DNA of 64,000 bases from Gammaproteobacteria bacterium (lineage in GTDB: Bacteria; Pseudomonadota; Gammaproteobacteria; JAJPIJ01). Every line of letters starts with the position of its first letter. The first letter of the stretch is position 1. A program made the translations under genes and the position numbers. Location: positions 124,001-188,000 of the forward strand of contig JAJVIQ010000004.1 in assembly GCA_022071965.1 (NCBI GenBank), written 5' to 3'. Positions 1 to 64,000 of the stretch are shown piece by piece. The notes beneath the pieces were generated by a model, which saw only the letters and a list, made by a program, of their open reading frames with translations, did no database searches and was not told where the DNA came from.

Positions 1-1229
1 TCGATCTCGGTGGAGGTCTGATCGCCAGCCACCGCGCTGTTCACTTCCTTGTCGATGTTGTTGTACTCGGCCACCAGCTTCAGCCAGGAGGTGAGGTCGT
101 GGTACACACCGACGGTCCACATCTCGTTGGTGACGTCGTTGAACACCAGTGCTCCGGTGGAGTCCGTGTCGCCGTCCTGGCTGGATTCGCCATACGACAT
201 GGCGACCTTGGTGCCCTGGCCGAAGTTGTAGGCGCCCTGGACATAGAAGCCGTCGTTATCGGCCGCGTTACAGGTGCCGGTAGCGATGACGCAATTGACG
301 CCCTGAGACAGGATGCCGCCTGCGCTACGGCCGTCACCGAGGTTCTTCAGGCCGATGCCGAGCGCCTCGCCGGTGTAGTAATAGCCGGTCAGCGCGAAGC
401 CCATGTAGCCGACCTCGCCGCCGACGTCCACGCCCCAGCTCGTCACGGAGTCGTTGGTGACGGTGTCGTCCATCTCCTGCCAGGTGCCGCCGCCCCACAG
501 CAACAGGTTGCCGTTGGTGAAGCTGGTGGCATAGGAGACCTCACCCTCGAACTTCGGGACGCTGGTCTCGAAGTCGGCGCTGCCGGTCGGCTCCTGAGGA
601 TCGAACAGGCCGACCTCCGCCTTGAAGCCGTTGATGCTCGGCGTGGCGTAGGAGAAGCGCGTACGGAACTCGGGATAGACGTAGCCGATGCCGATGCGGC
701 CCAGGGTCGTGCCGCCGTTGTCGACGCCCAGCGGGTCACCGACGCCGAACAGGGTCTGGTCGTGCAGGATCGCCTGACGGCCGAAGAGGCCCAGCGTACG
801 GCCGAAGCTCACGGTACCGAAGCTGCCCGCGACGTTGGCGACGACTTCACGCATGTCGATCGCGCTGCCGCCCTTGTCGTTGAAGGTGTGCTTGTCGCTG
901 GAGGAGTCCGGCGCGAAGCTGATACGCGCGGTACCGGTCAGGCCATTGACCGTCGGGCTCTTGATGTTGGTCGAGAAGAACGCCGGCAGCAGGCCTTCCT
1001 GCAAGTGCGAGGAGGTGCCATTCGTGCCGTTGTCGGGCACCGTGGTGCTGACGCCACCAGCGGTCGTGGTGGTGGTCTCGAAATCGTAATAGTTGTAGAA
1101 GAGGTTGATGTTACCGTCGAAGCTCACTTCCCAGCCGTTGTCACCACCCACAACGACGACGGCCCCGGCCGAGGACGCCATCGTTGCAGCGGCGATGGCG
1201 GCTGCAATCTTGCTCATGCGAAATTTCAT
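1..1229 (-). CDS. Outer-membrane porin, 3' end missing
   Basis: The minus strand is open from an ATG at 1229 to the left edge (409 codons, no stop), so the C-terminal part lies outside the window. It begins with a signal peptide (MKFRMSKIAAAIAAATMASS, cleavage near AGA) and continues with a Gly/Asn/Tyr-rich, alternating beta-strand sequence starting near DGNINLFYNYYDF. This is typical of general trimeric porins (Porin_4 type) that let small solutes cross the outer membrane. AGGAGG at 1237-1242 sits 7 nt upstream of 1229 and fixes this start over the in-frame ATG at 1217. Many GGG/SFG turns and acidic loops fit a barrel. The substrate cannot be read from the sequence. Its position next to PQQ alcohol-oxidation genes suggests, but does not prove, a role in substrate entry. 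Confidence 0.85.
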   Translation of the reverse strand, partial: MKFRMSKIAAAIAAATMASSAGAVVVVGGDNGWEVSFDGNINLFYNYYDFETTTTTAGGVSTTVPDNGTNGTSSHLQEGLLPAFFSTNIKSPTVNGLTGTARISFAPDSSSDKHTFNDKGGSAIDMREVVANVAGSFGTVSFGRTLGLFGRQAILHDQTLFGVGDPLGVDNGGTTLGRIGIGYVYPEFRTRFSYATPSINGFKAEVGLFDPQEPTGSADFETSVPKFEGEVSYATSFTNGNLLLWGGGTWQEMDDTVTNDSVTSWGVDVGGEVGYMGFALTGYYYTGEALGIGLKNLGDGRSAGGILSQGVNCVIATGTCNAADNDGFYVQGAYNFGQGTKVAMSYGESSQDGDTDSTGALVFNDVTNEMWTVGVYHDLTSWLKLVAEYNNIDKEVNSAVAGDQTSTEI

Positions 1230-1795
1230 TGTTGTTCCTCCTAACGGAAGTTAACCCAGTAACGTTAAAGCTTAAGCTTTAAGCGCTTCCCCCTAACCTG
1301 CCCTGTGGGCTTCCCCGGAGCCGCTAGAGGTTCAAACGCGTATCCCTTGCGAGGACATCCGCGAATTTAGTGCATCGGCTGGACGAAAGCAAGCTTTAGC
1401 GCAACATATATTGGGTCGAGGTGGGGCCAAAAGTTGCGGCGATGCCACATACCGTACGGACATGTCGACCCTGCCTGGTGCGCGAGCAGTGGGTCAGCGG
1501 GGGGCGCGGGGACGGAGTTGCCCGGTCTTCGGCGAGCGGACCGGCGCGAGCGATGCGGCCGTGGCGACGGTCCGGACGGGGCCGAGGATCGACGAGGAGG
1601 CGCCGGTCCGGGGAAATCGCCCTGAACGGTCGTGGCCATATGGCCTCTAATGGCCATGCCGGGGGATGGAAAAGCTCGCGGGAAAAACTCCCGAGCTGCC
1701 CCGTCGATCTTATATGTGTGCCGCGTGATCCATTAAAGTCCCTGCCGTGGCGGGTGGCAGGGGCCACGACAGCGTGAGCGAGAGAGGAGGGCACG
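1230..1795. other. 566-bp divergent intergenic region, no gene
   Basis: This gap separates the leftward porin from the rightward binding-protein gene and must hold both promoters. Short open frames on both strands lack ribosome sites and family resemblance. Apart from the palindrome at 1265-1282 no site was recognised. Confidence 0.6.
1265..1282. promoter_or_regulatory. 18-bp perfect palindrome upstream of the porin
   Basis: TTAAAGCTTAAGCTTTAA is a perfect palindrome ending 36 nt before the porin start. It is AT-rich within GC-rich DNA, so it may be an operator or overlap the porin promoter. No regulator is assigned. Confidence 0.4.
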
Positions 1796-2620
1796 ATGAA
1801 GCAAGAGAGTCGGGCAGTGTGTGCGCTGCTGTCGGTGTGGCTGACCGCCGGGATGGCCTTGACGTCCGCCGTTCGCGCGGCGGATGCCGACGAGGTCGAG
1901 ATCCTGTTCGTCGGCGACCAGGGCCGCTCCGCGTGGGAGGGCGCCTCCCAGGGCCTGATCGAGGCCAACCTGCAGGGCAAGTTCCTCGGCAAGACCTTCA
2001 GGCTCACCCAGCTCCCGGGGGCCGGGGAGATCCTCAAGGAGTCGAAGCCCGCCGCCGTGGTGGTGGCCGGCGATGCCACCACGCTGCGCCAGGTGGCCGA
2101 CACGCTGCCCGGGGTCCCCGTGTTCAACGTCGGCCTCGATGACGACGCGATACGCCAGCAGTGCGGCGGCAACATCCTGCACGTCCTGCCCAGCCAGGCG
2201 ATGAAGCGCGACGCGCTCTCGCAGTGGAAGACCAAGAACCCCGAGTCCGATGCGCGCGCGCTCGCGTGGCACAGCAGCGCGAAGAAGTACTCCGGCACGC
2301 AGCTCAACGACCGCTACATGAAGTCCTTCGGCAAGCCGATGGATGACGAGGCCTGGGCGGGCTGGGCCGCGGTGAAGATGCTCGCGGATACCGTTGTCCG
2401 AACCCAGAGCAGCGATCCTGGCAAGCTGCTGGATTTCCTGCGCAACGATCTCGAGTTCGACGGCCAGAAGGGCGCGGACATGAGCTACCGCAAGAACGGC
2501 CAGCTTCGACAGCCCATCCTGATCGTGGAGGGCGGCAAGGTGGTCGGCGAGGCGCCGGTCGTGGGCGTCGCGCAGAGCATCGAGGACCTCGACAGCCTCG
2601 GCAATGTCGAGTGCAAATAG
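1796..2620 (+). CDS. Periplasmic binding protein of PQQ alcohol-oxidation systems (copy 1)
   Basis: The protein has 274 residues with a signal peptide of about 29 residues ending in VRAA. AGAGGAGG at 1783-1790 sets the start. The mature part has the look of a periplasmic binding protein of the branched-chain amino-acid/ABC type and matches the family known from PQQ-dependent alcohol dehydrogenase systems, often found with a YVTN propeller protein. Landmarks are PVFNVGLDDD near 110-119, LHVLPSQAMK, WAGWAAVKML near 190, and LEFDGQKGADM near 220. No ABC permease or ATPase is adjacent. A lipoprotein propeller gene follows 52 nt downstream, then xoxF. A paralogue lies at 10221-11069. The ligand is unknown. 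An alcohol, a metal chelate or a scaffolding role for the dehydrogenase are all possible. Confidence 0.8.
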   Translation: MKQESRAVCALLSVWLTAGMALTSAVRAADADEVEILFVGDQGRSAWEGASQGLIEANLQGKFLGKTFRLTQLPGAGEILKESKPAAVVVAGDATTLRQVADTLPGVPVFNVGLDDDAIRQQCGGNILHVLPSQAMKRDALSQWKTKNPESDARALAWHSSAKKYSGTQLNDRYMKSFGKPMDDEAWAGWAAVKMLADTVVRTQSSDPGKLLDFLRNDLEFDGQKGADMSYRKNGQLRQPILIVEGGKVVGEAPVVGVAQSIEDLDSLGNVECK

Positions 2621-2672
2621 ACGCGGCGCCGCTTTCGAACAAGAAATCCAATCAACGAGGAGTAGAACAGTG

Positions 2673-3830
2673 ATGAAGAGACTCACCCTGGCAGTGCTGA
2701 TGCTCGCCGCGCTTTCGGCGTGCTCGGAGAAGAAGCAACCGGAATCGGCGGCCACCGGGCCGGCCGAGACCCAGCAGGCCGCGCCCGCGGCGACGGAGGC
2801 CCCGGCCTCGGCACCGGAGGCATCCGCGGCCACAGCGCCGGCGACCTCTGCCGCAGAGACACAGGCATCCGCGGCCGCGGCGCCGGAGACGTCCGCGGCA
2901 GAGACCCAGGCCGCCGCTGCTCCGGCTGCCGCCGGCGGGCCTACTGGCCGCGTCTTCGTGACCAATGAGAAGGGCAATTCCGTCTCCGTCATCGATCCGG
3001 CGACCAATGCGGTCATCGGCACCATCGACGTCGGCATCCAGCCGCGCGGCATCGGCAAGTCACCCGACGGCAGCGAGATCTACGTGGCGCTCGGCGAGGA
3101 GGGGAAGATCGCGGTCATCGATCCGAAGGAGATGAAGCTGGTGCGCAAGTTCGATTCGGGCCCGGATCCGGAGGCCTTCGGCGTGCACCCCGATGGCAAC
3201 ATCTACATCTCGATGGAGAACGACGCCAAGGCGGCGGTGTACAACCCGAAGACCGGCGAGCAGATTGCGCTCGTGGACGTCGGCCTGGAACCGGAGGGCG
3301 TGGCGGTGTCGCCGGACGGCAGCAAGGTCATCGTCACCAGCGAATCCACCAACATGCTGCACGTGATCTCCGTGCCCGATCACAAGCTCGTCGCCAACAT
3401 CCTGGTCGGCTCGCGGCCGCGCGCCGCGACCTTCTCCAAGGATGGCAAGTGGGCCTATGCCTCGGCGGAGATTGGCGGTGAGGTCAAGCGCGTGGACATG
3501 ACGACCTACAAGGTCGACAAGGTCACCTCGATCGGCGAGGAGGATGCCAAGCCGAAGGACGTAATGCTGAGCAACGATCAGAAGACGCTGTACGTGGCCG
3601 GTGGACGCGCCAACAAGATCTTCATCTTCGATGCGGAGAGCATGGCGCTCAAGGGCAGCATTCCGGTCGGCAACCGTGTATGGGGTCTGGCGCTGAGCAA
3701 GGACGGCAGCCGCCTCTACACCACCGACGGCGGCAGCGATCAGATCTCGGTGATCGATACGGCGAAGAACGAGGTCATCGCGACCATCCCGGTCGGCAAG
3801 GCCCCCTGGGGCGTGGTCGTCGACGATTAG
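2673..3830 (+). CDS. YVTN-repeat beta-propeller lipoprotein, PQQ-catabolism associated
   Basis: The protein has 385 residues. The start at 2673 is chosen because it gives a lipoprotein signal (MKRLTLAVLMLAALSAC, lipobox LSAC) and has an ACGAGGAG site 10 nt upstream; an upstream in-frame ATG at 2604 overlaps the previous gene. After the cysteine comes a low-complexity Ala/Glu/Thr/Pro linker to about residue 90, built from repeats of ETQA- and SAA-like units. Then comes a propeller of repeats of the form GSEIYVALGEEGKIAVIDP, VAVSPDGSKVIVTSES and GLALSKDGSRLYTTDGGSD, ending with VPVGKAPWGVVVDD-like sequence. The family occurs with PQQ-dependent alcohol-oxidation operons. It is probably anchored at a membrane face in the periplasm and may be a partner of the binding protein upstream or of the dehydrogenase. 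Function is not established. Confidence 0.85.
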   Translation: MKRLTLAVLMLAALSACSEKKQPESAATGPAETQQAAPAATEAPASAPEASAATAPATSAAETQASAAAAPETSAAETQAAAAPAAAGGPTGRVFVTNEKGNSVSVIDPATNAVIGTIDVGIQPRGIGKSPDGSEIYVALGEEGKIAVIDPKEMKLVRKFDSGPDPEAFGVHPDGNIYISMENDAKAAVYNPKTGEQIALVDVGLEPEGVAVSPDGSKVIVTSESTNMLHVISVPDHKLVANILVGSRPRAATFSKDGKWAYASAEIGGEVKRVDMTTYKVDKVTSIGEEDAKPKDVMLSNDQKTLYVAGGRANKIFIFDAESMALKGSIPVGNRVWGLALSKDGSRLYTTDGGSDQISVIDTAKNEVIATIPVGKAPWGVVVDD

Positions 3831-3962
3831 CTGGCTGCCATTGCACCCCCTTCTTCGACGGGAGGCGCGGTTTCCCCCTTGGAGAAGGAGCATGAGTGAT
3901 CTCGCTCGCACTGCCCGAGACCAGATGGCGGTGCGGGCGGGCGGTGAACAGGCAGGCAACTC

Positions 3963-3983
3963 GAGGGCGCCACCGGCGCCCTC
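3963..3983. terminator. Stem-loop after the propeller gene
   Basis: GAGGGCGCC-ACC-GGCGCCCTC is a perfect 9-bp stem with a 3-nt loop, 133 nt after the propeller stop. It lacks a clear T-tract, so termination or mRNA stabilisation are both possible. Confidence 0.45.
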
Positions 3984-4061
3984 TACATTCGAGAAAGAAC
4001 TTCAACTCCTGCGAAGAATCGATGATCGTTCAGGCGATTACATCGCCATCTTGATGCCGAA

Positions 4062-4470
4062 TCAGCCGCCGATCTGCGCGCCGGCGCCGAAGAAGCGGTT
4101 GTCGGTGCAGTCCGCATTGGTGACGAAGAGCCCGAATGGTCCGCCGCGGACCTCGCCGAATCGAGCGCTGCGGCGGTCGCGATTGCACGTTGACGGGGTT
4201 ATTCTCCGCCGCCGCGCCCACGTCGATGACGTCGGTTTGCCCGAGACTTTCCGCCTCACTGGCGCCTGCCGTGTCCGGCACGACGGCGAATGCCGGGGCG
4301 AGGCCGCCCACAGCGTGTGCGGCAGGGCATGGTTGAGTGCCGAAACCCAATGAATCCTCCTGCCGTTGTTGCGGTTCCTGATACCGGCAGCGTGTTGTTC
4401 TCGAGCCTGAATCCGGAAGGAAAAAAAGGGAAATTGAGGGCAGGAAGAGGTCCCGGCACGCCTGGGATGT
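4062..4470 (-). pseudogene. Possible decayed exported-protein gene, frame-broken
   Basis: Three minus-strand frames in succession carry protein-like stretches: NNTLPVSGTATTAGGFIGF, then AVGGLAPAFAVVPDTAGASE followed by QTDVIDVGAAAENNPVNV, then GEVRGGPFGLFVTNADCTDN up to a stop near 4062. Joining them needs two frame changes, near 4355 and near 4165. The composition (small residues, Cys pairs) suggests a secreted protein. No family was recognised. Chance or sequencing error are both possible, so this is a weak call. Confidence 0.25.
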
Positions 4471-4967
4471 AACAGCCCGGCGAACCGATGAACCCACGGC
4501 GCACCATCGCCACGTCGCGAGGGTGCAATGTGATTAGTCCGGTCTGGAAAGTGGACCGAATCAGGACAATCCGGAAGTGCATGGGAGGAAAAAAGCCTGT
4601 ACACGATCGGGAAAACATCCCCCTGTGCCCTGTGCATATTGAATAGCCTTCGCGTCTGAATTCTCATAGGCACTCCCGGCCGCGATGGCAGAAAAATTAC
4701 GAATACTCCGGCCCGGGGGTGACCACGAGGGCAGGAATCGCGAAAGCGCATGAGGTCATCAAGCGGAGGAGTCTTACACCGTGGCGCACCTTCGTCCCGT
4801 ATGTCCGCTTTCATTCCGGCGCGAACTTTACGTGTCTGCCTTCCAGGCCGTGCCGCGGTGTTCGAATGACGATCGAGGCGCCCTCATCCTGGGGTGCGGG
4901 GTTTTCCCTTCGTGTCTCGCTGGTCTCCGGGGCGCTTGGGGTCGGCAACGGCAGCGAGATCAATCCA

Positions 4968-4982
4968 GGTTAACTGTTAACC
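4968..4982. promoter_or_regulatory. Perfect palindrome GGTTAAC-T-GTTAACC before xoxF
   Basis: A 7-1-7 perfect inverted repeat is centred about 40 nt upstream of the xoxF ATG. Its location fits an operator overlapping or just downstream of the promoter. The adjacent NarL-type regulator (12462-13124) is one candidate binder, but nothing in the sequence proves that. Confidence 0.45.
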
Positions 4983-5015
4983 GTGTCTATGTACGAATAA
5001 TCAAAGGAGGAGGTC

Positions 5016-6905
5016 ATGCCAAGACTTAAGAGCAAATGGGTATTCGCGGCCCTCTCGTTGGCGGTACCGAGTGTGGTATTCGCGAACGAAAGCGTCGAGA
5101 AGCTCATGAAGAACCCGAACTACTGGGCCTTCCCGGGGTTGAACTACTGGAACTGGCGCTACTCCTCGCTGGACCAGATCAACACCTCGAACGTGGACAA
5201 GCTGCAGGTGGCGTGGACGTTCTCCACGGGCCGTCTGCAGGGTCACGAGGGCGGCCCGCTGGTGCTGCCGGCAGAGGCCACGGGCCGTAGCAACGACACG
5301 CTGTACATCCACTCCGCGTTCCCGAACGACGTGTTCGCCATCGATCTGGATACCCTGGAGATCGTGTGGGAATACGATCCGATCCAGGAGGAGAGCGTGC
5401 AGGGCGTGCTGTGCTGCGACAACGTCAACCGTGGTCTGGGCTACGGCGACGGGATGATCTTCCTGCAGCAGAACGACACCACGCTGGTGGCGCTGAAGGC
5501 GGGCACGGGCGAGAAGGTGTGGGAGATCAAGAACGGGGATCCGAAGCTGGGTCAGACCAACACCAACGCCCCGCACGTGATGAAGGACAAGGTGATCACC
5601 GGCATGTCGGGCGCGGAGTTCGGGGTGCGTTGCTGGCTGAACGCCTACAACATCAAGGACGGCTCGCTGGTCTGGCGCGCCTACTCGATGGGCCCGGACG
5701 GCGACATCCTGATGGATCCGGAGAAGACCACCTCGATGCTCAAGCCGGTGGGCAAGGACTCTTCGCTGAAGACCTGGAAGGGCGATCAGTGGAAGATCGG
5801 CGGCGGCTCGACCTGGGGCTGGTGGCCGTACGACAAGGAGGAGAACCTGCTGTACTACGGCACGGGCAACCCCTCGACCTGGAACCCGACGGTTCGTCCG
5901 GGCGACAACAAGTGGTCCATGTCCATCATCGCGCGTGACGTCGACACCGGCATGGCCCGCTGGGCCTACCAGATGACCCCGCACGATGAGTGGGACTACG
6001 ACGGCATCAACGAGATGATCCTCGTGGACATGAAGGTCAAGGGCAAGGACCGCAAGGTCCTGGTGCACTTCGACCGCAACGGCTTCGGCTACACGCTGGA
6101 CCGTGTCACCGGCGAGCTGCTGGTGGCGGAGAAGTTCGACCCGGCGGTGAACTGGGCCACGCACGTGGACATGAAGACCGGCCGTCCGCTGGTGGTGGAG
6201 TCGAAGTCGACGCACTCCGGCGGCGAGGATACCGTCTCCAAGGACATCTGCCCGGCGGCGTTGGGCACCAAGGATCAGCAGCCGGCTGCCTACAGCCCGC
6301 TGACGGGTCTGTTCTATGTGCCGACCAATCACGTTTGCATGACGTATGAGCCTGTCTCCAACCCGCTGTACGAGGCCGGCAAGCCGTACGTGTTTGCGAA
6401 CCTGACGATGTTCCCGGCCGGCAAGGTGTGTACCGCGGCAGGTCCCGCAACCGGCACGCCCGTCACCGCCAACGAATGTGCCAACAACGATACGGCGGAC
6501 AACATGGGCAACTTCATCGCGTGGGATGCCGACGCAGGCAAGATCGTCTGGTCGATCCCGGAGCGGTGGTCGGTGTGGTCGGGCGTTCTGACGACCGCCG
6601 GCGGCATCGCGTTCTACGGCACGCTGGAAGGCTGGGAGAAGGCGGTGGACCAGAAGAGCGGCAAGCTGCTGTGGAAGCACAAGGCGCCCTCGGGCATCAT
6701 CGGCAACACCCACACCTGGGTGCACGGCGGCAGGCAGTACATCGGCGTGCTGTCCGGTATCGGTGGCTGGGCCGGTGCGGTGGTCGCGTTCCGCAAGGAG
6801 AGTACCGCTCCGGATGAGTGGGCGCTCGGCGCGGCCGGCGGTTATCGCGCTCTGAGGAGCGTCTCGAAGAACGGCGGCGTGCTGATGGTCTATGCGCTGC
6901 CGTAA
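5016..6905 (+). CDS. xoxF: XoxF-type PQQ-dependent methanol/alcohol dehydrogenase, predicted lanthanide enzyme
   Basis: The protein has 629 residues with signal peptide 1-23 (ending VVFA) and is exported to the periplasm. It oxidises methanol or another primary alcohol with PQQ and passes electrons to a cytochrome c. Visible features are the vicinal disulfide C133-C134 over [12 protein letters not shown], propeller tryptophan-docking segments, and HDEWDYDG with catalytic Asp327 and a second Asp at 329. In this family an Asp two residues after the catalytic one coordinates a lanthanide; Ca2+ enzymes (MxaF) have Ala there. Length and a C-terminus ending YALP match XoxF rather than two-subunit MxaFI. 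AAAGGAGGAGG lies just upstream of the ATG. No cytochrome xoxG or xoxJ follows; a strong terminator ends the unit. PQQ is presumably supplied by the pqq operon at 24.5-28 kb. Confidence 0.95.
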
Positions 6906-7256
6906 GGTGGCGACGCCGTTTATCTAGTCAGAGGTGCAGGGAATGGAGCCCGGTGGCTGCAACGGCCACCGGGCTCTTTGTTGTCATGATGCCAGGCGAC
7001 CGACCATGCGATGCGGTTGAATCGGCGGCTCGACCGGGTGAAGGCCTGGATTTCGGCATCGCCCGCCGATGCCTGCTCCAATCGGGGTTGACATCACTTT
7101 CAATCGATCACGGCGCGCGGGCACCCTCCATTTTTCCTGAAAACGTATAGGAAAATGTCCCGACGACCCGAAAAAGGGTACCTCGTCCGTCCAGGTCCGG
7201 TAACATCCTGCCCTGCAGTCACAACACTGGTTTCTCAAAAGCATTCGGGGGGAGTC
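6906..7256. other. 351-bp gap between xoxF and the receptor gene
   Basis: It contains the xoxF terminator and then about 270 bp with no gene. The receptor promoter should lie here; AT-richer sequence at 7120-7170 is a candidate but no exact -35/-10 pair is claimed. Confidence 0.5.
6946..6984 (+). terminator. Rho-independent terminator after xoxF
   Basis: A 12-bp stem (GAGCCCGGTGGC at 6946-6957 with GCCACCGGGCTC at 6965-6976) and a 7-nt loop are followed by TTTGTTGT. It lies 40 nt after the xoxF stop and implies a monocistronic end. Confidence 0.85.
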
Positions 7257-9614
7257 ATGATCGCGCCATCCAAAGAGATTCAAATGCTTGCCGCTGTCGG
7301 GGTCGCCACGTGCCTTACGGCCGGCGCCCACGCGCAGGAGGTCGAAGGTCCGTCGCCCACCAAGGAGGTCTCCGCCCTCGAACTGCCAAGCGTCGACGTG
7401 ATCGGCTTCACACCGCTGCCCTCCGTGGGCATGCCGATCGAGAAGTTCGCCGGCAACGTGCAGTCGATAACGTCGGAGGAGATCGAGAACCAGAACCCGG
7501 TCGACCTTTCAGAGGCGCTGTACCGCAATCTCGGCAGCGTCAACATCAATTCTGCCCAGAACAATCCCTGGCAGAACGACGTGACCTATCGCGGCTTCCT
7601 TGCCTCGCCGCTGACAGGCAGCCCGATCGGGCTGTCGGTCTATGTCGACGGCATGCGGTTCAACGACGGCTTCGGGGACACGCTGAGCTGGGACCTGATC
7701 CCGCAGTCCGCGATCTCCAGCATCGACGTGATCCCCGGCTCCAACCCGCTGTTCGGTCTGAATACGCTGGGCGGTGCGCTGGCGGTACGTACCAAGAGCG
7801 GCTTCGCCTACCAGGGCACCGAGGTCGAGCTGCAGGGCGGCTCCTTCGGGCGCTGGGGACTGGAGGCCGAGCACGGCGGCTACAAGGGGCCGATCGATTA
7901 CTACATGACCTTCAACGGAATGCAGGAGGACGGCTGGCGCGATGCCTCCGGTTCCGAGCTGCGCCAGTTCTTCGGCAAGGCCGGGTGGGAAAACGATCGC
8001 ACGGACGTGGACCTGAGCTACATCTACGCCAACAACGACCTGACTGGCAATGGCTATGCGCCCGAGAGTCTCCTGGCGCTCGACCGCAGCGCGGTGCACA
8101 CGTTCCCCGACAACACGCTCAATGAGCAGCACCTCGTCAACCTCAGCGCCAGCCACGAGCTGACGAAGGATCTGTTGCTCGCCGGAAATGCGTATTACCG
8201 CGACTACCAGCGCGACACGCTCAATGGCGATGCCGAGGTGACATGCGTGAACGACCTGACGGACGAGGAGGTGTTCACGGATGCAGGTGGCGAGGATGCC
8301 CTGCCGGTGAGCCTGTGCTCGGGCTCCGCGGCCGGCTTCTTCGATGCGGACGGCAACGCGCTGCTCGGCGCTCTGGAGCGCGACACCGAGGGCGAGGACC
8401 GCACCACCAGCACGGAGTCCGAGACCTGGGGCGGCACGCTGCAGCTTTCCCGCCAGGGTCAACTGTTCGGCCACGGCAATTCCGCGACGATCGGGTTCGC
8501 CTATGACCAGACCGACAGCCGCTTCACGCAGAGCGAACGCGAGGGCGACATCGTCGATGTCGGCAACTCGCGCACCATCATCGGGGAGGGTGCGTTCGAG
8601 ACAGAGGTCGATGTCGATACCTCGCAGGAGGACATCGGTTTCTATCTCACCGACACCTTCGACATCACCGAGCGACTGGCGCTGACGCTGTCCGGCCGCT
8701 ATCAGCACGTCAATGTCGAGATCAGCGATAACACCGGCGATCCGGAGAACGCCGATGTCAACGGCGACCACAGCTTCGATCGCTTCAATCCGGCGGCCGG
8801 CCTGACCTTCCAGCTGATGCCGAAGATGACCGTGTTCGGCTCCTACAGCGAGGGCTTCCGCGCCCCGACCGCCGCGGAGCTGACCTGCGCGGATCCGGAC
8901 GATCCCTGCAACCTGCCCAACGCCTTCGTGGCCGATCCTCCGCTCGATCCGGTGGTCGCGAAGACCTACGAATTCGGCGCCCGCGGGCATCTGCCGGTCG
9001 GCGATGCGCTGCGCTGGAACGCCGCGTTCTTCCGCACTGATCTCTCCGACGACATCCTGTTCACCGTGGTCGAGACCGGCGGCGCCGGCTTCTTCCAGAA
9101 TGTCGGCGAGACGCGGCGTCAGGGCGTCGAGGTCGGTGCGATCGGCAGCGTGAAGAAGCTCAACTATTTCCTGAGCTATGCCTTCGTGGACGCCACCTAC
9201 GAGTCGGCGGAGACGCTGGCGAGCTTCGTCGATGCCGCCGGCGTGCCGGTGGAGGAGGGCGACAGCATCCCCGGCATTCCGCAGCACAACTTCAGGGTCG
9301 GGGCCGAGTACGAGGTGTACACGAATTTCTGGCTCGGCGGCGACGTGATCGCCGCCTCGAGCACCTACCTGCGCGGCGACGACGGCAACAACCTGCCCGA
9401 GGTGGACGGCTATGCCATCCTCAACCTGCAGGCCCGCTACGCGCCGAGCAAACATTTCGAGTTGTGGGGACGCATCGACAACGTGACCGATGCCGACTAC
9501 GAGACCGCGGGCATCCGCAACTTCAACGCCTTCGCCGACCCGATTGCCGAGGAGCGCTTCCTCGCGCCTGGAGCGCCGCTCGCGGGCTGGTTCGGGGTCA
9601 AGGCGCGTTTCTGA
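7257..9614 (+). CDS. TonB-dependent outer-membrane receptor
   Basis: The protein has 785 residues. The ATG at 7257 follows GGGGGGAG and opens a signal peptide ending in GAHAQ. After a short linker with a possible TonB box (SVDVIGF), a plug domain runs to about residue 190, with VDGMRFNDGFGDTLSWDLIP and SIDVIPGSNPLFGLNTLGGA as its hallmarks. A long beta-barrel follows, ending in a terminal phenylalanine (WFGVKARF), as outer-membrane barrels do. The sequence FGSYSEGFRAPTAAELTC near 535-555 is typical of siderophore-type receptors. It sits directly after xoxF and ahead of a TonB2-like energising operon. By analogy with lanthanide-linked receptors of methylotrophs and with PQQ receptors it may import a lanthanide chelate or PQQ. 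That is inference; iron or cobalamin chelates remain possible. Confidence 0.9.
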   Translation: MIAPSKEIQMLAAVGVATCLTAGAHAQEVEGPSPTKEVSALELPSVDVIGFTPLPSVGMPIEKFAGNVQSITSEEIENQNPVDLSEALYRNLGSVNINSAQNNPWQNDVTYRGFLASPLTGSPIGLSVYVDGMRFNDGFGDTLSWDLIPQSAISSIDVIPGSNPLFGLNTLGGALAVRTKSGFAYQGTEVELQGGSFGRWGLEAEHGGYKGPIDYYMTFNGMQEDGWRDASGSELRQFFGKAGWENDRTDVDLSYIYANNDLTGNGYAPESLLALDRSAVHTFPDNTLNEQHLVNLSASHELTKDLLLAGNAYYRDYQRDTLNGDAEVTCVNDLTDEEVFTDAGGEDALPVSLCSGSAAGFFDADGNALLGALERDTEGEDRTTSTESETWGGTLQLSRQGQLFGHGNSATIGFAYDQTDSRFTQSEREGDIVDVGNSRTIIGEGAFETEVDVDTSQEDIGFYLTDTFDITERLALTLSGRYQHVNVEISDNTGDPENADVNGDHSFDRFNPAAGLTFQLMPKMTVFGSYSEGFRAPTAAELTCADPDDPCNLPNAFVADPPLDPVVAKTYEFGARGHLPVGDALRWNAAFFRTDLSDDILFTVVETGGAGFFQNVGETRRQGVEVGAIGSVKKLNYFLSYAFVDATYESAETLASFVDAAGVPVEEGDSIPGIPQHNFRVGAEYEVYTNFWLGGDVIAASSTYLRGDDGNNLPEVDGYAILNLQARYAPSKHFELWGRIDNVTDADYETAGIRNFNAFADPIAEERFLAPGAPLAGWFGVKARF

Positions 9615-9810
9615 ACGCGCGTGCACCGGGCCGGGAACGAGGCCCGCACGCCGCGCACCACCGCCCGAACGATACAGGCAAATTATAGGTTCGACGTCGA
9701 GAAAATCTCCCTATGGGCGCCGATGCGGGATTGGTATTCTTTGCCTGCCGATCGTCGCTGCACTGTTGCTGTCGTGGCGGGGGTCGGATCCTGGTTTGAT
9801 TGGGCATGAA

Positions 9811-9897
9811 AATGAAACCAGCCGGAGCCGTCGTGTGGCGATGCCCTGGGATGGCATCGCAGACCAACGCCGACAGCTTCAGTTCCTCCTCCTGGTT
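9811..9897 (+). ncRNA. Candidate structured small RNA ahead of a strong terminator
   Basis: Nested helices can be drawn: AACCAG (9816-9821) with CTGGTT (9892-9897), GTCG (9830-9833) with CGAC (9871-9874), and an 8-bp hairpin GCGATGCC/GGCATCGC (9838-9845 and 9853-9860). An intrinsic terminator follows immediately. No coding gene on this strand follows for 4.7 kb, so it is not an evident leader. It could be a small RNA or the 3' end of the receptor transcript. No known RNA family was recognised. Confidence 0.4.
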
Positions 9898-9899
9898 AA

Positions 9900-9927
9900 A
9901 GGGCCCTGCGGGGCCCTGATTTTTTTC
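9900..9927 (+). terminator. Strong Rho-independent terminator
   Basis: AGGGCCC (9900-9906), loop TGCG, GGGCCCT (9911-9917), then GA and eight T residues. It lies 286 nt after the receptor stop and directly after the structured element at 9811-9897. Confidence 0.9.
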
Positions 9928-9974
9928 CGAGCCTGCGGCATCCGCTCGCCTCGTGCGCGGCCTCCGCCCATGGC

Positions 9975-9987
9975 GGGGGGGGGGGGG
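9975..9987. repeat. 13-bp poly-G tract
   Basis: An uninterrupted run of 13 G lies in an intergenic region. Such tracts slip during replication and are also prone to sequencing and assembly error. No gene depends on it. Confidence 0.7.
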
Positions 9988-10074
9988 CGATCCTTGCCGC
10001 GGCGCCGGCAGTCGTTGCATCGTCGGCGTTGCCTCGGCGCACGCGCCTCAGGCGTTGGAGTGCGTGTGTCGTTC

Positions 10075-10140
10075 GTAGGAGCGGCTTCAGCCGCGAACGG
10101 GCCTCGGCGGTGCGTCATTCGCGGCTGAAGCCGCTCGCAC
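10075..10140. repeat. REPIN-like pair of inverted REP elements
   Basis: GTAGGAGCGGCTTCAGCCGC at 10075-10094 (continuing GA to 10096) and its inverted partner at 10119-10140 flank 22 nt, so the whole 66-nt unit can fold as one long hairpin. Each REP is itself palindromic (GCGGCT/AGCCGC). Related copies are at 11248, 11298, 12418 and 15441. This sequence class is widespread in Pseudomonas- and Xanthomonas-like genomes and is mobilised by RAYT transposases. None is encoded in this window. Confidence 0.8.
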
Positions 10141-10220
10141 GAAAAAGGCCGGCGCGATCACCGTCTGGGGAGACTTGCCCGTTGCGTTCCCGCCGGGTTG
10201 CGAGCGGGCTCGCGGCTGTG

Positions 10221-11069
10221 CTACTGCTGCGCCGTCTGCCGCGGCGCCGGGCAGTGCGCGCGTCCGAGGCTGTCGAGATCCTCGGCGGTGGTTACGCCGC
10301 GCACCGGCGCCTCGCCGACGATCTCTTCTCCCTTCACCAACAGCAGGACCTGACGCAATTGACCGTTCGCGCGGAAGTTCATCGTCACGCCCTTCTGTCC
10401 GTCGAACTCGAGATCGGACTTGAGATACTTCAGAAGGGCGCCGGCGTCGGCAGTGCCGGTGCGCGCGACCGAATCGGTGAGCATCTTCGTGGCGGCCCAT
10501 CCTGCCCAGGCGTAGTCGTCCATGCCTTGGTCGAAGGCCCTGGTGAAGCGGTCGTTGAGCTGTCGGCCGGCGTATTTCTCGAACTCCGGGTGCCAGGCGC
10601 GGGCCTCGACCGCATCGCCGGGGTTCTTCGTCTGCCACTGCACGATCGCATCGCTGCGCATCTTCTCGTCGGGGATGACGTGCAGCAGGTTGGCGAGGCA
10701 CAGTGCGCGCAGATCTTCCGTCTCCTCGACGAGGTTGAACACCGGCACGCCCGGGTTGAGCTCGCTCAGAAGGCGCAGACTCCCGGCATCGACGGCGGCA
10801 AAGATCGCGCTCGGCGCCGGATCCTTGATGGTGACGATGTGCTCGTCGGGCAGGACCTCCAGCAGATATCTCTGGCCGAGAAATTGTCCTTGCTGGTTGC
10901 CTTCCGCGACACCTTGCGATACGCCAAGCAGCGCCGAATGCTCGTCGTCGCCGATGTATGCGAGGTGGACCTCGAGCGCAGCAGGCGTCTCCGTGGCATG
11001 CGTGGAGCGGACGGCGGCATTCAGGGACAGTACGGCAGCGGCGCACAACAGCAGGCGGATTAGGATCAT
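10221..11069 (-). CDS. Periplasmic binding protein of PQQ alcohol-oxidation systems (copy 2)
   Basis: The protein has 282 residues. The ATG at 11069 follows GGGGAG and gives a signal peptide ending THA. It aligns along its length with the protein at 1796-2620: LLHVIPDEKMRSDAIVQW corresponds to ILHVLPSQAMKRDALSQW, and WAGWAATKMLTDSVARTG and LEFDGQKGVTMNFRANGQL are shared nearly word for word. A short Pro/Gln tail extends the C-terminus. It is transcribed toward the receptor gene, stands alone, and has no ABC permease or ATPase beside it. Two diverged copies flanking xoxF and the receptor suggest that both bind ligands or partners of the same alcohol-oxidation process with different specificity. 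Confidence 0.8.
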   Translation of the reverse strand: MILIRLLLCAAAVLSLNAAVRSTHATETPAALEVHLAYIGDDEHSALLGVSQGVAEGNQQGQFLGQRYLLEVLPDEHIVTIKDPAPSAIFAAVDAGSLRLLSELNPGVPVFNLVEETEDLRALCLANLLHVIPDEKMRSDAIVQWQTKNPGDAVEARAWHPEFEKYAGRQLNDRFTRAFDQGMDDYAWAGWAATKMLTDSVARTGTADAGALLKYLKSDLEFDGQKGVTMNFRANGQLRQVLLLVKGEEIVGEAPVRGVTTAEDLDSLGRAHCPAPRQTAQQ

Positions 11070-11823
11070 GGCGCGACTCCCCGGTGGCGCGGGACGCAAG
11101 GGCCCGGCAATGGCGGGATGCTAGCAACGATGGCGGCCCGGACCCTACGGAAACCGGACTGATCTTGCGCGTGATAATTGACCGTAATGTACCGGGAGCT
11201 TGTCGCGTGGCAGCGGGAGATTATCCTGTGCCGGCGCCGGCGCCGATGGGAGCGACTACAGCCGCGAAAGGCGGGCGGGAGGGGAGCCGACATCCGCGGG
11301 GACGACTTCGGCCGCGAGAGGCACATGGTACGAAGGTCGATCGCGGCAGCAGCCGTTCCTGCGGTCGCTGCAGAACAGTCGCGCCTTCCTGCCGCGCGGC
11401 GGCGCATGCCGAACAGGATCCACGCCAACGCAGCGATCAGCAGCCACGCGCACGACCGACTCCGGCTTGCAGTGGCGTACGGACACGCCGGGCACCGGCG
11501 CGCTGGGCGGCATCCTTATGCCGGGCATCGAGGCGGGTGACGTCCAGGATCTGACGAGCGAGCCCGCGCAGCTCGGCTCGGGGCTGAGCCTTGGGTTCCT
11601 CGATGCGGGCACGCCTCACGGGCCGCGGCGGTCGCTGGCGAGGCGACCATCGACCTGCGAAGAGGGGCCAGGGTTCGGACTCGCCCGTGCCACTGCTGCC
11701 GGGCGTCTCCACGCCCGCGATTCCGTCAATGCCGCCGCGTTAGTCCCCGGCATGCGAAAGCGCACGGGACGAGGCCCGAAGTCGGGGGCGACGGCCCGTC
11801 CTGCGAGCCCGAAATCGCGAGGA
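11070..11823. other. 754-bp intergenic region without a supported gene
   Basis: It holds the two degenerate REP elements. Several open frames exist on both strands, but none has a ribosome site, a signal or a recognisable domain, and composition does not favour any frame. It may contain decayed coding sequence. Confidence 0.5.
11248..11317 (+). repeat. Two degenerate REP elements
   Basis: GGGAGCGACTACAGCCGCGA at 11248-11267 and GGGGACGACTTCGGCCGCGA at 11298-11317 are direct, diverged relatives of the REP at 10075. They lie upstream of the second binding-protein gene. Confidence 0.65.
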
Positions 11824-12336
11824 CTATTCGAAGCCCACCTGCCAGAGCTCGTGATCGGCCTCGATGATCTCGCCCGTGGCAGCATCGATCTCGACCTTGG
11901 TTTGTGTGCCGTCGCCGGCGGCAATGTCGAATTCGTAGGACGCGCTGCCGCTTTCCTCGATCTCGTATTCGACTTCTTCGATCTCGCCGGGGTATTGCTG
12001 GGTCAGGATCCGGCGCGCCTGCGATTCGCTGATCTTCGCCTGCGCGGCGAAGAGCGGATCGGCGACGCTGTCGACCTCACGCTCGACGCTGACGATCGTC
12101 GCCGCGTCGGCGTCGCATTCCACGTCCCAGGCCTTGCCGTCGCTGTCCATGATGTCGAACTCGTAGGCCTTGCGCGCGTCGACGGTCTTGAATTCGACCT
12201 TTATCACGCGTCCGGCCTTGTGCTCCAGGGCGACGCCGAGGCAGTCCTCGAACGGGCGGGCGCCGCGTTCGACGGTCGCCGCGACGGCGAGAGACGTCAC
12301 GAACATGGTTGCTACGACAACAATTGGTCTTGCCAA
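11824..12336 (-). CDS. Exported PepSY-domain protein
   Basis: The protein has 170 residues. A TTG at 12336 is chosen as start because AAGGAG (12345-12350) stands 8 nt upstream and translation then opens a clean signal peptide (MARPIVVVATMFVTSLAVAA). Two PepSY-like repeats follow: one around 30-85 (GRVIKVEFKTVDARKAYEFD) and one around 95-165, with AQAKISESQARRILTQQYPG and the terminal KVEIDAATGEIIEADHE typical of PepSY. The protein is very acidic. PepSY domains occur in periplasmic protease inhibitors and in proteins associated with histidine kinases. Here it lies 126 nt downstream of, and in the same direction as, a two-component pair, so a sensory or protective accessory role is plausible. 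Confidence 0.75.
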   Translation of the reverse strand: MARPIVVVATMFVTSLAVAATVERGARPFEDCLGVALEHKAGRVIKVEFKTVDARKAYEFDIMDSDGKAWDVECDADAATIVSVEREVDSVADPLFAAQAKISESQARRILTQQYPGEIEEVEYEIEESGSASYEFDIAAGDGTQTKVEIDAATGEIIEADHELWQVGFE

Positions 12337-12417
12337 TTCAAATTCTCCTTCTCGAAACATCAGGGGTCGCATCGCGCCAGGCGGCCGGGCAGAAACACCG
12401 GCGGTCGCGAGCGCCGC

Positions 12418-12439
12418 GTGCGAGCGGCTTCAGCCGCGA
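12418..12439 (+). repeat. REP element
   Basis: GTGCGAGCGGCTTCAGCCGC (12418-12437, then GA) is the reverse complement of the inverted copy at 10119-10140. It lies between the PepSY and response-regulator genes. Confidence 0.75.
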
Positions 12440-12461
12440 AGAACGGGGCGCGCGCTGCGGC

Positions 12462-13124
12462 TCAGACCTTGACGACGCCATGACGGATGGCGATGCGCGC
12501 CAGCTCGGCAACGGTGTCGACGTCGAGCTTGTTCTTGATCTGCGTGCTGTAGTTGGCGACGGTCTTGTAGCTGAGGCTCAAGCGCTTGGAGATGTCGTTG
12601 ACGTTCAGGCCCTCGGCGAGCAGGCAGAAGATCTCGAACTCGCGCGTCGACAGCGACTCGAACGGCGTGTTGCGTCCGCGCGTCTTCTGGAACGCGAGCC
12701 GCTGCGCGATCTCGGCATCGAGGAAGATGTCGCCCTGGGCGATACGGCGCACGGCGTCGACGAGCACCTCCGGGGCGCTGCTCTTGGTGATGTAGCCACG
12801 CGCGCCCGCCTGCAGCGCCTGCTCCACGAATACCGTGTCCTCGTGCATGCTGAACACGAGGATCCTGGCATCCGGATCGCGGGCGATGATGCGCCGGATC
12901 GCCTCGAGCCCGCCGATGCCGGGCAACGAGAGATCCATGATGACGACGTCGGGCCGCCTGTCGATGTACTCGCGCAGCGCGGCCTGGCCGTTGTCGGCCT
13001 CGGCGATCACCTCGAGGTTGGCGGCATTCTGCAGCAGCGTGCTGTAACCCGTGCGCACCACCGCGTGATCGTCGACCAGCAGGATACGGATCGGTCGTGC
13101 GCGTTCCTCAACCTTGTCGGACAT
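12462..13124 (-). CDS. NarL/LuxR-family response regulator
   Basis: The protein has 220 residues. The receiver domain spans about 12-130 with the acidic pair D18-D19, phospho-acceptor D64 (VVIMDLSLPG) and K114. A LuxR-type helix-turn-helix follows at about 155-205 (LSTREFEIFCLLAEGLNVND, SLSYKTVANY). It binds DNA after phosphorylation by a HisKA_3 kinase, here the kinase encoded immediately upstream, whose reading frame overlaps its start by 17 nt (co-transcription). Regulators of this class (for example AgmR/ErbR in pseudomonads) control PQQ alcohol-oxidation genes, so control of xoxF or the binding-protein genes is a reasonable inference. Confidence 0.92.
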   Translation of the reverse strand: MSDKVEERARPIRILLVDDHAVVRTGYSTLLQNAANLEVIAEADNGQAALREYIDRRPDVVIMDLSLPGIGGLEAIRRIIARDPDARILVFSMHEDTVFVEQALQAGARGYITKSSAPEVLVDAVRRIAQGDIFLDAEIAQRLAFQKTRGRNTPFESLSTREFEIFCLLAEGLNVNDISKRLSLSYKTVANYSTQIKNKLDVDTVAELARIAIRHGVVKV

Positions 13125-14475
13125 GTCTGGATTCTCCGGAGATTGGCAAGCTGATTTGAATGGTGACGCCCTTGCCCGGCGTGCTGGTGAGCTCGAAGTG
13201 GCCGTTCAGCGCCTCGGCGCGTTCGCGCATGCCGAGCAGGCCGAGCCCGGAGGGCGTTTGCAGCGGATCGAAGCCGCCGCCGTTGTCGCTGATGGCGATG
13301 CGCAGCCATGGCGCCGGCGTCGGGTCGGCGGGCGTCGTGCGCGTGAGGCTGATGGAGACATCGGTCGCGTGCGCGTGCTTGCTGATGTTGGTCAGCGCCT
13401 CCTGGACGATCCGAAACACGTTGATGCGCGCCTCGTCGTTGAGATCGGAGAATTCGCCCTCGCTGTCGAAGCGGCAGAAGGCCTCACCGTGGCGGTCGTT
13501 CCATTCGTCGATGATGTTCTGCAGCGCCGGCACGAGTCCGAGTTCATCCAGGATCACCGGCCGCAGCCGCCGCATCATGCCGCGCACGACATCGTAGATG
13601 CGCTGCGAGGTGTTGCTGATGGTCTGCGTGCTTTGCAGGATCTCGGGCTCGTTGGCGGCACGCTGGCCGATGGTGACCGCGAGCGCCTTGATGGCGCTGA
13701 TCGACTGGCCAAGCTCGTCGTGCAGCTCGTGGGCGAGGTAGCGCCGTTCCTGCTCCTGGATCGCGAGCGATCGCTGCGCGAGCGCGCGGTTCTGCGCCCG
13801 GCTGCGCTCGAGCACCTCGGCCATGTGGTTGAACTTTTCGACGATGACGTTCAGCTCGGGCAACGTGATGTGCGGCAGGCGCGAGCGGTAGTCGCCGCGC
13901 TCGATGTTGTCGAGCGCCATCAGGATGCTGCTGATCGGTTTCAGCGATCGACCTATCGTCACGTAGACGAGGCAGTTCGCGAGCAGGCAGAAGACCACGA
14001 GCAGACCGAGCATGTTGCGCGCCTCGCTCCATGCTTCAGTGATCTCGTCGGCCGGATCGGCCTCGATCACGACCAGCAGGCCGTAGTTGTCCTGAGTCGG
14101 TGCGATGTTTCGGGTCAGCTTCAGCGGCGGCGGCTCGACGAGCTGCACGAACCAGCCCGGCGCAGCGGGGCTGCGCGAGATCGATGTCTCCGGAAAACCC
14201 GACTCGCGCGTGCCGTCGGGCCGCAGCAGATCAATGTGCAGATGACGGGTTTCCTCGAAGCGGGCAAGGTGCGCGAGGATGGCCGGCAGCGCGCTCGCCT
14301 CGGGACCACTGCGCCCGAGGGCCACCTCGAGCAGATTGAGGGTCAGGTTCGCCGTCGAGCGCGTCTCCTCCTCGACGGCGCCCCGCGCATGGTGAATCAC
14401 GAGCAGTGCCCCCGCTCCGAGGATGAGCAGGAACATAATCGTGATCAGCAGGTTCAAACGGAAACGTAGGCTCAT
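13108..14475 (-). CDS. Membrane sensor histidine kinase (HisKA_3 type)
   Basis: The protein has 455 residues. TM1 is about 8-28, the periplasmic sensor 30-150 and TM2 about 155-175. A HAMP segment runs to about 230, followed by a dimerisation/phospho-acceptor helix with H252 in AHELHDELGQ and a GHKL ATPase domain with DNGGGFD near 400 and GLGLLGMRER. The short periplasmic domain has no recognised fold; its ligand is unknown. The gene is followed by its cognate NarL-type regulator with overlapping frames and is divergent from the TonB2-like operon (146 nt to that start). Upstream position relative to that operon and downstream PQQ-linked genes make it a candidate sensor for alcohol, lanthanide or envelope state. 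Confidence 0.9.
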   Translation of the reverse strand: MSLRFRLNLLITIMFLLILGAGALLVIHHARGAVEEETRSTANLTLNLLEVALGRSGPEASALPAILAHLARFEETRHLHIDLLRPDGTRESGFPETSISRSPAAPGWFVQLVEPPPLKLTRNIAPTQDNYGLLVVIEADPADEITEAWSEARNMLGLLVVFCLLANCLVYVTIGRSLKPISSILMALDNIERGDYRSRLPHITLPELNVIVEKFNHMAEVLERSRAQNRALAQRSLAIQEQERRYLAHELHDELGQSISAIKALAVTIGQRAANEPEILQSTQTISNTSQRIYDVVRGMMRRLRPVILDELGLVPALQNIIDEWNDRHGEAFCRFDSEGEFSDLNDEARINVFRIVQEALTNISKHAHATDVSISLTRTTPADPTPAPWLRIAISDNGGGFDPLQTPSGLGLLGMRERAEALNGHFELTSTPGKGVTIQISLPISGESRHVRQG

Positions 14476-14621
14476 GATCAGGTCTCGCGCCGCGGCGCTT
14501 GAACGACGAGAACACTATGAATACCATGCTCCGTCTTTCCTTGCCGGGGCAGGAGATTATGTCTTTCATTCTAAATGGTATTTTCAGCTGCTGTATCCGG
14601 GATAAAGTTCCCGTCGCCGGC

Positions 14622-15404
14622 ATGAAATATTCCTCCCTGCACGGGTGGGTGTTGGCGGGATGCTGGCTGCTCGCGCCGCTCGCCCTGGCGCAGGACAAGG
14701 TTGAAACCACTCTCGAAGCCGCCGCCGCCGCCAATCAGGAGGCCGCCGCCGCGCAGCAGCGGATCGACACGCTCGCGACCGACACCAGATCGATGCTCGA
14801 GGAATACCGCCAGGTCGTGGCCCGTAGCGAGGACCTCAAGGCCTACAACGACCAGGTCGAACGAATGCTCGAGACCCAGAGCGGCGAGCTGGCGGCGCTC
14901 GCCGAGCAGACCCGTCCGAACGCCGTCACCAAGGAGAAGCTGCTGCCGCTGCTGCAGAAGATGGTCGACACGCTCGGCCAGTTCGTGAAGATGGACACGC
15001 CGTTCCTCGCGGAGGAACGCGCCACGCGCGTCAAGGAACTCGAGCATCTCATCGACATGCCCGACGTCGGTCTGTCCGAGAAATACCGCCGGGTCATGGA
15101 GGCCTACCAGGTCGAGGCCGAGTACGGCCGCACGATCGAGGCATACAGCGGCTCGCTGCCCGGCGCCGGTGCCGAGGGCGCCAGGGGCCGCACCGTGAAT
15201 TTCCTGCGCGTCGGACGCATGGGGCTGTACTACGCCACTCTCGACGGCGGCGAAAGTGGCTACTGGGACGGCGCGGCAAAGGCCTTCAAGCCGTTGCCGC
15301 CGGCGTTCAATCGCGAGATCGATCATGGCCTGAAGATCGCCCGCAAGGAGTCGGCGCCCGATCTGCTCAAGGTGCCGCTGCCGGCCCCGGAGGTCGTCCA
15401 ATGA
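14622..15404 (+). CDS. DUF3450 periplasmic protein of a TonB2-type system
   Basis: The protein has 260 residues. The ATG at 14622 opens a signal peptide ending LALAQ; in-frame starts upstream (14499) only add non-signal sequence. The mature protein is a long alpha-helical coiled coil (about 30-110, rich in Ala/Glu/Gln) followed by a conserved region with GRMGLYYATLDGGESGYWDG. This matches DUF3450, the first gene of TonB2 clusters in Vibrio and Shewanella. It probably interacts with the inner-membrane TtpC/ExbB complex. It overlaps the next gene by 4 nt (ATGA), and five further genes follow in the same direction. Confidence 0.85.
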   Translation: MKYSSLHGWVLAGCWLLAPLALAQDKVETTLEAAAAANQEAAAAQQRIDTLATDTRSMLEEYRQVVARSEDLKAYNDQVERMLETQSGELAALAEQTRPNAVTKEKLLPLLQKMVDTLGQFVKMDTPFLAEERATRVKELEHLIDMPDVGLSEKYRRVMEAYQVEAEYGRTIEAYSGSLPGAGAEGARGRTVNFLRVGRMGLYYATLDGGESGYWDGAAKAFKPLPPAFNREIDHGLKIARKESAPDLLKVPLPAPEVVQ

Positions 15405-16939
15405 GCCAGGCGGGTACGCAGTGCCGTGCCGCATCAGCAGGTGGGAGCGGCTCCGGCCGCGAACGGACGCCAGCGCCGTTCCTCCGATTCCCGGCGGCAG
15501 ACGCCCCCACCGGGCACCGGGCAGCGACGGCGCGGTGGCCGCGTGCCGCCTTGGCGGCGTTCGCGATGGCCCTTGGCTTGAGCGGCAGCGCCCAGGCCGG
15601 CGCGGCCGCCAAGTCGCTCGACGACCTGCTCTCGACGATCATCGCCGATCAGCAGGCCGCGCGGCAGCGTGATGCCGAGCGCGAGAAGGAATTCGTTGCG
15701 GCGCGCGATCAGCAGGCGGCCCTGCTCGAGCAGGCCAAGGCCCAGCTCGCCGCCGAACAGGCGCGCGCGGATCAGCTCAAGGCGCAGTTCGAGAGCAACG
15801 AAAGCACAATCGTCAGCCAGAGCGCCGCCACCGACGCCGCCGACGGCGAGCTCGCGGACTTCGACGCCGTGGTTCGCCAGGTGGCCACCGACATGAAGAG
15901 CATGCTCGACGCCTCGCTGGTCTCGGCGCAGATCCCCCAGCGCCTCGCCTTCGTCGACAGGCTCGTCAGGAGCGAGGACAAGCCGACGATCGACGACGTG
16001 CAGCAGCTCTGGCAGATCCTGTTCGAGGAGATCATCCAGTCCGGCAAGGTGGCGCAGTTCAAGACCAACGTCATCTCGGCCCAGGGCAAGGACGAGGCGC
16101 GCGTGGTCACGCGCCTGGGCGTGTTCACGGCCACCTCCAATGGCGATTTCCTGCGCTATGCGCCGGAGGTTCATCGGCTCGTCGAGCAGGCGCGCCAACC
16201 ACCCGGGCAGTACCGCCGCATGGCCAGGGCGCTCGAGCAGGCCAAGGAGGGCATGACGATGGTGGCCTTCGATCCCACCCGCGGCTCGATGCTCGCCATA
16301 CTTTCGCAGGAGCCGACGATCTGGGAGCGCATCAAGCAGGCCAAGCTCGTCGGCTTCGTGACGCTCGGCCTCGGCGGCATCGCGATCGTGATCGCGCTGT
16401 GGCGCTTTTTCAGGCTCACGGTGATCGAGCGCGCGGTGGCGCGCCAGCGCCAGAGCACCGAACCCGACACCGGCAATCCTCTCGGCCGGGTCATGAAGGC
16501 ATTCACCGACAACCGCAGCGTCGATTCCGAGACGCTCGAGCGCAAGCTCGACGACGCCATCCTGCGCGAGTTGCCGCCGATCCAGCGCGGCCTCGGCGCG
16601 CTGCTCGTGATCGCCGAGGCGGCGCCGCTGCTCGGCCTGCTCGGCACGGTCAGCGGCATGGTCGCGACCTTCCAGGCCCTGAGCATGTTCGGCGCCGGCG
16701 ATGCCAAGGTGGTGGCCGGCGGCATCTCCGAGGCGCTCGTGGCGACGATCATCGGCCTGTGCGTCGCGATCCCGGCGCTGGTCGTGCACAGCTTCCTCAA
16801 GAGCAAGAGCGACCGCATCGTGCAGGTGCTCGACGAGCAGGCCGCGGGCATGGTCGCGCGCATGGCCGAGGCGCACCTGCGCGTCCGGCAGAAGCTCGCG
16901 GGGCAGAATGCCGCGAACCGCGCGGCAGTCGCCAACTAG
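15401..16939 (+). CDS. TtpC-like long ExbB/TolQ-family proton channel protein
   Basis: The protein has 512 residues. After an N-terminal region comes a signal-like hydrophobic stretch (about 47-66), a periplasmic coiled coil (about 70-145), and a MotA/TolQ/ExbB domain with TM near 323-345 and two more TM helices around 395-460 (GLLGTVSGMVATFQAL, VATIIGLCVAIPALVVHSFL). TtpC is the extra subunit of TonB2 complexes and is needed with ExbB2/ExbD2 to energise receptors. The first 46 residues are odd: bases 15441-15462 are a REP element read in frame (SGSGRERTP), so the N-terminus was extended or altered by repeat insertion. A later start is possible, but none has a good site. It overlaps the DUF3450 gene (ATGA) and is followed 18 nt later by exbB. 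Confidence 0.85.
   Translation: MSQAGTQCRAASAGGSGSGRERTPAPFLRFPAADAPTGHRAATARWPRAALAAFAMALGLSGSAQAGAAAKSLDDLLSTIIADQQAARQRDAEREKEFVAARDQQAALLEQAKAQLAAEQARADQLKAQFESNESTIVSQSAATDAADGELADFDAVVRQVATDMKSMLDASLVSAQIPQRLAFVDRLVRSEDKPTIDDVQQLWQILFEEIIQSGKVAQFKTNVISAQGKDEARVVTRLGVFTATSNGDFLRYAPEVHRLVEQARQPPGQYRRMARALEQAKEGMTMVAFDPTRGSMLAILSQEPTIWERIKQAKLVGFVTLGLGGIAIVIALWRFFRLTVIERAVARQRQSTEPDTGNPLGRVMKAFTDNRSVDSETLERKLDDAILRELPPIQRGLGALLVIAEAAPLLGLLGTVSGMVATFQALSMFGAGDAKVVAGGISEALVATIIGLCVAIPALVVHSFLKSKSDRIVQVLDEQAAGMVARMAEAHLRVRQKLAGQNAANRAAVAN
15441..15462 (+). repeat. REP element inside a coding sequence
   Basis: GTGGGAGCGGCTCCGGCCGC (15441-15460, then GA) is a variant of the REP at 10075 with a compensated stem. 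It is translated in frame as part of the TtpC-like protein. Confidence 0.75.
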
Positions 16940-16957
16940 ACCGCGGAGCGCGCAGCC

Positions 16958-17518
16958 GTGGAATTCCTGGCCGACTATCACGAGCATTTCCTGAACTTTC
17001 TGGATCGCGGCGGGCCGGTGATCATCACGATTATCTGCACTTCGGTGCTGATGTGGTTGCTCATCATCGAACGCTACTGGTTCTTCTACCGCGAGTTCCC
17101 GCTCAGGGCGCGCGCGGCGCTGGCGGCCTGGCAGGCGCGCGAGGACCGCCGCTCGTGGTACGCGCGGCGTGTCCGCGAGGAACTGGTCGGCCATGCCTCG
17201 GAGGAGCTGCAGAAGAACCTGCCGCTCATCAGGGCTCTGGTGACGGTGCTGCCGTTCCTGGGCCTGCTCGGGACCGTCAGCGGCATGATCACGACCTTCG
17301 AGGTGTTGCGCGTCTTCGGCACCGACAATGCCCGCGGCGTGACCGCCGGCATCGCCGAGGCCCTGTTCACGACCCTGGCGGGCCTGTTGACGGCGCTGTC
17401 GGGGCTGTATTTCAGCGTGCATCTCAACCGGCACGCGGAGTACGAGCGGCAGACGCTGCTCGATGAGCTCGTCATCGACGACCCGGCGCACGTGCCGACG
17501 GTCCGCAGTCACGTTTGA
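16958..17518 (+). CDS. exbB: ExbB/TolQ-family proton channel subunit
   Basis: The protein has 186 residues and a GTG start 18 nt after the upstream stop. TM1 is about 20-38 (IITIICTSVLMWLLIIERYW), a cytoplasmic loop follows, then the signature LPFLGLLGTVSGMITTFEVL near 100-120 and a third TM around 135-155 (LFTTLAGLLTALSGLYFSV). It forms the inner-membrane proton channel that drives TonB. The length is typical of short ExbB2 proteins, with the larger TtpC-like homologue encoded directly upstream. Its partners are exbD and tonB immediately downstream. Confidence 0.92.
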   Translation: MEFLADYHEHFLNFLDRGGPVIITIICTSVLMWLLIIERYWFFYREFPLRARAALAAWQAREDRRSWYARRVREELVGHASEELQKNLPLIRALVTVLPFLGLLGTVSGMITTFEVLRVFGTDNARGVTAGIAEALFTTLAGLLTALSGLYFSVHLNRHAEYERQTLLDELVIDDPAHVPTVRSHV

Positions 17519-17533
17519 CAGGAGGCGCGTTCA

Positions 17534-17953
17534 ATGCGTCGCAGGCATTCCTCGGGCAGTGAATCGATGGCGCGCATCAACGTCGTGCCGCTGGTCGATG
17601 TCATGGTGTTCCTGCTGATCTTCTTCGTCTCGACGGCGTCGTTCCTGAAGGAAGCCGGCATCGAGGTCAATCGCCCGATCGCGCAGACGGTCGCCAAGCA
17701 GGAGAAGGGCAACATCATCATCGCCATCAGCAAGGACGGGGAGATCTGGCTCGACAAGCGCCAGCTCGACATCCGCATGGTCCGGCCGACGGTTGAGCGA
17801 ATGCACGCCGAGAATCCCGAGGGCTCGGTGATCATCGTCGCCGACCGAGAGGCGGCGACGGGCACCACGGTACAGGTCATGGACCAGGTGCGCCTGGCCG
17901 GTATCGCCAATGTCTCGATCGCCGCCAGCCGGGAGGGTGGTGGCGCGAACTGA
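17534..17953 (+). CDS. exbD: ExbD/TolR-family protein
   Basis: The protein has 139 residues. AGGAGG-like sequence (17520-17525) precedes the ATG by 8 nt. It has a short cytoplasmic N-terminus, one TM helix (about 18-38, VVPLVDVMVFLLIFFVSTAS) containing the essential Asp (D22), and a periplasmic domain of beta/alpha character (IIIAISKDGEIWLDKRQLD, VIIVADREAATG). It couples proton flow through ExbB to TonB movement. It is fifteen bases from exbB and 14 bases from tonB. Confidence 0.93.
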   Translation: MRRRHSSGSESMARINVVPLVDVMVFLLIFFVSTASFLKEAGIEVNRPIAQTVAKQEKGNIIIAISKDGEIWLDKRQLDIRMVRPTVERMHAENPEGSVIIVADREAATGTTVQVMDQVRLAGIANVSIAASREGGGAN

Positions 17954-17967
17954 AAGGCCCCGGGGCG

Positions 17968-18741
17968 ATGTCACGCACATTGAGCATGCTGCGCTACCCC
18001 TCGAGCCTCGCGCTCGCGATCGTCGTCAACGTGCTGCTGATGATGTTCGTGATCCGGCTGGTGACCGGAGAGCGCGAGAAGCTCGGCGCCCCGCCCGAGG
18101 ACGTCACCGTCATCGACTTCGTGCGCCTGCTGCGCGACAGCGCCCCCGTGCAGAGCAACCGCCGCCAGGAACTGCCGGAACTCATCGAGACCATCCGGCC
18201 GCCGACCCCCGAGCAGCCGCCCGAGGAGGTCGAGCCGCCACCCGAACCCGAGGTGCGCATGATCACGCCCGAGCTCGCGCCGCCGCTGAATCTCACGAAC
18301 GCGCCGCAGCTGCCCGCCGTGACGCCGCCCAGGGAGGCGCCGAAGGCCGTCGACGCGCCCGTGGCCGTGCAGCAGGCGCCGGCCCTTCCGGTCAAACCCG
18401 CGCCCGCGCCGAGCGGTGGCGGCAAGCCCGGCCCGGAGGCGGCCGGCAGCGACGAGCCGGTCTTCGATCGCGCCCTCGTGGCGATCTCCAAGCCCGATCC
18501 GAAATACCCGCCGCGGGCATTGCGCGCCGGCATCGAGGGCGTGGTCACGATCGAGTTCATCGTCACGCCCGATGGCAAGGTCCGCGACCCGAGGATCATC
18601 AGGGCCAACCCGCCCGACATCTTCGACGATGCGGCGAAGGAGGGCGTGCTGCGCTGGAAGTTCAAGCCAAAGGTGGTCGACGGCAAGGCGATCACGCGCC
18701 GCGCCCGCCTCGACATCAATTTCAAGCTCAGGAAGGGGTGA
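17968..18741 (+). CDS. tonB: TonB energy transducer
   Basis: The protein has 257 residues. N-terminal TM anchor (about 10-30); proline/glutamate-rich spanning region (about 65-150, PPTPEQPPEEVEPPPEPEV); and a C-terminal TonB domain (about 170-255) with YPPRALRAGIEGVVTIEFIV and DGKVRDPRIIRANPPDIFDD. It contacts the TonB box of outer-membrane receptors, most simply the receptor at 7257-9614, which has no other TonB in this window. It is part of the DUF3450-TtpC-ExbB-ExbD-TonB-TPR operon. Confidence 0.93.
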   Translation: MSRTLSMLRYPSSLALAIVVNVLLMMFVIRLVTGEREKLGAPPEDVTVIDFVRLLRDSAPVQSNRRQELPELIETIRPPTPEQPPEEVEPPPEPEVRMITPELAPPLNLTNAPQLPAVTPPREAPKAVDAPVAVQQAPALPVKPAPAPSGGGKPGPEAAGSDEPVFDRALVAISKPDPKYPPRALRAGIEGVVTIEFIVTPDGKVRDPRIIRANPPDIFDDAAKEGVLRWKFKPKVVDGKAITRRARLDINFKLRKG

Positions 18742-18745
18742 TGCC

Positions 18746-19969
18746 GTGCGCGTCCGTCGCCTGACGTTGTGGTTGACAGTGGTGCTGGCGCTCGCGGCGC
18801 CGGCTATCCCGGGCGCCGAGACCGTCTCGAAGCCGACCTACGATGCCCTCGCCGCGGCCCGCAAGGCGATCGACCGCGGCAGGCCCGGCGAGGCGATCAA
18901 GTCCCTGCCGGCTCTCGTCGAGGCCACCAGGGGCAATGCCTATGAACACGCGCTCGCGCAGCAGATGCTCGGCTATGCATACGCGGGCGCCAGGGAACTC
19001 GAATCGGCCGCGGCGGCGTTCCGCGCCGCGCTCGGCAGCGGCAAGCTGCCGGCCGGCGATGCCGCCAACCTGCGCTACAACCTCGCGCAGATCCTGATCA
19101 ACGACGGCCAGTACGAAGAGGGTTTGCAGTATCTCGAGGCGACCGGTCGTACGACGCGCGATGCCCATGCACTGGCCGCGGTCGCCTATCAGCGCATGGG
19201 CAATTGCCGGGCCGCCATTCCGCACCTGCAGATCCTCGCTAAGGAGGAAGGCAGGGATGCGGCGAAATGGTCGCAGGCGCTGGTGGCCTGTCAGGCGAAG
19301 GCCGGCCAGTACGGCGCCGTGGCGGAGTCCCTCGAGGCCGCGGTGCGCGCCAATCCGGGCAATACCGAGGCGTGGTTGCAGCTCGCAGCCGCCTATCAGC
19401 GTGCTCACAAGGACGATCGCGCGATCGCGGCGATGGAGGTACCGCTGGCGCGCGGCGCCCTCGACGGTTCACAGCGCATGACGCTCGCGAGGCTCTACCT
19501 GGCCGCAAAAGTCCCGCTGAAGGCCGCGCACCTGCTGGAGGACTCGATGCAGAACGGCGCGCTGCCGCGCGATCGCAGGCACCAGCAGTTGCTGGTCGAT
19601 GCCCTGCTCCGGGCGCAGGAGCGCGAGCAGGCCGCGGTGGTGCTCGAAGACATGTTGAGACAGAACGACGATGGCGAGCTCTGGTACCAGCTGGGTCGCA
19701 TCCAGTTCGAGCGGCAGCAATGGGCCGAGGCCAGCGATTCGCTGCAGAAGGCGGTCGCCTCGCGCGCGATCGAGGACGTCAGCGGTGCCAACCTGCTGCT
19801 CGGCATCGCAGCGATGCAGATCAACCAGCCGCAGGTCGCCGAACAATCCCTGCGCATCGCCACCGGCGGCAATATGACCCGCGAACAGGCCGAATGGTGG
19901 CTGCAGCGCCTGCGCCGCCGGCAGCAGCCCGCGATCGAGCCGCCGCCACCGCCGATGTCGGAAGGTTAG
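18746..19969 (+). CDS. Exported TPR protein of the TonB2 cluster
   Basis: The protein has 407 residues. A GTG at 18746 follows GGAAGGGG (18731-18738) and opens a signal peptide (RVRRLTLWLTVVLALAAPAI, ending PGAE). At least six TPR-like helical pairs follow (for example AYQRMGNCRAAIPHLQIL, AWLQLAAAYQRAHKDDRAIA, ELWYQLGRIQFERQQWAEAS). The C-terminus ends in a poly-Pro tail. TPR proteins close TonB2 clusters in Vibrio and are thought to scaffold the complex in the periplasm. It is separated from tonB by 4 nt. Confidence 0.85.
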   Translation: MRVRRLTLWLTVVLALAAPAIPGAETVSKPTYDALAAARKAIDRGRPGEAIKSLPALVEATRGNAYEHALAQQMLGYAYAGARELESAAAAFRAALGSGKLPAGDAANLRYNLAQILINDGQYEEGLQYLEATGRTTRDAHALAAVAYQRMGNCRAAIPHLQILAKEEGRDAAKWSQALVACQAKAGQYGAVAESLEAAVRANPGNTEAWLQLAAAYQRAHKDDRAIAAMEVPLARGALDGSQRMTLARLYLAAKVPLKAAHLLEDSMQNGALPRDRRHQQLLVDALLRAQEREQAAVVLEDMLRQNDDGELWYQLGRIQFERQQWAEASDSLQKAVASRAIEDVSGANLLLGIAAMQINQPQVAEQSLRIATGGNMTREQAEWWLQRLRRRQQPAIEPPPPPMSEG

Positions 19970-20144
19970 CGCCGGCGACCCGCGCCGCGCGGCACCTCGC
20001 GCGATCGGACCTGCCGGCAGCCCGGCGGCGCACCGTGACGCGCGCACGAGGCTTGCGCAACGGCGCGATGCGCCCCGGCGGTTGACCGCCGCGAACGCAT
20101 CGGACACGATTGTCCTCAACACCAACCTTGAACCGGGTACCTCG

Positions 20145-20870
20145 ATGAGTGAACATCGACCCGCCAGCACCGAGGCGCGCGCGCTGCTCGACAGCGAGAG
20201 CCATGGCGTGCTGTCCACGCTGTCCGTGGACGTGGCGGGATATCCGTTCGGCTCGGTGGTGCCCTACTGCCTGGATCGCCAGGGCCGTCCGATCATCCTC
20301 ATCAGCCGCATCGCCCAGCACCACAAGAACCTCGTCGCGGATCCGCGGGCATCGCTGATCGTCCTGGATCGCGGCAGCGACGACGTGCAGTTCAATGGCC
20401 GGCTCACCTGTATCGCCGATGCACGCCGGGTGGCGGACGCGGAGATCGACCCGGCCGCGGATCGCTACTACCGGTTCTTCCCGCAATCCATCGACTTCCA
20501 CAAGGTCCACGATTTCGATTTCTTCGTCCTGCAGCCGGTGAAATTTCGCTACATCGGCGGCTTCGGCCGCATCCACTGGATCGACCCCGCCCGGTTGTTG
20601 CGTCCCAATCCGTTCTCCATCGAGGACGAGCGGGGCATGGCTGCGCACATGAACGCCGACCACCCCGACATCATGCGCGAGTACTGCCGCTACGCGGGCG
20701 TGGCCGTCGCCGAGAACGAGCAGCCGGCTTTTGCCGGCGCCGATGCCGAGGGTTTCCACCTGCGCATCGGCGCCCGCATCGTGCGATTCGCCTTCGAGCA
20801 GCCCGTGGCGACCGGCGAGGAGGTCAGGCGCGAGCTCGTCGCCCTGGCCAGCCGCGCCCGCGGGGCCTGA
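20145..20870 (+). CDS. HugZ-like haem-utilisation/PNPOx-fold protein
   Basis: The protein has 241 residues. The N-terminal half is a pyridoxamine-phosphate-oxidase-like split barrel (STLSVDVAGYPFGSVVPYCL, ILISRIAQHHKNLVADPRAS). The C-terminal part (about 165-240) is a DUF2470 domain (ERGMAAHMNADHPDIMREYC). This pairing is characteristic of HugZ-type haem-binding or haem-degrading proteins and of related flavin/haem proteins. The ATG at 20145 is preferred over the upstream TTG at 20082. A haem oxygenase role would fit next to a TonB system, but the family is broad and the catalytic state is uncertain. Confidence 0.75.
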   Translation: MSEHRPASTEARALLDSESHGVLSTLSVDVAGYPFGSVVPYCLDRQGRPIILISRIAQHHKNLVADPRASLIVLDRGSDDVQFNGRLTCIADARRVADAEIDPAADRYYRFFPQSIDFHKVHDFDFFVLQPVKFRYIGGFGRIHWIDPARLLRPNPFSIEDERGMAAHMNADHPDIMREYCRYAGVAVAENEQPAFAGADAEGFHLRIGARIVRFAFEQPVATGEEVRRELVALASRARGA

Positions 20871-20915
20871 GGCGCGCACGATCGGGACTGCGATGGCGGC
20901 GCGATGGGGCGTTGC

Positions 20916-21674
20916 TCAGACGTCCGCTGCGGGCCGCAACGCCTGCCTCATCTCCGCGCAGGCGAAGGTCTCCACGTAATGCACGCCGCGCGCGGCGAGC
21001 CCGCGCGCAAGCTCCGGGTCGGCAACCTCGTAAACCACCAGCGTCGCCTCATGGGGCGCGATCAGCGCACCGCCGGGCGGCAGGCCATGAAGATCGCAGA
21101 ACACGTATTCGGCGCGCAGCGCCTGTGCCGCCGGCTGGCCCAGCTCCTGCCATCGGTCGACCACCAGCGCAATCGGCATATCCGGCTGGCGCGCGCGCGC
21201 ATGCGCGAGGAACTCGAGCGAGAAAGAGATGAGCACGCACTGCCGGCGCTGCGCCCGGATGGCCTTCCAGACCGCGGTGTACACCGCGTCGACGTCGTAT
21301 GCATCGATGGCATCGCGCTTGACCTCGATGAATGCGGTCACGCCGGGGTGGCGTGCGAGCACGCCCAGGAATCCTGCCAGCGTGGCGATCGGTTCCGCCG
21401 GGCCGTGGTCGCCGTGGCGCTCGCGATCGGAGACGCGCAGCGACCGAAGCTGGCGCATGGTGAGCTCATGAACGTGCCGGCCGACGCCGCAGAGCCGCTC
21501 GAGCCGCCGATCGTGAAACAGCACCGGCACCCGGTCGGCCGTCAGCTGCACGTCGACCTCGACGTGATGAACGCCGGAATCGATCGCCGCACACACGGCG
21601 GCCAGGGTGTTCTCGGGATATTTCAGGCTGTGGCCGCGGTGAGCGACGATGCCGGGGACGGGCGCAGCTGACAT
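20916..21674 (-). CDS. Glycerophosphodiester phosphodiesterase
   Basis: The protein has 252 residues in a TIM-barrel GDPD fold: [15 protein letters not shown] near 12-26, [17 protein letters not shown] near 37-54 (catalytic His and metal-binding Glu/Asp), [14 protein letters not shown] near 117, and a C-terminal [10 protein letters not shown] segment. It hydrolyses glycerophosphodiesters to glycerol-3-phosphate and an alcohol. No signal peptide, so probably cytosolic (UgpQ-like). It faces the HugZ-like gene tail to tail and is divergent from the iminopeptidase gene. Confidence 0.88.
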
Positions 21675-21785
21675 GCACGCATGGTAATACGTAACGGGAC
21701 GGCGGGCAGCGGGCCCCGCGCCCGTGCCGCACAATCGAATGCCGGTATAATCGTCGGCTTGCGAATCGACGAGGCCGGGAGATCG

Positions 21786-22742
21786 ATGCGAGCATTGTTC
21801 CCTCCGCTGGAACCGGTGTCCACCTGGCGCCTGGAGACCGGAGGCCGCCACCGCCTCCATGTGGAGGATTGCGGCTGCCGCGACGGCATCCCGATCATAT
21901 TCCTGCACGGCGGACCGGGCTCCGGCTGCAAGCCCTATCACCGGCAGTTCTTCGATCCGGCGCGCTACCGGATCATCCTCTTCGATCAGCGCGGCTGCGG
22001 ACGCTCCGCGCCCGCCGGGGAGACGGCGGAGAACACCACCGCGGACCTGATTGCCGACATCGAGGCCATCCGCGAGCGCCTGGGGATAGAGCGCTGGGTG
22101 CTCTTCGGCGGGTCCTGGGGCGCAACGCTGGCGCTGCTCTACGCGCAACGGCACCCTCGAAGGGTGCGTGCAATGATCCTCCGCGGCACCTTCCTCGCGC
22201 GGCGGCAGGACGTCGACTGGTTCTTTCGCGACGGCGTCCGGCGCATCTTTCCGGACGCCTGGGAGGCGTTCACCGCCGCCTTCCCGTCGGTCGTCGACGG
22301 CGATTACGTCGCGGCCGCCTACGAGGAAATGCGCTCCGGAGACGCGGCGCGACGAACGGCATGCGCGCGCGCGTGGTCGGACTGGACCGGCAGGGTGGTC
22401 TCCTATCTGCTGTCCGGGTCGCCGGCGGCGGACCCGACAGCCGAGCAGGCCGAGCGAATTCGCAACGAGGTGACCGTCGAGACACATTACGCGCGGCATC
22501 GCTACTTCATCGAGGAGAACCAGATCCTGCGCGACGTGCCGCGGCTGCCGCAGGTGCCGACCGTGATCGTCCACGGCAGGCGCGATCTCACCTGCACGCT
22601 CGAGGCGTCATGGATGCTGCACCGGGCGTTGCCGCATTCCCGGCTCGTCATCCTGAGCGAGGCCGGTCACCTCGCCAGCGAGCCGGCGATGATCGATGCA
22701 CTGGTGTCGGCCGCCGGTCAATTGCACGAAGGCCTGAAATGA
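21786..22742 (+). CDS. pip: Proline iminopeptidase (alpha/beta hydrolase)
   Basis: The protein has 318 residues, the usual family length. Oxyanion HGGPGSG near 43-49, [11 protein letters not shown], nucleophile elbow GGSWG near 112-116, and a C-terminal GHL histidine region ([10 protein letters not shown]). It removes N-terminal proline from peptides in the cytosol. The start at 21786 ([11 protein letters not shown]) matches family N-termini. It overlaps folP by 4 nt (ATGA), so the two are translationally coupled. Confidence 0.9.
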
Positions 22743-23569
22743 CCCTGGTCCCGAGACTGCGCGGGCGCGCGCCGCTCATCATGGGGGTCCTCAACGTCAC
22801 GCCCGACAGCTTCTCCGACGGCGGACTGTTCACCCACCCGGAGGACGCGGTGGCGCATGCGTTGCGGATGGTCGAAGAGGGCGCGGACATCCTGGACATA
22901 GGCGGCGAATCGACACGCCCCGGTTCCAGGCGCGTCGATGCGGAGGAGCAGATCCGGCGCACCGGCGGGGTCATCCGCGCGCTGCGCGCCCACGTCCCGG
23001 CGCAGATCGCGATCAGCATCGATACCACGCTGCCGGCGGTTGCGCGGGAGGCGCTGAATGCCGGCGCAGACCTCATCAACGATATCCACGGCGGCGGCGA
23101 GCCTGGCATGCTCGAGCTGGCGGCCGAGCGGCAGGCACCGATCGTCATCATGCACATGCAGGGCAGCCCGGAGACCATGCAGGTCAATCCCACCTACAAG
23201 GACGTGGTGGCCGAGGTGCACGAGTTCCTGATGCTCCGCGCCGCGCAGGCCGAAAAGCTCGGCCTGCCGCGCGATCACATCGTCATCGACCCGGGGATCG
23301 GTTTCGGCAAGACGCGCGAGCACAATCTCGCGCTCATTCAGTCCCTGTCACACTTCGCCGCCAGCGGGTACCCGGTGCTGCTGGGGACCAGCCGCAAGCG
23401 GTTCATGGGCTCGATCTGCAACGAGACGGACCCGCGCGCGTTGATCGGTGCCACCTGTGCGACCACCGCGCTCGGCGTGGTGGCGGGCGTGCGCATATTC
23501 CGCGTTCATGACGTGAAGCCCAACCGCCAGGCCGCGGACGTTGCCCACGCCCTGCGGGGCGGCGGTTGA
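22739..23569 (+). CDS. folP: Dihydropteroate synthase
   Basis: The protein has 276 residues. It condenses 6-hydroxymethyl-dihydropterin pyrophosphate with p-aminobenzoate in folate synthesis. All signatures are present: MGVLNVTPDSFSDGG near 15-29, DIGGESTRPGS near 57-67, DPGIGFGKT and LGTSRKRFMG. A separate, distant DHPS-like protein for the methanopterin branch lies at 31717-33138, so this is the folate enzyme. It overlaps pip by 4 nt. Confidence 0.95.
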   Translation: MTLVPRLRGRAPLIMGVLNVTPDSFSDGGLFTHPEDAVAHALRMVEEGADILDIGGESTRPGSRRVDAEEQIRRTGGVIRALRAHVPAQIAISIDTTLPAVAREALNAGADLINDIHGGGEPGMLELAAERQAPIVIMHMQGSPETMQVNPTYKDVVAEVHEFLMLRAAQAEKLGLPRDHIVIDPGIGFGKTREHNLALIQSLSHFAASGYPVLLGTSRKRFMGSICNETDPRALIGATCATTALGVVAGVRIFRVHDVKPNRQAADVAHALRGGG

Positions 23570-23667
23570 CGGCCGGCCGCGGGCGGTGTCAGTCTTCCGT
23601 TCAGCGCCGATTCATCGCCCCGGCATGGTCATGAACGATAATCGCGAGTAGGAGTCCCAACGTTGTC

Positions 23668-24120
23668 ATGATGAAGATCCGCCTTTCCCGAGTGCTCCTT
23701 GCCGCGGCAGCGCTTGCCGCGGCCCCGACGGCGCCGGCCGACGTCTCGCCAGTCGGGCGCTGGAAGGTGATGAGCGATCGGACCAACAGACCGGTGGCCA
23801 TCATGCAGGTCTTCGAGCGGGATGGTGAGTACGGCGGGTTCATCGAGCGGATCCTGGAACAGCCCGAGGACGCCGCGGTGTCGATCTGCGAGCGATGCCC
23901 GGGCGAGCTCAGGGGACAACCGATCGAGGGGCTGGTCATCATGCACGGGCTGAGGCGCAGCGCCGGGGGGTTCAGCGGGGGCCACATACTCGACCCGGAC
24001 TCCGGGCACTATTACCGGGTCAGGATGAGCGTCGACCCGGAAGGCCAGACGCTTAAGGTGCGCGGCTATCTGGGCATCTCGCTGCTGGGGCGCACGCAGA
24101 CCTGGTACCGCCTGGACTGA
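23668..24120 (+). CDS. DUF2147 exported protein
   Basis: The protein has 150 residues with a signal peptide ending in PTAPA. The mature part opens with SPVGRWKVMSDRTNRPVAIM and contains two cysteines (ICERC), GLVIMHGLR and RGYLGISLLGRTQTWYRL, the pattern of DUF2147, a calycin-like barrel family of unknown function. It stands alone between folP and a long untranslated stretch. Confidence 0.8.
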   Translation: MMKIRLSRVLLAAAALAAAPTAPADVSPVGRWKVMSDRTNRPVAIMQVFERDGEYGGFIERILEQPEDAAVSICERCPGELRGQPIEGLVIMHGLRRSAGGFSGGHILDPDSGHYYRVRMSVDPEGQTLKVRGYLGISLLGRTQTWYRLD

Positions 24121-24544
24121 ATGCAGTCCAACAAGACCGTGCCGCGGATGCCCCGGCGCCCTCTGTCGGGAGCGCACGACAATCCCTGTTGCCGTCCTCG
24201 TACGCCCACGACTCCAGGGCGCGGGCGTCGCCGGACGCAACGGCATAGTTCGCTGAAAACCAATCGTATTTCCGCTGAACTCGAAGACACCATGGAGGCT
24301 TCTTCCACGCCCGTGACGTGGCAGGGGGATTGCTAAAGTACGCTTTGCGTACACGCCAGCAGCGGGGGCATGCAAGGAACCCGGGTCACGAGGTCAGGGC
24401 TTGAGCAGCCCAGAGGCTGGCTGAAGCAGACGGGGCGGGACCGGGCACGGAAATCCGGTTCGGCCCGGCCGTCTCCGCCGCCACACGGGAAGGTGGCAAA
24501 CGCCCGCTGCCCGCGGGCGTTTTTTTGCCAGTGCCGCACGCCGC
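24121..24544. other. 424-bp structured intergenic region
   Basis: No protein gene is supported. It contains an inverted repeat GTACGC-TTT-GCGTAC (24338-24352), a GGGCT/AGCCC hairpin near 24407-24421 and several GC-rich pairings before the terminator at 24500. It may be the 3' region of the DUF2147 transcript or encode a small RNA. Confidence 0.45.
24500..24526 (+). terminator. Rho-independent terminator, possibly bidirectional
   Basis: ACGCCCGC (24500-24507), 5-nt loop, GCGGGCGT (24513-24520), then a T-tract to 24526 on the plus strand. On the minus strand it begins 19 nt after the pqqE stop but has only three T, so it may also end the pqq transcript. Confidence 0.85.
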
Positions 24545-25723
24545 CTAGGCCGGCAGCGAGGCCTCCGGCTTCGTCGTCCCGACGTCGAGCAGCGCCCTGG
24601 AGTTCCTGGGATTGCGGAACAGGATCGGTTTGGCGGCCGATTCCTTGCCCGCGGCGATCCGGGCGGCGCGATCGATCGCATCCGTGATCACGTGGTGGTG
24701 GGGGGACTTGTCGCAGACGGGATCGGCGTTGGCGGCATCGCCCGTCAGCATGTAGGCCTGGCAGCGGCAGCCGCCGAAGTCCTTCTCCTTCTCCGGGCAC
24801 GAACGGCAAGGCTCCTTCATCCACTCGAAGCCGCGGAAGCGGTTGAAGTCCGGCGACTGGTTCCAGATCCACTCCACGCTGTGCTGGCGGACGTTCGGGA
24901 GCTCCATGCCCGGGAGCTGGCGCGCCGCATGGCAGGGCAGGGCCGTGCCGTCCGGCGCAATCGTCAGGAACACGGCGCCCCAGCCGTTCATGCAGGCCTT
25001 CGGCCTCACCTCGTAGTAATCGGGCACGACGTAGAAGATGCGCATCTTGCCCTTGAGACGCTCCTGGAACTCGTGCGCGACCGGTTCGGCCCGCTGCAAC
25101 TGCTCGCGCGTCGGCAGCAGGTGCTCGCGGTTGTGATATGCCCAGCCGTAGTACTGGGTCGTCGCCAGCTCGACGTAATCGGCATCGAGCCTGACGCACA
25201 GTTCCAGCACGTCGCGGATCTGGTCGATGCTCTGACGGTGCAGCACGAAGCACAGCACCATCTCGTAACCGTACTTCTTGACCAGGCGCGCCATCTCCAG
25301 TTTGTGCCGGAAGGCATCGGTGCCGGCGATGAGATTGTTCAGCTCCTCGCTCGCGGCCTGGAAGCTCACCTGGATGTGATCCAGGCCGGCGTCCTTGAAG
25401 GCCTTGATGCGCTTCTCGTCCATGCCCAGCCCCGAGGTGATGAGGTTGGTGTAGAAGCCGAGCTGTCGCGCCTCGGCGATCAGCTCCTCGAGATCCTGGC
25501 GCACCAGCGGCTCCCCGCCCGAGAAGCCGAGCTGGGCGGCGCCCATCTTGCGCGCCTCGCGCAGCACGCGCTTCCAGTCATCCGTGGAGAGCTCGTTCTT
25601 GTACTTCGCGAATTCCAGCGGGTTCGAGCAGTACGCACACTGCAGCGGGCAGGCGTAGGTCAGCTCGGCGAGCAGCCAGAGCGGCTTATTGGGCAGGTTT
25701 GGGACGTATCCACTGTTGCTCAT
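24545..25723 (-). CDS. pqqE: PqqE, radical SAM enzyme of PQQ synthesis
   Basis: The protein has 392 residues. It forms the Glu-Tyr carbon-carbon cross-link in the PqqA peptide bound to PqqD. Radical-SAM cluster Cys25-xxx-Cys29-xx-Cys32 (ACPLQCAYC), FSGGEPLV, and a C-terminal SPASM region with auxiliary-cluster cysteines ([45 protein letters not shown]). ATG at 25723 follows GGAG and is preferred over TTG at 25729. Its 5' end overlaps pqqD by 38 nt. The stop is followed by a terminator. Last gene of pqqABCDE; no pqqF/G protease gene is in the window. Confidence 0.97.
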
Positions 25724-26000
25724 GGGCAATCTCCACGAAGGCGTATACGTCGTTGTCGAGCTCGACGCCGGGATACGCCCGTTTCAGGTCGGAAATGATC
25801 TCGGCAACGCTGCGCGTGCCGTCGATGCGCTTCATGATCTCCGCGGAACTGCTGTTCAGCTTGATCATGCCTTCCGGATAGAGGATGACCCAGCAGTTCT
25901 GCGCCTCTTCCCACTGCAGGCGCTTGCCGGGCACGACTTGCGGGACACTGTCCGCGCCGTACACTTTCCCCGATGGTTTGATCTCTTTCGCTTCAGCCAT
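25686..26000 (-). CDS. pqqD: PqqD, PqqA-binding chaperone
   Basis: The protein has 104 residues. It is a small winged-helix-like peptide chaperone that presents PqqA to PqqE. The core (about 24-100) carries [37 protein letters not shown] and a C-terminal IAHEQQWI. The N-terminal 20 residues extend a little beyond shorter homologues. It overlaps pqqE and starts 21 nt after the pqqC stop. Confidence 0.96.
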
Positions 26001-26021
26001 GTCGGTCCGCCTGTGCGGGGT

Positions 26022-26792
26022 TCACTCCGGGATGTTGTGGTAGGGGGCCTTCTTGTCGATATAGGCCACCCACATGCAATCGAGCATGGTCCACAGGATG
26101 TCTAGTTTCAACTGCAGGATATTGAGGGCGCGCTCCTGCAGCTCGCGCGTGTTGAAGTGATCCAGCGTGATCTGCAGTCCGTGCTCCACGTCGCGGCGCG
26201 CCTCCGCGAGGCGCTTGCGAAAGTAGGCATAGCCCCTGGGCTCGATCCACGGGTAGTACTCCGGCCACTTGTCCAGGCGTTTCTGGTGGATCTTCGGCGC
26301 GAACATCTCGGTGAGCGACGAGCAGGCCGCCTCCTGCCAGGAGGCGCTGCGGGCGAAGTTGACGTAAGCGTCGATGGCGAAGCGCACGCCCGGCAGCACC
26401 ATCTCCTGCGAGTACATCTGCTCGCGCGTGAGGCCCACGGCCTCGGCGAGCTGCAGCCACGCCTCGATGCCGCCTTCGTCGCCCTGGGTGCCGTCGTGAT
26501 CGATGATGCGCTGGATCCATTGCCGGCGCACCTCGCGGTGCGGGCAGTTGGCCATGATCGCCGCGTCCTTGACCGGAATGATCACCTGGTAATAGAAGCG
26601 ATTCGCCACCCAGCCCTGGATCGCCGGCCTGTCGAGCTTGCCCGAGTTCATCAGCAGGTGGAACTCGTGGTTGATGTGGTAGAACTTCTCCTTCCCGCGC
26701 AGCCTGGCCTCGAACTCGGCGCGCGACCACGCCGGCTGCGGCGCGGGCCTGGGGAAGTCCAGGGGAAGCTCGTAGAGTCGGTGGGTCCTCAT
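26022..26792 (-). CDS. pqqC: PqqC, pyrroloquinoline-quinone synthase
   Basis: The protein has 256 residues. It is a cofactor-free oxidase catalysing the last step, ring closure and oxidation of AHQQ to PQQ. Family hallmarks are [19 protein letters not shown] near 37-56, [60 protein letters not shown] and [11 protein letters not shown] near the C-terminus. Its ATG overlaps the pqqB stop (ATGA). Confidence 0.97.
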
Positions 26793-27727
26793 ATCGTGAT
26801 CTCCATGCCGTCGTAGGAAACCTCCCAGCCCGCCGCCGCACAGGCCGCGCGTTCGGGGCTGTCCTCCAGCAGGATCGGATTCGTGGTGTTGATGTGGATG
26901 AAGATCTTGCGCCCGACGCCGAGATCCCGAAACGCCGCGATCGAGCCGATGGCGGGGTCCGGCTCGTTGACGCTCATGTGCCCCATGCGCTGGCCGGTCT
27001 TCACGCCCACGCCGCCTTTGACGATCTCGTCATCGGTCCACAGCGTGCCGTCGAAGAGCACGAGCGGTGCGTTGCGCAGGTGCTCCCGGAGCGGCGCGGG
27101 CATCGAGGCGCAGCCCGGGATGTAGTAGAAGCGCGTCCTGCCTTCGCCGTCGCGCACCTCCAGCGCCACCGTGTCCTCCTCGACGGAACCGAAGCTGGCG
27201 CCCTTGGTCGCGTCTTCCAGCCACAGCGCCACCTTCCCGGGAACGGAGAAGGGCACCACGACGATGCCGGAGGCGCTGCCGTCGGCGTGGCGGAGCCCGG
27301 TCGGCCGATCCAGCGTCAGCACCTCGCGCTTCACGAACTGCGGGTTCAGCACGTTGAAGATCCTGTTGTCGGCGAGCACGCCCTGCACGCGACGCGTGCC
27401 GTAGACGGTCAGCGGCTGCGACTCCCGCAGCGTGAGCAGGCCGGTGACGTGATCGACGTCGGCGTTGGTGAGCACCGCGCCCTGTATGGGACTGTGACGC
27501 AGCCCATGCTTCGGATGCAGGATCGGGTTGTCGTTGATCTGCTGGCGCAGGTCCGGGGAGGCATTGAACAGGAACCAGCGCTCGCCGTCGTTGCTGACGG
27601 CGATCGAGGACTGCGTGCGCGGGCGCGCGTTCGCGGCGTTCTCGCGCGCGCGGCGGCTGTTGGGATGATTGCAGTTCCACTGCGGGAAACCACCTCCTGC
27701 GGCGGAGCCCAGTACCTGTATCCTCAT
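26789..27727 (-). CDS. pqqB: PqqB, metallo-beta-lactamase-fold PQQ biosynthesis protein
   Basis: The protein has 312 residues. It has a metallo-beta-lactamase fold with [17 protein letters not shown] near 86-102 and [20 protein letters not shown] at the N-terminus. It hydroxylates the cross-linked Glu-Tyr intermediate (older work proposed export). Length is normal. It lies 165 nt after pqqA, with an inverted repeat in the gap, and overlaps pqqC by 4 nt. Confidence 0.97.
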
Positions 27728-27854
27728 CGCGTCCCCTCAGGGTGCCTGCTTGTCGGATCTGGATCGAGTCCACATCCTTCAGATACGACTCAGCCCTGCA
27801 TTGATGGCCTGGGGAGTATCGCCATCCGCGCAGGGCTGTGCCGGTGAAGCTCGA

Positions 27855-27875
27855 GGGGGAACTCGCGGTTCCCCC
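27855..27875 (-). promoter_or_regulatory. Stem-loop between pqqA and pqqB
   Basis: GGGGGAAC-TCGCG-GTTCCCCC is an 8-bp perfect stem, 18 nt downstream of the pqqA stop, without a T-tract. In pqq operons such hairpins are thought to keep pqqA mRNA more abundant than pqqB-E by partial termination or protection. That role is inferred here. Confidence 0.6.
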
Positions 27876-27892
27876 CGCACCGCGCCGTTCGA

Positions 27893-27967
27893 TTAACGGT
27901 TGCTGATATACATCGTCACTTCGAAGCCGAAGCGGACATCGGCAAAGGCAGGGGTTTCCCAGCTCAT
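27893..27967 (-). CDS. pqqA: PqqA, PQQ precursor peptide
   Basis: The peptide has 24 residues: MSWETPAFADVRFG, then FEVTMYISNR. It holds the conserved Glu16 and Tyr20 with the invariant E-V-T-x-Y spacing that are joined to form PQQ. GGAGGA at 27974-27979 precedes the ATG by 6 nt. The annotation is certain from the motif and its place at the head of pqqBCDE. Length is typical of the family (22-24). Confidence 0.98.
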   Translation of the reverse strand: MSWETPAFADVRFGFEVTMYISNR

Positions 27968-28310
27968 GACGTTTCCTCCAAGTCATTGTTGAAAATTCGC
28001 AGGCCAACTTGCATTGACCGTCGCCCTTGGCCCGCGCACCGCGCTCTAGGATGCGGCGCATGGCCGATTATTCCCGAGCACCCGGCGTGCCAGGCTTAGA
28101 CGTCTTCTAATCGAATGAGCCCATGCCTGCCGCATCATGAATAAAAACAATAAATTATGTTTCCACCGGGTGTGACGCGATTCGGAATACCCTGCGGGTT
28201 CCGTGCGAGCGGACTCCGCAATCCTGGTTGGTGGCAAACACCGGGGTGGTTCATATTCTGCACCGGCCTGCGGGGTCGCGGGGGGCGCGCGGACGATCCG
28301 GCGCCCACCG
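27968..28310. promoter_or_regulatory. 343-bp region carrying the pqq promoter
   Basis: This gap lies between the metE stop and pqqA, both on the minus strand. An AT-rich island at 28135-28160 (AATAAAAACAATAAATTATG) in GC-rich surroundings is the best promoter or UP-element candidate. No gene was found. Confidence 0.45.
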
Positions 28311-30617
28311 TCATGCGCCGGCGGCGCGGCGCCGGACGGAGGCATGGCAGGTCTCGCGCAGCCGCCGCGCACAGGTCACCAGCCGGCGCAGCGGCGCCTC
28401 GATGTCCTCCCAGCGCCGCGTCTTCAGGCCGCAGTCCGGATTCAGCCACAGCTGGCCGGCCGGCAGGACCTCGAGCAACTGCCGCGCTCGTCGCATGATC
28501 TCCTCCTCCGACGGCTGCCGCGGCGTGTGGATGTCGTAGACGCCCGGACCGATGTCGTTCGGATAGCCGGCCGCGCGCAGTGCCTGCAGCAGTCCGGTGC
28601 CCGAGCGCGCCGCCTCGATGGTGACCACGTCGGCATCCATCTCCCGTATGGTCGCGAGGATGTCCCGGAACTCGCTGTAGCACATGTGGGTGTGGATCTG
28701 CGTGCCGGCACCGACGCCGCCCGTGCACAGGCCGAACGCGCGCGCCGCGATCTGCAGATACGGGGCCCGATCACGCCGGCGCAGGGGCAGCCCCTCGCGC
28801 AACGCCGGCTCGTCGATCTGGATGATTGCCGTGCCGGCGGCCTCCAGGTCCATCACCTCGTCGCGCACGGCGAGCGCGAGCTGCATGCAGATCGACTCCG
28901 CCGGCAGATCATCGCGCGCGTAGGACCATTGCAGCAGCGTCACCGGCCCGGTCAGCATGCCCTTCACGGGCTTCGGGGTCAGCGACTGCGCGTAGCGCGT
29001 CCAGTCCACGGTGATCGGACGGGGGCGACGCACGTCGCCGAAGATGATCGGCGGCCGCACGCAGCGCGAACCGTAGCTCTGCACCCAGCCGCTGGCGGTC
29101 AGCGCCACGCCCTCCAGATTTTCCCCGAAGTACTCCACCATGTCGCCGCGCTCCGGCTCGCCGTGCACCAGCACGTCCAGGCCGTAGTCCTCCTGCGCGC
29201 GGATGACCTGCGCGATCTCCGCGCGCAGGCGCTCACGGTAGGCCGCCTCGTCGATGCGGCCCTCGCGGTGGTCACGGCGCGCGCGCCGCAGCTCCGCGGT
29301 CTGCGGGAAGGACCCTATGGTCGTGGTCGGCAGCAGCGGCAGTTGCAGCCGCGCCTGCTGGAGCTGTCTGCGTATCGGATGCGGCTGGCCACGCGTGCAC
29401 ATCGCCTGCGTGATGCCGCGTTCCCGCTCTCGCACCCCGGCGTTGACGGTGGCGGGTGAGGTGAGGCGCTGCCGGCGCCGGGCCCGGGCCTCGGCGAGCG
29501 GTTCGCCGACGCCCGCGTCGCCCGCCGTGAGCGCGGACCGGAGGATCGTGAGCTCGTGGAGTTTCTGCGTGGCGAACGCCAGCCATCCGCGCAGCTCCGG
29601 GTGCAGCGCCTGCTCGGCGGCGACGTCGATCGGCACGTGCAGCAGCGAGCAGCTCGGCGCGATCCAGATGCGATCGCCGAGCCGCGCGCGGGCGCGGCGG
29701 GCGAGCTCCAGCGCTCGATCGAGGTCGGCGCGCCAGACGTTGCGGCCGTCGATGAGCCCGAGGGAGAGCACCCTGGTGTCGTTGATGCGGTCCAGCACCG
29801 CGTCGAGCTGTGACGGTGCGCGCACCAGGTCCACGTGGATGCCGTCGATCGGCAGCGTCAACGCGGCGCCGGTGTTCTCCGCCAGCGCCCCGAAGTAGGT
29901 GGCGACCATCACCTTCAGCGGGTGTGGCCGCAGCCGGTGATAGGCACTCTCGAAGGCATCGAGCCACGCCGACGGCAGCTCGAGCGCCAGGATGGGCTCG
30001 TCGAGCTGCACCCACTCGGCGCCGGCGGCAGCCACGCCCCGCAGGATGTCGCGGTACGCGAGGACCAGCTCCGGCAGCAGGGCGAGCGGCTCGCCGTCGT
30101 GGACCCGGCTCAGCCACAGGTAGGTGAGCGGGCCGACCAGGGTGGCCTTCACCCGGTGCCCCTGGCTCACGGCGTCGGCCACCTCCTCGAAGATCTCCCC
30201 GCGCGCCAGCCTGAACCGCTGCCCGGCGTGCAACTCGGGGACGATGTAGTGATAGTTGGTGTCGAACCACTTGGTCATGGCGCAGGCCGGCGCGTCGCGC
30301 CCGCGTGGTGCCCGCCCGCGCGCCATGCGGAAGTAGGTGTCCAGATCGATCAACCCGTCGGCGGCACCGAAACGCGCGGGCACCGCGCCCACCAGCGTGG
30401 TCACGTCCAGCACGTGGTCGTAGAGGGAGAAGTCGCCGGCGGTGACCAGATCCAGGCCGGCGTGCCGCTGCAGATCCCAGTGCCGGCGACGCAGATCGCG
30501 CGCGGCCGTCTGCAGGGCCCCGGCGTCCATCTTTCCCGACCAGTAGTCCTCCAGCGCCCACTTCAGCTCGCGCCGGGCGCCGATGCGCGGGAAACCCAGG
30601 GTATGTGCGATGACCAT
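28311..30617 (-). CDS. metE: Cobalamin-independent methionine synthase
   Basis: The protein has 768 residues, the normal length. It transfers the methyl of 5-methyl-tetrahydropteroyl-triglutamate to homocysteine. ATG at 30617 (MVIAHTLGFPRIGARRELKW) follows AAGGAG; upstream in-frame starts are ignored. Zinc/homocysteine ligands are visible: IHTHMCYSEF (His, Cys), VVTIEAARSG (Glu) and NPDCGLKTR (Cys). It is divergent from metR with a MetR box between. The B12-independent enzyme suggests that methionine synthesis can proceed without cobalamin. Confidence 0.97.
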   Translation of the reverse strand: MVIAHTLGFPRIGARRELKWALEDYWSGKMDAGALQTAARDLRRRHWDLQRHAGLDLVTAGDFSLYDHVLDVTTLVGAVPARFGAADGLIDLDTYFRMARGRAPRGRDAPACAMTKWFDTNYHYIVPELHAGQRFRLARGEIFEEVADAVSQGHRVKATLVGPLTYLWLSRVHDGEPLALLPELVLAYRDILRGVAAAGAEWVQLDEPILALELPSAWLDAFESAYHRLRPHPLKVMVATYFGALAENTGAALTLPIDGIHVDLVRAPSQLDAVLDRINDTRVLSLGLIDGRNVWRADLDRALELARRARARLGDRIWIAPSCSLLHVPIDVAAEQALHPELRGWLAFATQKLHELTILRSALTAGDAGVGEPLAEARARRRQRLTSPATVNAGVRERERGITQAMCTRGQPHPIRRQLQQARLQLPLLPTTTIGSFPQTAELRRARRDHREGRIDEAAYRERLRAEIAQVIRAQEDYGLDVLVHGEPERGDMVEYFGENLEGVALTASGWVQSYGSRCVRPPIIFGDVRRPRPITVDWTRYAQSLTPKPVKGMLTGPVTLLQWSYARDDLPAESICMQLALAVRDEVMDLEAAGTAIIQIDEPALREGLPLRRRDRAPYLQIAARAFGLCTGGVGAGTQIHTHMCYSEFRDILATIREMDADVVTIEAARSGTGLLQALRAAGYPNDIGPGVYDIHTPRQPSEEEIMRRARQLLEVLPAGQLWLNPDCGLKTRRWEDIEAPLRRLVTCARRLRETCHASVRRRAAGA

Positions 30618-30701
30618 GTGCGTACTCCTTTCCGGGGGTGACGCGCAAGAGTGTCGGGCCACCACGTGCATGAATCAAACGATAATATTTCCGCATCAAC
30701 A

Positions 30702-30714
30702 TGAATCATATTCA
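30702..30714. promoter_or_regulatory. MetR operator in the metE-metR intergenic region
   Basis: TGAATCATATTCA fits the MetR consensus TGAA-N5-TTCA exactly and is extended to a 15-bp palindrome by flanking A/T. A half site TGAATC lies 30 bp away at 30671-30676. Placement between divergent metE and metR matches enteric bacteria, where MetR with homocysteine activates metE and represses metR. Confidence 0.85.
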
Positions 30715-30740
30715 TGCACATGGCGGCTATAATCGCGGCC

Positions 30741-31664
30741 ATGTTCCTGGACGTGAGACACCTGCGGACGCTGGTGATGCTGCGTGATTGCGAGGGCGTT
30801 GCGGCCGCCGCGCAGCGCCTGCACCTGACGCAATCGGCCCTGTCGCATCAGCTCAAGACGCTGGAGGAGCGCTGCGGCGGCGAGCTTTTCCTGCGCAAGT
30901 CCAGGCCGGTGACCTTTACGCCGCTCGGCCGCCACCTGCTGGCGCTGGCCGAGCGCATCCTGCCCGAGATCGAGAGCGCGGAGCGGGAATGCGGCCGGCT
31001 GGCGCGCGGGCAGGCCGGGCGCCTGTACCTGGCGATCGACTGCCACAGCTGCGTCGACTGGATCATGCCGTCGCTCGATGCCTACCGGGAGAAGTGGCCG
31101 CAAGTGGAACTCGACCTCTCGCTCGGGCACAGCTTCGATCCGGTTCCGGCACTGCTCGCCGGCGCGGTCGATGCGGTGATTACCTCGGATCGCGAGCAGG
31201 AGGGCCGCGTGGCCTTTGCGCCGCTGTTCCGCTACGAGTCGGTGCTGATCGCCGCCAACGGGCATGCGCTCGGCGCGCGCCGGCGCATCCTGCCGCCGGA
31301 CCTGCGCGGGGAGTGCCTGATCACCTACCCGGTGTCGGAGCGCCGGCTCGACGTCTACCGCGCGTTCCTCGATCCGGCGCGGGTGAGACCGGCGTCGCGG
31401 CGCACCGCCGAGCTGACCTCGATCATCGTGCAGCTGGTGGCGAGCGGACGCGGGGTGGCCGCATTGCCGAACTGGGCCGTGGCCAAGTATGTGGAGCATG
31501 GTCACGTACAGTCCCGCCGGCTGGGCCGGGCGGGCCTGTGGGCGACGCTCTATGCGGGCATGCGCCGCGAGGAGGCGCGGCTGCCCTATCTGCAGGCGTT
31601 CATCGCCACGGCGCGCGAGGTCTCGGCCCGCAATCTCGCGGGAATACGCCCGCTGTCGCGGTGA
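30741..31664 (+). CDS. metR: MetR, LysR-type regulator of metE
   Basis: The protein has 307 residues. N-terminal winged HTH (about 1-60, VAAAAQRLHLTQSALSHQLK) and C-terminal co-inducer domain with AIDCHSCVDWIMPSLDAYRE, CLITYPVSERRLDVYRAFL and GRGVAALPNWAVAKYV, closely following MetR. ATG at 30741 matches MetR N-termini (MFLDVRHLRTL); the ATG at 30714 would overlap the operator. It binds the box at 30702-30714. Confidence 0.95.
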   Translation: MFLDVRHLRTLVMLRDCEGVAAAAQRLHLTQSALSHQLKTLEERCGGELFLRKSRPVTFTPLGRHLLALAERILPEIESAERECGRLARGQAGRLYLAIDCHSCVDWIMPSLDAYREKWPQVELDLSLGHSFDPVPALLAGAVDAVITSDREQEGRVAFAPLFRYESVLIAANGHALGARRRILPPDLRGECLITYPVSERRLDVYRAFLDPARVRPASRRTAELTSIIVQLVASGRGVAALPNWAVAKYVEHGHVQSRRLGRAGLWATLYAGMRREEARLPYLQAFIATAREVSARNLAGIRPLSR

Positions 31665-31716
31665 TCCCGCCGTGCAGGCCTCCCGTGCCGGGCTGTGGTA
31701 ACGTGTGCGGACTGCC

Positions 31717-33138
31717 ATGACCGATCACATACTCCTGCTGACGGGCAAGCTCGCCGAGAAGAGTCTGCGGCGGGTGATGGAGTCCATTGCCGCACGCGAG
31801 TTCACCTACGAGATCGCAAATATCGGTGTCTCGGTGGCGGCATTGATGACCACCGACATGATCGTGCGCCGGCTCACCGATACGCGCGGCGCCACCCGCA
31901 TACTGGTGCCGGGGCTGTGCAGCGGAGATTTCGAGTCCGCCAGCGAACGCCTGGGCATGCCGCTGGAGCGTGGCCCGATCGATCTGAAGGATCTGCCGGC
32001 GTACTTCGGACGCGGCGCGCGCAGGCGCGATCTCAGCCAGTACGACATGCAGATCTTCGCGGAGATCACCGACGCCCCGCGGATCGGCGTCGAGGAGATC
32101 CTGGCGCGGGCCGCCGGGCATCGGCGTGACGGCGCCGACGTGATCGATCTGGGCTGCCTGCCGAGCACGCCGTTTCCGCATCTCGAGGAGGCGGTGCAGG
32201 CGCTGATCGCCGCCGGGTACACCGTGAGCGTGGATTCCATCGAGCCGGAGGAACTGCGCCGCGGCGGCAGGGCCGGCGCGCACTACCTGTTGAGCCTCAA
32301 GGAGAGCACGCTCGCGATCGCCGAGGAGGTCGCCGCCACGCCGATCCTCATCCCGGAGTCCGCGGGCGACATGGAATCGCTGCACCGTGCGATGGATCGC
32401 CTCGCGGCGCGCGGCCGCCGCTTCATCGCCGACAGCATTCTCGATCCCATCCACTTCGGCTTCACGGAATCCATCGTCCGCTATCACGCGCTGAGGCAGC
32501 GCTATCCGCAGGCCGGGATCATGATGGGCGTCGGCAATCTCACCGAGCTCACCGAGGCCGATACCACGGGGCTGAACATGCTGCTGCTCGGCGTGATGTC
32601 GGAGCTGCGCATCACGCACCTGCTGACCACGCAGGTGAGCCCGCACGCGGCGGCCTGCGTGCGCGAGATCGACCGCGCGCGCCGCATCATGCACGCCGCG
32701 CGCGAGGACAACAGCCTGCCCAAGGGCTACGACTCCGGTCTCATCATCGGGCACGAGCGCAAACCGTTCCCGTACACGGCGGAGGAGATCCGCGAGATGG
32801 CCGCGATGGTGCGCGATCCGAGCTATCGGGTGCAGGTCAGCGCCGAGGGGATCCACGTCTACAATCGCGAGGAACGCGTGCTGGGCGGCGACCCGTTCAA
32901 GATCTTTCCCGAGCTCGGCCTGCTGCAGAACGACGCCCCGCATGCGTTCTACATGGGGGTGGAGCTGGCGCGCGCGCAGATTGCCTGGCAGCTGGGCAAG
33001 CGCTACGTGCAGGATGAGGAACTGAACTGGGGCGTGGCCGTGCCGCCGGAGCGGCAGGGCGAGAAGGGCGACGTGCACGCCTACAAGGGCGAGGGCTCGA
33101 CCCTGCAGGCGCGACGGCGCAAGGAACCGAACCAATGA
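31717..33138 (+). CDS. DUF6513 dihydropteroate-synthase-like protein of the H4MPT pathway
   Basis: The protein has 473 residues. The N-terminal domain (HILLLTGKLAEKSLRRVMES) precedes a TIM-barrel pterin-binding domain (GADVIDLGCLPSTPFPHLEE, YTVSVDSIEPEELRRGGRAG, MMGVGNLTELTEADTTGLNM) and a C-terminal extension. This two-part protein is the DHPS homologue found in methylotrophs and planctomycetes that make tetrahydromethanopterin, and it is needed for the C1 carrier that oxidises formaldehyde. It differs from FolP at 22739. ATG at 31717 is used. Its stop overlaps the next ATG, and four genes are coupled. Confidence 0.88.
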   Translation: MTDHILLLTGKLAEKSLRRVMESIAAREFTYEIANIGVSVAALMTTDMIVRRLTDTRGATRILVPGLCSGDFESASERLGMPLERGPIDLKDLPAYFGRGARRRDLSQYDMQIFAEITDAPRIGVEEILARAAGHRRDGADVIDLGCLPSTPFPHLEEAVQALIAAGYTVSVDSIEPEELRRGGRAGAHYLLSLKESTLAIAEEVAATPILIPESAGDMESLHRAMDRLAARGRRFIADSILDPIHFGFTESIVRYHALRQRYPQAGIMMGVGNLTELTEADTTGLNMLLLGVMSELRITHLLTTQVSPHAAACVREIDRARRIMHAAREDNSLPKGYDSGLIIGHERKPFPYTAEEIREMAAMVRDPSYRVQVSAEGIHVYNREERVLGGDPFKIFPELGLLQNDAPHAFYMGVELARAQIAWQLGKRYVQDEELNWGVAVPPERQGEKGDVHAYKGEGSTLQARRRKEPNQ

Positions 33139-33716
33139 TCTACGAGACCGTGGTCGTGACGCACGATCGCGACGGCAATCCGAACGTCGCGCCGCTCGGC
33201 ATCCGCGAGCAGGACGGCATGATCGTGCTGGCGCCGTTCCGGCCCTCCGTCACCCTGCAGAATCTCGCCGTCACCGGCGAGGCGGTGGTGAACATGACCG
33301 ACGACGTCGCGGTGATCGCCGGCTGTCTCACCGGGCGCAAGGACTGGCCGCTGGTGCCGGTCGAGCACGTGCGCGGGGCACGGCTCGCGCAGGCGCTCGC
33401 GCACGTGGAGTGCCGGGTCGAGCGGGTCGAGGAGGACGAGAAGCGGCCGCGGTTCTTCTGCCGCCGCGTGCACGAGCAGACGCACGCGCCGTTCAAGGGC
33501 TTCAATCGCGCGCAGGCCGCCGTCCTGGAGCTGGCGATCCTGGTCAGCCGCCTGCACATGCTGCCGATGGAGAAGATCGACCGGGAGATCGAGTATCTGA
33601 AGATCGCGCTGGAGAAGACTGCCGGGGAGCGCGAGCGCCTGGGGTGGAGCTGGCTGATGGAGCGCGTCGAGGCGCACCGGCGCGCCACGCACGCCGGCGA
33701 GGGGAGCATTGCATGA
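33135..33716 (+). CDS. DUF447 family protein, H4MPT-linked
   Basis: The protein has 193 residues. N-terminal flavoreductase-like split barrel (IYETVVVTHDRDGNPNVAPL, VTLQNLAVTGEAVVNMTDD) and helical C-terminus (about 130-185). DUF447 genes track with methanopterin biosynthesis in methanogens and methylotrophs. The reaction is not defined. It overlaps both neighbours by 4 nt (ATGA), so translation is coupled. Confidence 0.85.
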   Translation: MIYETVVVTHDRDGNPNVAPLGIREQDGMIVLAPFRPSVTLQNLAVTGEAVVNMTDDVAVIAGCLTGRKDWPLVPVEHVRGARLAQALAHVECRVERVEEDEKRPRFFCRRVHEQTHAPFKGFNRAQAAVLELAILVSRLHMLPMEKIDREIEYLKIALEKTAGERERLGWSWLMERVEAHRRATHAGEGSIA

Positions 33717-34474
33717 TTCCGGCCGTGAATACACGCAAGACACCCGGATTGCTGGCGAGCGTGCGCTCGCTGCCGGAGGCGGAGGTCGCGCTTGCCGCCG
33801 GGGTGGACATCATCGATCTCAAGGAACCGGCGCTGGGCGCACTGGGCGCGGTCAGTCATGCGGTCGCGCGGGATGTGGTGCAGATGATAGACGGTGCCGT
33901 GCGCGTGAGCGCGACCATCGGCGATCTGCGTGGCGATCCGCGACGCACGGTCGAAGCCGTGCGCGCGATGGCCGAGACCGGCGTCGACATCGTCAAGGTC
34001 GGCCTGTTCGACGAGGCCGAACGCGCCGAACTGCTGTCGGCGTTGGCGCCGCTCGCGGCGTCCGGTATCCGCATCGTCGTCGTGCTGCTCGTGGATCGCG
34101 GTCTGCGGCTGGAGGTCGAGGACGTGGCGGCCGCCGGACTGTACGGCGCGATGCTGGATACCGGCGACAAGCACTCGGGATCGCTGACGCAGTTGCTGAG
34201 CCGCGATCAGGCCCGCGCGTTTCCCGAGGCCTGCCGGCGCGCGCCGAGGCGCCTGCTCTGCGGTATGGCGGGCAGCCTGCGGCTGGAGGACATCGCGGTC
34301 GTCAGCCGCGGCGAACCGGATTACCTCGGTTTCCGCGGCGCGCTCTGTCATGACGGCGCGCGCGCGGGCCAGTTGAGCGGGCAGCGGGTCGCGGTGGTGC
34401 GCGCCGCGCTGCGTGAGCATGCAGTGTCGATCGATGGCGAGTCGCCGCCGGTGACGGCGGCAGGAGGGGTGTGA
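33713..34474 (+). CDS. mfnB: (5-formylfuran-3-yl)methyl phosphate synthase
   Basis: The protein has 253 residues. It is a MfnB-family (formerly DUF556) TIM-barrel aldolase that makes the furan precursor of methanofuran from two triose phosphates. Motifs are LLASVRSLPEAEVALAAGVD, IIDLKEPALGALGAV, VSATIGDL, GVDIVKVGLF and MLDTGDKHSGSLTQL. ATG at 33713 overlaps the DUF447 stop. Its presence implies methanofuran as well as H4MPT, consistent with a formyltransferase/hydrolase route for formaldehyde. Confidence 0.9.
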   Translation: MIPAVNTRKTPGLLASVRSLPEAEVALAAGVDIIDLKEPALGALGAVSHAVARDVVQMIDGAVRVSATIGDLRGDPRRTVEAVRAMAETGVDIVKVGLFDEAERAELLSALAPLAASGIRIVVVLLVDRGLRLEVEDVAAAGLYGAMLDTGDKHSGSLTQLLSRDQARAFPEACRRAPRRLLCGMAGSLRLEDIAVVSRGEPDYLGFRGALCHDGARAGQLSGQRVAVVRAALREHAVSIDGESPPVTAAGGV

Positions 34475-34475
34475 A

Positions 34476-34865
34476 ATGGCACAATGGCGCAAGAAGACCA
34501 GCAACGAGGTCTACACGCAGGAAGAGATCGAGGCGCGGCTGAAGGACGAGCTGCCGAAGTGGTACTACGAGGACGGCTGGATCCGCCGCAAGTACAAGAC
34601 CAGCGGCTGGAAGGGCACGCTCATGGTGGTGAACACCGTCGGCCATCTGGCCGAGGCCGCGTGGCATCACCCGGATCTGACGGTGTCCTACGCATTCGTG
34701 ATCGTCAAGCTCGTCAATCACGAGGCCAAGGGCGTCACCGACAAGGACTTCCAGCTCGCGACGAAGATCGAAGAAGTGATCATGTGGCAGCCGGGCAAGG
34801 AGGAGGGCAGCGTGCTGCCCGGCACGCCCGACGATCCGCGCTTCAAGTACGTGAAGTACGACTAG
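34476..34865 (+). CDS. Pterin-4a-carbinolamine dehydratase homologue
   Basis: The protein has 129 residues. PCD/DCoH fold: VVNTVGHLAEAAWHHPDLTV with the signature HHP motif, a Tyr after it, VIVKLVNHEAKGVTDKDFQL, and a family-atypical C-terminal tail (MWQPGKEEGSVLPGTPDDPR). Dehydratases of this type occur in H4MPT biosynthesis clusters, where the substrate would be a methanopterin intermediate rather than biopterin. It starts 1 nt after mfnB ends. A weak hairpin AGAGCG/CGCTCT (34895-34918) with TTT follows. Confidence 0.85.
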   Translation: MAQWRKKTSNEVYTQEEIEARLKDELPKWYYEDGWIRRKYKTSGWKGTLMVVNTVGHLAEAAWHHPDLTVSYAFVIVKLVNHEAKGVTDKDFQLATKIEEVIMWQPGKEEGSVLPGTPDDPRFKYVKYD

Positions 34866-35075
34866 CTGCCGGTTCGCCTGCCTGAGGATCGCGCAGAGCG
34901 GACGCGTCGCTTCGCTCTTTTCGCTCTCCCTTGATGGGAAAGGGTGGTAGGTTGTGCTTTGTCCGCATGAATGTGTGCTACTGAAAGCGGTGGGACGTCG
35001 CCGTCTTTTCAGCACCCGGATTTCGAGTGCCTGGCCGGAAACGACTTCCAGCGGCGTATTGGCCTCACGGTGCAG

Positions 35076-36128
35076 CTACAGAATGGTGCAACTATACGCA
35101 CAGTCATATTGTCCCCCTACGCCAAGCTCTTTCAGTTCCGCTTGGACCTTGCAGCTAATGCCCATTTCCTGAGCGACCCCCTCAAAGAAAGGTGTTAGCT
35201 CGGGCCACGTCAGGTGTTGCTCAATACCGAGCTTCTTTGCAATGCGATTGTATCTTGAGAAACCGAAGACCCTGATCACCGTTCTATCCGGAAGGTATTC
35301 AAAAACTTCAAAATTGTACTCGGGCGAAGCTGAATGCACGGCGGTGATGAACACCAATGCAGGAGCCCTTGAATCCTTGGGTAGCTCTACACCTTCTTCA
35401 AGAGCTTCTCTGGTCTTCAGTTGGCCGAGTTCCCTGAACACGCTCTTGGAAATGTTATCTGCTTCGATCCAACCGAATTGTTCACCGATGTGCTTCAACA
35501 TCAAGCCATAGAAGGCGGCTGAGACATTGGATAGCCGCAGGGTTAGTTCCTCCGCTGTCTTGGGAAAGGTCTTGTCCACCAAGTACGCTTTCACCTCTTC
35601 ATCGGGATAGGCATCCTTGGCGCGAATGTCCTGCATTTCTCCGTACACGCGACGCCCTGTGATTGCCATGATTGCGGCGCTGAACTCGTACACGCGCATC
35701 GAGAGGCGACGGACGCTCGCCACCTGCTGCCGCAGCAGCGCCTGCGTAACTATCGGTTCGGCGAGCAATAGGTCACGGAAGGCTGCGGCCGGCATTGATG
35801 CAATGAGGCAGCTGGACTTGGCCTCGACTCTGGCCGACCGCGGACCTCCGTCGATTGCCGGGAGTTCGCCAAACGTTTCGCCGGGGCCCAAGTCGCGAAA
35901 GCTCACCATCTTGCCCGCGAGCGAATAGATGATTACGCGAACATCGCCCGTGATGATGAAAAATACATCGTCAGATCGATCAAGGTAATCGACGATCAGA
36001 TCATTGGGCTCGCAGAACCGCCAGCTGCAGCTTTGTTCGATGCGCCGCAGAGCCTCCGGAGAAAGGCCAGTAAATATCGTGATGCCCTCGAGCGAGTGCT
36101 GAGGTTGTGTGATTTGGGAGCTGGCCAT
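35076..36128 (-). CDS. Cyclic-nucleotide-binding protein with an unassigned C-terminal domain
   Basis: The protein has 350 residues. ATG at 36128 follows GGAGG and is chosen over 36149. Residues about 15-130 form a CNB domain with a phosphate-binding cassette GETFGELPAIDGGPRSARVE (key E88 and R97), so cNMP binding looks intact. Residues about 150-200 are helical. The C-terminal domain (about 205-350) shows HIGEQFGWIEADNISKSVFR, YNFEVFEYLPDRTVIRVFGF and a terminal CAYSC motif. It has no HTH, so it is not a CRP-type regulator. It resembles small-ligand or hydrolase-like domains only vaguely, and I cannot name it. It lies 106 nt downstream of a patatin gene on the same strand. Codon use is visibly less GC-rich than in the flanks. 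Confidence 0.75.
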   Translation of the reverse strand: MASSQITQPQHSLEGITIFTGLSPEALRRIEQSCSWRFCEPNDLIVDYLDRSDDVFFIITGDVRVIIYSLAGKMVSFRDLGPGETFGELPAIDGGPRSARVEAKSSCLIASMPAAAFRDLLLAEPIVTQALLRQQVASVRRLSMRVYEFSAAIMAITGRRVYGEMQDIRAKDAYPDEEVKAYLVDKTFPKTAEELTLRLSNVSAAFYGLMLKHIGEQFGWIEADNISKSVFRELGQLKTREALEEGVELPKDSRAPALVFITAVHSASPEYNFEVFEYLPDRTVIRVFGFSRYNRIAKKLGIEQHLTWPELTPFFEGVAQEMGISCKVQAELKELGVGGQYDCAYSCTIL

Positions 36129-36234
36129 CGCTGTCCTCCCCGATGTCACTATCTAATTGAATAATAATAGCACACGCCAAACTGTTCTGGCATGCAAAAT
36201 GCCGCTGCGGATGCATTTCGTCTGCAAGGAGCGG

Positions 36235-37278
36235 CTATAGAAATCGCTCCTCAATGGACGTTGATGATTCCTTGCCTATCTTGTCGAAATGCTCGCGAAT
36301 GAAAGCATCTCCACGCTTGCGACCCAGCCCGAAAAGCCATGCGAGAAAATCCGCGCCAGCGTTCAGTTTGCTCGACACCGCAAGCTGGCGCATCTCATCT
36401 TCCGAGTCGATACAGTGGATAAGCATCTTTCTGAGTCGCCCGCCCTCATCAAAACCGCGATCAACGAGTCGATTGACGAAGTTGATCGCGCGCATTTCGC
36501 GCATCAAGCTCGAGTTGAAACTGAGCGTATTGATGCGGTCGAGGATCGCTTGCGCACTCTTCGGCACCTGCTCGATCTGGATCGGGTTGATCATGATTAG
36601 AACCACATCACGGGAGGTGCAGTTGTAAATGATAGGAAAAAGCGGCGGATTGCCCATGTAGCCACCGTCCCAGAAATGCTCGCCATGTATTTCAACCGCA
36701 TGAAACATGAATGGCAGGCAGGCCGAGGCTAGCACAGCGTCGATGGATATCTCGCCTTGCTCGAACACGCGCAGGCGGTTGGTCCTGACATTGCTCGCGC
36801 CAACGAAGAGCTTCACCTTGTCAGAGTTGCGTAACGTTTCGAAATCGATCTGCTCGCTGAGGATGTCGCGTAAAGGGTGGTAGTTCATGGGGTTAAGCTG
36901 GTACGGGGACAACATGCGTGACAGGTTGTCCATCATGAGCCAGCCAGGCGAATAATCGAGACTGCCAGGGCTCATCAGCCGATCAATCCATGAAGGCTGC
37001 ATGACGGAGGAGGCGCCCCTTTCAGCCACGGTGTCCCAGAAGCGGCGCAGCGCGCTTCGTGCTCCCTCATTTCCGCCGAGCGTCAGCCCATAGGCGGTGA
37101 CGGTGGCGTTCATCGCACCAGCGCTGGTACCGACGATTCCCTCGATGGCGATGCGATCGTCCTCCAGTATCCTGTCGAGAACACCCCACGCGAAAGCGCC
37201 GTGCGATCCGCCACCCTGCAGGGCCAGGTTGATGGGCTTGCGATCGGCATTCGTGTGATGACCCGTTTCCTGCACCAT
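36235..37278 (-). CDS. Patatin-like phospholipase
   Basis: The protein has 347 residues. ATG at 37278 with AAAGGTGG upstream; an in-frame GTG at 37287 is less likely. Patatin core: oxyanion loop GGGSHG (22-27), nucleophile Ser52 in GTSAG, and dyad Asp204 in FWDGGYMGN. Such enzymes hydrolyse phospholipid or lipid acyl esters, as secreted effectors, housekeeping lipases or abortive-infection effectors. No signal peptide, so cytosolic. It is followed on the same strand by the cyclic-nucleotide-binding gene, and upstream lies a transposase remnant and, divergently, a cyclase gene. The C-terminal 100 residues are helical and charged. Composition again differs from the GC-rich flanks. Confidence 0.88.
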   Translation of the reverse strand: MVQETGHHTNADRKPINLALQGGGSHGAFAWGVLDRILEDDRIAIEGIVGTSAGAMNATVTAYGLTLGGNEGARSALRRFWDTVAERGASSVMQPSWIDRLMSPGSLDYSPGWLMMDNLSRMLSPYQLNPMNYHPLRDILSEQIDFETLRNSDKVKLFVGASNVRTNRLRVFEQGEISIDAVLASACLPFMFHAVEIHGEHFWDGGYMGNPPLFPIIYNCTSRDVVLIMINPIQIEQVPKSAQAILDRINTLSFNSSLMREMRAINFVNRLVDRGFDEGGRLRKMLIHCIDSEDEMRQLAVSSKLNAGADFLAWLFGLGRKRGDAFIREHFDKIGKESSTSIEERFL

Positions 37279-38020
37279 GCTGACCACCTTTCGGAACTCT
37301 CCTGTGTAGACGCTTTAGCACCAACTCAAGGTCGCTTCATCTGTGACGATGATGCTCCAATACCGCACGGGTGCCAAACGATGGGCACGCGCCGGGCCGG
37401 ACTGTGAGGAATTGTGGCGGCTACATCCTGTGACAAAATGCATCTATCACGACAGCACTCCTGCGGCGCGCATCAACCGCGCGACCCGCTAGCAACCGAT
37501 ATGGATGTCGTGGTCGTCGGTCAGCTTGGTATGGATCGATGCGGCTCCATGGGCGCCTTTGGAGCGGCAATGAACGCCATGGCTAAGCGCGGTCAGCCCG
37601 ATATCCGCTTGCGAACGCGCCGCCGACCGCCGGTCTTCCCACGCGTGAAACCCGCTCTTGGACACCTTGAGCAATCGGCACAGGACGGATTCCGGAAAGC
37701 GGGTCTGGTTTGCCTTCACTTTGCGCCTTTTGGCTGCTCCTCTGCACTGCTGCAATGCAACGTATCGTTTTGATATATACTCTGTTTATCTGCTTATAGG
37801 CGGATCGTTTGAACCTGTGAGTTTCATTGGCTGCGGCGCCAGCGAGAGCCTTGTTGCTATCTCTGGCGGCTTGCAGGCGCCTGCCACATAGCTTTTTCTT
37901 CCCGCCGACGACACCGGTCACTGCCGCCGGTGCCGCGATTTTTGGCCTTGGTGACCTGGTGAGACCGTGCGATCGAGTAAGTTCCGATCGCAGTTCACTT
38001 TTTCAAGGAGTCCCCCCGCA
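37279..38020. other. 742-bp gap with an insertion-sequence remnant
   Basis: Between divergent patatin and cyclase genes. It contains the IS3 orfB fragment (37447-37755). The remaining bases hold no intact gene. AT-rich sequence around 37760-37800 may be part of the old element or a promoter. Confidence 0.6.
37447..37755 (-). pseudogene. IS3-family transposase (orfB) remnant
   Basis: About 100 codons match the N-terminal part of IS3 orfB: FPESVLCRLLKVSKSGFHAW, then ALSHGVHCRSKGAHGAASIH and TKLTDDHDIHIGC. A TAG stop at 37489-37491 interrupts the frame, after which RVARLMRAAGVLS continues the family sequence until TGA-TAG at 37447. The DDE catalytic core and the inverted repeats are gone, so it is inactive. 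It marks past insertion at the edge of a compositionally different region. Confidence 0.8.
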
Positions 38021-39118
38021 ATGGCGCATGGCGGAAAGCACACTGTCCTGATTGTCGATGACACGCAGGAGAACATTCTGCTGCTGAGCGAGGTACTCGA
38101 ATCTGATTACCTGACCAAAGCGGCGAGCGACGGAGAACGGGCCCTGAGGATCGCCTTCGGCGCCGAGCCCCCTGACCTCGTTCTGCTCGACGTCATGATG
38201 CCCGGCATGAGCGGCTACGAGGTGTGCAGGCGCCTGAAGGAGAACGCGGTGACTCGGCCTATCCCGGTCATTTTCGTCACCGCCATGAACGAGGTGGAGG
38301 ACGAGACGAAAGGATTGGAGCTTGGCGCGGTGGACTACCTTACCAAGCCGATCAGCCCGCCGATCGTGAAGGCGCGCGTGAAGACGCATCTGGAGCTGTA
38401 CGATCAAAGGCGTGAACTCGCGGCCTGGAACCAGACGCTGGAACAGCGCGTTGCTGAAGGTGTGGCACAACTGGATCGGCTTGGGCGCATGAAGCGGTTC
38501 TTCTCTCCGGCCGTGGCTGACCTGATCCTCTCGGGCAATGCGGACGATCCGCTCAAGACGCATCGCCGGGAAATCGTCGTGGTGTTTCTCGATCTGAGGG
38601 GGTTCACCACCTTCAGCGAGAGCGCCGATCCGGAAGAGGTAATGGGCGTTCTGGCGGAATACCACGCCGCTATGGGCGATTTGATTGTCAAGTACGCCGG
38701 CACGCTGGAGCGTTTCGCTGGCGACGGGATCATGATCTTCTTCAATGACCCTGTACCGATCCCGAACCCGGCGGCGCAGGCTGTCTCGATGGCGCTCGAG
38801 ATGCAGCAGCGCTTCAAGGCGCTTGCGGCGGCGTGGGCACGGCGCGGCTACGACCTGTCCATGGGCATCGGCATCGCGCAGGGTTATGCCACGATCGGGG
38901 CCATCGGCTTCGAGGGCAGGCGCGACTATGGGGCCATCGGCAACGTCACCAATCTCGCTGCCCGCCTCTGCGGCGAGGCGAAAGGAGGACAGATTCTCGT
39001 CTCACAACGGGTGGAAGGGGCGCTCGGAGAGGTTGCGAAATCAGAGCCCATTGGCGACCTCTCACTGAAAGGGCTCCACAGGCCCGTCAAGACCTTCGAG
39101 ATTTGCTGGAACGTATAG
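38021..39118 (+). CDS. Receiver domain fused to class III adenylate/guanylate cyclase
   Basis: The protein has 365 residues. ATG at 38021 follows AAGGAG. Receiver domain 7-125 with D13/D14, phospho-acceptor D57 and K109; coiled linker 130-160; class III cyclase 165-365. Both metal-binding Asp are present (D191 in FLDLRGFT, D235 in FAGDGIM), as are the RRDYGAIGN segment with the purine-selecting Asp and NVTNLAARL with transition-state Asn/Arg. The usual purine Lys is Arg (ERFAGD), so base preference is uncertain. Phosphorylation by a histidine kinase would switch nucleotide production. The hybrid kinase gene follows 27 nt later, making a likely pair. Confidence 0.92.
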   Translation: MAHGGKHTVLIVDDTQENILLLSEVLESDYLTKAASDGERALRIAFGAEPPDLVLLDVMMPGMSGYEVCRRLKENAVTRPIPVIFVTAMNEVEDETKGLELGAVDYLTKPISPPIVKARVKTHLELYDQRRELAAWNQTLEQRVAEGVAQLDRLGRMKRFFSPAVADLILSGNADDPLKTHRREIVVVFLDLRGFTTFSESADPEEVMGVLAEYHAAMGDLIVKYAGTLERFAGDGIMIFFNDPVPIPNPAAQAVSMALEMQQRFKALAAAWARRGYDLSMGIGIAQGYATIGAIGFEGRRDYGAIGNVTNLAARLCGEAKGGQILVSQRVEGALGEVAKSEPIGDLSLKGLHRPVKTFEICWNV

Positions 39119-39145
39119 CCCGCCTGCGGCAATGAAAAGTCCTCG

Positions 39146-42100
39146 ATGAAAACTCGTTCGGCCAAGAATACTGCGGGTACGTTGACAGAGCAGGCGCGTA
39201 TCAACCATATCCTTGCCTTATCACCTGTCGTGCTCTACAGCTTCAAGGCCTCAGGTGATTACGCGCCCACGTTCATCAGCCAGAACGTGCGGGAGATATT
39301 TGGTTATGAGCCGAGGGAGTATCTTGAGGACCGGAATTTTGTGCAGAGCCGGATTCACCCGGAGGATACCCCGGGTCTCGAGAGAGAGTTCTCACGCCTG
39401 TTCAAGGAAGGTCATCTGGTCAATGAATACCGGTTGCGCCATAAAAACGGCAATTACCACTGGGTAAGTGACGAATTAAGAGTCATTTTCAATGAGGCCG
39501 GCCTGCCGGTGGAGGTCGTGGGCTCGTGGAGTGACATCACCGCGCGCAAGAGAGCTGAAGCAGCAATCGCCGAGGCCAGTCAGCAAAAGAGTGTACTACT
39601 GAACGAACTCAATACGATTCTCGACGCCATTGACTTCGGCGTGATGTTCATGGGCCCGGATCTGCGGGGGAGGGTCATCAATCGCGCGTTCCGCAATATG
39701 TGGGGCGTGCCCGACGAGTTCGTCGATACGCGCCCGACGATAGCCGACGTCATCAACTACAACCGGCACAACCGCATCTATGACGTGCCGGAGTCGGAAT
39801 TCGACGCCTACGTGGCGGCAAGGGTCGAGGATATCCGCAGGGGAGATATCCCCCCCTTTGAGCGACAACTCGCAGATGGCCGCATCATCCGCTACCAGTG
39901 TACCGCTTTACCCGACGGCGGCCGCATGCTCTCCTACTTCGACATCACCGCGTTGAAGCAACGGGAACGGGCGGCCAAGGAAGCTCAGGCCACCGCCCAG
40001 ACGAAACTCATCGAACTCAATGCGATTCTCGACGCCATTGACTTCGGCGTGATGTTCATGGGCCCGGATCTGCGGGGGAGGGTCATCAATCGCGCGTTCC
40101 GCAATATGTGGGGCGTGCCCGACGAGTTCGTCGATACGCGCCCGACGATAGCCGACGTCATCAACTACAACCGGCACAACCGCATCTATGACGTGCCGGA
40201 GTCGGAATTCGACGCCTACGTGGCGGCAAGGGTTGAGGAGATCCACAGGGGAGACTTCCCTCCCTATGAGCGACAACTCGCGGATGGCCGCATCATCCGC
40301 TACCAGTGTACCGCTTTACCCGACGGCGGCCGCATGCTCTCCTACTTCGACATCACCGAGTTGAAGCAACGGGAGCGGGAGGCCAGGGAGGCTGAAGCCG
40401 CCATTGCCACCGCCCACGCACGTATCAACCATATTCTTGCCTCGTCGACCGCCGTGCTCTACTGCTTCAAGGCAACAGGCGACTATGCCCCCACCTTCGT
40501 CAGTGAGAACCTGCAGGACTTGCTAGGTTATGAATGCAGCGATTACCTTGAAGACCGCAACTTTGTGCCGGATCGGATCCATCCGGACGATGCGGCGCGT
40601 GTCAAAGACCGTTTGTCTCAGCTGTTCGAAAAAGGCTACCTCAACAATGAGTACCGGTTTCGTCGCAAGGATGGCCGGTACTTTTGGGTGAGAGATGAAT
40701 TAAAAGTCACTTACGATGAGGCCGGCAAGCCAGATGAAGTCGTGGGGGCATGGACCGACATAACCGAACGCAAGGAAGCTGAGGCAGCACTGCATAAACA
40801 TAATATCTACCTTCAGTTATTAAATAAGATTGCGTTCGCTGCCAACGAAGCTGTGGCTATTGAGGATGTGCTGCGAATCTGTCTTGATGAAGTGTGCTTC
40901 AACACAGGATGGCAGGTGGGTCATGCATACATCATGGCCGCTGATGGCAGCGGTGAGCTCGTTTCGACCAGACTTTGGCACATCGAAGAGCCCGAAAAAT
41001 TAAAGACCTTTCAACAGGCCACTGAAGAGTTACGTTTCGCACCAGGGATCGGCTTGCCTGGCAGGGTTTTGCAGAGTGGCAAACCGGCGTGGGTCATTGA
41101 CGTTACCAAGGATGCTAATTTTCCAAGGGCAAGGTTATTGGAAAATATTGATGTCAGGAATGCGTTCTGTTTCCCGATATGGGTGGGAGACAAAGTTGCT
41201 GCAGTCCTGGAGTTCTTCACTTCAAGGCTCATAGAACCTGACGAGCAGTTTCTGATAATCATGAAGCAGGTCAGTAACCAACTTGGCCAAGTTATCGGGC
41301 GAAAGCTGGCTGAGAAGGCAATCGTCGAGGCCAACGCCAGGCTCCAGGAGCAGGATCTGGCCTTGCGTCAGGCGAAAGAAGTCGCCGAGCAGGCCACGAA
41401 AATGAAGTCGGAGTTCCTGGCAAATATGAGTCATGAGATCCGCACTCCGATGAATGCCGTCATCGGGATGACGCACCTCGCGCTCCAGACCGAGTTGACC
41501 GAAAAACAGCGTAACTACATGACCAAGGTCGACGCGGCGGCCAAGGGGTTATTGGGCGTCATTAACGATATCCTCGATTTCTCCAAGATTGAAGCCGGCA
41601 AGATACAGCTCGAACGGGTCGAATTCTCTCTCGACGCCGTCCTGGAACAGGTGGTCGACGTTTCAATCTTCAAGGCCCAGGACAAGGGGCTGGAGCTGCT
41701 GTTCGATGTGGGCGCGGACGTACCCACGGCCCTCATCGGGGATCCCATGCGTCTGCGGCAGGTGCTGCTAAACCTCGTCGGTAACGCAATCAAGTTTACC
41801 GATAAAGGCGAGATCACTATTGGCATCCAGCTTCTCGCGACGCAGGATAGCTCGGCCCACTTGCGGATTTGCGTGAAGGACTCAGGGATCGGTCTGACGG
41901 CGGATCAGCGCGCCCGGCTTTTCAGCGCTTTCACGCAGGCCGACGCATCCACAACGCGCAAGTATGGCGGCACCGGCCTCGGTCTCAGTATCAGCAAGAG
42001 CCTGGTTGAGGCGATGGGGGGGGAGATCGGAGTCGATAGCGAGGTGGGGGCGGGAAGCACGTTTCATTTCACGGCCAGGTTCGGGCTGCAGGCGCAGCAG

Positions 42101-43621
42101 CACTCAGTGATTCCGCTGACACCATACTTGCGGGGCATGCGTGTGCTGGTCGTCGATGACAATGCATCGGCCCGCGAGATCTTCGTAGCCATGCTGCACG
42201 CCCTCAAGTTCGAGCCATGTGCCGTACCGAGCGGCGCGGCAGCCGTTGAGGCACTGAGGCAGGCACAATTTGAAGGCAGGCCGTATGGCTTGGTGTTGAT
42301 GGACTGGCGCATGCCGGGGATGGATGGTGTCGAGGCCATCAGGCGTATTCAGACCGATGCCAGCCTGGAGCAGGTGCCAACTCTAATGATGGCAACCGCA
42401 TTCAGTCGCGAGGAATTGCTGGAGCAAGCACGGGACATAGCATTCGCTGGCCTGTTGGCCAAGCCGGCGAGTCCTTCGACCCTGCTCAATGGCATCATGA
42501 CGGCGTTCGGGGAGAAAGTCGTGCTGACGCCGCGCCAGATGGGCCGCCACGGCGACTTCAGGGAGTCGGCCAAACTGGTACGGGGCGCGCATCTTCTGCT
42601 TGTCGAGGACAACACCATGAATCAGGAGATCGCGGCGGAGATCCTGTCCAACGCCGGATTGCGTGTCGACGTAGCCAACAACGGCGTCGAGGCGCTGGAC
42701 AAGGTGCGGCAGACCAATTACGAGGGCGTCCTGATGGACTGCGAGATGCCGCTGATGGATGGATTTGAAGCAACCCGCCGCATCCGCACCGACGCGCGCT
42801 TCCGCACGCTCCCCATCATCGCGATGACGGCCAACGTCATGGCCGGCGATCGTGAACGCTGCATTGACGCCGGCATGAATGACCATGTGGGCAAGCCCAT
42901 CGATGTGAATGAACTGTTCTCGACACTAGCGCGCTGGCTCAAACACGCCAGTGGCGAAGCGGTGGCGAGTGCTGATGAAGCAAGTCCAGAGCCAGAGGAT
43001 GCCCCTATTTACATTCCCGGGGTTGACGTCGCGAAGGCATTGCAGCGAGTGGGCGGCAGCATCAAGTTTTACAGGACACTACTTTCCCAGTTCCGCGAAA
43101 CGCAGACAGATTCAGTGCAGCGCATCAGGGAGGCCATCGGCCGCGGCGATACTGAGACAGCGCGGCGCGAAGCACATACCCTCAAGGGACTGGCCGGAAG
43201 TGTTGGGGCAGCGGGTTTGACCGAGTGCGCAAAAACGGCCGAGAACCTGTTGAAGACGAAGGAGACCGCTGGCCTGGACCGGGCGCTGGTGAGCCTGGAG
43301 AAATCGCTGTCTGACTTCGTGGCAAGCCTGCCGGAGGGCGCGCTCGACGGGGGCAGCGCTCATGCGTTGCAGACTACTGCCCGGCGACCCGCTGATCCGG
43401 CTGCCTTGGCTGCGGCCCTGAGTGGCCTGGAGAAGCTGATTGCGCAGGACGATACGCGTGCGGCAAAGGCCTTTGAGGCAATCTCCGGCGACCTGCGTAC
43501 AGCAGGCCAGGGCGAACAAGGCAAGCAACTTCGGAATCTGCTTGCTCGATATGATTTCGAGAGTGCCGCTGCCGTTCTCGAGAAGATAGCGCAGGAGTTG
43601 GGTGTGGTCCTGCAACGCTGA
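39146..43621 (+). CDS. Large hybrid sensor histidine kinase (4 PAS, GAF, HK, 2 REC, HPt)
   Basis: The protein has 1491 residues and no TM helices, so it is cytosolic. PAS-A (about 15-140), two nearly identical PAS-B units (about 153-288 and 289-424), a second PAS-A (about 425-550), and GAF (about 555-720). HisKA with H763 in [11 protein letters not shown], then HATPase ([22 protein letters not shown]). REC1 with D1053, REC2 with D1198 and a C-terminal HPt with H1344 (AHTLKGLAG). This is a full internal phosphorelay. The output is probably the receiver-cyclase encoded immediately upstream. The A-B-B-A sensor order arose by duplication, and the B copies share long stretches of identical DNA. 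Signals could be redox, light or small ligands; no cofactor motif is evident. Confidence 0.93.
39604..40393 (+). repeat. 408-bp tandem duplication of a PAS module
   Basis: Bases 39604-39985 recur at 40012-40393 with a period of 408 bp (136 codons, frame kept). More than 200 bp starting at 39615 is identical, and a second identical block covers the CTCTCCTACTTCGACATCAC region. A few substitutions lie between, for example GAGGATATCCGC versus GAGGAGATCCAC. It is recent in-frame duplication or conversion. Confidence 0.9.
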
Positions 43622-43809
43622 CTATCCTTTCCGATACATCGGATTCAAGCCTTCGATTCACGACGGACACGACCGACATCGTCGGGGCATCCCGGGTGTC
43701 GTGGTCAGACATCCATGCACGTGAGAGATGACGGAGACTACAGGCTGGTGATGTCGGATTTCCTCAGCCGCTGCGCTCACGACCAGCCACCATCCACTCC
43801 GTGGTCAAA

Positions 43810-44421
43810 TCAATACTGGATGGCGAGGGCGGCCAGGGCGATGCCGGAGATCGCCAGCTCCATGGCGCGCCCGTTGATGCCGGCCTGGGGCGGGATGCGC
43901 TCCATGGCCTCCGCGGTGATCAGGATCTCGCCGGCCTCGGCGACGTCCTCGCCCAGCTTCGAGGCGCGGTTGACCGCGTGACCGAACAGGTCGTCGTCGC
44001 CGAGCAGCAGCACGCGGCCGTGGTCGATGCCGCAGGCGACGCGGATGTCGAGCGCATCCTCGGTCAGTATGTTCGATGCTGTGAAGGCGAGATTCAGCGC
44101 GATCGCCGCGCGCGCCGCCTGTGCGGCGTCCGGGAACACGGCATAGCAGTTGTCGGCCTCGAACTTCACGACCCGCCCCTGGTGGCTTTCCACGATCGGC
44201 AGCGCAGTGAGCTGCATGCGCCGGATCATCGACAGGTAGTGCACGATGCCGTGTCGCTGCGCCAGCATCGAGAAGCCTGACATGTCCACCACCAGCACGC
44301 TCAGCTCGGCGCCGAAGCGCTGCCAGATCTCCATTTCGATCCGCTGCCTCGGCCCGGACTCGCCCTGGCGCGAGTAGGCGATGAGCAAATCCTCGAAGCG
44401 CTTGTCGATGCCGGCCTTCAT
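43810..44421 (-). CDS. Small class III nucleotide cyclase-domain protein
   Basis: The protein has 203 residues. ATG at 44421 (MKAGIDKRFEDLLIAYSRQG) follows GGGAG. Cyclase domain about 35-170: VVDMSGFS with first metal Asp, VKFEADNCYAVF with Lys and second Asp, and FGHAVNRASKL. The usual final Arg is Lys, so activity may be weak or altered. A hydrophobic C-terminal stretch (MELAISGIALAALAIQY) could anchor it in the membrane. It converges on the hybrid kinase gene and is divergent from the MscS-like gene. Its N-terminus lacks a receiver. Confidence 0.8.
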   Translation of the reverse strand: MKAGIDKRFEDLLIAYSRQGESGPRQRIEMEIWQRFGAELSVLVVDMSGFSMLAQRHGIVHYLSMIRRMQLTALPIVESHQGRVVKFEADNCYAVFPDAAQAARAAIALNLAFTASNILTEDALDIRVACGIDHGRVLLLGDDDLFGHAVNRASKLGEDVAEAGEILITAEAMERIPPQAGINGRAMELAISGIALAALAIQY

Positions 44422-44597
44422 GGTCGTCTCCCGGGTGGATCGGTGCGGGGATGCGCCGCGAGGACCGCAGCGCGGGCGGCGGGATCCGCCTGCGCGAGGC
44501 CCGCCTGCGGGTCCGTCCATCATCGTTCTTGCCGGCGCACGTCTTGTCAAGCTGCCGGGAACTTCCAACGCCCAAGGTTTTGCCGTAAGGTCTGGCG

Positions 44598-45440
44598 ATG
44601 CGCGTGTACGAGAAACTGACCAGCACGATCGCCCGCGATCTGGAGCGGTTCGTCGACACCGTCATGGCCTTCCTGCCGGGGTTCTTCACGGCGCTGCTGC
44701 TGCTGGTGGTCGGCTGGGTGCTGGCGCGGCTCCTCAGGTTCATCATCAGGCGGCTGGGAACCGGCCTCGATCACCTGGCCACGACGCTCGGCATCGCCGA
44801 TCGCATGCCGTGGCTGCGGACGAAATGGTCGATATCGCGGGTCCTGAGCGGCGTGGTTTACTGGCTCACGTTGCTGTTCTTCATCGTTGCGGCCGCCGAA
44901 AGCATCGGTCTGCCGGGCGTGGCGCACTGGATCACACAGGGCATCGGCTACACGCCGCGGCTGTTCGCGGCGGCGCTGATCATGCTGGTGGCCTACGCGC
45001 TGTCGGCAGTGATGCGCGACATGCTGGTGAGCAGTGCGCTGCGGCTGCGGCGCGAGCAGTCGCTGCTGCTCGCGCGCATCTCCCACCCGCTGATTCTTGT
45101 CGTCGCCGGCCTCGTCGCCGCGGATCAGCTCGGTCTGGATGTCGGCCTTCTGGCCAGTCTCGTCACCATCGTCGCCGCCGCGGGCTTCGGCGGCCTGGCA
45201 TTCGCGTTCGGCATGGGCGCCGGCAGCACCGTCGAGAACATCTTCGCGATACGCGAGTTGCGACGCATTTACCGGCCCGGTGAGCGGGTGCGGGTGGGCG
45301 AGGTGGAGGGCGTGATCGTCGAGTTCAGCAGCACCGCGGTGATCGTCGACAGCCAGTCCGGGCGCGTGATGGTCCCCGGCCAGGTGTTCGGCAGGCAGGC
45401 CTCCATCCTGCTCGATCGCAGCGAGGTCGAACGTGGTTGA
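44598..45440 (+). CDS. MscS-like small-conductance mechanosensitive channel protein
   Basis: The protein has 280 residues with about five TM helices (near 22-45, 83-105, 118-140, 160-180, 185-205). The pore-like segment VTIVAAAGFGGLAFAFGMGA near 190-210 is the conserved MscS pore helix region, followed by a beta-domain start (RPGERVRVGEVEGVIVEFSS). The long TM part before the pore resembles the conserved-TM-helix family. It probably releases solutes on osmotic downshift. Its stop overlaps the GTG start of the next gene, so it is coupled to the MgtE-like pair. Confidence 0.85.
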   Translation: MRVYEKLTSTIARDLERFVDTVMAFLPGFFTALLLLVVGWVLARLLRFIIRRLGTGLDHLATTLGIADRMPWLRTKWSISRVLSGVVYWLTLLFFIVAAAESIGLPGVAHWITQGIGYTPRLFAAALIMLVAYALSAVMRDMLVSSALRLRREQSLLLARISHPLILVVAGLVAADQLGLDVGLLASLVTIVAAAGFGGLAFAFGMGAGSTVENIFAIRELRRIYRPGERVRVGEVEGVIVEFSSTAVIVDSQSGRVMVPGQVFGRQASILLDRSEVERG

Positions 45441-46251
45441 CCCGCTGGCGCAGCGGTTGCTCCTGCACCATCCGCTTGCGGCCGCGCGCATGCTGGAGCG
45501 CTATCCGGCCGAGGAGGTGGCGCCGATGTTCGACGGGCTCTCCGCGGATTCGGCTGCCGCTCTGCTTGCACACATCTCGCCGCAGGCCGCGGCGCGGGTC
45601 CTCCAGCGTCTGCCGGAGCGGCAGCGGGCCGATATCTTCCGCCGGATCCGCACGGGACTGGCGGCGCAGATCGCCGCGCGCATGCCGCAGCCGGAGGCCG
45701 ACACGATCCTGCAGGACATCCCTCTGATGCACTCGACCACCATACGCAACGCCATGCGGCAGCCGCCGGGCACGGCCGGTTCGATCATGCGCACCGACGT
45801 GCTCACGCTGGGCGCGGCGCTGAGCGTCGCGGATGCGAGGGATCTCGCGCGCGCATCGACGCATGCACTGCAGCCGGTCCTGTTCGTGGTCGACGCCATG
45901 CGTCACCCGACCGGGGTGGTGGACGTGGCCGATCTCTGGGTCGCCGAGGAGGCGACGCCGCTGGCGCGACTGACTCGACCATGTCCGCGGCCGGTGGCCG
46001 CGCGCATGAAGCTGAGCCTGGTGCTGCGCGAGTCGGCATGGACGACGGCGATCGGCCTGCCGGTGATCGACACCGGCGGCAGGATGATCGGCATCCTCGC
46101 GCAGGCCGATCTCCTGCGCATGGCCTTCGATCGCCGTGGCGCCGCCACCTCTGGCAGCGCGACGCTGGCGGACGCGGCCATGGCGTTTGGCGAACTGGTC
46201 TGGAGCGCGGGTGCCGCGGCCATCGAGCAGGCCGGTGGGGATCGGCGATGA
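45433..46251 (+). CDS. Soluble MgtE N-domain plus CBS protein
   Basis: The protein has 272 residues and a GTG start overlapping the channel gene. Residues about 5-105 are the MgtE_N superhelical repeat (AARMLERYPAEEVAPMFDGL, ARVLQRLPERQRADIFRRIR). Residues about 115-235 look like a CBS pair (SIMRTDVLTLGAALSVADAR, GLPVIDTGGRMIGILAQADL). There are no membrane helices. It has the shape of the cytosolic Mg2+-sensing half of MgtE as a separate protein, encoded directly before full MgtE (4-nt overlap, ATGA). It may tune the transporter or the channel. Confidence 0.85.
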   Translation: MVDPLAQRLLLHHPLAAARMLERYPAEEVAPMFDGLSADSAAALLAHISPQAAARVLQRLPERQRADIFRRIRTGLAAQIAARMPQPEADTILQDIPLMHSTTIRNAMRQPPGTAGSIMRTDVLTLGAALSVADARDLARASTHALQPVLFVVDAMRHPTGVVDVADLWVAEEATPLARLTRPCPRPVAARMKLSLVLRESAWTTAIGLPVIDTGGRMIGILAQADLLRMAFDRRGAATSGSATLADAAMAFGELVWSAGAAAIEQAGGDRR

Positions 46252-47552
46252 GCACGATGCCGGATCTCGCTGCGGCGCTGCGGGAGAAACTGTGCATCGA
46301 ATTTCCGGGTGAGGCGGCCGATGTGCTCGAGCGGCTGCCGATCGAGGCGGCCACCGCGGCCCTGGTCGCGTTGCCGGTGGCGATCGCACGGCCGGTCTGG
46401 GAGCGCCTGTCGCCGGAGGTCGCCGTGCTCATGATGCGCGCCGCGCCGGGTGAGGACCGCGTGGCGACACTCGCGGCGATGGACGTGACCCGGGCAGCGC
46501 TGCTGTTCGCGCACCTGGATCCGCAGACGCAGACGGCGTGGCTCGCAGCGCTGCCGGCCACGGTGCAGGCCAACCTGCGGCATCTGTTGAGCTACCCGGA
46601 GGACAGCGCGGGGCGGTTGATGAATCCGCGCTTCACCAACATCAGCCGCGATTGCACGGTGCACGAGGCGCTGGATCGGCTGCGGCGTTTCGGCGGCATG
46701 GGCACCCGCACGGTGTACCTCGTGGACGTGGAAGGCCGCCTGGACAGTTGCGCGGAGCTTCAGGACCTCGCGCTCGCCGGGCCGCACGAGCCGATCGCGC
46801 GCTACGCGCACCCGGTGAAGGCGGTGGCCGAGGCCGTCGCCGACAGCGGGGCGATCCTTCAGCTCATCGAGCAACAGCGCGTGGACTCCGTTGCCGTGGT
46901 GGACATCAACCGCAGGCTCATCGGCATCGTCCGCCAGGACGCCATCATCGACGCGGCGCGCGAGGACGCCGCGGACGACATGCTCTCCATGGTCGGTGCC
47001 AGTCCCGACGAACGGGTGCTGTCCTCGCCGCTCGCCGCCGTGGCGAAGCGTCTGCCCTGGCTGCAGATCAATCTCCTCACCGCCTTTCTCGCCGCGGCGG
47101 TGGTCGGGGTCTTCGAGCCTATCATCGCGAAGTTCACGGCGCTGGCCGTGCTGCTGCCGGTGGTCGCCGGCCAGTCGGGCAACACCGGCGCGCAGGCGAT
47201 GGCCGTGACCATGCGCGGGCTGTGGCTGCACGAGGTGAACCTGAGCCACTGGCCGAGGATCATGTTCAAGGAGTTCTCGACCGGCGGCTGCAACGGGCTC
47301 GCGGTGGCGCTGACGACCGCGGTCGGCGTTTACCTGTGGAGCCGGTCGATCGGACTGGTGCTGATCGTGGCGATCTCCATGATCGTGTCCATGATCATCG
47401 CCGGGATCGCCGGCGCCGGGGTGCCGCTGATCCTGACCCGCCTCGGGCAGGATCCGGCCACAGCCTCCTCGATCATCCTGACGACGATCACCGACGTGAT
47501 GGGATTCTTCAGCTTCCTCGGCACCGCCACCCTGCTCTCACGGCTGTTGTGA
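46248..47552 (+). CDS. mgtE: Magnesium transporter MgtE
   Basis: The protein has 434 residues. MgtE_N domain (about 10-120), CBS pair (about 125-250, [35 protein letters not shown]), then a membrane domain of five helices (about 270-434) with the pore signature [18 protein letters not shown]. It moves Mg2+ (or Co2+) inward and closes when the CBS sites fill. Standard length. It overlaps the accessory gene upstream and converges with moaC by 15 nt. Confidence 0.95.
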
Positions 47553-48104
47553 GGCGGCAGGCTCCCGGCGGCGACGCGAGGCACCGCCGCGCGCTGCCTG
47601 GCGGGGGGTCCGCGCCGCACCCGCCCGCCGCCACTCCCCCGAGCGCCCGCCGGACTTCGCGAGCAGCCGCACGTCCCCGATCACCATGCCGCGATCGACG
47701 GCCTTGCACATGTCGTAGATGGTCAGCAGCGCGACCTGCACCGCGGTCAGCGCCTCCATCTCCACACCGGTCCTGTCGTCAGTCTCCGCCGTCGCCGTGC
47801 AGAGCACGGCGCGCCGGCGCGGCTCCGGCGCGAGTTCCACCGCCACGCGCGTCAGGGCGATGGGATGGCAGAGGGGGACGAGCTCGGCCGTCTTCTTGGC
47901 GGCCATGATGCCCGCCACCCGTGCGACGGCGAGCACGTCGCCCTTCTTGTGCCCGCCGGCGGCAAGCAGCCGCAGCGTCCCGGCCCGCATGGTGATACGG
48001 CCCTCGGCCACGGCCACCCGGTGGGTGACCTCCTTGCTCCCGACGTCGACCATGTGGGCCTCGCCGCGGGCGTCGAGGTGGGTGAGTTTTTTTCCCGATT
48101 TCAT
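47538..48104 (-). CDS. moaC: MoaC, cyclic pyranopterin monophosphate synthase
   Basis: The protein has 188 residues. ATG at 48104 ([20 protein letters not shown]) matches family N-termini. Signatures are [33 protein letters not shown] and [11 protein letters not shown]. It converts the MoaA product to cPMP in molybdenum-cofactor synthesis. A basic tail of about 25 residues ([20 protein letters not shown]) extends past the usual end and overlaps mgtE. moaD and moaE are divergent; moaA is absent from the window. Confidence 0.94.
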
Positions 48105-48190
48105 GAGGTTGGATTCCAGGGTTGCGCGGCAGGCGCCAGTGGCCGGCATTGTCCGTATAATTGATGTCCCTGTAAATTTCGGTGTCCGCC

Positions 48191-48424
48191 ATGAGCGTCA
48201 AAGTCAAATTGCTGGCCAGCCTGGCCGATCGCTTCGGCAGCAGCGAAGTGGAACTCCGATTTGCCGACGGCATGACCGTCAGGGATGCCTGGGACGGCGC
48301 CACGCACGGCGCGCCGCTGGTCCTCAACACCCTCTCGGCAGTGAACTACGAGTACTGCGCATTGCCGACGATCCTGAAGCCGGGCGACGAGGTGGCGTTC
48401 TTCCCGCCGGTCACGGGCGGGTGA
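48191..48424 (+). CDS. moaD: MoaD, molybdopterin synthase sulfur carrier
   Basis: The protein has 77 residues with a ubiquitin-like fold, ending in the required Gly-Gly (FFPPVTGG) that becomes a thiocarboxylate. [11 protein letters not shown] is characteristic. The ATG at 48191 is preferred to the GTG at 48182. It is paired with moaE 11 nt downstream. Confidence 0.93.
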
Positions 48425-48435
48425 GCGGCTTGCGG

Positions 48436-48873
48436 ATGAGTATCCTCGTCACCGATCGGCCCTTCGATCCCTGGGGGGAGATCCAGGCCCGCCAGGCGGG
48501 GCGCTTCGCGCGCCCCGGGGAGTACGGCGCCACCGCGGTCTTCGTCGGCACCATGCGCGACTACAACGAAGGCGACGCGGTGCGGGCGATGTCGCTCACG
48601 CATTACCAGGGGATGACGGAGCGTCACCTGCAGCGCATCGCGTCGGAGGCGGCGGCGCGCTGGCCAATCGACGACGTCCTCGTCATCCACCGGGTCGGCG
48701 CGCTGGCGCCGGGCGATCCGATCGTGGTGGTGGCCACCTGGTCGGCGCATCGCGCCGCGGCGTTCGACGCCTGCCGCTATATCATGGAGGATCTGAAATC
48801 CCGCGCTCCCTTCTGGAAGAGGGAGACCCTGCCCGATGGCGAGCGATGGGTGGAGCGCAACACGCCCGGCTGA
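48436..48873 (+). CDS. moaE: MoaE, molybdopterin synthase catalytic subunit
   Basis: The protein has 145 residues. Signatures are GATAVFVGTMRDYNEGDAVR, LTHYQGMTERHL, IHRVGALAPGDPIVVVATWS and the active-site LKSRAPFWKRE with the catalytic lysines. It transfers sulfur from MoaD to cPMP. A GTG at 48421 would overlap moaD; ATG at 48436 is chosen. Confidence 0.94.
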   Translation: MSILVTDRPFDPWGEIQARQAGRFARPGEYGATAVFVGTMRDYNEGDAVRAMSLTHYQGMTERHLQRIASEAAARWPIDDVLVIHRVGALAPGDPIVVVATWSAHRAAAFDACRYIMEDLKSRAPFWKRETLPDGERWVERNTPG

Positions 48874-49169
48874 AGCCTCTCCGCTGTCCGCATCGCTCCT
48901 CGCCCCGGCTGACCGGTCGTCGGCGGGATCTGTAGCGCCACACTCCCTGATTCGATGATCCCTCGCGTCGCGACGACGGCGCGGCCCGATCCTCACCTCC
49001 GCCTTCGCCGCCACGCGCAATCCGCGGCGCGTCTGCCCGTGCCAAGTTCCGCCGTGACCGGCCCTGGACAGAAATCCGTCGTGGCGAGATGCGAACGGAT
49101 AGGCATTTCCCGGGCGACTCCCAAGCGAATGCTAGGAGAGTCAGTCATGTCCCAACGAGGAGCACGACC

Positions 49170-50774
49170 ATGAAAAACAGAATTCTCCGCTTCGTGCCGA
49201 TGCTGTTGATGACCACGCTGTGTCAGTACGCCCTCGCCGACACCGTCAACGCGCGTTTCCCCAAGCGGCCGCGCAGCCCCGATGACGTCTTCACGCGCAT
49301 GTTTCCTGACCTGTCGCCGTTCGCGGCGCAGACCGACGGCGCGCGCGATCGCGCCAGGGACCTCGGTGCCAAGGACGGCCTGCTGGACGCCGGCGACAAT
49401 CTGACCGACCCCGTCCGGTCGCTCACCAACCCGGCGGTGTTCAGTCCGAACAATCCCGACAACCCGAACATGACGGCCGGCATGACCTTTCTCGGTCAGT
49501 TCCTGGATCACGACGTCACACTCGACCTGAAGTCGCAGTTGATGGCCAACGCCGAGCCGGCGCAAACCACGAACTTCCGCACTGCCGCCTTCGACCTCGA
49601 TTCCGTCTACGGCGACGGGCCGGACAAGTCCCCCGAGCTGTATGACACCGGCACCGGGGACATCAAGCTGCTGGTGCAGCCGATCCGCGGCTCGGAGGCC
49701 GTCTCGCGCAAGGGCGCACTGCGCTACGACCTGCCGCGCTATACGAATGGGGACGCGATCGTCGGCGACAGCCGCAATGACGAGAATGTCATCCTCTCCC
49801 AGTTCCACGTGGCGATGCTGCGCTTTCACAACGTGGTCACGGACCGGCTGCGCGCCGATCCGCGCAATCGCTGGAAGTCCCCGCGGCGGATCTTCGAGGA
49901 AGCGCGCCGTCTCGTACAATGGCACTACCAGTGGTGCATCATGCACGAGTTCCTGCCGCGGACCATCGGCCAGGATCGCGTCAACCGGATCATGCGGGAG
50001 GGCCTGAGGTACTATCGCGTCAACGACACCCGCGTGTCTCGACGATTCCGCAATCGTCGTGATGCGCCGCTCATCCCCGTGGAGTTCTCCGTGGCTGCCT
50101 ACCGCTTCGGGCACTCACAGGTGCGCCCCAGTTACCGGTTGAATTTCGGTCCGGACGGCGGGCAGCCGTTCGTCGCCTTCGTATTCGACGACAGCCAGGA
50201 TCCCGCGTCGGGCGACCCGGACGATCTGCGCGGTGGCAGGCGCGCGCCGCGGAGGTTCGTCGACTGGCAGACATTCTTCGATCTCGGGGACGGCAACGCG
50301 AAATCCAACAAGCGCATCGACACGCACATCTCCAGTCCCCTCATGCACCTGCCCGGGTCGCGCGGCCCGGCGCCGGGCATGCCCAACGACGGTGTGCAGT
50401 CGCTCGCCTCGCGCAACCTGATGCGGCACGTGAACTTCGGCCTGCCCTCCGGCCAGGCGATCGCGGCGAAGATGGGCGTGCCGGCGTTGACGCCCGCGCA
50501 GTTGAGCGAGCTCGCGCCCTACGACATGGATGAGAACACGCCGCTCTGGTATTACGTGCTCAAGGAGGCGGAGGTGATGGAGGACGGCCTGCGCCTCGGT
50601 CCGGTCGGCGCCCGCATCGTCGGCGAGGTGTTCATCGGCCTGCTGCTGGCCGATCGGTCCTCCTACCTCTCGGCGTGGCCGCGCTGGCGGCCGACGCTGG
50701 ATTCCGCGAGCGGGCGCGGCCAGTACCGGATCGCCGACATATTGAGGACGGCCGGCGTCGTTCCGCCCCTTTGA
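49170..50774 (+). CDS. Exported animal-type haem peroxidase
   Basis: The protein has 534 residues. ATG at 49170 follows GAGGAG and opens a signal peptide ending YALA. An_peroxidase fold: FLGQFLDHDVTLD (distal His, calcium-binding Asp), FDLDSVYGDGPDKSP, ILSQFHVAMLRFHNVVTDRL (family REHN region, here RFHN), and AYRFGHSQVRPSYRL (proximal His). Bacterial members (peroxicins) use H2O2 to oxidise halides or organics. It is secreted to the periplasm or outside. A propeller-lipase gene follows 116 nt later. The RFHN variation leaves catalytic strength uncertain. Confidence 0.85.
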   Translation: MKNRILRFVPMLLMTTLCQYALADTVNARFPKRPRSPDDVFTRMFPDLSPFAAQTDGARDRARDLGAKDGLLDAGDNLTDPVRSLTNPAVFSPNNPDNPNMTAGMTFLGQFLDHDVTLDLKSQLMANAEPAQTTNFRTAAFDLDSVYGDGPDKSPELYDTGTGDIKLLVQPIRGSEAVSRKGALRYDLPRYTNGDAIVGDSRNDENVILSQFHVAMLRFHNVVTDRLRADPRNRWKSPRRIFEEARRLVQWHYQWCIMHEFLPRTIGQDRVNRIMREGLRYYRVNDTRVSRRFRNRRDAPLIPVEFSVAAYRFGHSQVRPSYRLNFGPDGGQPFVAFVFDDSQDPASGDPDDLRGGRRAPRRFVDWQTFFDLGDGNAKSNKRIDTHISSPLMHLPGSRGPAPGMPNDGVQSLASRNLMRHVNFGLPSGQAIAAKMGVPALTPAQLSELAPYDMDENTPLWYYVLKEAEVMEDGLRLGPVGARIVGEVFIGLLLADRSSYLSAWPRWRPTLDSASGRGQYRIADILRTAGVVPPL

Positions 50775-50890
50775 GCGCATCGGTGGGGCTCGGTCCCGCG
50801 GCGGGAAGGCCGCGGGATGCCCCGGGCCCGGGCGCGCGCGGGCCGGCACGGGCTGCCGGACTATACTTCGGTGTGAAGGGAACGACACCG

Positions 50891-52822
50891 GTGAGAAGAC
50901 GGATCAGATGTGTCGTGGCGCTCAGCGTCCTGCTGCCGTGGGGTTGCGCGCGGGTGGCGTTCGTCTCCGAGCGCGACGGGCGCGCGCAGATCTACAGGTT
51001 GAGCGCCGGTGGTGCGCTACAGACGAATATTTCGGACAACGGCTTCGTCGATCATTATCCCGACGTCTCGCCGGACGCCACGCGCGTCGTGTTCTCATCG
51101 CTGCGCAACGGGCCGGGCGAGAACATATACGTGATGGCGACCGACGGTACCGGGGTGACGGCCCTCACCAGCGGCAGCGGCCAGCGCGTGATGCCACGGT
51201 GGGGTGCGAACGATCGGATCGCGTTTCAATATCCCGCCTTCCACGGCAACGCGCGGATCTGGTCGATGAACGGCGATGGCTCGGATCCGCGGCAGCTGAC
51301 CAGCCCCGGAACCCACGAATCCGACGACGGCGGACACGACTTCTACGGGGCCGGCGCGATGCTGGTGTTCTCGCGCTACGACAAGACGACGCAACGCCGT
51401 GTCCTGTACACGCTGCCCGCCGACGGCGGCATCACGCCCGCGCGCATCACCACGACGCAGAACGTGAGCGAGACGCTGCCCGTCGTCTCGCACGACGGTG
51501 CGCGCCTCGCGTACCGCGAGTTCAATCACACGAGCCTGGTGGATCGCATCCGGGTGTTGAATGTCGCAGACTGGTCCCTGGCCGGCGAGATCGCGCCGCC
51601 GCCGCCCGTTGACCGCAACATCTCCGGCCTGGATTTCGCGGCCGGTGACGAGCGCCTGTATTTTTCGGTGCAGACGGCCGACGTCACCGCCAATCCGGTG
51701 AACATCCGGCAGGAGGTGTTCTCCATCGCGCTCGACGGCAGTGATCTGCGCCGGTTGACCGACAACACCGCGGGCGATACCTGGCCGGTGGCGATCTCCG
51801 CCCTCACGCAGCAGCCTGCCGTCGCCGCGCGCATTCCGGTGCTGTTCGTGCACGGGCACAGCGGCGATGCCGCCGGAGCGTGGCAGCAGCCGGCCGGAAC
51901 CGGCACCACGTCCTTCGCCGCGGCGCTGCAGGCCAATCCGTCGCTGGCGATCGATCCGTTCTATCTCCAGCTCCCCGTGCACGGCGAGGGGCATCCCGAG
52001 AGCGCGGCGCGCGGCATCGCCGAGGATGCGACCGATATCCTCGCGGCCATCGAGGGAGGTGCGGATTCCGCCGGCACTGCTCGGACCGGCATCCTCGAGA
52101 TGCCCGCCTACCAGGGCGTGGATCGGGTCGCGATCGTCGGCTACAGTCAGGGGGCGATCAGCAGCCGCTACTATCTGAAGAACCTCATGGGCGCGCGGCG
52201 CGACGGTGCCGTCACCGTGTCGGAGTTCATTGCGCTGGCGGCGCCGAATCACGGCGCGGGCGGCGCGTTCACCTGCGGCACGGAGGATCAGCCGGACCGC
52301 TCCTCGCGCGAGCTGTGCGCAGGCAGGACCGCGACGATTGCCAGTCAGCTCGCCGACTGCGGAAGTTGCGGATTCTTCGAGCCGGACGAGTTCAGCACCA
52401 ATCTCGCCGGCGACAATACGTTCCTGACGGCGCTGAACGGTCACGGCAACTTCCAGACCACGCCGGACGGGGACGGATTCGCGGAGAACTGCCCGGGCGG
52501 CACCGTCGCCGATCCCGCGGCGGAGGCGCCACACAGCCGTCCGACGCAGCCCGATGGCGTCCTTTACGTCAATCTCTACGCCGCGGGCAACGCCGACCTC
52601 ATCGTCGGCGGCGGCACGCAGTCCGGCGACTGCCTGGGGCGCCGGTTGGCGCGCAATCACGCACCGGACGCGGCCAACGTCGAGGTCACCGGCGTGCCCG
52701 CCGAGGTCCACTCGAATTTCCCGCATCACTGGCCGACCATCTGCATGGCCCTTTACGCGATCGGCAATCACGCACCACCAGCGGATCAGGCGGCCGCCTG
52801 CGACGCCCTCAACGCGCCCTGA
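50891..52822 (+). CDS. TolB-like propeller fused to a lipase-type alpha/beta hydrolase
   Basis: The protein has 643 residues. GTG at 50891 with AAGGGA 9 nt upstream begins a signal (CVVALSVLLPWGCARVAFVS) whose Cys gives a possible lipoprotein. Residues about 15-315 hold PD40/TolB-like repeats (YPDVSPDATRVVFSSLRNGP, MPRWGANDRIAFQYPAFHGN, VVSHDGARLAYREFN). Residues about 320-640 form a hydrolase: PVLFVHGHSGDAAGAW, nucleophile GYSQGAISSRYY, and ALAAPNHGAGGAFTCG as in secreted lipases. Cys pairs (CGSCGF) suggest disulfides. It is an uncommon pairing: the propeller probably binds the substrate or envelope while the hydrolase cleaves esters. Confidence 0.8.
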   Translation: MRRRIRCVVALSVLLPWGCARVAFVSERDGRAQIYRLSAGGALQTNISDNGFVDHYPDVSPDATRVVFSSLRNGPGENIYVMATDGTGVTALTSGSGQRVMPRWGANDRIAFQYPAFHGNARIWSMNGDGSDPRQLTSPGTHESDDGGHDFYGAGAMLVFSRYDKTTQRRVLYTLPADGGITPARITTTQNVSETLPVVSHDGARLAYREFNHTSLVDRIRVLNVADWSLAGEIAPPPPVDRNISGLDFAAGDERLYFSVQTADVTANPVNIRQEVFSIALDGSDLRRLTDNTAGDTWPVAISALTQQPAVAARIPVLFVHGHSGDAAGAWQQPAGTGTTSFAAALQANPSLAIDPFYLQLPVHGEGHPESAARGIAEDATDILAAIEGGADSAGTARTGILEMPAYQGVDRVAIVGYSQGAISSRYYLKNLMGARRDGAVTVSEFIALAAPNHGAGGAFTCGTEDQPDRSSRELCAGRTATIASQLADCGSCGFFEPDEFSTNLAGDNTFLTALNGHGNFQTTPDGDGFAENCPGGTVADPAAEAPHSRPTQPDGVLYVNLYAAGNADLIVGGGTQSGDCLGRRLARNHAPDAANVEVTGVPAEVHSNFPHHWPTICMALYAIGNHAPPADQAAACDALNAP

Positions 52823-52997
52823 TCCGCGGGAGCCACGGGCGAGCTTCCTCCCGGCCGCGACGGGCCGCGCATTTGCCGGGTGTCCGATCGCGACGGGAGC
52901 GCGACGGGAGCGCGACAGGAGCCACGCTTGCATGAGTGAAGGTCGGCGGCCCCGCCCTCGTTGCCCGTCCGGCGCAGCCCGGCCACCTTGCCGGCCG

Positions 52998-54374
52998 TCA
53001 GCGCGCCGCGCGCCGTCCGCGGTCGACCTCGGCGATGGCCGCCTCGAGGATGTCCAGCCCCTGTACGAACAGGTCGCGCGGGATGTTGATCGGCGGCTGT
53101 ATCCGCACGAACCACGAGATCTGATCGTGGATGTAATAGAGGCCGTTGCGGATGGCCAGCGCATGAACATCCGCGGCGGCCTTGTGGTCCTTGCCGCGGG
53201 TGCCCCGGTCGGTGACGAACTCCACCGCCAGCCAGAGCCCCTTGCCGCGCACGTCGCCGATGATGCCGTACTTCTCCTTCATCGCGCGCAGCCGATCGAG
53301 CGCATGGGCGCCGAGCTCGTTGGCGTAGTCGAAGAGGTGATCGCGCTGCAGGATCTCGATGGTCTTGATGGCCGCGGCGCAGGCCGCCGGCTGGCCGGAG
53401 TAGGTGCTGCTCACGAAGGCATCGGCCCGCTCGGTGATGTCGGAGCGCGCGACCACGGCGGCGATCGGCATGACGCCGCCGGAGATGCCCTTGCCGACGA
53501 CGATGAGGTCGGGCTCGACGTCCCAGTTCTCGTAGGCCCACATCCTGCCGCAGCGGCCGAAGCCGGAGAGGACCTCGTCGATGCACAGATACCAGCCGTG
53601 CCGATCGCAGAGCTCGCGCAGGCCGGGGAGGAAGTCGTCCGGCGGCACCGCGATGCCGCCCTCGCCAATCACCGGCTCGACCATGACGCCGGCCACCAGC
53701 TCGGCCGGGACCTCGTGCGCGAGCAGGACCTCCTCGATGTACTCGATGGTCGCGCGACCCGCGCCGCCGCCGCTGCTCGACTTCAACGGTGAACGGTAGG
53801 GGTTCGGGTAGGGCGCATAGACATAGCCGCCCACCAGCGGCATCACGTCGGCGCGCATCTTCGCCTCCAGCGTGCCCACGGCCTGGCCGGTGTAGGACAA
53901 CCCGTGGTACTGGCCGTAGAAGGTGAGCACGATCGGTCGCCCGGAGGCACGGCGCATGATGCGCAGCGCCGCCTCGTCGGCCTCCGTGCCGGTGGTGAGG
54001 AACACCACCCGGTCCGTGCGGCGCGGGCAGACCGACAACAGTTTTTCCGCCGCCGCGATGCGCTGAGGACTGTTGCCGGCGGCGGTCCAGCAGACCACCC
54101 CCTGTTCCCTCAGCGTCGCGTTGACGACCTCGAGGATCTCGGGATGGCAGTTGCCGATGTTGTTGGTGCCCCAGCCGGCGCCGAAGTCGATGTAACGGTT
54201 GCCGTCCACGTCCTCGATGAGAGAGCCCTCGGTGCGGGCGGCGATGAAATAGCGATCCGCCAGATCGCCATAGGCGCCGTGCGCCAGGACCTTCGTTTCC
54301 AGCTCCGCGAGGCGTCGGCTCTCGGGCCCGGGCGGGGTGGTGCGGATGAGTTCGACGCTCTTGCAGAATGCCAT
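52998..54374 (-). CDS. Class III PLP-dependent aminotransferase
   Basis: The protein has 458 residues. ATG at 54374 (MAFCKSVELIRTTPPGPESR). PLP Lys295 in VVGKGISGG, Asp266 in CIDEVLSGFGR, TTGTEADEAALRIMRRASGR (phosphate loop) and GQYHGLSYTGQAVGTLEAKM. It resembles 4-aminobutyrate and related omega-aminotransferases; substrate cannot be fixed from sequence. It has normal length and stands alone on the minus strand. Confidence 0.88.
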   Translation of the reverse strand: MAFCKSVELIRTTPPGPESRRLAELETKVLAHGAYGDLADRYFIAARTEGSLIEDVDGNRYIDFGAGWGTNNIGNCHPEILEVVNATLREQGVVCWTAAGNSPQRIAAAEKLLSVCPRRTDRVVFLTTGTEADEAALRIMRRASGRPIVLTFYGQYHGLSYTGQAVGTLEAKMRADVMPLVGGYVYAPYPNPYRSPLKSSSGGGAGRATIEYIEEVLLAHEVPAELVAGVMVEPVIGEGGIAVPPDDFLPGLRELCDRHGWYLCIDEVLSGFGRCGRMWAYENWDVEPDLIVVGKGISGGVMPIAAVVARSDITERADAFVSSTYSGQPAACAAAIKTIEILQRDHLFDYANELGAHALDRLRAMKEKYGIIGDVRGKGLWLAVEFVTDRGTRGKDHKAAADVHALAIRNGLYYIHDQISWFVRIQPPINIPRDLFVQGLDILEAAIAEVDRGRRAAR

Positions 54375-54575
54375 GATGCGTGTTCCCTCGTCGCTATTGT
54401 CGGAGCGGCCAGTATAGCCCGTGATCCGCGGCCGACGGCCCGCCGTCAATCGCGATTACAATTGGCGGGGACCTCCGGCATGCCCGTGCGGTGATGGCCA
54501 GTCCGGGCCCGCATGCCGGGCAGGGAACGGCGCGGAGGCGTGCCAGGATCATATGAGTCCGGAACTTCGAGATCC

Positions 54576-55049
54576 ATGCTGGAACTGCTGCTGCTGATCG
54601 TCGTGGCCAACAGCGCACCCGTCGTTGCCGGGGATCTGTTGGGAAACCGTTGGGAGCAGTCCATCGACGCCGGTCTGCGCCTGCAGGACGGGCGCCCGCT
54701 GCTGGGACGCTCGAAGACCTGGAGGGGCCTCGCGGCGGCACTGGTCGCGACCACGGTGGCGGCGCCGGTGCTCGGTCTGCATTGGAGCACGGGTCTCACG
54801 GCCGGTGCGCTGTCGATGGCCGGCGACCTGATTGCCAGCTTCAGCAAGCGTCGGCTCGGCTATGCGCCGAGCGCGCGCGCCCCGCTCCTCGACAGCATTC
54901 CGGAATCGCTGCTGCCCGCCGTGGGGCTGCGCGCGGTGTTCGCGCTGGACTGGCTCGGGGTGGCCGCCGTCGTCGCACTGTTCGCGATCATGGTGCGGCT
55001 GCTCTCCCCGTTGCTGTACCGCCTGCACATCCGCCGCCGACCGTGGTAG
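54576..55049 (+). CDS. CDP-archaeol synthase (CarS)-like membrane protein
   Basis: The protein has 157 residues with four hydrophobic segments. The conserved family core PVVAGDLLGNRWEQSIDAGL and DGRPLLGRSKTWRG is followed by GDLIASFSKRRLGYAPSARA. CarS/DUF46 enzymes join CTP to a lipid phosphate to make a CDP-activated lipid. In bacteria the true lipid is often unknown. The CDP-alcohol phosphatidyltransferase two genes later would consume such a product. Thirty-seven bases separate it from the next gene. Confidence 0.85.
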   Translation: MLELLLLIVVANSAPVVAGDLLGNRWEQSIDAGLRLQDGRPLLGRSKTWRGLAAALVATTVAAPVLGLHWSTGLTAGALSMAGDLIASFSKRRLGYAPSARAPLLDSIPESLLPAVGLRAVFALDWLGVAAVVALFAIMVRLLSPLLYRLHIRRRPW

Positions 55050-55086
55050 CGCCGTCGCGGCCCCGGACGAGATCATCGGAAAGCGC

Positions 55087-55845
55087 ATGAGCACGAGCGA
55101 ATTCAGCATCGTCACCTACAACATGCACAAGGGCTTCAGCGGCGACGGCCGGCGTCTGTTCGTGCTGCGGCACATGCGCGCGGCGCTCGCCGCCGTCGGC
55201 GCCGACATCGTCTTCCTGCAGGAGGCGCAGGGCGAGCATCGCCGGCACGCCGAGCGCGTGGAGCAGTGGCCAGAGAACTCGCAGTTCGAGTACATCGCCG
55301 ATACCCTGTGGCCGCACTATGCATACGGCAAGAACGCGATCTACGACCACGGCCATCACGGCAATGCGATCCTGAGCAGGTATCCGTTGCTGGCCTGGGA
55401 GAACATCGACGTCTCGCCATACCCGTTCGCCGCCAGCCGCAGCCTGTTGCACGGGCGCATACAGTTCCCGGAGACGGGCGTGAACCTGCATCTGGTGTGC
55501 ATCCATTTCGGTTTCATCGGCCTGGAGCGGCGCCCGCAGATCCGCCGGCTGTGCCGCCACGTCGAGGAGCGCATCCCGCACGCCGAGCCGCTGATCCTCG
55601 CCGGTGATTTCAACGACTGGTCGGCGCGCGCCGAGCGGGAGATCAACGCCGAGCTGGGATTGTTCGAGGTCTTCCGCCGTTTGCACGGCCGGTACGCCAG
55701 GTCCTACCCGGCGTGGGCACCGGCATTGCCGATGGACCGGATCTACTGCCGCGGCGTCACACCCGTGGCCGCCGAGTGCCTGGCGTCGGAGCCATGGCAG
55801 GTGCTCTCGGACCACACGCCGCTGCAGGCATGGTTCCGCCTGTGA
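55087..55845 (+). CDS. Endonuclease/exonuclease/phosphatase-family hydrolase
   Basis: The protein has 252 residues. EEP fold: SIVTYNMHKGFSGDGRRLFV near 7-26, IVFLQEAQGEH, GHHGNAILSRYPLL near 94-107, LVCIHFGFIGLERRPQ, LILAGDFNDW near 172-181 and VLSDHTPLQAWF at the end (catalytic Asp/His). Members include YbhP-like proteins that lie beside cardiolipin-type synthases. Here it sits between two CDP-lipid enzymes, so it may act on a phospholipid head group or phosphate. It has no signal peptide. Confidence 0.88.
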   Translation: MSTSEFSIVTYNMHKGFSGDGRRLFVLRHMRAALAAVGADIVFLQEAQGEHRRHAERVEQWPENSQFEYIADTLWPHYAYGKNAIYDHGHHGNAILSRYPLLAWENIDVSPYPFAASRSLLHGRIQFPETGVNLHLVCIHFGFIGLERRPQIRRLCRHVEERIPHAEPLILAGDFNDWSARAEREINAELGLFEVFRRLHGRYARSYPAWAPALPMDRIYCRGVTPVAAECLASEPWQVLSDHTPLQAWFRL

Positions 55846-55853
55846 GACGCGCC

Positions 55854-56453
55854 ATGCGCGGCGACACATGGCGCTGGTCGCTGGCCAACGCATTGACCGC
55901 ATTCCGCCTCATGGTCGCCGCGCCGCTGATGGTCGTCTTCGCGATTGTCGGCCAGCGCGAGCTCTTTCTCTGGATGCTCGTGGCCTCGTTCTTCACCGAC
56001 TTCGTCGACGGCACGGTCGCGCGGCTGAGCGGCCGGCCGAACCGCTTTGGCGCCGTGCTCGATTCCTGGGCGGACGTGACGGCATACGTGTCGATCGCGA
56101 TCTCGGTCTGGCTGCTGTGGCCGCAGCTGGTGCGGCGCGAATGGATCCCGTTCGGGACGATCGTCGCGAGCTTCGTGGTGCCGAGCCTCGTCGGATTCGC
56201 GAAGTTCGGGCGTTTCACGAGCTATCACACGCTGCTGGTCAAGGCGGCGGTGGCCGCGACGGCGGCCGGTCTGCTGCTGTTGCTGTGGGGTGGTTCGGCG
56301 TGGCCGTTCCGGCTTGCCGCGGCCCTGGCACTGCTCGCGGCGATCGAGGAGCTCGCGCTCACGACCGTCCTCGACGAGCCGCGATCGGACGTACGCGGGC
56401 TGATCACGGTATGGCGTGCGCGGCGAGACGGCGCCGGCTCCACGGACAGATGA
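55854..56453 (+). CDS. CDP-alcohol phosphatidyltransferase
   Basis: The protein has 199 residues with five to six TM helices. The catalytic motif is complete: D49-x2-D52-G53-x2-A56-R57-x8-G66-x3-D70-x3-D74 (DFVDGTVARLSGRPNRFGAV, LDSWAD). It transfers a phosphatidyl group from a CDP-lipid to an alcohol such as glycerol-3-phosphate or inositol. The acceptor is not evident. It follows the EEP gene by 8 nt. Confidence 0.9.
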   Translation: MRGDTWRWSLANALTAFRLMVAAPLMVVFAIVGQRELFLWMLVASFFTDFVDGTVARLSGRPNRFGAVLDSWADVTAYVSIAISVWLLWPQLVRREWIPFGTIVASFVVPSLVGFAKFGRFTSYHTLLVKAAVAATAAGLLLLLWGGSAWPFRLAAALALLAAIEELALTTVLDEPRSDVRGLITVWRARRDGAGSTDR

Positions 56454-56536
56454 GGCCGGGCCGGTAGCGGCGTTCATACGGCCACCGCTCCGCGCTATGC
56501 TTTCCGCGTGCCCCTTTCGCCACCGAGGAGTGTGTC

Positions 56537-57712
56537 TTGGCCGAACGCAGCACATTCCGCTACCGGGCGTTCCTGAGCTACAGCCATCGCGATGGCGAGC
56601 TGGGCGATCGGCTTCACCGGGAGCTCGAGGGCTACCGGATCCCGCGTGCGCTCGTCGGCAAGATGACGCCCAACGGGCGTGTGCCGGCCAGGCTGCGGCC
56701 CATCTTTCGTGACCGCTATGACCTGGAGGCAGGCCACTCGTTGGGCGAACAGCTCGTCGATGCGCTGGCGGCCTCGGAGACCCTGATCGTCGTGTGCTCG
56801 CCGGCCGCGGCCGTCAGTCGGTACGTCAACGAGGAGATCCGGCTGTTCAAGTCGATGGGAAGGAGCCACCGCGTCTATCCGGCCATCGTGGCCGGCGAAC
56901 CCGGCGACCCGCAACGCGAATGTTTCCCGCGGAACCTCCTGCGTCGGATCGGCGCCGATGGAGTCGTCACCGAGGAGCGTGAAGAGCCGATCGCCGCCGA
57001 TCTGCGGTATCAGGGCGACGGTGCGGAGCTGGGCCGCCTGAAGCTCATCGCGGGAGTGCTCGGCGTCGATCTCGACGAGCTGCGGCAACGCGAGGAAGCC
57101 GAACGCCGCCGCCGGCAGCGCCGGCTTGCGGCTGTCGCGGGCGCGATGTCGCTGCTTGCCGTGCTTGCCGCCGGCTTCGCCGTCCACTCGCAGGTGCTCA
57201 ACCAGCGGCTCGAAGCGGCGCTGGCGAGGGAGACGGCGGCAAGGCAGGAGGCGCAGCGGCGTTACGAGCAGGCCGTGGACTCGACGTTGCGCCTGGTGAC
57301 CATCGCGGCGACGTATCGCAGCCTGAGCGACGGCACGCCGTTCCACACCTCGCAGGTCGCCGAGAAGGGCGCCAGCGACGAGTTCCAGACGTTTCTGGCG
57401 ACTTCCGCGGATCCGGAGGAGATCTGGCTGCGGCTGGTGCGCGTTCTCACGCGCTTCCATGACCAGCTTCCGCCGGAGCTGCGAGGTTACCGCCGGCAGT
57501 TGGAGGAGCGAAACATGAGGCTGCAGTGGGCCGAACATGCCGGGGTGATCATGGGCAATCTACTCCGGAGCAGGCCCGGCCGCGCCGATTACAGGGCTCA
57601 GTACGAGAGGGTGAAAGAGCAGATTGCGCGCCTGGGCGGGCAGTCACCCGGCGCGGAAATTCCGGGAGGCGAGGGCCGCGGCGCCGATCCCGTTCCGAAT
57701 ATCGGGCCCTGA
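56537..57712 (+). CDS. TIR-like domain protein with a membrane anchor
   Basis: The protein has 391 residues. A TTG start is supported by GAGGAG at 56525-56530. The TIR-like fold spans about 7-150 (FRYRAFLSYSHRD, LIVVCSPAAAVSRYVNEEIR). A basic and coiled stretch about 170-190 precedes one TM helix near 192-213 (LAAVAGAMSLLAVLAAGFAV), and a long extracytoplasmic helical part (about 215-391) follows. TIR domains can be NAD hydrolases or scaffolds. Here the domain would face the cytoplasm. No NLR, cyclase or other known partner is adjacent, and the lipid genes upstream may be in the same transcript. Phage defence or a signalling role is speculative. Confidence 0.8.
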   Translation: MAERSTFRYRAFLSYSHRDGELGDRLHRELEGYRIPRALVGKMTPNGRVPARLRPIFRDRYDLEAGHSLGEQLVDALAASETLIVVCSPAAAVSRYVNEEIRLFKSMGRSHRVYPAIVAGEPGDPQRECFPRNLLRRIGADGVVTEEREEPIAADLRYQGDGAELGRLKLIAGVLGVDLDELRQREEAERRRRQRRLAAVAGAMSLLAVLAAGFAVHSQVLNQRLEAALARETAARQEAQRRYEQAVDSTLRLVTIAATYRSLSDGTPFHTSQVAEKGASDEFQTFLATSADPEEIWLRLVRVLTRFHDQLPPELRGYRRQLEERNMRLQWAEHAGVIMGNLLRSRPGRADYRAQYERVKEQIARLGGQSPGAEIPGGEGRGADPVPNIGP

Positions 57713-57843
57713 ACGCTGACGCCGGGTTCACGGCGTGGCCGGGATGCGGGGTATTGCGTCCCGCAATAATATCGAACCGCCACGCTGCTGCCCGTGCCGC
57801 CGGGTTGCCGGATCCGCGCGCCGCGGCACCGGTGCGGGTGTGG

Positions 57844-58503
57844 TCAGTTGGCCGACCTCCGCGAGATCTCCCGCAGAGCCTGCCAGCGGCAGATCGCCAG
57901 CTCGATCGCCGCGAACAGGATCAGCAGGAACCCCAGCCATTCGCCGGTCTCCTCGGCGTAGCGCTTGACGTCATGAAGGTGCTGTTCCGGCAGGAACAGG
58001 CGCAGGAACGGCCGGTGTCCGGTCAGCTGCGCGAATGGACCGGCGACCACCGCGCCGGCCCAGAGCATGATCAGCACGTAGTGGCCGAGCAGCCAGTGGA
58101 GCCCCAGCCTGAAGCTGTCGCGGTAGCGCACGGCCAGGATGATGCCGAGCAGCAGTAACGGAAGCGTGACCGTCTGCCAGCCGCCGCGCAGGATGAGATC
58201 ATCCAGCAGACCATCCAGCTCGCGCGCGGCGGCCCCCGCCGCCAGTGCGAACAGGGCGATGTGCAGACCCCGCATCTGCAGATCCGCGTAGCTCAGCGCC
58301 AGAAGGATGAGCGCGCTCAGCGTCAGTTCGGCGAACTGGCACCATTCGACGATGCCGTTTTCGCCCAGCGCGGCGATGCCGCCGCGCCCGATCAGGACGC
58401 CCAGCGAGCCGACGCCGATCCAGACCATGCCGAGATACAGGCACAGGCGCGCGACGAGCCAGCGCCTGCCGCAGCCGGGTGTCGTGTCGCGAATCTCCCT
58501 CAT
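57844..58503 (-). CDS. Uncharacterised multi-pass membrane protein
   Basis: The protein has 219 residues with five or six predicted TM helices (near 17-40, 58-75, 78-95, 110-128, 140-160, 190-207). Conserved-looking polar features are ENGIVEWCQFAELTLSALIL and a charged DVKRYAEETGEW loop. No family was recognised. Same strand as the downstream-lying PAP2 gene (64 nt), so the two may be co-transcribed. Confidence 0.7.
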   Translation of the reverse strand: MREIRDTTPGCGRRWLVARLCLYLGMVWIGVGSLGVLIGRGGIAALGENGIVEWCQFAELTLSALILLALSYADLQMRGLHIALFALAAGAAARELDGLLDDLILRGGWQTVTLPLLLLGIILAVRYRDSFRLGLHWLLGHYVLIMLWAGAVVAGPFAQLTGHRPFLRLFLPEQHLHDVKRYAEETGEWLGFLLILFAAIELAICRWQALREISRRSAN

Positions 58504-58566
58504 GCCTCTCGATCCCGGATCGTCAGGGGAACCATTGCCGATCGTTACGCTCCCGCCGCGCCGGGA

Positions 58567-59280
58567 TCACGGCGTCGCCGCTGCGGGGGCGGCCGGCTCG
58601 ACAGCCGGCGGCGGCTCCGGGAGCCAGCCCAGACGGCGGAATGCCGCGTCCACGACCAACGCCGTGGCGTAGACGGCGAAGAACGCGAAGATCACGTCGC
58701 TGAGGAAGTGCGCCCCCTGCACCATGCGCATCAACCCGGCGTAGCTCCCTGCCAGCATGCCGGCCGCCATCCACCAGCGCCGGCGACGGGGATCGATGAA
58801 ACCGAAGCTCAGCAGATAGAAACCCATCGAGGCATGGCCGCTGACGAAAGAACAGTTGGACTCGCAGGCCTCGGAGATGACGAACGGGGGGGTGAACGGC
58901 GAGGCGCCGCCGAACTCGGTCACCTTGTCGGGTCGGGCGCGGCCGAATTGATCCTTGAACAGGCCGTTGACGACCAGCCCCGGTCCCAGCGCCAGCACCA
59001 CCAGCAGGTACGCCGCGCGGGGCAGCAGGGGCGCCAGGCCGCGGCGGAAGAAAACGAGACTGAGCGCGATCAGGATGCCGAGCGACCCGAGAAGAACGTC
59101 GCGAAATATCTTGACGCCTTCGTACGCCCAGAGTGCCGGCGCCGCCTTTCTCCAGAAGAACCCGCTGCCCGGCTCGAAGAACAGATCGCTGACGGCGAGG
59201 TCGATGCCGGGGAAGAGTAGAAACACCACGGCGAGGAGCACGCCGGCCAGAGTCCAGGGGTGTCGACGCAGAAAATGCAT
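58567..59280 (-). CDS. PAP2-family lipid phosphatase
   Basis: The protein has 237 residues and six TM helices. The three phosphatase motifs are present: KDQFGRARP (KxxxxxxRP), CSFVSGHASMG (SGH) and RMVQGAHFLSD (RxxxGxHxxxD). It removes phosphate from lipid phosphates (phosphatidate, phosphatidylglycerol phosphate or undecaprenyl diphosphate type) with the active site at the periplasmic face. The C-terminus has an Ala/Pro tail. It may serve the lipid genes 3 kb away. Confidence 0.9.
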   Translation of the reverse strand: MHFLRRHPWTLAGVLLAVVFLLFPGIDLAVSDLFFEPGSGFFWRKAAPALWAYEGVKIFRDVLLGSLGILIALSLVFFRRGLAPLLPRAAYLLVVLALGPGLVVNGLFKDQFGRARPDKVTEFGGASPFTPPFVISEACESNCSFVSGHASMGFYLLSFGFIDPRRRRWWMAAGMLAGSYAGLMRMVQGAHFLSDVIFAFFAVYATALVVDAAFRRLGWLPEPPPAVEPAAPAAATP

Positions 59281-59493
59281 GAAATCGCGCGGCCGTGCCG
59301 TGGTCAGGATGAGAGGCAGACGTAGTGTATGCGGGTTCGGCCGGACACTTCAAATCCGCCGGTCAATCAGCAAGTTGCCATCATGGCGCGGTTGCAGGGG
59401 GACGGGGTGAATGCCGATCGGCACCCGCCGCGCAGTGGCAGCGCGCACGCAGACCCGCGACATGGGGCCCGCGGCCAGAGCCGGTCGGAATGC

Positions 59494-59946
59494 CTACAGG
59501 TGGGATGCGGTGTCGACGCTGGCGGTCGGACGGTCAGTCTGCAACAGCCGGCCCACGGCATGCGCAGCCTGATCGCAGGCGGCGATGGTGCGGGTGAGGT
59601 CCCGTTTGAGGGCGAGGCCGGGGTCGCGGTCCTCGGCGCGCGCGATCACCACGGCGTTGAGGGCCTGACAACTGCGGACCATGTGCTCCTCGGCCTCCAC
59701 GAGCGCGGGCGGCACCTTCTCGTCAAAGCCCGCGCGGGCGATGAGATCGTTGCCGACGAGATTCTGGTAGCGGAATACCTGCTCGACGTAGCGCTCGAAC
59801 TCCGCGCGCGTCCTGACCGTGCGCTCGCCCTGCGGCGAGGTCGTCGCGATCGTACTGCACGCCCCCATCAGTGCGAGCCCCGCCGCCGCCAGCAGCCTGC
59901 CGCTGCCCGTGTCCGGAAGGGCGAACCGTCCGACCCGTATGTCCAT
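59494..59946 (-). CDS. Small exported lipoprotein, unknown function
   Basis: The protein has 150 residues. A lipobox (ALMGAC, Cys30) follows a short N-region and hydrophobic stretch. The mature part is helical and charged (RTRAEFERYVEQVFRYQNLV, EAEEHMVRSCQALNAVVIA) with two further Cys (about 96 and 124) that could pair. No family recognised. Confidence 0.65.
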   Translation of the reverse strand: MDIRVGRFALPDTGSGRLLAAAGLALMGACSTIATTSPQGERTVRTRAEFERYVEQVFRYQNLVGNDLIARAGFDEKVPPALVEAEEHMVRSCQALNAVVIARAEDRDPGLALKRDLTRTIAACDQAAHAVGRLLQTDRPTASVDTASHL

Positions 59947-60192
59947 ATGTCCGCTTCAATCCAACAAGCGTGCCAACGACGGCGCTCCGCATACTGTAGC
60001 AATCGCCTCGCGCAGCGTTTGCGACGGTGTGTTCAGTCCTGGAGTCCGCAGGGGCTTCGCGCGGCCGATCCGGCCGGGTTGACCTTCCCGGTCCCGGATC
60101 GAAAGGCGGTCGCAGCGGGCGAGGCCTCTCGGCGAGCCGCCACGGTGCGGTGGAGAGTTGCCGTGTGCGACGCAGCATCGACCGGCGCGCGC

Positions 60193-60642
60193 CTATCGCG
60201 CGACCTTGTCGTGCAGTAGCTCGTAGAGGCCGTTGTCGCCTTCCTCGACGGCGTTGATCAGATCGTCCGCATCGGCCGTGTAGACGGCCTTGTCGTCGGT
60301 ATTGACGACGGCCGCACCCGGCAGGCCCTCGCGCAGCGGATCGTCGTAGGCCTTTACCAGGTCCATGTTCCTGTCGAACTGCCCGACGTCGACCTTGACC
60401 ACGACGTAGTCCTGTTGCAGCCGCCGGCCCGCCTCGGCGTCGAGCGCCTTGGCCAGGGATCGGCAGTAGGGGCACCAGTTGGCGCCAAAGACCACCAGCA
60501 CGTTCCTGCCCGTGCTTCGCGCCGTCTCCCGGGCCTGCTTCAGATCCGCGACGGCATTGGCCGTCTCGTCATACGCCTGCCCGGCGTTCACCGGCTGGGT
60601 GAACATCAACGCGCCGAGCAGCAGCACCGCAAATGTCTTCAT
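60193..60642 (-). CDS. Exported thioredoxin-fold protein
   Basis: The protein has 149 residues. ATG at 60642 gives signal peptide MKTFAVLLLGALMFTQPVNA; longer in-frame starts upstream are ignored. Thioredoxin motif Cys57-Pro-Tyr-Cys60 (VVFGANWCPYCRSLAKALDA) and LPGAAVVNTDDKAVYTA (family cis-Pro region, here GLPG). It probably reduces or isomerises periplasmic disulfides, perhaps for c-type cytochromes. It is divergent from a degraded di-haem protein region. Confidence 0.85.
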   Translation of the reverse strand: MKTFAVLLLGALMFTQPVNAGQAYDETANAVADLKQARETARSTGRNVLVVFGANWCPYCRSLAKALDAEAGRRLQQDYVVVKVDVGQFDRNMDLVKAYDDPLREGLPGAAVVNTDDKAVYTADADDLINAVEEGDNGLYELLHDKVAR

Positions 60643-60766
60643 GTCCAGGTTTCCCGTGTGGAGTGATAACGGGGATTCTGATGCGCAATCCCCGGGATCG
60701 GTTGCGGGCGAATGGAATTTTTGTGATGCAGCGGTCGCTTTCCGGAGGGCAGGCGGGGAACTCGCG

Positions 60767-61351
60767 GTGGCGCGCATCGGGGCGATCGGCGAGGCGCCGA
60801 ACCCGGCCAGCAGTGCCTGTCTCGGCCTGGAGTACTGCAGGCCGCTGGTCCCCAACGGCGAGGTCACGCTGCCCGGCTCCGCCTGCCCCACTTGCAGCAA
60901 TCCGAATCTCAATGCGATCGACACCTGGCTGCCGCTCGCGTTGGCCGAGCGGCTCGAGGGAGTAGGCGGCGGCATCCTGGCGCGGCACTCGCAATCGACG
61001 TCCTCCGTGTTTCACACGGCCAGGGTCATGAAAGGGCGCGGCGAGCTGCACCTGATCAAGGGCATCATCGTCCCGGAGGGCGCGGGTACCAAACTCGCCG
61101 CCGCCGGGCTGGTCGGCTCGGACTTCGACACGATCCCGTTCCTGATACTGAACGGTGAGTATCGCCCGCTGGCCACGCGGCAGGTGAATTACGCGGCGGT
61201 CGACGCGATGAATGCGAGCCCGACGTGCAAGGTGGGGCCGGCGCTCTCGCTCAACGCCGAGGATCCGATCTTCAGGGGTACGCTGCAGGGGCACACCCAC
61301 ATCCAAGCGCGCACGGATCTTCAAGAACGCGTAGACCAACGAGGAGGTGAC
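60767..61351 (+). pseudogene. Unidentified coding-like frame without its own stop
   Basis: From a possible GTG at 60767 the plus frame shows strong third-position GC and protein-like segments (ALAERLEGVGGGILARHSQS, GLVGSDFDTIPFLILNGEYR, RQVNYAAVDAMNASP) with Cys pairs (ACPTC). It has no stop and runs in frame into the di-haem gene at 61352, which has its own ribosome site. It is probably a decayed gene that lost its end, or a fused N-terminal region. I do not recognise it. Confidence 0.35.
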
Positions 61352-62142
61352 ATGGCGGACACAAGCCGACTTGTGTGGATGCCGGCCGTTGCTTTGCTGC
61401 TGTTGACGATGAACGCAACCCATGCGGCGCAAGGGCGTGCCCGCGATCCCGGCGTTCGCGCCGGGCCGCCGGCCGCCGGCGGCCCGTTGCCCGGCCTCAC
61501 GGCCGCGGAGCTCGCCACCTTTCAGGCGGGCCGCGAGGATTTCGAGGAGGTGGAGGGCGTGGGAGACGGCCTCGGGCCCCGCGTCAACCTCGACAGTTGC
61601 CTCGGCTGCCACGCACAACCCGCGGTCGGCGGCACCAGCCCGGCGGTGAATCCACAGTTCACCCTCGCGAATGCCTACGGCGCGCGCAATCGCGTGCCGT
61701 ACTTCGTCACGGCCGACGGCCCCGTGCGGGAGGCGCGCTACAAGTACAAGCCCGATGGAACGAGGGACGGGGGGTGCGCGCCGTCTTCGTCATAAGCGGT
61801 CGCAGCGACGGCGCGGGCAACGCGGCCGGTTGCGGCATCCGGCAGGAGGACTTCGAAGCCCAGAGGCGGCGCGGCAGCGTCGTCTTCCGGATCCCCACGC
61901 CCATATTCGGGGCCGGACTCATTGAGCAGATACCCGACGACGCCCCGGCGGCGTCCGAACAGCAGGACCTGGAGATCCACGACAATCGCGTCGGTGCCCT
62001 GCCGCCCGGCGTGGTGCGGCCGCTGTCCACGCGCAGCGATCCTCGACCCGCGCCGTCGGCGAATCCTCCGAAGCCGCCGGCGGCGTCCGACCAGCAGCAC
62101 TGCCGCCTCGCCGATGAGCCGGTCTCATTACTGATGCCCTGA
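61352..62142 (+). pseudogene. Di-haem oxidoreductase (DUF1111-type), frameshifted and truncated
   Basis: GAGGAGG precedes ATG at 61352. A signal peptide ends THAAQ, then comes SCLGCHAQPAVGG with one CxxCH haem site and NRVPYFVTADGPVREARYKY, typical of the di-haem thiol-oxidoreductase-like family (COG3488). The frame is lost at a G6 tract (61769-61774). Restoring one G yields VRAVFVISGRSDGAGNAAGC and FRIPTPIFGAGLIEQIPDD in the next frame to a stop at 62142. After that point the family sequence ends in low complexity and the second haem site (about 200 residues) is missing. It is non-functional unless the reference is wrong. Confidence 0.75.
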
Positions 62143-62156
62143 AGGCGTCCGGGAGT

Positions 62157-62897
62157 TCAGGGCACCACGTTCAGCACCGGGCCGCGGTGGCTGGCGATCT
62201 GAGCCGCGGGGGGCAGCAGCAGCACCCGGCTGTGCAGCTCGTAGCGACCCACGGCCGGCAGTGTGAACGTGTGGTGATCGGTGTACTCGTAGACCCGGGG
62301 CTCGAGGTGACCCTCCTTGGCGGCGAGCAGGGCGGGTTCGCGTTTTTCGAGATCGACGGCGTAGGTCTCGATGCGGTAGGGCACTCGCTGTCGGGCCAGC
62401 GCCCCCGCCTGCGCGCCCGTCAGCCGGAAGCGGACCTCGGCCCTCGGCGGATGATCGGGCGTCGTCTCCGCAAACCGAACCTGCAGCACCTCGATCCGCG
62501 GCGCCCGCGTCACCTCGTGCACGGCATCCCGGGCGGTGGCGCCGATCGTGAGTCGGACGGCTGCAGGCAGCTTCACCCTGGCCATGATCCAGTCCGCCCA
62601 GCGCTCGCGTTCCGGCGGCGCGAGCACCGTCTCCTCGCCGGAGTCGGCGTCATAGATGCGCACCAACCAGTCGGATCGGCCCCGGCGATCGGTGCAGCCG
62701 TCGAAGAAGACGATGAACTCGCCCAGCGTCTGCGCCTCCGGTACCCGATCGGGCCGGGCATGCGATATCGGTGCGTCCGGTCGCGGCGGGGTCTTGTCAG
62801 GCGCCGCGGCCCGGGACGGGCCTTGTTCCGTGCTGTGGGGGATGCGTGTCATGCCGTACGAGCCCGAAAGCGGTCTCTTGCGCGGTAGGCGCCTCAC
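62157..62897 (-). CDS. Uncharacterised protein coupled to a small upstream gene
   Basis: The protein has 246 residues if the GTG at 62897 (overlapping the previous stop) is used; ATG at 62852 is the alternative. The N-terminal 50 residues are Arg/Pro-rich. From about 55 on there is a beta-rich region (TLGEFIVFFDGCTDRRGRSD, LVRIYDADSGEETVLAPPER, VLQVRFAETTPDHPPRAEVR). No TM or signal. No family recognised. It forms a short unit with 62894-63160 and the protease gene. Confidence 0.6.
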   Translation of the reverse strand: MRRLPRKRPLSGSYGMTRIPHSTEQGPSRAAAPDKTPPRPDAPISHARPDRVPEAQTLGEFIVFFDGCTDRRGRSDWLVRIYDADSGEETVLAPPERERWADWIMARVKLPAAVRLTIGATARDAVHEVTRAPRIEVLQVRFAETTPDHPPRAEVRFRLTGAQAGALARQRVPYRIETYAVDLEKREPALLAAKEGHLEPRVYEYTDHHTFTLPAVGRYELHSRVLLLPPAAQIASHRGPVLNVVP

Positions 62898-63160
62898 TCG
62901 GGACGGTAATCCGCGGCAACGACGATCACGGGCACGCCGTTCACGCGATCGGGAAAGGCCGCGCGCGCGGAGGGTGGCGCATGCGGGTCCACGTGGATGC
63001 GCACCGCGATCACCCCGCCCGCCTTGCCGAGATCGATCAATTTCACCGCGGGATCGCCCAGGTACCGTGCCGCGAGCGCCTCCCGGGCCTTCCGCGCCCG
63101 CTGCATCGGAGTGGTCGTGATCGGCATCATGGCGCGTGGCGTCGACGTGGGCGTTCGCAT
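62894..63160 (-). CDS. Small uncharacterised protein
   Basis: The protein has 88 residues from ATG 63160; ATGs at 63130 or 63127 are possible. It has a C-terminal beta-type segment (VIAVRIHVDPHAPPSARAAF, VNGVPVIVVAADYRPE) and helix MQRARKAREALAARYLGD. It starts 16 nt after the protease stop and overlaps the next gene by 4 nt, so the three look co-transcribed. The segment KLIDLGKAGGVIAVRI resembles the N-terminal domain attached to some trypsin-like proteases, a loose similarity only. Confidence 0.55.
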   Translation of the reverse strand: MRTPTSTPRAMMPITTTPMQRARKAREALAARYLGDPAVKLIDLGKAGGVIAVRIHVDPHAPPSARAAFPDRVNGVPVIVVAADYRPE

Positions 63161-63176
63161 GCCTGCCCGGGCCGGC

Positions 63177-64000
63177 TCAGACGACGACGGCGACTTTCAA
63201 TGCGTTCAGCACCGCTGGCATGTCCATGGCGAGGGCCGTCTCCGGCGCGTCGCTGCCGGCGAAGTGCAGTCCGACGGCTCGCCGGCTCCCCACATCCAGC
63301 CACCAGGATCCGGAATCTCCGCCGGCGCTGACCTCGCTGCCCGCGGCCGGCGGCTCGATGGTGACGACCCGTTTGATGACGCGCTGAATGCCGCCGTAGG
63401 TCAGCTTCGCCTCGCCCTCGATGCCCACCACCGCACCGTGGGTGACGGCCGTGCGTCGACCGGATTTCACGGTGCGCATGTCCAGGTCCGCGCTTCCCAC
63501 GCCGCGCACCGGGCCCAGCTGCAGCTGATCGTTGAGGAGCTCGCGCCTGCCCGTCAGTGCCGCCACGGCCGCGTCGAGATTGGCGGCCATGGCGTCGCGG
63601 GTCAGGGCGGCGACGGCGTCGGCCGCGGTGCCGCCGTCCAGCCGGCCGGGTTGAACGATGCGCTGGCCCGCGCGCGCGCGCCACGCCGCGACGAGCACGT
63701 GCCAGTTGCTCAGGATCATTTCCGCGCCGCTCGCACGATCGGCCACCAGGCCGCCGAGGGTCGCATAGGCATTGTGATATTCGTCCGAGATGCTGATCCC
63801 GCCGCGCAAAGGGTCTGCGCGGCGGGCGCGCGCGTTCCTCGACGTGGGTCGCCACGCATACGCCCACGGCCAGAGATGGGTCCGGTAAGTGGCCTCGATC
63901 ACGTCGGTAGGGAATCCTTCGATCGCGCGCGGTATGCTGGCGGTGGTCGTTCCCCGCAGCAACGCCGATTCGAGCGCGTACCCCGCCAGCTTGCGGCGTA
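63177..64000 (-). CDS. Trypsin-like serine protease, 5' end outside the window
   Basis: The frame is open to the right edge (a TTG at 63962 is not a credible start, since coding-like RRKLAGYALESAL precedes it), so the N-terminus is missing. At least 274 residues are present. Catalytic features are SNWHVLVAA (His region), an Asp candidate in NLDAAVAAL and nucleophile GGDSGSWW near the C-terminus, followed by VGLHFAGSDA. It resembles the S1-like proteases found beside small accessory proteins in bacteria. Whether it is exported cannot be judged without the N-terminus. Confidence 0.8.
   Translation of the reverse strand, partial: RRKLAGYALESALLRGTTTASIPRAIEGFPTDVIEATYRTHLWPWAYAWRPTSRNARARRADPLRGGISISDEYHNAYATLGGLVADRASGAEMILSNWHVLVAAWRARAGQRIVQPGRLDGGTAADAVAALTRDAMAANLDAAVAALTGRRELLNDQLQLGPVRGVGSADLDMRTVKSGRRTAVTHGAVVGIEGEAKLTYGGIQRVIKRVVTIEPPAAGSEVSAGGDSGSWWLDVGSRRAVGLHFAGSDAPETALAMDMPAVLNALKVAVVV

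Follow-up and report, generated by a model that had tools for sequence, protein, structure and literature searches.

The TonB-dependent receptor encoded beside xoxF in the gammaproteobacterial DNA analysed here (a stretch of 64,000 nucleotides, hereafter the window) is a member of the LutH family of TonB-dependent receptors and, as judged from its sequence and gene context, probably imports chelated rare-earth metal for the lanthanide-dependent methanol dehydrogenase XoxF. The preliminary description of this DNA had proposed import of either a lanthanophore or PQQ. The lanthanide half of that proposal is borne out by LutH phylogeny, a shared loop motif and the lanthanide/PQQ neighbourhood of the receptor's relatives; the PQQ half is contradicted by absent signature residues, a position outside the PqqU clade, a separate PqqU-type receptor and the genome's own PQQ biosynthesis genes. 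Clustering with an iron or B12 receptor clade accompanied by a Fur box, the outcome named there as speaking against the proposal, was looked for and not observed.

A receptor of the LutH family

The receptor ORF is complete at 785 aa, initiating at an ATG with a GGGGGAG ribosome-binding site just upstream and containing plug (PF07715) and barrel (PF00593) domains that both score far over cut-off. In the sequence as read, LPSVDVIG resembles a TonB box, and a signalling domain at the N-terminus is lacking. A sigma-70 promoter scan returned nothing above chance. An AlphaFold2 model built from 49 aligned sequences adopts the full TonB-dependent receptor fold (pTM 0.85; pLDDT in Table 1), and all matches in a structure comparison of this model were TonB-dependent receptors. 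It is one of nine barrel hits in the genome.

LutH references were obtained by using lanmodulin to find genomes and taking the adjoining receptor in loci L166, L168 and L176, such that they are identified from their location, with ABC genes on one side and lanM on the other, and not from the named AM1 sequence. In L168, members of TIGR03863, TIGR03866 and TIGR03864 scoring above cut-offs are followed by the receptor and then LanM, an order in agreement with the published lut arrangement of Methylorubrum extorquens AM1, in which LutH is required for lanthanide uptake and is repressed by excess La (PMC7391723). A further, named anchor for the family is the member on Methylobacterium nodulans plasmid pMNOD02, which adjoins an EF-hand protein 68% identical to LanM and has mxa genes near it.

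The window receptor aligned with the LanM-adjacent receptors at 395, 375 and 325 bits over 667–782 aa, the best alignment covering the whole receptor length at 34% identity, against 86 bits for PqqU, 46 for BtuB, 46 for CirA and about 45 for Fiu among the E. coli receptors. In a maximum-likelihood tree, the window receptor, LutH and their gammaproteobacterial relatives form one clade (support 100/100, stem 1.08), with PqqU, FecA, FhuA/FhuE/Fiu and FepA/CirA/BtuB all placed outside it. The motif ELxCxxPxxPCxLPNxxxADPPL, containing two invariant cysteines, is common to the window receptor and LutH, residues E541, C544, C551 and D560 being invariant in this region. Clade and Cys-loop motif are joined by a link to a lanthanide-dependent PQQ dehydrogenase and a lanthanide-binding-type protein, the features by which family membership was assessed. 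The LutH bit scores, the clade and the shared motif each argue for lanthanide as the substrate.

The 34% identity to LutH, together with the position of the window group on a branch of the clade separate from LutH, indicates that the substrate may have shifted. It is nevertheless unlikely that the receptor, while of the LutH family, now takes up a different small molecule linked to the oxidation of alcohols by quinoproteins, such as a derivative of an aromatic alcohol or a chelate of some other metal. Such a shift would be consistent with the separate branching and with the breadth of the family, which includes the non-methylotrophs Burkholderia and Paraburkholderia, but the loop motif and invariant residues are as in LutH, and the receptor is found close to xoxF and a LanPepSY homologue here as LutH is to LanM.

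Genes around the receptor and in related genomes

The receptor gene follows straight after xoxF, as the preliminary description had it, and also precedes a TonB2-like operon, located 5 kb further on with four opposite-strand genes (10221–14475) intervening (Table 1). The xoxF product matched the solved structures 6DAM (837 bits) and 6OC5 (782 bits), both named XoxF, with others scoring 609 bits or less, and it carries the lanthanide-site Asp. xoxF and the receptor gene are probably not one operon, as they are separated by 350 bases and the strong terminator. No cytochrome c (xoxG-like) gene was detected beside xoxF, CxxCH ORFs occurring in the window only near 31.7 and 60.5 kb. The lanthanide Asp is present in three PQQ dehydrogenases of the genome, and no such enzyme with the MxaF motif was seen. 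Lanthanide supply would therefore matter to this organism, which favours a lanthanide substrate for the receptor.

Table 1. Features of the window that bear on the receptor (coordinates are window positions).
Feature	Position	Strand	Evidence
LutA/PedA-like substrate-binding protein (SBP)	1796..2620	+	TIGR03863 155 bits, below cut-off 414
TIGR03866 YVTN beta-propeller protein of the type in lut/ped clusters	2676..3830	+	311 bits, above cut-off 287
Decayed relic, second LutH-family receptor and upstream region	3963..4680	-	Collinear DNA fragments, genus-mate comparison
xoxF, XoxF5-like lanthanide-dependent methanol dehydrogenase	5016..6905	+	6DAM/6OC5 match; HDEWDYDG metal site
Strong intrinsic terminator after xoxF	6945..6977	+	15-pair stem and T-rich tail
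LutH-family TonB-dependent receptor	7257..9614	+	Pfam plug and barrel; LanM-adjacent receptors 34%/395 bits; clade 100/100; AF2 pLDDT 85.9
Second LutA/PedA-like substrate-binding protein	10221..11099	-	TIGR03863 130 bits; 48% to L071 genus-mate SBP
Two-PepSY acidic exported protein, LanPepSY homologue	11824..12372	-	PF03413, 2 stretches
LuxR-type response regulator	12462..13124	-	PF00072 and PF00196
Histidine kinase, LapD/MoxY periplasmic domain	13108..14475	-	PF16448, PF07730, PF02518
TonB2-type energiser operon: DUF3450, ExbB-like, ExbB2, ExbD, TonB, TPR	14595..19969	+	Domain and family searches
PQQ biosynthesis genes pqqE, pqqC, pqqB	24545..27727	-	TIGR02109 564 bits; PF03070; PF12706

The minus-strand gene at 11824–12372 encodes a 182-aa exported protein of about 19 kDa with two PepSY domains, which is 43% identical to the one protein it matched in a genome of Methylobacillus flagellatus, assigned as LanPepSY on the basis of being that single match. 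Combined with this homologue, the LutA/LutD-like genes and the energiser in the window, and similar neighbours in related genomes, point to lanthanide import. A LanPepSY homologue also lies directly beside a LutH-family receptor in Methylophaga (L095, L103, L152, L157) and in other genomes. A short inverted, REP-like repeat, CGTAGGAGCGGCTTCAGCCGCGAACG with its near reverse complement, is located at 10076–10140, just before the end of the second SBP gene.

The locus between the YVTN gene and xoxF contains the relic of a second receptor of the same family, represented by fragments (E 3e-22 to 2e-5) with ~1.7 kb deleted and an in-frame stop in the C-terminal piece. In a genus-mate (L071/L101), in which the flanks of the xoxF locus are 87–88% identical to the window at the DNA level, the order is SBP, YVTN, receptor (minus strand) and xoxF, with an intact receptor at the place of the relic. 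This receptor shares about 41% identity with the window receptor and belongs to another branch of the LutH clade, and nothing closer to the window receptor was detected in the genus-mate. Combined, these results indicate that one family member decayed and another now stands at the other side of xoxF, either through exchange or because one of two redundant receptors was lost. On either account xoxF retains a neighbouring receptor of LutH type, and the genus-mate's use of a different family member at the same locus further supports lanthanide as the substrate.

Relatives of the receptor were detected in 35 of 369 genomes of the class. Named methylotrophs carrying relatives are Methylophaga, Methylobacter, Methylophilus, Methylobacillus and Candidatus Methylomirabilis, the last providing the closest named relative (64–66%), encoded beside a PQQ alcohol dehydrogenase gene and a YVTN gene; this context, and the many methylotrophs among the named hits, are in keeping with a lanthanide substrate. 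Neighbourhoods were compared between 28 class loci with flanks of up to about 10 kb, the window itself being left out of the count, and 38 control loci round other TonB-dependent receptors, largely of the same genomes, from which two PqqU loci had been dropped. At least one lanthanide/PQQ marker (PQQ dehydrogenase, TIGR03866 propeller, LutA-like SBP, LanPepSY homologue, pqq gene or PqqU) was present at 16 of the 28 relative loci versus a single control locus (1/38; Fisher p 5e-7), a value to be read with the markers having been picked from the window and the related genomes not being independent.

Other window genes recur at the same loci. The kinase was found near relatives in 13/28 cases and the regulator likewise in 13/28, compared with 0/38 controls for either, and a TonB2 operon in 4/28 compared with 0/38. 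At four loci (L070, L102, L135 and L137) the gene order is PqqU, MoxY-type kinase, LuxR regulator and LutH-type receptor, and at two others (L074, L129) PqqU and LutH-type receptor genes are at most a few kb apart. Glu occupies position 274 in five of the six PqqU proteins found near a LutH-type gene, a variant proposed to bind metal along with PQQ (PMC12124388).

PQQ, iron and haem as alternative substrates

Adjacency to a PQQ enzyme gene raises the alternative of a PqqU/YncD-type receptor importing the XoxF cofactor itself, and PqqU is indeed the nearest solved structure by both sequence and fold. This ranking says little, as no LutH-type structure is among the matches; the scores of many siderophore receptors are close to that of PqqU, making the structure comparison non-discriminating. 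The PqqU signature consists of aromatic-99, R304 and R365 in E. coli numbering (PMC12124388). Among 15 PqqU homologues, one of them encoded in the same genome, aromatic-99 and R365 are present in all and R304 in most, with T or K in a few, whereas the E. coli Y99/R304/R365 are replaced by T/Y/F in the window receptor and LutH has T/Q/A, F and F at these sites. The PQQ-receptor model NF041535 matches weakly, at 136 bits versus a cut-off of 1200, a threshold also missed by the PqqU-like receptors of sampled class genomes (311–658 bits), and the window receptor falls outside the 100/100 PqqU clade. A PqqU-clade receptor is encoded elsewhere in the same genome (C7:141042-143030; locus L046/L184), scoring 342 bits to E. 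coli PqqU and 446 bits to NF041535 and possessing F99/R304/R365 with Glu at 274. Thus, the genome appears to keep lanthanide and PQQ import in two receptors. It also encodes PQQ biosynthesis (Table 1), and a second PqqE over the curated cut-off (507 bits) is located at C11:95810-96835. With signature residues, model score, tree and the search of its own genome all against it, PQQ import by the window receptor was rejected as highly improbable.

An iron(III)-siderophore or haem receptor standing by xoxF by chance is likewise improbable. The best NCBIfam score was obtained with the siderophore model TIGR01783, at 158 bits, but this is under the cut-off of 223.5, and the tree places the receptor outside the groups of the E. 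coli iron receptors FhuA, FepA, FecA, CirA and Fiu. No match to the 19-bp Fur box consensus with three or fewer mismatches was found in the 64-kb window, a weak test outside enterics in which diverged boxes could be missed. Chance placement also sits poorly with the marker frequencies given above, 16/28 against 1/38 for other receptors. Dual use is possible, lanthanide and iron chelates being alike.

Several results do count against lanthanide import. Nothing in the genome reaches the curated cut-offs for the LutE/LutF ABC transporter (TIGR03864 best 179 bits versus 302; TIGR03861 37 versus 241), and LanM gave no match at E 1e-15, such that a complete lut cluster, comprising LutE/LutF and LanM, is absent. 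A search of the genome for an aerobactin-like IucA/IucC pathway of lanthanophore synthesis found none, and the occurrence of family members in Burkholderia and Paraburkholderia weighs on the same side.

A candidate import route and its known counterparts

Import of chelated lanthanide remains our preferred reading, and the window genes suggest how it could proceed. A lanthanide held on a small chelator, whether a lanthanophore, citrate or similar, would be captured by the receptor at the cell surface and released into the periplasm by the force of TonB, ExbB and ExbD, the energiser probably being the TonB2-type complex encoded nearby. The LanPepSY-like protein would serve as a periplasmic lanthanide buffer or carrier, passing metal to XoxF, which would be assembled with lanthanide and with PQQ derived from the cell's own pqq genes. 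Expression is probably tuned to lanthanide or methanol supply by the MoxY-type kinase and LuxR pair. Import may stop in the periplasm, as the curated LutE/LutF ABC is lacking and the SBPs of the locus score under the TIGR03863 cut-off. The genome retains two LutA/PedA-like SBPs while having no LutE/LutF parts at curated cut-offs; these SBPs may be periplasmic carriers.

A broader and more tentative suggestion is that the window represents one version of a modular island that handles both halves of the XoxF cofactor, in which a LutH-type receptor is accompanied by a dedicated TonB2 energiser and by a sensor pair of MoxY type but by no ABC importer, with metal kept periplasmic and the receptor slot at xoxF exchangeable within the family. 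The relic points to the exchangeable slot. In related genomes a kinase/regulator pair of this kind lies between PqqU and LutH-type genes, most of these PqqU having Glu-274.

Genetic knowledge of how lanthanides pass the outer membrane is limited to a few methylotrophs. The locus brings together a receptor, an energiser, a periplasmic carrier and an enzyme, in their predicted roles, in an uncultured gammaproteobacterial lineage. Near quinoproteins, the Cys-loop motif combined with absence of the PqqU residues may provide a sequence rule for separating lanthanide-type from PQQ-type receptors, and the ABC-less arrangement would allow a test of whether there is any requirement for lanthanide in the cytoplasm.

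Compared with known systems, the receptor shares its fold and a PQQ-related gene context with E. coli PqqU/YncD (PMC12124388, PDB 9C4O; TM 0.73/0.85, 20% identity), but lacks the three PQQ-binding signature residues, lies outside the PqqU clade and coexists with a separate PqqU-type receptor. Lanthanide uptake or the lanthanide switch reportedly requires the TonB-dependent receptors LanA of Methylotuvimicrobium buryatense and CQW49_RS02145 of Methylosinus trichosporium OB3b (PMC12482762), and their likeness to the window receptor, compared by description only, is that of TonB-dependent receptors tied to lanthanides. The protein at 11824–12372 is homologous to LanPepSY of M. flagellatus (PMC11845868, PMC12482762), metal binding by the window protein being putative; its gene lies within 2.3 kb of the receptor gene here, whereas the distance is about 90 kb in the M. 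flagellatus genome. The nearest counterpart is LutH of AM1 (PMC7391723), with which the receptor shares clade, full-length similarity and Cys-loop motif, and also its company, namely a LutA-like SBP, a TIGR03866 propeller, a lanthanide-binding-type periplasmic protein and a lanthanide-dependent PQQ dehydrogenase. In contrast to LutH, to which it is 34% identical, the window receptor adjoins xoxF itself and a TonB2 energiser, a LanPepSY homologue stands where the LutH cluster has LanM, and the genome is without the LutEF ABC transporter at curated cut-offs. The receptor itself is therefore best read as a new member of the LutH family within an unusual, ABC-less periplasmic set-up, the less ordinary features being the xoxF and TonB2 setting, the nearby LanPepSY homologue, the lack of an ABC transporter, the decayed second receptor gene, and the order of PqqU, kinase, regulator and LutH in relatives.
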